Shown in pieces: positions 1 to 20,932 of a stretch of DNA of 20,932 nt. Origin of the DNA: an uncultured Collinsella sp. (GTDB lineage Bacteria > Actinomycetota > Coriobacteriia > Coriobacteriales > Coriobacteriaceae); contig CABSZR010000005.1 in NCBI GenBank assembly GCA_902482185.1, positions 1 to 20,932 of the forward strand. Reading direction: 5' to 3'. Each line of letters starts with the position of its first letter. Position 1 is the stretch's first letter. Below the pieces are notes generated by a model that searched no databases, was not told where the DNA came from, and saw only the letters and a program-made list of their open reading frames with translations. The position numbers and the translations under genes were made by a program.

Positions 1-99
1 GTGTGGACCAGCGCGAGCGCGCGGCTTAGTATCCTGTTCATGCGTCAGGGCCTTTCCGGTAGGTTGATGTAGCAAGCGAAATCCTACCCTGCCCGGCGC
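1..99. other. unassigned left edge, possible partial gene
   Basis: No gene can be assigned with confidence. On the plus strand, frames end at position 29 (tail VDQRERAA) or at position 75; either could be the last residues of a gene that begins outside the window, which would fit the strong hairpin at 100-128. On the minus strand an ATG at 41-39, with GGAAAGG nine bases upstream, opens a frame reading MNRILSRALALVH up to the edge, so a leftward gene start is also possible. Bases 58-90 contain a GGTAGG/CCTACC stem. The sequence to the left of the window would decide between these readings. Confidence 0.25.
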
Positions 100-128
100 G
101 GAAACGGCCCCCTCTCGGGGCCGTTTCC
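100..128 (+). terminator. strong hairpin, probable terminator of the gene to the left
   Basis: There is a perfect 12-bp stem (100-111 with 117-128, arms GGAAACGGCCCC and its complement) around a 5-base loop. The base run after it on the plus strand is CTTATATG, not a real T-tract, so termination is inferred from stem strength and from its position just before the separate operon that starts at 245. Confidence 0.5.
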
Positions 129-244
129 CTTATATGCGGAACTTTTTTGCATCCACCTGCGGAAAAATTGATGTCTCGCCCACAGAAACTACCGAAGAGC
201 CTAAAATCGGCTCATATTCAAACAGACACAAGGAGGGATTAATT

Positions 245-1105
245 ATGGAATGGAGCTTTGACGAAATAAGGGGATTTATCCCGAAATCGATTTCTCTCCC
301 ATACTCAAGAGAGGAAAAGAACGGGTACCGCTCTGTTCTAACCGGACGCGATGAGCTGAACTATATCATGTTGAACGGAAGCGGGAGCTACATCGTCTCT
401 CTGTGCGATGGTAAAAACACCGTCGAAACAATCCTTAATCGGATGTGCGACAAGTTTCCAGACGCCAATCCGGACATGCTCAAATCTGACTTAGCCTCGG
501 CAATGAGAGGTTTCAGCGTATCGAGACTAATAGGATGGGTCAAAACTCCGACCGAAAATGGCACACCCATTGCCGATGAGATTTGCGTGGACAATGGGAC
601 CCATATACGGCTTGCCCAAGAAAACGATATTCGCCTGATTTGCTCCCTGGCAAGCCAGGCGAGCTCATCAGAACCAGAAAGTCCCACAATTGTCTACGGT
701 TGGCCTCTTTCCGTCGAGCAGTATGAACGACCGCTAGAGGTGCGAAACGGATTGTTCAATCTGAGCAAGGAATTTTTCATTGTATATGAGTCAGGGAGAC
801 CAACCGGTCTGCTCGGCCTCGCCCCCTCCAGCAATCCCTTACTCAGATACGCAGACATCTGTCTTCTTTTGTGCCCCGCAAGCATCGCCGTTCAATGTAT
901 TGCCGCTGCGGCCAGCTTCTATCGTCAAGAATTTTGCGATGTTCCCAATTTTTTCCACCTGAACCTAACCAGCAAGGAAATTGCATCAAACGAAGGAATT
1001 CGAAATCTTATCAATGAGCCAGAATTCACTTGCGCTGGCACTTTTCCAGGTGAGTGCAGCGACGGCGACTGCATGAATGTATACTGTTTTTCAGAAGTCT
1101 GTTAA
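245..1105 (+). CDS. PqqD-like / GNAT-like fusion protein of a RiPP cluster
   Basis: This 286-residue protein is the first gene of the operon. Residues about 30-99 look like a PqqD-type peptide-recognition (RRE) domain: LTGRDELNYIMLNGSGSYIV, then a LCDGKNTVETIL segment and a helical end ...RLIGWV. PqqD-like domains bind leader peptides and present them to radical SAM enzymes. Residues about 120-275 resemble a GNAT acetyltransferase fold (HIRLAQENDI start, FFIVYESGRPTGLLGLA strand pair), but I cannot place a convincing acetyl-CoA loop. The last 26 residues hold five cysteines (CSDGDC...YC...VC), an unusual tail. The start at 245 is chosen because AAGGAGGGA lies directly upstream; the upstream in-frame ATG at 134 has no ribosome site. 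The radical SAM gene follows after 8 bases. Domain assignment is by pattern only. Alternative: a GNAT-like protein whose N-terminus only mimics PqqD. Confidence 0.65.
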   Translation: MEWSFDEIRGFIPKSISLPYSREEKNGYRSVLTGRDELNYIMLNGSGSYIVSLCDGKNTVETILNRMCDKFPDANPDMLKSDLASAMRGFSVSRLIGWVKTPTENGTPIADEICVDNGTHIRLAQENDIRLICSLASQASSSEPESPTIVYGWPLSVEQYERPLEVRNGLFNLSKEFFIVYESGRPTGLLGLAPSSNPLLRYADICLLLCPASIAVQCIAAAASFYRQEFCDVPNFFHLNLTSKEIASNEGIRNLINEPEFTCAGTFPGECSDGDCMNVYCFSEVC

Positions 1106-1113
1106 GAGGAACC

Positions 1114-2202
1114 ATGGGACGAGTTTCGGAAAACAAGTACACCAACGTTCTCAGAGCGCCACATCACGTCGCCCTTGACATAACAAACAAGTGCAACTTG
1201 AGATGTCTGCACTGCTATAACAGCAGCGGCGAGAATGAGGTCATGCACGACGAGTTGACCTCAGATGAACTTTTTGTTTTCGCAAAGGAAATGGCAGACA
1301 TGTCGCTTTACAGCATGTGTTTCTGTGGAGGAGAAACCTTGTTGCGCAGTAAAGATATCTTGCGCTGCCTTCCCATATTGCGAGATGGGAATGTTGCAGC
1401 GAGCCTGGTAACCAACGGGCTTCTCCTCACGGAATCCCTTCTCCGAGATTTAGAAGATTCCGGACTCAAAAGCATCCAATTTAGCCTAGACGGCATTGGG
1501 TCAGCTCACGATAGGCTGAGGGGACATGAGGGAGCCTTCGAAATCGTCGAAGAAGCAGTTGCCACCGTACTCAACCATTCCGATTTGCACCTTGCTATCG
1601 CATTTACGCCCACGTCGTTCAACACCGAACAGTTTCCCGATGTCATCTCACTATTAGATGAGATTTTCACCAAATCTAACAGGCCGAAGAGGACGCCGGG
1701 TGACTTTATCGAACTACGTGTCCAACCCCTCATGGTTTTGGGCCGTGCGCGAAAGAACACATTTATTAGACCGGACTATTCCCAATACCGTACGTTGATT
1801 CACGCCATTCAAGAGGACGACTTCCTTCGGAAGCACCCGAATGTCCGACCGCAATGGGGCGACCCCGTCGACCATCTAATTCGCTTCTCTGATAACCGAT
1901 ATCTATTAGATCAGGTTTCAGTGCACGCAAACGGCGACATCGTCGTTTCTCCGTATATCCCGTTAGTGGTTGGCAACATCAGAAACCACCCTCTTGAGGA
2001 TTACTGGAACAACGGACTTAGCTCAATTTGGTCCACAAAACTGGTTCAAGACCTCTGTAACCACATGTGGACCATTGACGACATGGAGCGTATGTCCGAC
2101 ACAATTTGCGATATAGATATGGGAGGTGATCTACACGTTGACCTGATTGATGATACCGCGGATGAACTGTTGAACTCATCGTTGAAGGAGATGTTGGGTT
2201 AA
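1114..2202 (+). CDS. radical SAM peptide maturase with cysteine-less SPASM-like C-terminus
   Basis: A 362-residue radical SAM protein. Residues 27-34 (CNLRCLHC) are the CxxxCxxC motif that holds the SAM-cleaving [4Fe-4S] cluster, and GGET at 72-75 is the SAM-binding GGE motif. Further conserved segments are LVTNGLLL and IQFSLDG. The C-terminal block at about 268-310 (HANGDIVVSPYIPLVVGNIR, then LEDYWNNGL) matches the SPASM/twitch region of PqqE-like maturases, but the cysteine expected before the proline is serine, so an auxiliary cluster there is doubtful. By family it probably modifies the peptide encoded immediately downstream; the chemistry is unknown. The start at 1114 has AAGAGGA upstream and follows the previous stop by 8 bases. 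The stop touches the ATG of the 67-residue gene, so translation is probably coupled. An upstream in-frame ATG (1054) lies inside the previous gene and is less likely. Confidence 0.85.
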   Translation: MGRVSENKYTNVLRAPHHVALDITNKCNLRCLHCYNSSGENEVMHDELTSDELFVFAKEMADMSLYSMCFCGGETLLRSKDILRCLPILRDGNVAASLVTNGLLLTESLLRDLEDSGLKSIQFSLDGIGSAHDRLRGHEGAFEIVEEAVATVLNHSDLHLAIAFTPTSFNTEQFPDVISLLDEIFTKSNRPKRTPGDFIELRVQPLMVLGRARKNTFIRPDYSQYRTLIHAIQEDDFLRKHPNVRPQWGDPVDHLIRFSDNRYLLDQVSVHANGDIVVSPYIPLVVGNIRNHPLEDYWNNGLSSIWSTKLVQDLCNHMWTIDDMERMSDTICDIDMGGDLHVDLIDDTADELLNSSLKEMLG

Positions 2203-2406
2203 ATGTACGAGAAGCCCGTAGTAGACAACATGAATCCGACCAGAGCATCGACTCTTGGAACGGAAACTTGGTTCGACATGTATTACATCGTGTGGGGAGC
2301 AAATGTGGCGGTCGGAGTCACCGCAGTTGGAGCCTATGAACTGGTCCTCATCACTTTTGCCGCAGCACTTCCCCTCAGCGAGCAAGGTGGCCAAGACGAG
2401 CAATGA
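2203..2406 (+). CDS. candidate RiPP precursor peptide
   Basis: A 67-residue peptide squeezed between the radical SAM stop (its ATG is the next base) and the membrane protein gene (ATGA overlap at 2403). The N-terminus MYEKPVVDNMNP has Tyr2-x-x-Pro5-x-Val7, like the YxxP leader motif that PqqD-type recognition domains bind in lasso and several radical SAM systems. Residues 20-58 are hydrophobic and aromatic (WFDMYY at 23-28, VWGAN at 30-34, GAYELVLITFAAALP at 43-57). A polar tail SEQGGQDEQ ends it. There is no cysteine, which excludes sactipeptide, ranthipeptide and lanthipeptide rings. W23-F24-D25 would fit the aromatic-x-acid pattern of cyclophane triceptides, but that is speculation. AAGGAG lies 13 bases upstream of the ATG, a rather long spacing. 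Alternative: a small membrane peptide unrelated to modification. Confidence 0.6.
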   Translation: MYEKPVVDNMNPTRASTLGTETWFDMYYIVWGANVAVGVTAVGAYELVLITFAAALPLSEQGGQDEQ

Positions 2407-2744
2407 GTCCTGAAGCGCTAAGATCATCCATTGGCGGCATGGTAGGAGGAATCTGCTTTCTCGTTGTCGGGGTGTTAATGGTAAAGACCGGCAATCCCGG
2501 CCTGATTCACAGTTACCATATCGCTCATATTCCAAGCGAGAAGATTCCTCTTGTTGCCAGATTGGTCGGACTCGGAATAGCGTTGACGGGAGCCGGTCTC
2601 GTTCTCGCGGGCATCATTGCCTTTGCGTCCCAAATCCCATTATCGGCATCGGCGGCTTTCATTCTGCCGCTCATCATAATCTTTGCCGGTCTTGGCGTCT
2701 CCTTGCTAACGATCGTAGTGTTCACATTTCGACCATGGTCATAA
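2403..2744 (+). CDS. small three-helix membrane protein, possible immunity protein
   Basis: A 113-residue protein whose ATG overlaps the stop of the peptide gene (ATGA), so it is co-translated with it. Three hydrophobic segments are visible at about 10-27, 51-73 and 83-107. Between the first two lies KTGNPGLIHSYHIAHIPSEK, a pattern like the small DUF3784-type membrane proteins of Firmicutes. No catalytic motif is seen. Its place right after a candidate precursor and before an exporter suggests self-protection against the peptide product, or a helper in export; this is inference from position only. Confidence 0.6.
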   Translation: MSPEALRSSIGGMVGGICFLVVGVLMVKTGNPGLIHSYHIAHIPSEKIPLVARLVGLGIALTGAGLVLAGIIAFASQIPLSASAAFILPLIIIFAGLGVSLLTIVVFTFRPWS

Positions 2745-2809
2745 TGGATTTCCTATTGCATGAAACTTCAGGCGCATGCCCAACAAACAATGAAAAAATT
2801 TACAGCTTT

Positions 2810-2845
2810 AGTCGGACGGCTGTTTTATTTTTCAGCCGTCCGACT
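2810..2845. other. perfect 13-bp stem-loop with T-rich loop
   Basis: Arms AGTCGGACGGCTG (2810-2822) and its exact complement (2833-2845) enclose a 10-base loop TTTTATTTTT. It lies in the 260-base gap between the membrane protein gene and the ABC exporter. The T-run is in the loop and not after the stem on either strand, so it is not a classic terminator. It could limit read-through into the exporter gene, protect the upstream mRNA 3' end, or be a protein binding site. The rest of the gap (2745-3004) shows no convincing gene or promoter. Confidence 0.6.
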
Positions 2846-3004
2846 GCCGTGCGCGGCCTATTGATCGAACATAAAATTCCCGTTTCTATGAGGATCCAGC
2901 TCGCAAAGACTCTCTATGGAAGCGCTCGTGCCGATTAGTCGCCGCTTCGTTTCCACCGAACCGCGGTGTAAGGTGTCATCAGTTGGTATTTCATACCTGA
3001 TAGA

Positions 3005-4654
3005 TTGGGGCCATTCTTGATTCGGTACGTCTTATCGAAGTTTAGTAAAACAAAGGGTGCTTTCACGTTCATTGCCATCACGACGATTGGAATCGCCCTT
3101 TCCTATGCCGCACCATATGTGAACGGAAAGTTCTTAGATTTCCTTCTTGCCAATCGCAGCGAGAAGGATGCTGTGCTTTTTGCGCTCTTCGTAGCTTCAA
3201 TAGGGGTCTTTTCTGCCTTATTTTCATATTTTGCAGGAACGTTATCTATCCGTATATCCACAAAGCTTTCTTTTGACCTACTCAGGGAAACCGTCTTGCG
3301 CTTTGAGCGAGTTAATTTTCTGACGAACCGAACAACCGACTCAGCCTATACGACGCAAAGGATTTTCACTGACTCAGGTGTTGTTTCTTCTTTCGTTCTA
3401 ACAAACTTTATCAGCGCTCCCCTGTCTGTTGTCGCCATTCCTTTCGTGTTGCTCGTCATATGGTCGGTTGATCCACTCCTCGCACTATTCTCCATCCTCC
3501 TTCTTGTGGCATATCTCTTCGTTATTACCGGATTGCGAAAGCTTCTATATAAAGTCATGTACGAGAAGAAGGAGGCAGATAGCGCTTTCTATGCCGTAAT
3601 AGCATCGCAGTTGAATCAGATTCTCAACATTCAGTTAACGTCTTCATACAATAAAAGCGAGCTAGCACTTGACACCGGATTTGAAAAGTATTTTCCAAAG
3701 GTCTTGCACTCGGGAAAGCTCTCATTCTCACTAACATCGATTGACAGCCTTTTTGCTGCCGTGTTTCAAGCGATAATACTCATCGTATCCGGAGTGCGAA
3801 TCATCAATGGAACCATGACGATAGGCGAATACACCATCGTCGGTGCATATTTTGCCGTCCTATTTAAAACCTTGAAAAACACGATGAACCTGTTCAAGTC
3901 CTATCAGGATGCCAAGGCTTCGTGGGACAGGATGAGCGCCATGGGAAAGGTAGGACCGGAACCAGAGCAAGATCAGACAGGTTTAGTCAAGATTGACACA
4001 ATAAATCGCATTTCTGTTTCCAAGTTGGATTTTACGGTACCCCTTCCAGACGGATCTCCCCGAAAGGTTCTTGACGGATTTTCCTTCGATTTCTCCGGCC
4101 CTGGAACATACTGCATAACCGGAGAAAATGGAAGAGGAAAAACGTCGCTCCTTTACCTGCTCCTTGGGCTGTATCCATCGGCAGGCAAAGTAACATACAA
4201 CGACATGCCGATTGAAAAATGCAATTTGGATTACATACGTTCAGACACGATATCGTGCTGCCCCCAACCGTGCTTCGCTCCAGATGAGACGGTTCGGGAC
4301 CTGTTGGATTATTTCAACACCCCATTTTTTACAAAGCACCAGCATATGAATGAGCTACCGTCGTTGACAACCAGCATAGAGGGCTTGCTTGAGAAACGTT
4401 GTCCTGAACTTTCGGGTGGTGAGCTGCGCCGTGTATACTTGTGGTCGGCAATTTCCCGTAATCCATCAGTCTTGGTGCTCGATGAGCCTACAACTGGATT
4501 GGATGAAACAAGCCGAGCCGAACTCGCTTCGTATGTCAGAAACAACAAATTGAAACAGCTCATTATCATTGTTTCACATGATAATGAGCTGGCAAATGCA
4601 GCGGAAACGATCGTCAGTCTAGATAACGCGTCACACCGTTGCGCAAATCGATAG
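3005..4654 (+). CDS. ABC exporter (fused membrane and ATPase domains)
   Basis: A 549-residue half transporter with a type I exporter membrane domain (several hydrophobic helices within about 1-300) followed by an ATPase domain. Walker A is GENGRGKTS at 373-381, the Q-loop region is around ISCCPQP, the signature is LSGGE at 469-473, Walker B is VLVLDEP ending near 494, and the switch His is near 525 (IIVSHDNEL). All catalytic motifs are intact. There is no N-terminal C39 peptidase, so if it exports the upstream peptide the leader must be cut by another enzyme. The start is uncertain: there is no in-frame ATG, and TTG at 3005 or 3017 are the options, with only a weak ribosome site. As a half transporter it should act as a homodimer. 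It is separated from the peptide operon by 260 bases with a hairpin, so co-regulation is likely but not shown. Confidence 0.85.
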   Translation: MGPFLIRYVLSKFSKTKGAFTFIAITTIGIALSYAAPYVNGKFLDFLLANRSEKDAVLFALFVASIGVFSALFSYFAGTLSIRISTKLSFDLLRETVLRFERVNFLTNRTTDSAYTTQRIFTDSGVVSSFVLTNFISAPLSVVAIPFVLLVIWSVDPLLALFSILLLVAYLFVITGLRKLLYKVMYEKKEADSAFYAVIASQLNQILNIQLTSSYNKSELALDTGFEKYFPKVLHSGKLSFSLTSIDSLFAAVFQAIILIVSGVRIINGTMTIGEYTIVGAYFAVLFKTLKNTMNLFKSYQDAKASWDRMSAMGKVGPEPEQDQTGLVKIDTINRISVSKLDFTVPLPDGSPRKVLDGFSFDFSGPGTYCITGENGRGKTSLLYLLLGLYPSAGKVTYNDMPIEKCNLDYIRSDTISCCPQPCFAPDETVRDLLDYFNTPFFTKHQHMNELPSLTTSIEGLLEKRCPELSGGELRRVYLWSAISRNPSVLVLDEPTTGLDETSRAELASYVRNNKLKQLIIIVSHDNELANAAETIVSLDNASHRCANR

Positions 4655-4690
4655 GACCGCATCGAGTCGCAGCAATTGCAGAAGGCTAAG

Positions 4691-4939
4691 CTATAATGAT
4701 TGCCCTTTACCCATGCGTATCTCAAGGCCTTCGATGATGATCCTTGATACCGTGGTGTTGTGTTCCGCCGCGTAGGTGCTCATCTCTTGCTTCTGCTCTT
4801 CCGTAACCCAAAAGGTGATGCACTCCCCTTTCTTGCGACTTGTCGAATCCCCTTTGTTTCGTGTGTCTTGATTACCCATGAGGGTCATGCTCGCCTCTCC
4901 AACGGGCATGACGCGGCGAGTTGGCTTCTTAATTGCCAC
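4691..4939 (-). CDS. ribbon-helix-helix DNA-binding protein
   Basis: An 82-residue basic protein. Residues 40-75 (CITFWVTEEQKQEMSTYAAE, then NTTVSRIIIEGLEIRM) fit the beta strand and two helices of a CopG/MobC-type ribbon-helix-helix fold, with a Lys/Arg-rich N-terminal arm. Such proteins are typical plasmid or integrative-element repressors, antitoxins or relaxosome accessories. It starts at GTG 4939 with AAGGAG seven bases upstream. The start overlaps by 11 bases the end of a truncated gene on the same strand, so it was once the second gene of an operon. It points toward, and ends 36 bases from, the ABC exporter. Confidence 0.7.
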   Translation of the reverse strand: MAIKKPTRRVMPVGEASMTLMGNQDTRNKGDSTSRKKGECITFWVTEEQKQEMSTYAAEHNTTVSRIIIEGLEIRMGKGQSL

Positions 4940-4989
4940 CGTAAATCTCCTTATCCTCCTCGATGCCCTCCTTCACCTGTTTGAGTAAT
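4929..4989 (-). pseudogene. C-terminal remnant of a gene cut by an IS21-family end
   Basis: On the minus strand a frame reads LLKQVKEGIEEDKEIYGGN and stops at 4931-4929, inside the start of the ribbon-helix-helix gene. Its composition and the 11-base overlap look like the genuine end of an upstream partner gene. Upstream of 4989 the frame runs into the IS21-like terminal sequence and meets a stop, and no start codon with a ribosome site exists. The original protein cannot be identified from about 20 residues; an antitoxin, toxin or mobilisation partner would fit the context. Confidence 0.45.
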
Positions 4990-5007
4990 TGTCCTCTTTG
5001 ACACCGG

Positions 5008-5083
5008 CGATATTGCGCTTACACACCGTCCGCTCACATCCCGAATATTGCCGTTCGGCACCGCCGATATTCCCGTCGGCACC
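5008..5083 (+). repeat. three terminal repeats of the IS21-like end
   Basis: Three related units lie at 5008-5027 (CGATATTGCGCTTACACACC), 5042-5062 (CGAATATTGCCGTTCGGCAC plus one C) and 5065-5083 (CGATATTCCCGTCGGCACC). IS21-family elements are known to carry multiple terminal repeats that bind the IstA transposase, and these sit where such repeats are expected, between the tip and istA. Confidence 0.65.
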
Positions 5084-5136
5084 GTCCCCCTGGTACGTTC
5101 CGGCTGTCCATGCAGCCGAGACCAAGGAGGTACAGC

Positions 5137-5223
5137 ATGGCGAGAAGGATAAGGGCCAGGGAGGCCCTCAGGCTCCGTGCGTCCGGCCTGTCGCAGAACG
5201 CGATAGCCCGCGCGGCGCATTGA
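5137..5223 (+). pseudogene. istA: truncated istA (IS21-family transposase), first 28 codons
   Basis: The ATG at 5137 has AAGGAGG just upstream. The translation MARRIRAREALRLRASGLSQ continues NAIARAAH and then stops at TGA 5221-5223. This is the N-terminal helix-turn-helix start of IstA (LRLRASGLSQNAIARA pattern), whereas full IstA has roughly 400-500 residues. The stop comes from fusion to flanking DNA, so no transposase is made. Confidence 0.65.
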
Positions 5224-5235
5224 TTGGAAGGCTGT

Positions 5236-6274
5236 ATGGACGTCAGGCTGCTTGGAAAGAAAAACGAGGGCGAGGGCCTTGGGGTCGCTGTTCTCGTTGA
5301 TTCGGCTTTTGCAGAGTTAAAAGACAAGAGCGATGAGCAGTTGGCGGAGGCCCAGAGATTTTTGATTGACTTTATGAAAAAAGTTGCTCGGCTAAAGGGA
5401 GTGAGAATTGATCGGCCCCATTTCCTCCGCTCGGAGCTGAGGAGGAAGGGTGTCCATAAAGATGTCGGCGAGTTTGCCGTGGAAACGACCCCCGTTACCG
5501 CCGGAATCGATGTGGGCCTGATCGATAGAATTGCTAGAGAAGTAATTGATTATGAGGCAAAGAAGTCAACCGCCTTTTCCTTTGCAGCGGGTCTTCCCGG
5601 AGGTGTCGCGATGGTGGGCACCATTCCTGCCGATATTACGTAATACTACGTGCACGCATTCAGGATTATGCAGAAACTGGCATACCTGTATGGCTGGCAG
5701 ACCTTTTTTGAAGAATGTGACGACGTTGATGACGAGACTCTCTACGAAATGGCAGTGTTGCTCGGTGTGATGATGGGTGTAGGCAGCGCGAATTCGATGC
5801 TAACCGTAATCGCCAAAAACGCCCAAGAGGCGGTCGCGAAAAAGGTCGCTCGCCAGTCGCTAACCAAGACCAGTTGGTATCCGATCCTGAAGAAGCTCTT
5901 GAGCTTCATGGGTATCAAGATAACAAAGCAGACGGTGGGGGATGCCGCTGGCAAGGTTGTTGTGGGCGTCGGTGGCGTAATCTCTGGTGCTATCACCTTT
6001 ATGGGTCTTTCAAAGGGGTCGGCGCGCTTGTGTAGGCAGCTTAAGTGCTTGCCGCAGGCAAACGAGCGGATTCCTGGCACTGGGTACTATGAAAAGGATG
6101 AGGCCGCGGTTGCCAAGAAGAGGATTGACGTAGCGGAACCCCTCTTTATCGAAAAGTTCGGATTTTACTCCCATATTCTACGGCTCTATTGTTGAATATG
6201 CTGACCGGCTGGAGGAGTCACTGGCGACTGGAGAAGCGAAGCTGGATGCATATAATCCGGACGTTCTTCTCTGA
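5236..6274 (+). pseudogene. EcsC-like family gene broken by a stop codon and a frameshift
   Basis: Read through its lesions, this would be a protein of about 345 residues. It shows the EcsC-family core GLPGG...IPADIT, then QYYVHAFRIMQKLAYLYGW in the next block. A TAA at 5641-5643 interrupts the frame exactly where a residue such as Gln is expected; the same frame then continues to 6195. Near 6155-6161 the sense continues one base out of frame (DFTPIFYGSIVEYADRLEES...) to TGA 6272-6274, so one base seems to have been inserted. The start at 5236 has GGAAGG four bases upstream; TTG 5224 is an alternative. EcsC-like proteins are poorly understood and membrane-associated in some species. The gene begins about a dozen bases after the IS21 remnant. 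Two sequencing errors are an alternative explanation, though less likely for two separate lesions. Confidence 0.7.
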
Positions 6275-6421
6275 TACTCAGCGGAATTAGGCTATGCGTA
6301 ACAGGATTGTTGTTCGATCTAATGTGAACGTTGGATGATGCTAACTATTTATGGAAAACAGTTAAAAAAGTTTTTCACCCCTTTTTCACTCCTCGGAGAA
6401 GGAGGAAAGAGACGCGAAAAC

Positions 6422-6454
6422 AAAAAAGCTCAGAAGCAATTACGCTTCTGAGCT
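6422..6454 (-). terminator. rho-independent terminator of the tRNA-Thr gene
   Basis: There is a perfect 11-bp stem (6427-6437 with 6444-6454) with a 6-base loop. On the minus strand it is followed by a run of six Ts. It lies 12 bases after the 3' end of the tRNA, as expected for a single-gene tRNA transcript. The preceding 6275-6421 holds no gene that I can support. Confidence 0.85.
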
Positions 6455-6466
6455 GCACTAATGCAA

Positions 6467-6542
6467 TGGAGCCAGCGACCGGGCTCGAACCGGTGACCCC
6501 CGCTTTACGAGAGCGGTGCTCTACCAACTGAGCTACGCTGGC
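6467..6542 (-). tRNA. tRNA-Thr (anticodon CGT)
   Basis: The minus strand reads GCCAGCGTAGCTCAGTTGGT... with acceptor stem GCCAGCG pairing to CGCTGGC. The D arm contains AGCTCAGTTGGTAGAGC. The anticodon stem CCGCT/AGCGG holds the loop CTCGTAA, and the T arm contains GGTTCGAGCCC. CCA is encoded at 6469-6467. At 76 nt all elements are present. Anticodon CGT reads ACG, threonine. Its 3' end faces the accessory region, a common position for integrated elements. Confidence 0.97.
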
Positions 6543-6581
6543 GGCCATGTGGTGACGCAACTGAGGCGTCAACGGCTGTCT

Positions 6582-6610
6582 ATGATACGGGACATCGCAC
6601 ATCCGCGCAA
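6582..6610 (-). promoter_or_regulatory. promoter of tRNA-Thr
   Basis: On the minus strand, TTGCGC (6610-6605) and TATCAT (6587-6582) are separated by exactly 17 bases, giving a good sigma-70-type promoter about 40 bases upstream of the tRNA 5' end. Confidence 0.7.
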
Positions 6611-6699
6611 GTGTTCTGACGGCTTTTCTCACTTTAAATGCACTAATATTGGAGACGTGATGTCTTGCTCTTACGGGTCTCAAGCAGAATGGGGCAGTG

Positions 6700-7182
6700 A
6701 TGATTCAACCCAAGATTCTTCTCACGCGCATCGATGATCGGTTTATTTACGGGCAAGACGTTGAGCTGTGGAATGAGGCGGTTGGTTCCAACCTCGTCCT
6801 GATCGTTAACGACGAGATTGCGGCGGATTCGCGCAAGTGGGCGCCTATGAGGGTCGCGGTGCCCGAGGGCGTGTGGACACGGTTTTTCTCGGTGCAAAGG
6901 GCCATCGACATCATTCATACCGCAACGCCGCGCCAATTGATTCTGATCATGGTGGCCTCACCCGCCGATGCACTCGCGCTGGTTAAGGGTGGCGTGCCGA
7001 TCACCAAGATCAGCATTGGCCATATGCAGGCAGGGGAGGGCAAGCACCCCATAACGCCCGCAGTCGCCGTAGACGGCGAAGATGTCGCCACCTTCAAAGA
7101 GCTGCAAGAACTCGGCATAGAGCTAGAAATCCGCTATCTCCCCAGTTCCGCCCCCGATCCCATCGACAATCTGTTCAACTGA
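6700..7182 (+). CDS. mannose/sorbose-family PTS IIB protein lacking the active-site His
   Basis: A 160-residue protein that matches the IIB domain of the mannose/sorbose PTS family along its length: LLTRIDDRFIYGQ at the N-terminus, LIVNDEIAADS, GGVPITKISIGHMQAGEGK, AVAVDGEDVATFKELQELGI and ELEIRYLP. In this family the phosphorylated residue is the His of RIDDRLIHGQ; here it is Tyr17 (RFIYGQ), so normal phosphotransfer to sugar is unlikely. No IIA, IIC or IID partner lies beside it. It may be a regulator, a decoy, or a subunit using different chemistry. The start is ATG 6700 or GTG 6697, with only a weak GGGG ribosome site. It is transcribed away from the tRNA. Confidence 0.85.
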   Translation: MIQPKILLTRIDDRFIYGQDVELWNEAVGSNLVLIVNDEIAADSRKWAPMRVAVPEGVWTRFFSVQRAIDIIHTATPRQLILIMVASPADALALVKGGVPITKISIGHMQAGEGKHPITPAVAVDGEDVATFKELQELGIELEIRYLPSSAPDPIDNLFN

Positions 7183-7249
7183 TCCCTTGGGGACGGAGGA
7201 AAACGGATCATTTTGCCCTTGCGAGGGACGCGCGCGATGCCGCCTGTCA

Positions 7250-7401
7250 AAAACTATGCCCATTTACTACGTTTGATCGGTTATCGCCGAGCATGTCGAA
7301 TTTGAGAAAAACAAAACCGCAGGTAGACGGCTCGCGCATTTAACAAAAACCGGTGCATGGTCGAGCATCCCGGGCTAAACGTAGTAAATGGGCATAGTTT
7401 T
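7250..7401. mobile_element. 152-bp MITE-like element with perfect 25-bp inverted ends
   Basis: The arms at 7250-7274 and 7377-7401 are exact inverted copies (AAAACTATGCCCATTTACTA continuing CGTTT), separated by 102 bases with no coding potential. Five bases TGTCA precede the left arm (7245-7249), and TGTCA also occurs four bases after the right arm (7406-7410), perhaps an imperfect target duplication or chance. The structure fits a non-autonomous mobile element. A very long-range hairpin acting as a bidirectional terminator between the IIB gene and galM is the alternative. It occupies most of the 324-base gene-free stretch 7183-7506. Confidence 0.6.
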
Positions 7402-7446
7402 GATATGTCACTCATACAGTCACAGCGAAAAAGAGCCCAAAAGATG

Positions 7447-7480
7447 AAAAACGCCCGTCGGCGGTGTGCCGGCGGGCGTT
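7447..7480 (-). terminator. rho-independent terminator of galM
   Basis: A 13-bp stem (7450-7462 with 7468-7480, one G-T wobble) with a GGTGT loop. On the minus strand it runs into TTTTTCATC. It lies 26 bases after the galM stop. Confidence 0.85.
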
Positions 7481-7506
7481 GCTGTGCGATATGTCGCGTT
7501 GTGGGC

Positions 7507-8559
7507 CTAGTGCCTCATAAAGTGGTATTCGATCACATTGCTGTAGGGATGACCGGGGCCCACGATGCCCTGGGGGAACAGCGCATGGTGCGGCGTGTCA
7601 GGATACATTTCGGCCTCGAGGGCAAAGCCGGCGCCCCAACCATAGTTGGCATCGTCTTTGGCGTGTTCGTCGCCCAGCCAGTTGCCGGTGTAGAGCTGCA
7701 CGCCCGGGGCAGTGGTGTAATAGTCCAGCTCACGGCCGGTCCACATCTCCTCGACGTGCATCGCGCGGCGCAGATTACGGCCGTACTGATAGCCATCGAT
7801 GCACAGGCAGTGGTCGTAGCCACGGGCCTGCTTAATCTGCGGGTCGTCGGCTTCCATGCCGGGCGCGACGGGGCGCAGCTCACGGAAGTCAAACGGCGTG
7901 CCCTCGACCGGAGCGATCTCTCCGGTGGGGATATTCTGCTCGTTGATGGGCAGGTAGTGGGCAGCGTTAGCAACAAAGAAGTGCTCACAGTCCATGCCGG
8001 CGTTATGGCCGGCAAGGTTAAAGTACGTGTGGTTGGTCATGGACACGTAGGTGGCGCGGTCGCTCTCGCAGCCATATTCGATACGGAAGCAGCCGGTGCG
8101 CGTCACGGTAAACACGGCCGTAAAGGTGCGGTTGCCGGGAAGGCCCAGCTCACCGTCCTCAAGCGAGGTGGTCATGCGCACGGCATTGTGGACCTCGTCG
8201 AGCTCAACGTCCCATACGCGCTTGTGCAGACCATGCTCAAGATCGCTGTGCAGGTTGTTGGTGCCCTCGTTGGCGGGCATATGCCAGTCCGTGCCGGCGA
8301 TGGTGATCGTGGCACCTGCAGTGCGGTTGGCCACAGGTCCGATGGTCGCGCCAAAGCAGGCGGGGTTGTCAAAGTAATCCTCGAGCTTATCGAAGCCCAG
8401 CACCACATCGCGCGCGTTGCCGGGGATGTCGGGCACGTCGATGCCCAACACGGTGGCGCCATAGTCCATAATGCGAACGCAGATCTCGGGCCCGTTGAGG
8501 GTGTAACGATGAACGGGGGTACCGCACGGCGCGGTGCCGAAAAGCTCGGAAGTGATCAT
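7507..8559 (-). CDS. galM: galactose mutarotase (aldose 1-epimerase)
   Basis: A 350-residue cytoplasmic enzyme that interconverts alpha and beta anomers of galactose or glucose released from sugars such as lactose. Conserved catalytic residues can be placed: His104 (NNLHS), His177 (MTNHTYFNLAG), Asp249 (RGYDHC) and the base Glu315 (ALEAEMYPDTP). GPVANR at 74-79 is also typical. The start at 8559 is preferred because AGGAA lies just upstream; an in-frame extension to 8619 adds 20 residues without homology. It is divergent from the lacR-like gene and ends in its own terminator. A second, different epimerase-like gene lies at 19233. Confidence 0.93.
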   Translation of the reverse strand: MITSELFGTAPCGTPVHRYTLNGPEICVRIMDYGATVLGIDVPDIPGNARDVVLGFDKLEDYFDNPACFGATIGPVANRTAGATITIAGTDWHMPANEGTNNLHSDLEHGLHKRVWDVELDEVHNAVRMTTSLEDGELGLPGNRTFTAVFTVTRTGCFRIEYGCESDRATYVSMTNHTYFNLAGHNAGMDCEHFFVANAAHYLPINEQNIPTGEIAPVEGTPFDFRELRPVAPGMEADDPQIKQARGYDHCLCIDGYQYGRNLRRAMHVEEMWTGRELDYYTTAPGVQLYTGNWLGDEHAKDDANYGWGAGFALEAEMYPDTPHHALFPQGIVGPGHPYSNVIEYHFMRH

Positions 8560-8707
8560 TTGGTTCCTAACATCGAGGTATTTCGGACAAACTGTAGCGC
8601 GAACAGGCGAGATTATCACTACACCCCACTAAAGCAGGGGGTATTTTTCTCAAAAAAGTGATGATTGGAGCTGTGCGGGCGTTCATTTCTGACGCGCGCG
8701 AGTCTGA

Positions 8708-8733
8708 TACAATTTGTTCGTTATTGTTTGAAT
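8708..8733 (+). promoter_or_regulatory. lacR promoter -10 and TGTTY-N5-TGTTY operator
   Basis: TACAAT at 8708-8713 is a likely -10 box; no clear -35 box is seen. Directly after it lies TGTTCGTTATTGTTTGAAT (8715-8733), the same bipartite motif found upstream of lacF and lacA. A repressor bound here would block the transcription start, so autoregulation is inferred. Confidence 0.55.
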
Positions 8734-8764
8734 TGACGTGAGCGTGGAACAGCGAGGACTCATC

Positions 8765-9529
8765 GTGATTAAAGCGGAGCGACAGGATAAGGTTCGGCAG
8801 CTGCTCGAGGAACAGGGAACGGTCTCGGTCAAGGAGATTTCGGATGCGTTAGGTGTCTCGGATATGACGATCCGCCGTGACCTTGAGGAGCTTGCGAGCC
8901 TGGGCGAGATCGAGCGCGTGCACGGCGGAGCCCGCAGTGCGCAGGGCCGTCCACACGCTATGCTGCGCCATGAGTATTCGCACAGCGAAAAGCGCACGAA
9001 GCATGCCGAGGAAAAGTTGCAGATTGCGCGCCGTTCTGTGGAGCTTATCGAGGAAGGCTCGACCATCTTTTTGGGCACGGGCACTACGGTTGAGCAGATG
9101 GCCTCGATGCTGCCGGCGTTTCGCCTGCGCATTGTGACCAATTCGCTTTCGGTGTTTAACCTGCTCGAGGCGCGCGAAGACTGCGACCTGTGCCTGGTGG
9201 GCGGCATGTACCGTCGCCGCACCGCCGCTTTTGTGGGACCAACGGCCGAGGATACCCTACGTGCGCTGGGCATCGACGCGGCGTTTATCGGTGCCAACGG
9301 CATTCTGGACGGCGACGTGTCTACATCCAATATGGATGAGGGTCGTATCCAGCAGCTCGCCTTTAGCAAGGCCGACTCGCGCTATCTGATTGCCGATTCC
9401 AGCAAGATTGGCAAGCGCGACTTCTACACCTTCTGTCGCTTGGACAGCCTGGACGCCGTGGTGTGCGAGCCGAGTATCGCCGCCGAGGATCGTGTCGCCA
9501 TCGAGGAGCACACGCAGGTCATCTGCTAA
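8765..9529 (+). CDS. lacR: DeoR-family regulator, lactose repressor-like
   Basis: A 254-residue transcription factor. An N-terminal winged helix-turn-helix is at about 1-55 (AERQDKVRQLLEEQGTVSV, then SDMTIRRDLEELASLG). A DeoR-type sugar-phosphate sensor domain follows (IFLGTGTTVEQMA, NSLSVFNLL, LVGGMYRRRTAAFVGP, FIGANGI, YLIADSSKIGKRDF). In Gram-positive bacteria, LacR of this family represses lac genes and responds to tagatose-6-phosphate. The lac context and the shared operator motif support that role, though the exact ligand is inferred. The GTG start at 8765 has GAGGA upstream at a normal distance and matches the usual DeoR N-terminus; GTG 8738 would add 9 residues. Confidence 0.85.
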   Translation: MIKAERQDKVRQLLEEQGTVSVKEISDALGVSDMTIRRDLEELASLGEIERVHGGARSAQGRPHAMLRHEYSHSEKRTKHAEEKLQIARRSVELIEEGSTIFLGTGTTVEQMASMLPAFRLRIVTNSLSVFNLLEAREDCDLCLVGGMYRRRTAAFVGPTAEDTLRALGIDAAFIGANGILDGDVSTSNMDEGRIQQLAFSKADSRYLIADSSKIGKRDFYTFCRLDSLDAVVCEPSIAAEDRVAIEEHTQVIC

Positions 9530-9553
9530 CTAGCGCAGCAGACGATACTTCTG

Positions 9554-9571
9554 CCCCTGCCGGCGCAGGGG
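9554..9571. terminator. hairpin between convergent lacR and fic
   Basis: CCCCTGC (9554-9560) pairs with GCAGGGG (9565-9571) around CGGC. The stem is strong, but the tail TTATCGCTT is poor in Ts. It lies 24 bases after the lacR stop, in the gap between two convergent genes. Confidence 0.55.
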
Positions 9572-9636
9572 TTATCGCTTCACAATGACGCGTAAATAAC
9601 TTTGGGCAACAAGGATGAGGCTATTCTGGGATATGA

Positions 9637-10869
9637 CTAGACTCCGTATTTCGTCTTTATGTCCCTTGAGAATGAATCGTAGTCTTCATAGAGCCCCTCT
9701 CTGCTTTCATCCTCGGCGTGGTTTACACGTTCAAGGAGCTTATCCTTTGGAGCCTCTTTTGCTATTGCGGCCTCGCTATCGGGTAATGTGGATTGCAAGA
9801 ATAGTTCTAGAGCATGGACGTCTTTGAGTATGTAGCCCGTCGAACGACCCGCTCCTGTTTTTTCGATTGCGCTGCAACTAACAAGCTGACCGAGGGTTCG
9901 TTTAACGGTTACCTCGCTGATATCGGGGCAGTTGGACCGGATGTCGGATTTCTTAATGACGCCGGGTCTCTGTTGAAATAGAACAGCGATGCGCGCTTGC
10001 TTCGACATGGGACGAGTGCTTGATTCAATTAAGGTACGCTGCTCGAGCTGTCGGTAGGCGGCCAGGGTTGTTCCGAGCATGAAACGGATAAAGGGTACTT
10101 CGGTGTTTTGATTTTCATTCCATCCAGTGGAGCTTGCAGCGAGGGCGTTGTAGTAAAGCGCTTTGTTGTCTTCAATAAGTCGTTCGATGCTGATGTAACG
10201 CGCAACGTCGTATCCAGTCTTTTCGAGCAGCAGCGTTGTAAGGAGCCGGCTCATCCTGCCATTGCCATCGTTGAAGGGATGAATGCTGACAAAATCGAAG
10301 ATAAAGCGGAGCGATATAAGGAGGGGATCGCAAACTTGGCGAGATAAAGCATCGTTGAGGGACTGGCAGGCTTCTTTAATAAGTCCCGGGGTTGCTAGAG
10401 CCGAAGGGGGCCTAAAGCGCACAAATCGATTACCTTGATCGTCAATGGAGACGATTTCGTTATCGCTATCCTTCCAATGGCCTCCATACGAGATTGCCGT
10501 GTGCGCCATGAGGTCACGATGCAACTGCAGAATGACCGATGGCGTTACGGGAATGGAATCGTGTTGCTCGTGAATAAGCGACAGCACATCTCGGTATCCA
10601 GCGATTTCTTCCTCTGCGCGGGAGCTTGGCTTGGCGGAATACGCCATGATCGCTTTGAGTCTTTTTTGGGTGGTAACAATTCCTTCAAGTCCGTTGGAGG
10701 ATCGGGTGCTTTGGATCTTAGCCTCCTCCATTAGGGACGATAGAAGCTCGGGTTTGACTTGACTCAGAGCAAGCTGACGGCCTTTATGCTCGCGTATCGA
10801 GAGGAGGAGGTTGGTGATTGGAGTTGCTTCGAGTTCCGCTGGGACTGTGGTGTAATCGAACTGGCGCAT
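9637..10869 (-). CDS. Fic-domain AMP-transferase with N-terminal inhibitory helix
   Basis: A 410-residue Fic protein. The catalytic motif HPFNDGNGRMSR is at 197-208. The N-terminal SNGLEG at 58-63 matches the [S/T]xxxE[G/N] inhibitory motif, with Glu62 as the residue that blocks ATP, so it is a class II self-inhibited enzyme with no separate antitoxin. An N-terminal segment of the Fic_N type precedes the Fic domain. The C-terminal third (KKSDIRSNCPDISEVTVKRT...LGQLVSCSAIEKTGAG) is a winged helix that could bind DNA. Fic enzymes usually transfer AMP to target proteins; the target here is unknown. The ATG at 10869 has AAGGAG in front. The gene has lower GC than its lac neighbours and interrupts the lac cluster, suggesting acquisition. 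Confidence 0.92.
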   Translation of the reverse strand: MRQFDYTTVPAELEATPITNLLLSIREHKGRQLALSQVKPELLSSLMEEAKIQSTRSSNGLEGIVTTQKRLKAIMAYSAKPSSRAEEEIAGYRDVLSLIHEQHDSIPVTPSVILQLHRDLMAHTAISYGGHWKDSDNEIVSIDDQGNRFVRFRPPSALATPGLIKEACQSLNDALSRQVCDPLLISLRFIFDFVSIHPFNDGNGRMSRLLTTLLLEKTGYDVARYISIERLIEDNKALYYNALAASSTGWNENQNTEVPFIRFMLGTTLAAYRQLEQRTLIESSTRPMSKQARIAVLFQQRPGVIKKSDIRSNCPDISEVTVKRTLGQLVSCSAIEKTGAGRSTGYILKDVHALELFLQSTLPDSEAAIAKEAPKDKLLERVNHAEDESREGLYEDYDSFSRDIKTKYGV

Positions 10870-10877
10870 GCGGCTCC

Positions 10878-10952
10878 TTTCGGTATCACGAACATACTTT
10901 CGATATCATAATATCATTAAATGATACCGAAAGTATGTTCGTGATACCGAAA
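10878..10952 (-). promoter_or_regulatory. 75-bp palindromic control region of the fic gene
   Basis: Perfect 25-bp inverted arms (10878-10902 and 10928-10952) flank a 25-base AT-rich centre. Within them TTTCGRTATCA occurs four times, two in each direction (starts near 10878 and 10899, and their mirror images). The left arm overlaps the fic ribosome site (AAGGAG on the minus strand, 10879-10874). The centre contains TATTATGATAT on the minus strand, a possible -10 box. It looks like an operator for dimers or tetramers; the winged helix of the Fic protein itself is a candidate ligand. Confidence 0.65.
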
Positions 10953-11004
10953 ACTAGAAACCATGGTTCATAACTGCTTGGAAAGTTCGGATTTGACTAT
11001 CTTA

Positions 11005-11228
11005 TTGTCTTGATCTGTAACAGGTAGACGGTCGAAAGTGGGCTACGTGTTACAGATTGAGATATTTCTGCTCGGGCGTTCTGTTTGTCTTGATCTGTAA
11101 CAGCTAGGGCCGGAATACTCGGTTACGTGTTACAGATCGAGATCTTCAAGTTCGGGCCGCTCGTTTGTCTTGATCTGTAACAGGTAGGGCCGAAATACTC
11201 GACTAGATGTTACAGATCGAGACAAACG
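11005..11228. repeat. three 80-bp tandem repeats, each an inverted-repeat hairpin
   Basis: Copies start at 11005, 11085 and 11165, an exact 80-base period. Each opens with TTGTCTTGATCTGTAACA and holds a mirrored TGTTACAGAT about 30 bases later, so GATCTGTAACA or a one-base variant appears six times. In the third copy the arms extend to 21 bp with one mismatch (11162-11182 and 11208-11228). The loops are also related to each other (GGTAGGGCCGAAATACTCG style), unlike CRISPR spacers. The repeats fill most of the gene-free stretch between fic and the lacG terminator. Confidence 0.8.
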
Positions 11229-11251
11229 GCCTGCTCGGGTCGAGCCAAAAC

Positions 11252-11295
11252 AAAAAAGGCCGCATGCGAACCCGTGGAGGGATTCGCATGCGGCC
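11252..11295 (-). terminator. rho-independent terminator of the lacE-lacG operon
   Basis: A perfect 13-bp stem (11258-11270 with 11283-11295, arm GGCCGCATGCGAA) is followed on the minus strand by TTTTTTG and more Ts. It lies 22 bases after the lacG stop. Confidence 0.9.
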
Positions 11296-11317
11296 GACAG
11301 GGGGTATGCGGCAAAAG

Positions 11318-12760
11318 TTAGGCCATAAGCAGGCCGGTCTCCGCGACGTTCTTGTACCAGTACGCGCTCGCCTTGGGATAGCGCTTCTGGGTCTCAAAGT
11401 CGATGTAGAACAGGCCGTAGCGCTTGTTGTAGCCGTTGGTCCAGGAGAACTGATCCTGCAGCGACCACACAAAGTAGCCGTCGACGTTTACGCCGCCGTC
11501 AATCGCCTTGAGGATCCATGCGAGATGCTGACGCATATAGTCGATGCGAGGGGCGTCATCGATAAAGCCGTCCTCGAAGTCGTCCTTATAGCCCATGCCG
11601 TTCTCGGTGATGAAGATCTGCTTGTAGTTGGGGTAGCGCTGCTTAATGTAGACGAGCAGATCGAACAGGCCCTCGGGATAGATGATCCAGTCCCAGTCGG
11701 TGGTGGGGATACCAGGCTTGTTCACATGCTCGCCAATACCCTTAACGCGCCAGCGGCCGGTGCCCTTCTCGCCCGTACCGTTGTGGTGCAGGTCGTTCTC
11801 GCCGTCGTAAGCCTTCAAAAAACGGCACTGGTAGTTGTTGACACCCAGGTAGTCGTTGTAGAGCGCGGCCTCGCGCATAATCTCGAGGTCCTCGTCCAGG
11901 ATCTCGATGGTGCCGCCCGAGACGGCAGCCAGGCGGTTGGCGCACTCGAGGGTGTCGGGAGCATAGTCGCCGCGGAAGGTGGCGTCGAGCAAGAACTGGT
12001 TCTGCAGCACGTGCTCGTTGTTGGCGGCCTTGATGTCGGCGGGGTCGTTCTCGTTGAGCGGGTACTTAAACTCCAGCGACTGAATGACCCCGATCTTGCC
12101 CTTAAAACCGCCGTTGTGGAAGGCCAGTACTGCCTTGGCGTGGGCGAGCATCATGTTGTGCTCGCACTGGAAGGCCTCGGCCAGATGCGCCTTGACGCCA
12201 CCGGGGAAGGTGCCCTCGATGTAGGTGTTGGAGGCATCGGCCCAGATCTCATTAAAGGTGAACCAGTAGGTCACCTGGTCGGCGTACTCCTTAAAGCAGA
12301 AGGCGGCAAAGTCCACAAAGGCGTCGATGGTCTCGCGGTTGAGGAAATCGCCCTTCTCAAAGAGGGGCAGCGGCGTGTCAAAGTGATGCAGCGTGACGAA
12401 CGGCTCAACGTGGTGCTTATGGCACTCGGCGAAGAGATCGTGATAGAACTGGACACCCTCGGGGTTGATTTCGCCGGTACCGTTGGGAAAGATGCGGCTC
12501 CAGGCGATGGAGAGGCGAATGCCGTTGATGCCGAACTCCTCGCACAGCTCCAAATCGACGGGGTACTGGTTGTAGAAGTCGGAAGCGGGATCGGGGGAGA
12601 AGCGCCCCTGGGCCTCCAGGAAGTCGTCCCAGGCAACCTTGCCCTTACCGTGGGTACGGGTCTCGCCCTCTACCTGGTAGGCAGCGGTGGCGCCGCCAAA
12701 GACAAAGTCCTCGGGAAACTGCGCAGGCGGGTTGGTGACGCTAGCAGGGTTAACGGACAT
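11318..12760 (-). CDS. lacG: 6-phospho-beta-galactosidase (GH1)
   Basis: A 480-residue family GH1 enzyme that hydrolyses lactose-6-phosphate, made by the lactose PTS, to glucose and galactose-6-phosphate. The acid/base is Glu171 (TFNEIW) and the nucleophile is Glu386 (ITENGMGY). Ser439, Lys446 and Tyr448 (FSWTNGYNKRY) have the same spacing as the phosphate-binding Ser/Lys/Tyr of lactococcal LacG, which separates it from beta-glucosidases. Long stretches match the LacG pattern (TDWDWIIYPEGL; KRYGLFYIDFETQKRYPK). It starts at ATG 12760 and lies 66 bases downstream of lacE on the same strand. The ribosome site (TTGGATC) is weak. Confidence 0.95.
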   Translation of the reverse strand: MSVNPASVTNPPAQFPEDFVFGGATAAYQVEGETRTHGKGKVAWDDFLEAQGRFSPDPASDFYNQYPVDLELCEEFGINGIRLSIAWSRIFPNGTGEINPEGVQFYHDLFAECHKHHVEPFVTLHHFDTPLPLFEKGDFLNRETIDAFVDFAAFCFKEYADQVTYWFTFNEIWADASNTYIEGTFPGGVKAHLAEAFQCEHNMMLAHAKAVLAFHNGGFKGKIGVIQSLEFKYPLNENDPADIKAANNEHVLQNQFLLDATFRGDYAPDTLECANRLAAVSGGTIEILDEDLEIMREAALYNDYLGVNNYQCRFLKAYDGENDLHHNGTGEKGTGRWRVKGIGEHVNKPGIPTTDWDWIIYPEGLFDLLVYIKQRYPNYKQIFITENGMGYKDDFEDGFIDDAPRIDYMRQHLAWILKAIDGGVNVDGYFVWSLQDQFSWTNGYNKRYGLFYIDFETQKRYPKASAYWYKNVAETGLLMA

Positions 12761-12784
12761 GATGATCCAATCGTCTAAATCGAA

Positions 12785-12816
12785 GGGCCAGCCGGTCTTG
12801 GATGGTCGGCTGGCCC
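12785..12816 (-). other. hairpin between lacE and lacG
   Basis: A 10-bp perfect stem (12785-12794 with 12807-12816, arm GGGCCAGCCG) lies in the 66-base gap. On the minus strand it is followed by TTCGATTTAG, a weak T-tract. It may be a partial terminator or an mRNA-stability element that sets the LacE to LacG ratio. Confidence 0.5.
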
Positions 12817-12826
12817 TGAGCGTTAC

Positions 12827-14602
12827 TTACTTCGAGAGTTGCTCGGAGACGAAGGCGAGAGACTTATCGCCGTTCTGGGAGAGCTCGATGTACTGCTTGC
12901 CACGGCAGGCGACGCACTTGTTGCCCACGCGCTCGCAGTCTTTCTGCAGGTCGGCCAGGTAGCTCGCGGCCTGCGGGGCCAGGACGACCAGATCAAAGTC
13001 GGGGAGCATGTCGACGTGGTTGCCATAGGCCTCGGCAGCGGTCTCAAGATTGATGCCGCGCTCCTTGGCGGCCTTGGCCAGCGCGTTAGCGAGCAGGCCC
13101 GAGGTACCGCCACCCTGGCAGAGCACGAGCACGCGCTTGCCGTTGAGGTCGCTGGCGGTCGTTGCCCCGGCAGCGGGTGCTGCAGAAGCGGCGGGGGCGT
13201 CAGCCTTCACGGCCTCGGCGGCAGCGCCGGCAGCAACGCTCTTGGCGTCAGCCTTGCCCTGGAAGGCATCGTTGAGCTTGGCGGCCTTCTCGGCGTTCTT
13301 GGCGGCGAGCTCCTCCTGGGAGATCTCGGCCTCCTCGGCGCACTTCTGGGCGTCATAGGCACGGAAGAACGGGTAGTACAGAACGAAGTCGACGACCAGG
13401 ATAAGGGCGAGCATCACAAAAGCGAGCGGCTGGAAGCCCAGGCCCATGATGGTGCCGATGGGGCCGGGGACGGTCCAAGGCAGGGTGTACATAAAGCCGT
13501 TCATGCCCAAGAAGTCGATAAAGATCTTGAGGATCCAGATGTTGGCGATCGGGGCAAAGACAAACGGGACAAAGAAGACGGGGTTGAGCACGATGGGCGC
13601 GGCGAACAGCAGCGGCTCGTTGACGGCAAAGCAGACGGGGACGATGGCGGCCTTACCGACGGCGCGCATCTCCTGAGACTTGGCCAGGAAGCAGAACATA
13701 AAGACCAGGACGAGCGTGGCGCCGGTGCCGCCCATGCAGACGACGAAGTACTGGGCACCCTGGGTCAGGACAGCGGAAGCGTGCTGGCCGGCCTGGAACG
13801 CAGCCAGGTTGTCGGTCATGTTGGCAACGAGAGCGGCGGCGATGGCGGGCTCGACGATCGAGGGGCCGTGGACGCCGACGAACCAGAACAGGCTCATGGC
13901 GCCGTAGATCACAGCGAGACCGATATAGCCGTCGGCAGCGGTGAACAGGGGCTGGAACACCTGGATGACGCCCTGGGCAAAGCAGAAGCCAAAAGCAGCG
14001 CGGAAGGCGATGTCAAAGACCCAAAAGACGGTGATGCAGACGGAGAAGGGGATGATGTCCTTAAAGGTCTGCGAGATGTTGGGCGGAACCTGCTCGGGCA
14101 TCTTGACGGTGATGTTGCGCTTGATAAAGAACTTGTAGATGATGCCGGTCACAAACGCAGCGATGAAGGCAGTCAGCAGGCCCTTGGAACCAAGGTAGGT
14201 GGTGTTGAAGCCGCTGGCGGCGTCCGTGGCGATGGTGTCGCTCGAAAGGAGCAAGAAGCCGATGATGGCCGCGCACATGCATGAGATAAAGTTGATCTGG
14301 TTGTTCTTGGGCAGGTCGCGGTTCTGAGCGTCGGCGAAGTGCTTGGCCGTGGTGGCGGCACAGGCGATGGCCAGGATGCCCATGGAGTAGTTGTAGCACT
14401 TCCACAGGGCGTTGTTGATGTCATCGGGCCAGTAGAAACCCCAGATATTGGGAACCGAGGCTACCAGGCAGAAGATGGACGAGAAGATGATGATGGGGAT
14501 GACGGAGATAAAACCGTCGCGGATCGCCTTGAGGTACTTGTTGCGGGCGATCGCGTTGAAAAAGGGCTGCCCCTTTTCGATGATGGCGATGAGTTGCTCC
14601 AT
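12827..14602 (-). CDS. lacE: lactose-specific PTS EIICB permease
   Basis: A 591-residue membrane transporter that imports lactose and phosphorylates it. Residues about 1-425 form the EIIC domain with many helices and the sugar-site signatures FWFVGVHGPSIVEP and FAVNEPLLFAAPIVLNPVFF. A long Ala/Lys-rich linker at about 425-485 leads to the EIIB domain, whose phosphorylated Cys495 lies in VLVLCQGGGTSGLL. The C-terminus KQYIELSQNGDK is typical of lactose/cellobiose EIIB. The start at 14602 has TAGGAG at a good distance. It is the first gene of a lacE-lacG operon, divergent from a LacI-family regulator. Its EIIA partner LacF is encoded separately at 16179 on the opposite strand. Confidence 0.95.
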   Translation of the reverse strand: MEQLIAIIEKGQPFFNAIARNKYLKAIRDGFISVIPIIIFSSIFCLVASVPNIWGFYWPDDINNALWKCYNYSMGILAIACAATTAKHFADAQNRDLPKNNQINFISCMCAAIIGFLLLSSDTIATDAASGFNTTYLGSKGLLTAFIAAFVTGIIYKFFIKRNITVKMPEQVPPNISQTFKDIIPFSVCITVFWVFDIAFRAAFGFCFAQGVIQVFQPLFTAADGYIGLAVIYGAMSLFWFVGVHGPSIVEPAIAAALVANMTDNLAAFQAGQHASAVLTQGAQYFVVCMGGTGATLVLVFMFCFLAKSQEMRAVGKAAIVPVCFAVNEPLLFAAPIVLNPVFFVPFVFAPIANIWILKIFIDFLGMNGFMYTLPWTVPGPIGTIMGLGFQPLAFVMLALILVVDFVLYYPFFRAYDAQKCAEEAEISQEELAAKNAEKAAKLNDAFQGKADAKSVAAGAAAEAVKADAPAASAAPAAGATTASDLNGKRVLVLCQGGGTSGLLANALAKAAKERGINLETAAEAYGNHVDMLPDFDLVVLAPQAASYLADLQKDCERVGNKCVACRGKQYIELSQNGDKSLAFVSEQLSK

Positions 14603-14656
14603 GCAAAGCTCCTAAGAGTCGGTGGGTTGGCAACGATGGTAGCTTTTGACGTTTGG

Positions 14657-14808
14657 TTGCCAAAATGTTGACGTTGCCATTTTGCGACACAAAATAAGAC
14701 GCGAACCGATGGCCCCTGTGCCTGTGGACCGTCGATTCCTTGCGCGTAAACGTTTGAGCCGCCCGGTGGCTCTGTGTTTGCACAATGGCAACGTTAACAT
14801 TTGGGCGA
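14657..14808. promoter_or_regulatory. paired operators between lacE and the LacI-family gene
   Basis: Two near-identical 28-bp sites lie in opposite orientation at 14657-14684 and 14781-14808. They share the core TGTTRACGTTGCCA, and 24 of 28 bases match. Each core is centred on AACGTT or GACGTT with a central CG, as LacI-family regulators prefer. Weaker versions flank them (TTTTGACGTTTGG at about 14645; AAACGTTTG at about 14749). The 124-base centre spacing would allow looping. They fill the 357-base divergent gap, which contains no gene. Confidence 0.65.
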
Positions 14809-14959
14809 CAAAAGCCGTTCGGGGAAGCAAAAATGTCGGTGAACGGTAGGTTTTGGGTGGTGAGCGTATGGTGGGGGAGGCGTTGGATATACTTGAAGGC
14901 GTTAAAAATGACTGCGTAGGGTGTCACCAATGGCATCGTTGACATAGAAAGATCGACCT

Positions 14960-15964
14960 ATGGCCGCTGTTAAAAAATCGGTATCCGTCAAAGACGTAGC
15001 GCGCCTCGCGGGCGTCTCGGAGCAGACGGTCTCGCGCACCGTGCACGATTCGCCCAGCGTGCGCCCCGAGACCAAGGAGCGCGTGCGTGCCGCCATGCGC
15101 GAGCTGGGGTATCGCCCCAATTTTGCCGGTCGATCGCTGCGCCGTGGCAAGTTTAAGACCGTCGGCGTCGCCATGTTCAACATTACCGGTACAGGCAACC
15201 TCGACCGTATGGAGGGCTTTGCTGCCGCCGCCGATAAGCACGGATACGCCATTACCCTCACGAAAGTAGATGGGCATCCGTATACCCTCGAGAGCGCATC
15301 GTCGCGCATGAGCGCACTGCCGGTGGATGGCATGGTCGTGATCATGAATCGCATGCCGGCGGACTTTGGAACCTTCGAGCCGCTGCCCGGCATGCAGACA
15401 GTGCTCGTTACGATGTTGGAGCACCCGCTCTGTTCAACGGTCGATAACGACCAGTTCGATTGCTCGCGCCAGGTTGTCGAGTACTTGCTGAGGCAGGGGC
15501 ACAAGACCGTGCATTTCATCTCGTGTCCCGAGCGCTCGCTTTCGGGCATGCAGCGCGAGGAAGGCTGGCGCGAGACATTGCACGCACATGGTATTGAGCC
15601 GCCGCGACTCGTTCGTGGCGATTGGACGGCACAGAGCGGGTATGCTGCCGGTCAGGCTCTGGCGGACGATCCGACCTGTACGGCCATTTATGCTTCTAAC
15701 GACGCCATGGCCTACGGCTGCATTCGCGGACTCGAGTCGCGCGGAAAGCACGTGCCCGAGGACGTGAGTGTGGTAGGTGTTGATGACAGTCTGGGCGACA
15801 TCGTGCCCGATCGTCGCCTGGCCACCGTGCGCTTTGACAACAGGCGCGTCGGCATGTGGGCGGTCGACAAGATTGCCGGCGCCGATGGGGGTGCGTCTGG
15901 CGTGGAGCACATGCTGATCCCCGGTGTGCTCGTAGAGGGCGATACGGTGCGCGATTTGCGTTAG
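14960..15964 (+). CDS. LacI-family transcriptional regulator
   Basis: A 334-residue regulator. The LacI helix-turn-helix and hinge are at about 8-62 (VSVKDVARLAGVSEQTVSRT, then SPSVRPETKERVRAAMRELGYRPN). A periplasmic-binding-protein-like sensor domain follows, with VDNDQFD, FISCP, AIYASNDAMAYG and DVSVVGVDDS. Its position divergent to lacE-lacG, with paired operators between, indicates control of those genes; the ligand (lactose, galactose or a phosphorylated sugar) cannot be read from sequence. The ribosome site before ATG 14960 is weak (GAAAGATCG). TATACT at 14888-14893 is a possible -10 box. Confidence 0.9.
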   Translation: MAAVKKSVSVKDVARLAGVSEQTVSRTVHDSPSVRPETKERVRAAMRELGYRPNFAGRSLRRGKFKTVGVAMFNITGTGNLDRMEGFAAAADKHGYAITLTKVDGHPYTLESASSRMSALPVDGMVVIMNRMPADFGTFEPLPGMQTVLVTMLEHPLCSTVDNDQFDCSRQVVEYLLRQGHKTVHFISCPERSLSGMQREEGWRETLHAHGIEPPRLVRGDWTAQSGYAAGQALADDPTCTAIYASNDAMAYGCIRGLESRGKHVPEDVSVVGVDDSLGDIVPDRRLATVRFDNRRVGMWAVDKIAGADGGASGVEHMLIPGVLVEGDTVRDLR

Positions 15965-15995
15965 GGTGCGGTCCTGTTTGGGTTTCCGCTAATCA

Positions 15996-16014
15996 TGTTT
16001 GATATTGTTCGAAA
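15996..16014 (+). promoter_or_regulatory. upstream LacR-type operator of lacF
   Basis: TGTTTGATATTGTTCGAAA fits the TGTTY-N5-TGTTYRA motif also seen at 16077, 8715 and 17973. It lies 81 bases upstream of the second lacF site, so a repressor could bind both. Confidence 0.5.
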
Positions 16015-16024
16015 TGGTTTGGAA

Positions 16025-16056
16025 ACCGTTCACGGACGAAAAAAGACCGTTCACGG
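16025..16056 (+). promoter_or_regulatory. direct repeats ACCGTTCACGG upstream of lacF
   Basis: Two identical 11-base units (16025-16035 and 16046-16056) are 21 bases apart, two helical turns, just upstream of the lacF -35 box. A mirrored AACGGTT follows at about 16064-16070, and GGTTTGGAAACC overlaps the first unit. This looks like an activator site, for example for catabolite control; the protein is unknown. Confidence 0.5.
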
Positions 16057-16070
16057 CTCGAAATAACGGT

Positions 16071-16100
16071 TTGCATTGTTCCTTTTTGTTTGAATGTTAT
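16071..16100 (+). promoter_or_regulatory. lacF promoter with operator in its spacer
   Basis: TTGCAT (16071-16076) and TGTTAT (16095-16100) are 18 bases apart. The spacer is TGTTCCTTTTTGTTTGAAT (16077-16095), the TGTTY-N5-TGTTY motif, so a bound repressor would exclude RNA polymerase. Confidence 0.6.
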
Positions 16101-16178
16101 TGTTTCTAGCATACACAGCGCAGCGCGTATGCCCGGACGCGATGCTCTCCATTGGTTCATATGTGAAAGGAACGCAAT

Positions 16179-16517
16179 ATGGCAACCAAAGAAGAAATCT
16201 CGATGGTTGGATTCGAGATTGTCGCATACGCAGGTGACGCCCAGACCGATCTGCTTGCAGCGCTCGATGCTGCTCGCGAGGGTGATTTTGAGAAGGCCGA
16301 GCAGCTGCACAAGGATGCCAGCGATGCACTCATCGGCGCCCACGACACGCAGACCAAGCTGCTTTCGCAGGAGGCCGGCGGCGGCGAGATGGAGATGACC
16401 TTCATCATGGCTCACGCTCAGGATACCCTCATGACCACTATGATCCTGGAGAAGCAGACCCGCTTTACCATCGATGCCTATAAGCGTATCGCCGAGCTCG
16501 AGGCCAAGCTCGCCTAA
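16179..16517 (+). CDS. lacF: lactose-specific PTS EIIA
   Basis: A 112-residue, all-helical cytoplasmic protein that passes phosphate from HPr to the EIIB domain of LacE. The phosphorylated residue is His79 in MAHAQDTLMTT, and Asp82 matches the metal-binding Asp of the trimeric family. The N-terminus (EEISMVGFEIVAYAGDAQTD) and the segment KDASDALIGAHDTQTKLL are typical of PTS_IIA lac. AAAGGAA precedes the ATG at a proper distance. It is a single-gene transcript with its own promoter, operators and terminator, apart from lacE; in streptococci lacF and lacE are adjacent. Confidence 0.95.
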   Translation: MATKEEISMVGFEIVAYAGDAQTDLLAALDAAREGDFEKAEQLHKDASDALIGAHDTQTKLLSQEAGGGEMEMTFIMAHAQDTLMTTMILEKQTRFTIDAYKRIAELEAKLA

Positions 16518-16545
16518 CGAGCCCGCACAACCTCGTCCCCTTCCA

Positions 16546-16577
16546 AAAACCCTGCCGCTATCCGCGGCAGGGTTTTT
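16546..16577 (+). terminator. rho-independent terminator of lacF
   Basis: A 13-bp stem (16546-16558 with 16564-16576, containing CCCTGCCGC and its complement) ends in TTTTT. It lies 28 bases after the lacF stop. Confidence 0.9.
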
Positions 16578-16590
16578 CTGTTCTCCTCCA

Positions 16591-16657
16591 AGTTGCGGTG
16601 AAATAGGGATTGAATAGGGGCTGGCGGGCGCTAAACAATCCCTATTCCACCGCAACT
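16591..16657. repeat. 22-bp inverted repeat, REP/MITE-like intergenic element
   Basis: The arms at 16591-16612 and 16636-16657 match at 21 of 22 bases (AGTTGCGGTGAAATAGGGAT continuing TG), with a 23-base loop. There is no T-tract, and a good terminator already lies just upstream, so it is better read as a dispersed intergenic palindrome. Confidence 0.6.
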
Positions 16658-16775
16658 CATCCCGAGATAGTCATTGGGGACAGTCTTGGTGCGCTCCGTC
16701 CGTCTTGCCGTTCGGTTTTTCGTTGGGTGGGTATACTTCCATCCGCAATACAGGCCGGAATGAGGAGGTATCCAA

Positions 16776-17789
16776 ATGCCGGACAACGGATCGATTCAAA
16801 AGAGAGACGCACATGAGATGGCCCATGGGCGTCCTGTCCAGATAACTGAGCATACGACGGTAACCGAGCTACAGCCCAGCCTGTCCGATGTCGTGTGCGC
16901 AAACAAAAAGCTGCAGATTGGCTTTATCGTTGCGCTCGTGGTACTGGCGCTGCTGTCGGGCTTTGTAGCTCGTCCGCATTTCGCCGATACCAAAACTTGG
17001 GACTCCACCATCGAGGTCATCGATCAAAAGAAAGGTAACGTACTGGCGCTCACGACCTCGTGCGTGGCGCTGTCTGCGGGCATTACCGCGCTGCCGGGTG
17101 ATACGGGAACGCCGGTTGCCGAGCAGCTCGCGCAGCTTTCAGGCAACCTTGGTATCGTGCTTGCCGTGCTATACCTCGAGAAATACCTGTTGACCATTTT
17201 GTGGTCGGTTGGCTTGGGCATCTTGATCCCGTTTGCGCTGGTGCTCTTTGCGGCGTCGCTCGGCATTCACGGGCGCTGGAGTACGAGCTCCGTCCTGCGC
17301 CGCGTGGCGACGCGCGTGCTGGTGGTCGCCATGATCGGCATGGCGTTGGTGCCTGCAAGTGTATGGGTGTCGCAAAAGGTCGACGAAACGTATCGAGTGA
17401 GCATCGAAGCGGCTGAGCAAAAGGCGACTGACGCTGCGAGTGCGGAAGATAGTGATAACTCCAAGGCAAGCAAGAAAAAGGCCGAGTCCACAGAGTCCAA
17501 GAACGTGCTTGAGCAGCTTGCCGACGGCGCCTCGGGTCTTGTCACGTCGGTGACCAGCAGCGCCAAGCAGATGACCGATGAGATTGTGCAGCAGGCGACC
17601 GATCTCATCGAAGGCGTCATCGTGATGATCGTGACCTCGTGCGTGATTCCATTGCTGGTGCTCGCGGCGTTTCTGTGGCTGGGGCATGTGCTGCTGGGGA
17701 TTGATATTTCCGGCCCGGCGAACTATTTGACGGGCCGCTTTCTGGGTGCTCCGTCCAAGCACGCCAAAAAGGGTGGGCAGTCCGAGTAG
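16776..17789 (+). CDS. membrane protein of unknown function with central coiled region
   Basis: A 337-residue protein I do not recognise as a named family. Hydrophobic helices are visible at about 46-64, 124-162 (probably two), 178-198 and 280-305. Between helices lie TWDSTIEVIDQKKGNVLALT, then ALSAGITALPGDTGTPVAEQ. This is a layout I loosely associate with uncharacterised inner-membrane proteins of proteobacteria. Residues about 200-280 are rich in Ala, Lys and Ser, hydrophilic, and probably extended or coiled. The ATG at 16776 has GAGGAGG upstream, and the gene has its own terminator. It lies inside the lac cluster, but nothing ties it to lactose use. Confidence 0.8.
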   Translation: MPDNGSIQKRDAHEMAHGRPVQITEHTTVTELQPSLSDVVCANKKLQIGFIVALVVLALLSGFVARPHFADTKTWDSTIEVIDQKKGNVLALTTSCVALSAGITALPGDTGTPVAEQLAQLSGNLGIVLAVLYLEKYLLTILWSVGLGILIPFALVLFAASLGIHGRWSTSSVLRRVATRVLVVAMIGMALVPASVWVSQKVDETYRVSIEAAEQKATDAASAEDSDNSKASKKKAESTESKNVLEQLADGASGLVTSVTSSAKQMTDEIVQQATDLIEGVIVMIVTSCVIPLLVLAAFLWLGHVLLGIDISGPANYLTGRFLGAPSKHAKKGGQSE

Positions 17790-17823
17790 CTAAAACAGCT
17801 GTATATACCGGGGAATACCGCCG

Positions 17824-17865
17824 AAGGGCGGCCGAGACGCGTTCTCGGCCGCCCTTTTGTTTGTT
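17824..17865 (+). terminator. rho-independent terminator
   Basis: A 13-bp stem (17824-17836 with 17844-17856, arm AAGGGCGGCCGAG) is followed by TTGTTTGTT. It ends the membrane protein transcript before the lacA control region. Confidence 0.88.
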
Positions 17866-17926
17866 GAACACATGGTCGCTACGTCCGCGCCCGGCTCAAA
17901 CGGTCAGCAATCATCCGTGAACGATA

Positions 17927-18002
17927 TTTGTTCAAAAAAGAACAAAGATAAACAAATAGTTGTTGCAGTTAGTGTTCGAATGTGTTCAAATAAACATGAA
18001 CA
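17927..18002 (+). promoter_or_regulatory. lacABXC control region with LacR-type sites
   Basis: TGTTCGAATGTGTTCAAAT at 17973-17991 is the TGTTY-N5-TGTTY motif in forward orientation. GAACAAAGATAAACA at 17940-17954 is the same motif reversed. Palindromes TTTGTTC-N6-GAACAAA (17927-17946) and TGTTC-N10-GAACA (17983-18002) overlap them. TTGCAG at 17963-17968 could be the -35 box, with a weak TCAAAT 17 bases on. The 307-base gap 17790-18096 otherwise holds only the preceding terminator and the lacA leader. Confidence 0.55.
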
Positions 18003-18096
18003 GTGAAGAACCGCACATTCAGATGCCCGGACCTGAACGCGATTCAACACTTCCAAACAGAAACTACGCACCTGCGTATCTCTCAAGGAGGATGTC

Positions 18097-18525
18097 ATGA
18101 GGGTTGTAATCGCTTCCGATGCCGACGGTATGTCGATGAAGGAGTCCATCAAGGAGATGCTCATCGCCGACGGTCACGAGGTCGTCGACTATTCCGAGAC
18201 CCCTGCCGCGGACTTTGTCGATTCCGCGACCGCCGTTGCCAAGGACCTGCTGGAGCACAAGGATTCCCAGGGCTTTGCATTCGATAAGTACGGCGTCGGC
18301 TCCTATATGGCCGCCGTCAAGATCAAGGGCATGGTCGTCGCCAACATTTCCGACGAGCGTTCCGCTTACATGACCCGCGAGCACAACGGCTCGCGCATGG
18401 TCACCATGGGCCCGGGCGTTGTGGGCACCGAGGTCGCCAAGAAGATCGCCCGCGAGTTCCTGCGCGCCCAGTACGCCGGCGGCCGTCACCAGATCCGTGT
18501 CGACATGCTCAACAAGATGGCCTAA
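18097..18525 (+). CDS. lacA: galactose-6-phosphate isomerase subunit LacA
   Basis: A 142-residue RpiB-type subunit. With LacB it converts galactose-6-phosphate to tagatose-6-phosphate. The segments IKGMVVANISDERSAYMTRE, HNGSRMVTMG and GGRHQIRVDMLNKM are near-signature LacA sequence, and length equals the usual 141-142 residues. LacA lacks the catalytic Cys of RpiB and supplies other active-site residues. The start has AAGGAGG six bases upstream. It is the first gene of lacA-lacB-lacX-lacC, with a 63-base gap to lacB. Confidence 0.95.
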   Translation: MRVVIASDADGMSMKESIKEMLIADGHEVVDYSETPAADFVDSATAVAKDLLEHKDSQGFAFDKYGVGSYMAAVKIKGMVVANISDERSAYMTREHNGSRMVTMGPGVVGTEVAKKIAREFLRAQYAGGRHQIRVDMLNKMA

Positions 18526-18588
18526 CGAGAGCCACCGAGAACTCGAACTTCTACCTCAACTTGTGAATTCAGACGAAAGGACGTTCTG

Positions 18589-19113
18589 ATGAAGAAGACC
18601 ATCGCAATCGGTTGCGACCATATCGTTACGGACGAGAAGATCTATCTGGCCGACCGCCTGGAGCAGGCTGGCTACAAGGTGCTCGACTGCGGCACCTACA
18701 GCCACACCCGTACGCACTATCCCATCTACGGTAAGGCCGTGGGCGAGGCTGTTGCCAGCGGCAAGGCTGACTTTGGCGTGGCCCTGTGCGGCACCGGCAT
18801 TGGCATCACTAACGCCGTCAACAAGGTTCCCGGCGCCCGCTGCGCCCTGGTTCGCGACATGACCTCTGCCCTGTATGCCCGTCGCGAGCTCAACGCCAAC
18901 ATCGTGGGCTTTGGCGGCAAGATCACCGGCGAGTTCCTGATGGCCGACATTATGCTTGCCTTCCTGGAGGAGCCCTACGAGAAGACCCCCGAGCACGATG
19001 CCCTGATCGCCAAGATCGATGCCTGCAACAAGGCCGACGCCGAGGCTCAGGCTGACCCGCACTTCTTTGACGAGTTCCTGGAGAAGTGGGACCGCGGCGA
19101 ATACCATGATTAG
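18589..19113 (+). CDS. lacB: galactose-6-phosphate isomerase subunit LacB
   Basis: A 174-residue partner of LacA in the tagatose-6-phosphate pathway. Hallmarks: [13 protein letters not shown] at the N-terminus, [20 protein letters not shown], the RpiB-type catalytic Cys in [37 protein letters not shown], and the ending [12 protein letters not shown]. The length is only slightly above the usual 171. AAAGGACG precedes the ATG. Confidence 0.96.
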
Positions 19114-19171
19114 CGGGTATCCGGCGTAATTTACTAGTCCGTTGACGGCTCGCGTTTCTGTGAGGGGGCGC

Positions 19172-19192
19172 GGGCCGGTTTTCTATCGGCCC
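19172..19192 (+). other. hairpin between lacB and lacX-like gene
   Basis: GGGCCGGT pairs with ATCGGCCC (one wobble) around a TTTCT loop within the 119-base intercistronic gap. Only TATTG follows it, so it is more likely an mRNA-processing or attenuation element than a full terminator. Confidence 0.4.
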
Positions 19193-19232
19193 TATTGACT
19201 TGGCGGGCTGTCGTAAGAAAGGGAAGGCTCCT

Positions 19233-20114
19233 ATGGAGTTTGTTCTTGATAACGGTTCTATCCGCGTAGCACTGAGCACGGCGGGCGGGTCGTTCACTTC
19301 TATTGCGGCCAACGGCCGTGAGTACCTGTGGCAGGGTGATTCTTCGGTCTGGTCGGGCCAGGCACCCATTTGCTTCCCGATCTGCGGCGGCCTTCGTGAC
19401 GGTCGCGCGATGACTATGGGTGGTCGCGAGGTCAAGCTCGCCCGCCATGGTTTTGCCCGCAAGCAGGAGTGGAAGCTCGAGAAGCAGAGTGACAACATGG
19501 TTGCGCTGAGCCTAAGCTCTGCCGACCATGCCGAGTTGCTCGAGCAGTACCCGTATCCGTTTAAGATCGTTGCTCGTTACACGATCGATTCGGAAAAGGT
19601 GGCCGTGTCGTACGAGGTGACCAATGAGGGCATCGAGGATATGCCATTCTTTGTGGGTGGTCACCCCGGCTTTAAGTGCCCGCTCGACGAGGGCGAGTCC
19701 TACGACGACTATGAACTTCGTTTCGATCAGCGTGAGGCGACCGAGCTTTGCACCGCTGTTCCCTCCACAGGCCTGATCGATGTCGAGCACCGTAGCAAGA
19801 ACCCGATGGTCGGCCACGATCTGCCGCTTACCCATGAGCTCTTCGACTTCGCCGAGACCATCTTTGATGTGCTCGAGAGCCACGTGGTTACGCTGACCAA
19901 GAAAACCGAGGACAAGGGCGTGCGCCTGACGTTCCCCGATATGCCGTACCTGATTGTGTGGAGCAAGCCCGAGGGCGACTTTGTGGCTGTTGAACCGTGG
20001 GGTGGTCTGTCCACCTGCTCCGACGAGGACGATATTCTGGAGCACAAGCGTGGCTGCCTGGTTGCCAAGCCGGGGGAGACCGTCACCCGCGGCTTTGAGA
20101 TCGAGATCCTTTAA
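19233..20114 (+). CDS. lacX: aldose 1-epimerase family protein, LacX-like
   Basis: A 293-residue galactose-mutarotase-superfamily protein of the LacX/YeaD-like branch: REYLWQGDSSVWSGQAPICF, then PICGGLRDG, HGFARKQEW, VGGHPGFKCPL and MPYLIVWSKPEGDFVAVEPW. The His residues in HGFAR and GGHPGF match those expected at the active site. It probably speeds anomer exchange of a sugar or sugar phosphate in the lac pathway; the substrate is not known. The ATG at 19233 has GGGAAGG upstream; an in-frame TTG at 19200 would add 11 residues. LacX is often found in lac operons, which supports the name. Confidence 0.82.
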   Translation: MEFVLDNGSIRVALSTAGGSFTSIAANGREYLWQGDSSVWSGQAPICFPICGGLRDGRAMTMGGREVKLARHGFARKQEWKLEKQSDNMVALSLSSADHAELLEQYPYPFKIVARYTIDSEKVAVSYEVTNEGIEDMPFFVGGHPGFKCPLDEGESYDDYELRFDQREATELCTAVPSTGLIDVEHRSKNPMVGHDLPLTHELFDFAETIFDVLESHVVTLTKKTEDKGVRLTFPDMPYLIVWSKPEGDFVAVEPWGGLSTCSDEDDILEHKRGCLVAKPGETVTRGFEIEIL

Positions 20115-20170
20115 CGAGCTATCGTATGTTTGGGGCCGCGCGTGTCGTGCCCCGGAAACAGGAGTTCAAT

Positions 20171-20932
20171 ATGATTCTGACCGTTACCATGAACCCGTCG
20201 ATTGATACGCGCTATCAGCTCGACAAGCTGATCATCGACGATGTTAACCGCGTGACGCCCGAAAAGACCGCTGGCGGCAAGGGCCTCAACGTGAGCCGTG
20301 TGCTGCTGCAGCTGGGCGACGACGTGCTCGCGACCGGTCTGCTCGGCGGCCACATGGGTGCCTATATGGCCGAGCTTATGGATGCCGATGGCGTCAAGAA
20401 CGACTTTGTGCCTATCGCCGGTGAGACGCGCATTTGCCTGAATATTCTGCACGAGGGTAATCAGACCGAGCTGTTAGAGAGCGGCCCGCAGATTGCCCCG
20501 GCCGAGCTCGAGGCCTTTACGGCCAAGTTCGCCGAGCTTGCAGCGAAGGCGGACGTTGTGACGCTTTCGGGCTCGCTGCCGCGTGGCGTCGATGCCGGCT
20601 ACTATGCCGAGCTCGTCAAGATCGCCGAGGAGGCGGGTGCCAAGGTGCTGCTCGACACCTCGGGTGCATCGCTGGAGGCCGCGCTGGAGTCCGACGCTAA
20701 GCCTGAGCTCGTAAAGCCCAACCTGACCGAGATTAACGGCCTGCTGGGTACGTCCTTTACGACCGATGATGTCGATGCCCTGCGCGAGGCGCTTGCCGCC
20801 GATGACCGTTTTGCCGGTATTCCCTGGGTTGTCGTTTCGATGGGCGCTGCCGGTTCGGTGGGCTTCCATGAGGGTCGCGCGTTCCGCGCCAAGACGCCCG
20901 CGATTGCGGCTGTGAACGCGACGGGTTCCGGC
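20171..20932 (+). CDS. lacC: tagatose-6-phosphate kinase, partial at window end
   Basis: 254 codons are present and the 3' end lies outside the window. It belongs to the PfkB-type sugar kinase family: MILTVTMNPSIDTRYQL start, GGKGLNVSRVLLQLG at about 36-50, LSGSLPRG, KPNLTEINGLLG and WVVVSMGAAGS. The visible end VNATGSG is the beginning of the anion-hole/catalytic motif, and the catalytic Asp should be the next codon. It phosphorylates tagatose-6-phosphate to the 1,6-bisphosphate, which LacD would cleave. 1-phosphofructokinase is a close relative; lac context favours LacC. The start has AGGAG seven bases upstream and lies 56 bases after the lacX-like gene. Confidence 0.88.
   Translation, partial: MILTVTMNPSIDTRYQLDKLIIDDVNRVTPEKTAGGKGLNVSRVLLQLGDDVLATGLLGGHMGAYMAELMDADGVKNDFVPIAGETRICLNILHEGNQTELLESGPQIAPAELEAFTAKFAELAAKADVVTLSGSLPRGVDAGYYAELVKIAEEAGAKVLLDTSGASLEAALESDAKPELVKPNLTEINGLLGTSFTTDDVDALREALAADDRFAGIPWVVVSMGAAGSVGFHEGRAFRAKTPAIAAVNATGSG

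Follow-up and report, generated by a model that had tools for sequence, protein, structure and literature searches.

The sactipeptide maturase SkfB, a RiPP enzyme, belongs to a bacteriocin-type operon, and the PQQ (PqqA/D/E) and mycofactocin pathways combine a PqqD-type chaperone and a radical SAM enzyme with a small peptide. The radical SAM epimerases of the epipeptides (EpeE/YydG) and proteusins (PoyD/OspD) act on hydrophobic substrates without conserved cysteines, and those of the proteusin type carry the RS cluster only, plus a critical cysteine (PMC8326336, in the parts covered). In lasso peptide biosynthesis, the leader is bound by the PqqD-like protein B1 (PMC5067487, covered parts), and the characterized lasso-leader motifs include Y-x-x-P, which a PqqD-family domain recognizes and which falls in a W/Y/LxxP/L/I group to which PqqD also belongs (PMC12710340, covered parts).

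The locus described here lies in a window of 20,932 nucleotides from the gut bacterium Collinsella and comprises five genes (Table 1). A sequence-only reading had called a tightly packed set encoding a PqqD-domain fusion, a radical SAM enzyme, a cysteine-free peptide of 67 residues and a membrane protein of 113 residues, followed by an ABC exporter. Both the gene set and its packing were borne out when the open reading frames and their spacing were rechecked. The fusion gene starts at the ATG after AAGGAGGG and is separated by 8 bases from the radical SAM gene, whose TAA directly abuts the start codon (ATG) of the peptide gene at 2203; the membrane-protein gene then overlaps the peptide gene by 4 bases.

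Table 1. Coordinates of the features of the locus and the basis of each assignment.
Feature	Position	Strand	Basis
Fusion protein, 286 aa	245..1105	+	Pfam PF05402; AlphaFold2/Foldseek
Radical SAM enzyme, 362 aa	1114..2202	+	Pfam; Cys columns; model and Foldseek
Putative RiPP precursor, 67 aa	2203..2406	+	Peptide family, dN/dS, hydropathy, shuffles, Y-x-x-P
Membrane protein, 113 aa	2403..2744	+	Three predicted TM segments; open frame in 14/14 loci
Perfect 12-bp hairpin, 10-nt loop	2811..2844	.	Read from sequence
ABC exporter	3017..4654 (alternative start 3005)	+	Pfam ABC_tran, ABC_membrane; homologous start in L019
attR, 49-bp repeat, 3' part of tRNA-Thr(CGT)	6463..6511	.	Repeat comparison

The same reading placed the locus in no named class, which stands for the models scanned, namely Pfam on the eight window proteins between 245 and 6192 and the NCBIfam matches listed. 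Assignment to a class by curated models was rejected, the listed NCBIfam matches of the window and of related loci being below cut-off. All six matches of the fusion are below it, the best 25 of the enzyme's 80 matches are all far below it, and the peptide and the membrane protein have no NCBIfam match.

The Y-x-x-P leader and PqqD-family domain are shared with lasso systems; the window differs in its radical SAM enzyme and its GNAT-fold domain, and neither a lasso cyclase (asparagine synthetase-like) nor a B2 protease was matched by Pfam among the eight proteins. SkfB is the nearest solved structure by sequence and fold, but the window enzyme lacks the conserved twitch/SPASM cysteines, its RRE is on a separate protein, and it scores 61.4 bits against the SkfB model TIGR04403 (cut-off 300). 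The donor cysteine of sactipeptides and ranthipeptides is also missing from the window peptide; because this substrate contains no cysteine, no thioether can form in it. The likeness to epimerases extends to EpeE, among the enzyme's close folds, and to a combination of RS cluster and non-cluster cysteines as in the proteusin type, with C69/C71 as possible counterparts of the known donor cysteine; TIGR04078 and any PoyD-type model are absent among the best 25 of 80 NCBIfam matches. Relative to PQQ and mycofactocin, the window has an exporter and a membrane protein. The PqqD models of NCBIfam give 25.5 and 26.1 bits against cut-offs of 46 and 101, and the enzyme is far below the PqqE (381 bits) and mycofactocin (265 bits) equivalog cut-offs.

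A related arrangement is found in G040 (L026), with a radical SAM enzyme carrying WGDPVDH, a PqqD-domain protein (19.4 bits, below the cut-off of 23.4), a DUF3784-like membrane protein and an ABC protein. It differs in that the enzyme is 36% identical, a methyltransferase-domain protein is added and the peptide profile finds no peptide. The nearest Collinsella papers, PMC9025905 and PMC10039858, do not describe the system in the parts covered (subscription papers, preprints and supplements being outside this coverage); PMC10039858 gives counts of RiPP clusters predicted automatically in gut genomes, which might include the system unnamed.

Radical SAM enzyme and PqqD–GNAT fusion

The enzyme (Pfam Radical_SAM, 63.2 bits) contains Cx3Cx2C at residues 27/31/34, a CxCGGE motif formed by C69 and C71, a WGDPxDH motif and a SPASM-like C-terminus (SPASM Pfam 17.5 bits, below the cut-off of 21.5). 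The window protein was aligned with 111 of 120 listed homologues, drawn from a database total of 289 at E <= 1e-10; the nine left out include nearly identical copies and proteins that are shorter or longer. C27, C31, C34, C69 and C71 are present in all 112 rows. The next best cysteine column, C85, is occupied in 72 rows and those past residue 200 in at most 33, with no auxiliary-cluster (SPASM/twitch) cysteine conserved in the C-terminal part of this alignment. The invariant C69 and C71 are candidate hydrogen donors. The structure model has a pLDDT of 93.5, and its nearest solved structure is SkfB (6efn; sequence E 2.2e-14, Foldseek E 1.2e-14). Ranks 1–5 in Foldseek are occupied by the RiPP maturases SkfB, SuiB and PqqE, with EpeE lower; DesII, BlsE, viperin and MoaA likewise rank high.

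The fusion consists of an N-terminal PqqD/RRE-like domain (approximately residues 38–85; PF05402, 35.5 bits, cut-off 23.4) and a C-terminal domain (approximately residues 112–286) whose earlier description as GNAT-like is confirmed at the level of fold only. Its AlphaFold2 model, built from 11 sequences, is of modest quality (pLDDT 67.3) and matches the RimL and SpeG family in Foldseek, the best match being RimL 1s7n (E 1.4e-7, TM by target 0.66). The acetyl-CoA motif of GNATs is [RQ]xxGx[GA]. No match to it was found anywhere in the window fusion or in one homologue each of type B (L021) and type C (L022). The GNAT-fold domain probably does not act as an acetyltransferase and may serve as a module that docks the substrate or the enzyme.

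Putative precursor peptide and its distribution

The leader of the window peptide carries the Y-x-x-P motif as YEKP. The motif is present in all 12 aligned peptides and in 55 of the 66 database proteins that match a profile built from four peptides at E <= 1; nine of the other 11 are open reading frames called from a later Met. Of the 66, 65 match at E < 1e-5, and many are frameshifted or cut metagenome copies. These matches, and the dN/dS of 0.12 between the window peptide and its G084 homologue, indicate more than a chance reading frame. Four further peptides checked also contain no cysteine, but P0154, which shares 71% identity with the window peptide, carries a non-conserved cysteine at position 27, so the family is not wholly free of cysteine. 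Type-B peptides score mostly no better than shuffles against type-A and type-C profiles, and their homology to type A is correspondingly mostly unsupported.

Conservation of the peptide beside the radical SAM gene, a test set in advance, was passed wherever it could be run: all eight Collinsella copies of the enzyme with at least 46% identity have a peptide directly downstream. The ninth, more distant enzyme is that of G040; counting this genome, nine of the order's 395 genomes carry the enzyme, a patchy distribution. A divergent copy in G238, from another family (probably Atopobiaceae, by the name on P0125), has its fusion, radical SAM, peptide and membrane-protein genes in the same order, with no related ABC gene alongside. 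Nine of the 120 listed enzyme homologues bear Bacillota names and are 41–45% identical.

Proposed function and alternatives

The preferred reading, held with a little less than even confidence, is a RiPP cluster on a mobilizable element, in which a PqqD-presented peptide would be altered by radical chemistry at C–H positions and exported as a membrane-active bacteriocin, with immunity from the membrane protein. It supports the sequence-only interpretation of an exported, modified peptide, to which the mobilizable element, the absent acetyl-CoA motif and the absent SPASM cysteines are additions. The PqqD domain of the fusion would bind the Y-x-x-P leader of the 67-residue peptide and present its hydrophobic Val/Ala/Gly/Tyr/Trp core to the enzyme, which would act on unactivated C–H positions with a single RS cluster; C69 and C71, next to the GGE motif, would donate hydrogen for Cα epimerization. 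The ABC protein, a single chain with transmembrane and nucleotide-binding domains (ABC_membrane 55.4 bits, ABC_tran 67.4 bits), would export the product, which would most likely be directed against close relatives. No peptidase domain was matched in the exporter and no leader protease by Pfam among the window proteins scanned; an unlinked protease would remove the leader.

Epimerization at Cα is the best guess for the modification, with C–C cross-linking close behind; the sequence does not separate epimerization from C–C bond formation. That the same cluster instead makes C–C or C–heteroatom cross-links, for example at core Trp, Tyr and Asn, is rather unlikely. The nearest folds, SkfB and SuiB, are both cross-linking enzymes and type-A cores keep aromatic and Asn residues; however, this core is little shared by type-B peptides, and many RiPP radical SAM enzymes have SPASM/twitch auxiliary clusters (PMC8326336, covered parts), for which conserved cysteines are lacking here.

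The membrane protein, a weak match to DUF3784 (13.9 bits, cut-off 28.1), was compared across 14 tabled loci, six intact and eight with broken or lost biosynthetic genes. Membrane-protein relatives without cluster remnants, G040 and G605 were omitted before counting. The peptide is next to the fusion and radical SAM genes in the six intact loci. In G002, G084, G154 and G143 both peptide and enzyme are lost or broken, whereas G007 and G328 keep an intact peptide frame beside a broken enzyme. In every locus, the eight decayed ones included, the frame of the membrane protein is open, although the gene, at 340 bp, is a small target for chance breakage. Three of the decayed loci (G154, G143 and G328) were found through the membrane protein and the other five independently.

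These open frames in decayed loci suggest that the membrane protein may confer self-immunity, a possibility raised in the sequence-only reading; dN/dS gives this idea no help. The window peptide has a dN/dS of 0.12 against its stop-bearing G084 homologue (L019; 66 codons, dS 1.7), and a dead ABC fragment from G084 gives 0.11, while the values for orphan membrane genes compared with the window are 0.31 and 0.27. Since the dead genes have the lower values, dN/dS reflects the time before loss, and it was dropped as evidence for immunity.

Some radical SAM RiPPs act in signaling, and the product may alternatively be a quorum-sensing signal or an envelope-acting factor, with the membrane protein as receptor, partner or unrelated passenger. 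The membrane-protein search matched 33 of 395 genomes, and such proteins do occur away from clusters: among the single-domain relatives examined, those in G154, G143 and G328 have cluster remnants, but similar proteins in G287, G257 and G223 have no detectable remnant alongside, and two-repeat proteins of about 240–300 residues have ordinary surroundings in both cases read (L060, L061). Against a signal, the five genes include no regulator, and in G002 and G154 the membrane protein persists after peptide and enzyme have gone, which fits immunity better than a receptor without its ligand; this alternative is judged improbable.

It is very improbable that the 67-residue frame encodes an ordinary small membrane protein and that the enzyme acts on something else. 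The core is hydrophobic enough to invite the idea (best 19-residue window 35–53, mean hydropathy 1.9), but Y-x-x-P is kept across types, the gene adjoins those of the fusion and enzyme in every intact locus, and peptide and enzyme are lost or broken together in four loci (though not in G007 and G328). That the peptide is the precursor of a redox cofactor, made by a pathway like those for PQQ or mycofactocin, deserves hardly any weight: the PqqD, radical SAM and small-peptide combination recalls such a pathway, as does the more distant Actinomycetota locus G605, whose related radical SAM enzyme is accompanied by two PqqD-like proteins and another radical SAM enzyme, but no dehydrogenase or peptidase was matched in the eight window proteins scanned, and the exporter, the hydrophobic variable core and the patchy distribution argue against it.

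Beyond the bacteriocin cluster preferred here, it is possible, if on balance doubtful, that the locus represents a new RiPP class. Such a class would be spread by mobilizable elements among gut Coriobacteriia, its enzyme family extending more broadly into Bacillota, with a PqqD–pseudo-acetyltransferase feeding Y-x-x-P leaders to a radical SAM enzyme that is free of auxiliary clusters and transfers hydrogen through a CxC pair adjoining the SAM-binding GGE motif, and would yield cysteine-independent, membrane-inserting bacteriocins with D-residues or cross-links and DUF3784-like immunity. If the preferred reading is correct, a common gut genus would offer an antagonism system that can be tested, along with a family of radical SAM enzymes whose CxCGGE active site is unusual and which conserve no SPASM cysteines. 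The fusion would show a GNAT fold put to a new use beside a domain that binds leaders, and the decayed loci would form a natural series without production but with the candidate immunity gene still open.

Mobile element and flanking features

Three copies of the cluster are flanked by tRNA-Thr repeats of 47–49 bp. L002 has 49-bp repeats, the left one at 235–283, outside the window, and its Pfam matches include an integrase, a relaxase, NikA/MobC and a type IV secretion coupling protein; a full conjugation set was not seen among ORFs of at least 60 residues in L002 1–9100. The G025 copy has these repeats too, and the G001 copy has them over 47 bases; the window itself contains only the right end of the element. 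Judged from these repeats and genes, the carrier is an integrative mobilizable element of about 15 kb, with mobilization genes seen in one copy. One exact end of the G025 insertion was located.

A phage origin was rejected: in 50,697 phage records no radical SAM match reached E <= 1e-15; one weak, partial match (37% over 59 residues) was found in viral_contigs. A plasmid origin was likewise rejected: the sole match at E <= 1e-20 in 72,556 plasmid records is a Collinsella record of 899,693 bases, which bears a type-B locus. That record aside, the plasmid matches of two Bacillota relatives are only 24–31% identical.

The hairpin between the membrane-protein and ABC genes is a possible terminator or attenuator; its 10-nt loop places it outside the list of the terminator scan, which admits loops of 3–8 nt. 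The downstream ABC reading frame spans 3005–4654, and the TTG at 3017, giving 545 residues, is the more likely start, as the corresponding codon is where the G084 relic starts.

Organization and conservation of the cluster

The window locus is very probably a RiPP cluster. The gene order and spacing claimed in the sequence-only reading proved exact when the open reading frames were checked, and purine runs resembling ribosome-binding sites were recognized by eye 5' of the fusion, radical SAM (rSAM) and peptide genes. The TTG codon is the more likely start of the ABC exporter gene because the relic in genome G084 begins at the matching codon. A perfect hairpin lies ahead of this gene; therefore, the exporter may be transcribed separately from the upstream genes or at a different level. 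The DNA of the window belongs to Collinsella: both Collinsella sp. BG-O-102 and C. aerofaciens D31t1 encode the 362-residue rSAM enzyme at 100% identity (rounded). Downstream of the exporter, a short ORF resembles, by eye, a ribbon-helix-helix DNA-binding protein and is possibly an element-borne regulator or antitoxin. Two further ORFs in the same frame resemble a single gene cut by the stop between them; both are present with equal spacing in loci L001, L002 and L018, and neither has a Pfam match above the cut-off.

Coordinates of features in the window and in compared loci
Stretch	Feature	Positions	Strand	Remark
Window	PqqD/GNAT-fold fusion gene	245-1105	+	8-base gap to rSAM gene
Window	rSAM gene	1114-2202	+	stop touches peptide start at 2203
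Window	67-residue peptide gene	2203-2406	+	directly after rSAM stop
Window	membrane protein gene	2403-2744	+	4-base overlap with peptide gene
Window	perfect 12-bp hairpin	2811-2844		between membrane protein and ABC genes
Window	ABC exporter gene	3017 (TTG, more likely start)-4654	+
Window	82-residue ORF	4691-4939	-	just 3' of exporter
Window	ORF pair	5224-5640, 5650-6192	+	same frame, stop between
Window	right part of element	1-6511
L002	element between tRNA-Thr(CGT) repeats	235-15399
L021	possible further RiPP system	11837-13653	+	beside type-B cluster
L021	possible further RiPP system	11027-11680	-	beside type-B cluster
L026 (G040)	rSAM gene group	4177-9838	-
L064 (G605)	PqqD/radical SAM/protease-like gene row	6535-12299	+
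L060	240-300-residue protein	7809-8546
L061	240-300-residue protein	8052-8858

The peptide ORF represents a genuine gene and is conserved. A four-peptide profile matched 66 database proteins at E <= 1, with E below 1e-5 for 65; many are cut or frameshifted metagenome copies, so that 66 is not a tally of independent genes. With a 12-sequence profile, nine places were found in eight of 43 Collinsella genomes. Eight lie directly downstream of a window-type rSAM gene; the ninth (G002) is a remnant with no rSAM gene. Conversely, all eight Collinsella rSAM copies of at least 46% identity are accompanied by the peptide, and the profile found none with the 36% identical copy of G040. The latter belongs to a gene group that also encodes a PqqD-domain protein, a DUF3784-like membrane protein, a methyltransferase-domain protein and an ABC exporter. 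In the family to which G084 belongs (probably Atopobiaceae, the name attached to the type-C peptide P0125), four of 140 genomes gave matches: G238 is complete, and G084, G143 and G328 are decayed, the G143 and G328 peptides being themselves part of the profile. Between the window and G084, the peptide gene has a dN/dS of 0.12 across 66 codons; dS, at 1.7, is close to saturation.

Peptide types were compared by scoring each profile against 500 shuffles per sequence. The profiles of type A (the window) and type C score each other and the G328 and G143 peptides above every shuffle. For the two type-B peptides, the type-A profile scores one above all shuffles and the other at a level reached by 30 of 500; the type-C profile scores neither above all shuffles (181 and 57 of 500 reach the score). 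With the type-B profile, 3, 160, 45 and 215 of 500 shuffles score at least as high as the peptides of type A, type C, G328 and G143, respectively. What links type B to the family is mainly the leader, MYExPxVxxM, together with gene content.

The genes beside the type-B cluster of L021 are possibly a second RiPP system. They encode a 246-residue protein with a LNANAVTNAN...NANANAQNNAN stretch (DUF5969) and, overlapping its gene, a radical SAM protein that scores 96.5 bits with the YydG epimerase model, under the cut-off of 300. Close by is a membrane protein that we take to resemble SdpI-type immunity; it has no NCBIfam match. In G605, from the same phylum, two PqqD-like, two radical SAM and two TldD/PmbA-protease-like genes lie in a row, the PqqD and protease names being assigned by eye.

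Leader recognition and the radical SAM enzyme

The cooperation of leader, PqqD-type leader-binding domain (RRE) and radical SAM enzyme is already established. The Tyr and Pro of a Y-x-x-P motif are kept in all 12 aligned peptides, and the motif occurs within the first 30 residues of 55 of the 66 database proteins; of the remaining 11, nine start from a Met further downstream, and the starts of P0122 and P0155 are altered. YxxP is a characterized leader motif of lasso peptides, and a wider W/Y/LxxP/L/I group includes PqqD, according to the recent RRE study PMC12710340. The fusion protein matches PqqD in Pfam, and its PqqD domain would fit the Y-x-x-P leader.

The C-terminal part of the fusion has the GNAT order of strands and helices and matches the RimL and SpeG acetyltransferases in Foldseek, in an AlphaFold2 model of modest confidence built from 11 sequences. 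The acetyl-CoA motif of GNAT proteins, [RQ]xxGx[GA], is absent from the window fusion and from the type-B (L021) and type-C (L022) proteins. We take this part to be a GNAT fold that has probably lost the usual mode of acetyl-CoA binding. The words GNAT and acetyltransferase do not occur in the main texts of PMC12710340 and another RRE study, and a literature search combining rSAM, PqqD and GNAT surfaced, among the results listed, only a review of lanthipeptide engineering.

Across 120 listed homologues of the rSAM enzyme, neither C69 nor C71 varies (conservation 1.0, rounded), and the Cx3Cx2C cysteines are 97% conserved. Cysteines 27, 31, 34, 69 and 71 are present in all 112 aligned rows, followed by C85 (72 of 112); beyond residue 200, no cysteine column exceeds 33 rows. 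After residue 265 the model shows strands resembling those of a SPASM-like tail, and the Pfam SPASM match scores 17.5 bits, under the 21.5 cut-off. Foldseek ranks 1–5 are SkfB, SuiB and PqqE, followed by DesII, BlsE, viperin, EpeE, MoaA and others; therefore, the best folds are peptide maturases and many further ones are not. All NCBIfam models among the matches listed are far under their cut-offs.

Sactipeptide and ranthipeptide chemistry is excluded for the window peptide because it contains no cysteine; its relative P0154 has a single, unconserved one. Proteusin epimerases have only the radical SAM cluster and need a critical cysteine, as described in PMC8326336. By resemblance, the window enzyme may fit this pattern of a single cluster and a critical cysteine better than that of the multi-cluster cross-linking enzymes. 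Epimerization, rather than another C-H modification, is a tentative assignment, somewhat short of an even chance.

The combination of a pseudo-GNAT fusion, a CxCGGE enzyme, a Y-x-x-P precursor with no conserved cysteine and a mobile setting is unmatched by any family in the Pfam and NCBIfam models scanned. Among the papers listed by literature searches on RiPPs of Collinsella, and by one on Coriobacteri- and related terms whose listed papers do not contain that word, no title or abstract beginning describes such a system.

Mobile setting and distribution

The L002 cluster is flanked by two copies of a 49-bp tRNA-Thr(CGT) sequence, 15.1 kb apart, which also enclose a tyrosine-type integrase (PF00589), a DnaB-like ATPase, NikA/MobC, a T4SS coupling protein, a MobA-type relaxase and an IS21 helper. 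Both repeats are also present in the G025 and G001 copies, the left one of G001 over 47 bases. The window is 99.85% identical to L001 over 1-6665, falling to 85-95% past the tRNA; no such step is seen with L002 (98.3% over 1-7340) or L018 (96.6% over 411-9531). The window therefore contains the right-hand portion of an integrative mobilizable element of ~15.1 kb at tRNA-Thr(CGT). The cluster is patchily distributed: at E <= 1e-40 the rSAM profile matches nine genomes, G040 among them, out of 395 in the order (Coriobacteriales), and two of 396 match in the phylum sample, one of which (G605) is low-scoring.

Decay of the loci and the membrane protein

Fourteen loci were checked for open frames. 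All five genes are complete in five loci (G001, both G019 loci, G008 and G011), and G238 has the first four complete with no related exporter adjoining. Biosynthetic genes are broken or gone in the other eight, a count that is biased since five were found by the peptide or rSAM searches and three through the membrane protein. The fusion gene carries a ~1.6-kb insertion in G025 and a broken frame in G010; in G007 the fusion is missing, as are 74 of the 348 rSAM residues at the N-terminus; and the rSAM is cut to tails or absent in G002, G084, G154, G143 and G328. Four of these loci (G025, G010, G007 and, by reading frames, G328) keep an intact peptide frame; in G084 and G143 it is interrupted by a stop, and G002 and G154 have it reduced or lost. 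All 14 loci have an open frame for the membrane protein; the G143 and G328 proteins are distant copies, with matches covering 82% and 87%.

Lost production with an open membrane-protein gene is what a bacteriocin would predict. The dN/dS values of orphan membrane genes (0.31 and 0.27) are no lower than those of dead G084 genes (peptide, 0.12; ABC piece, 0.11) and are therefore uninformative on selection after loss. Single-domain relatives of the membrane protein occur in G287, G257 and G223 with no cluster remnant. The suggestion in the sequence-only reading of a bacteriocin with the membrane protein as immunity is therefore favored only slightly, lowered by the lack of support from dN/dS and by these cluster-free relatives.

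Against DUF3784, the membrane proteins of type B and G040 score 24.8 and 23.5 bits, slightly under the 28.1-bit cut-off, and the type-C protein had no match in the model scan. Several genomes of the order encode a protein of 240-300 residues that in some of them contains the membrane-protein domain (TGNPxxxHxYH) twice, as repeats; those in L060 and L061 both lie in ordinary chromosomal surroundings.
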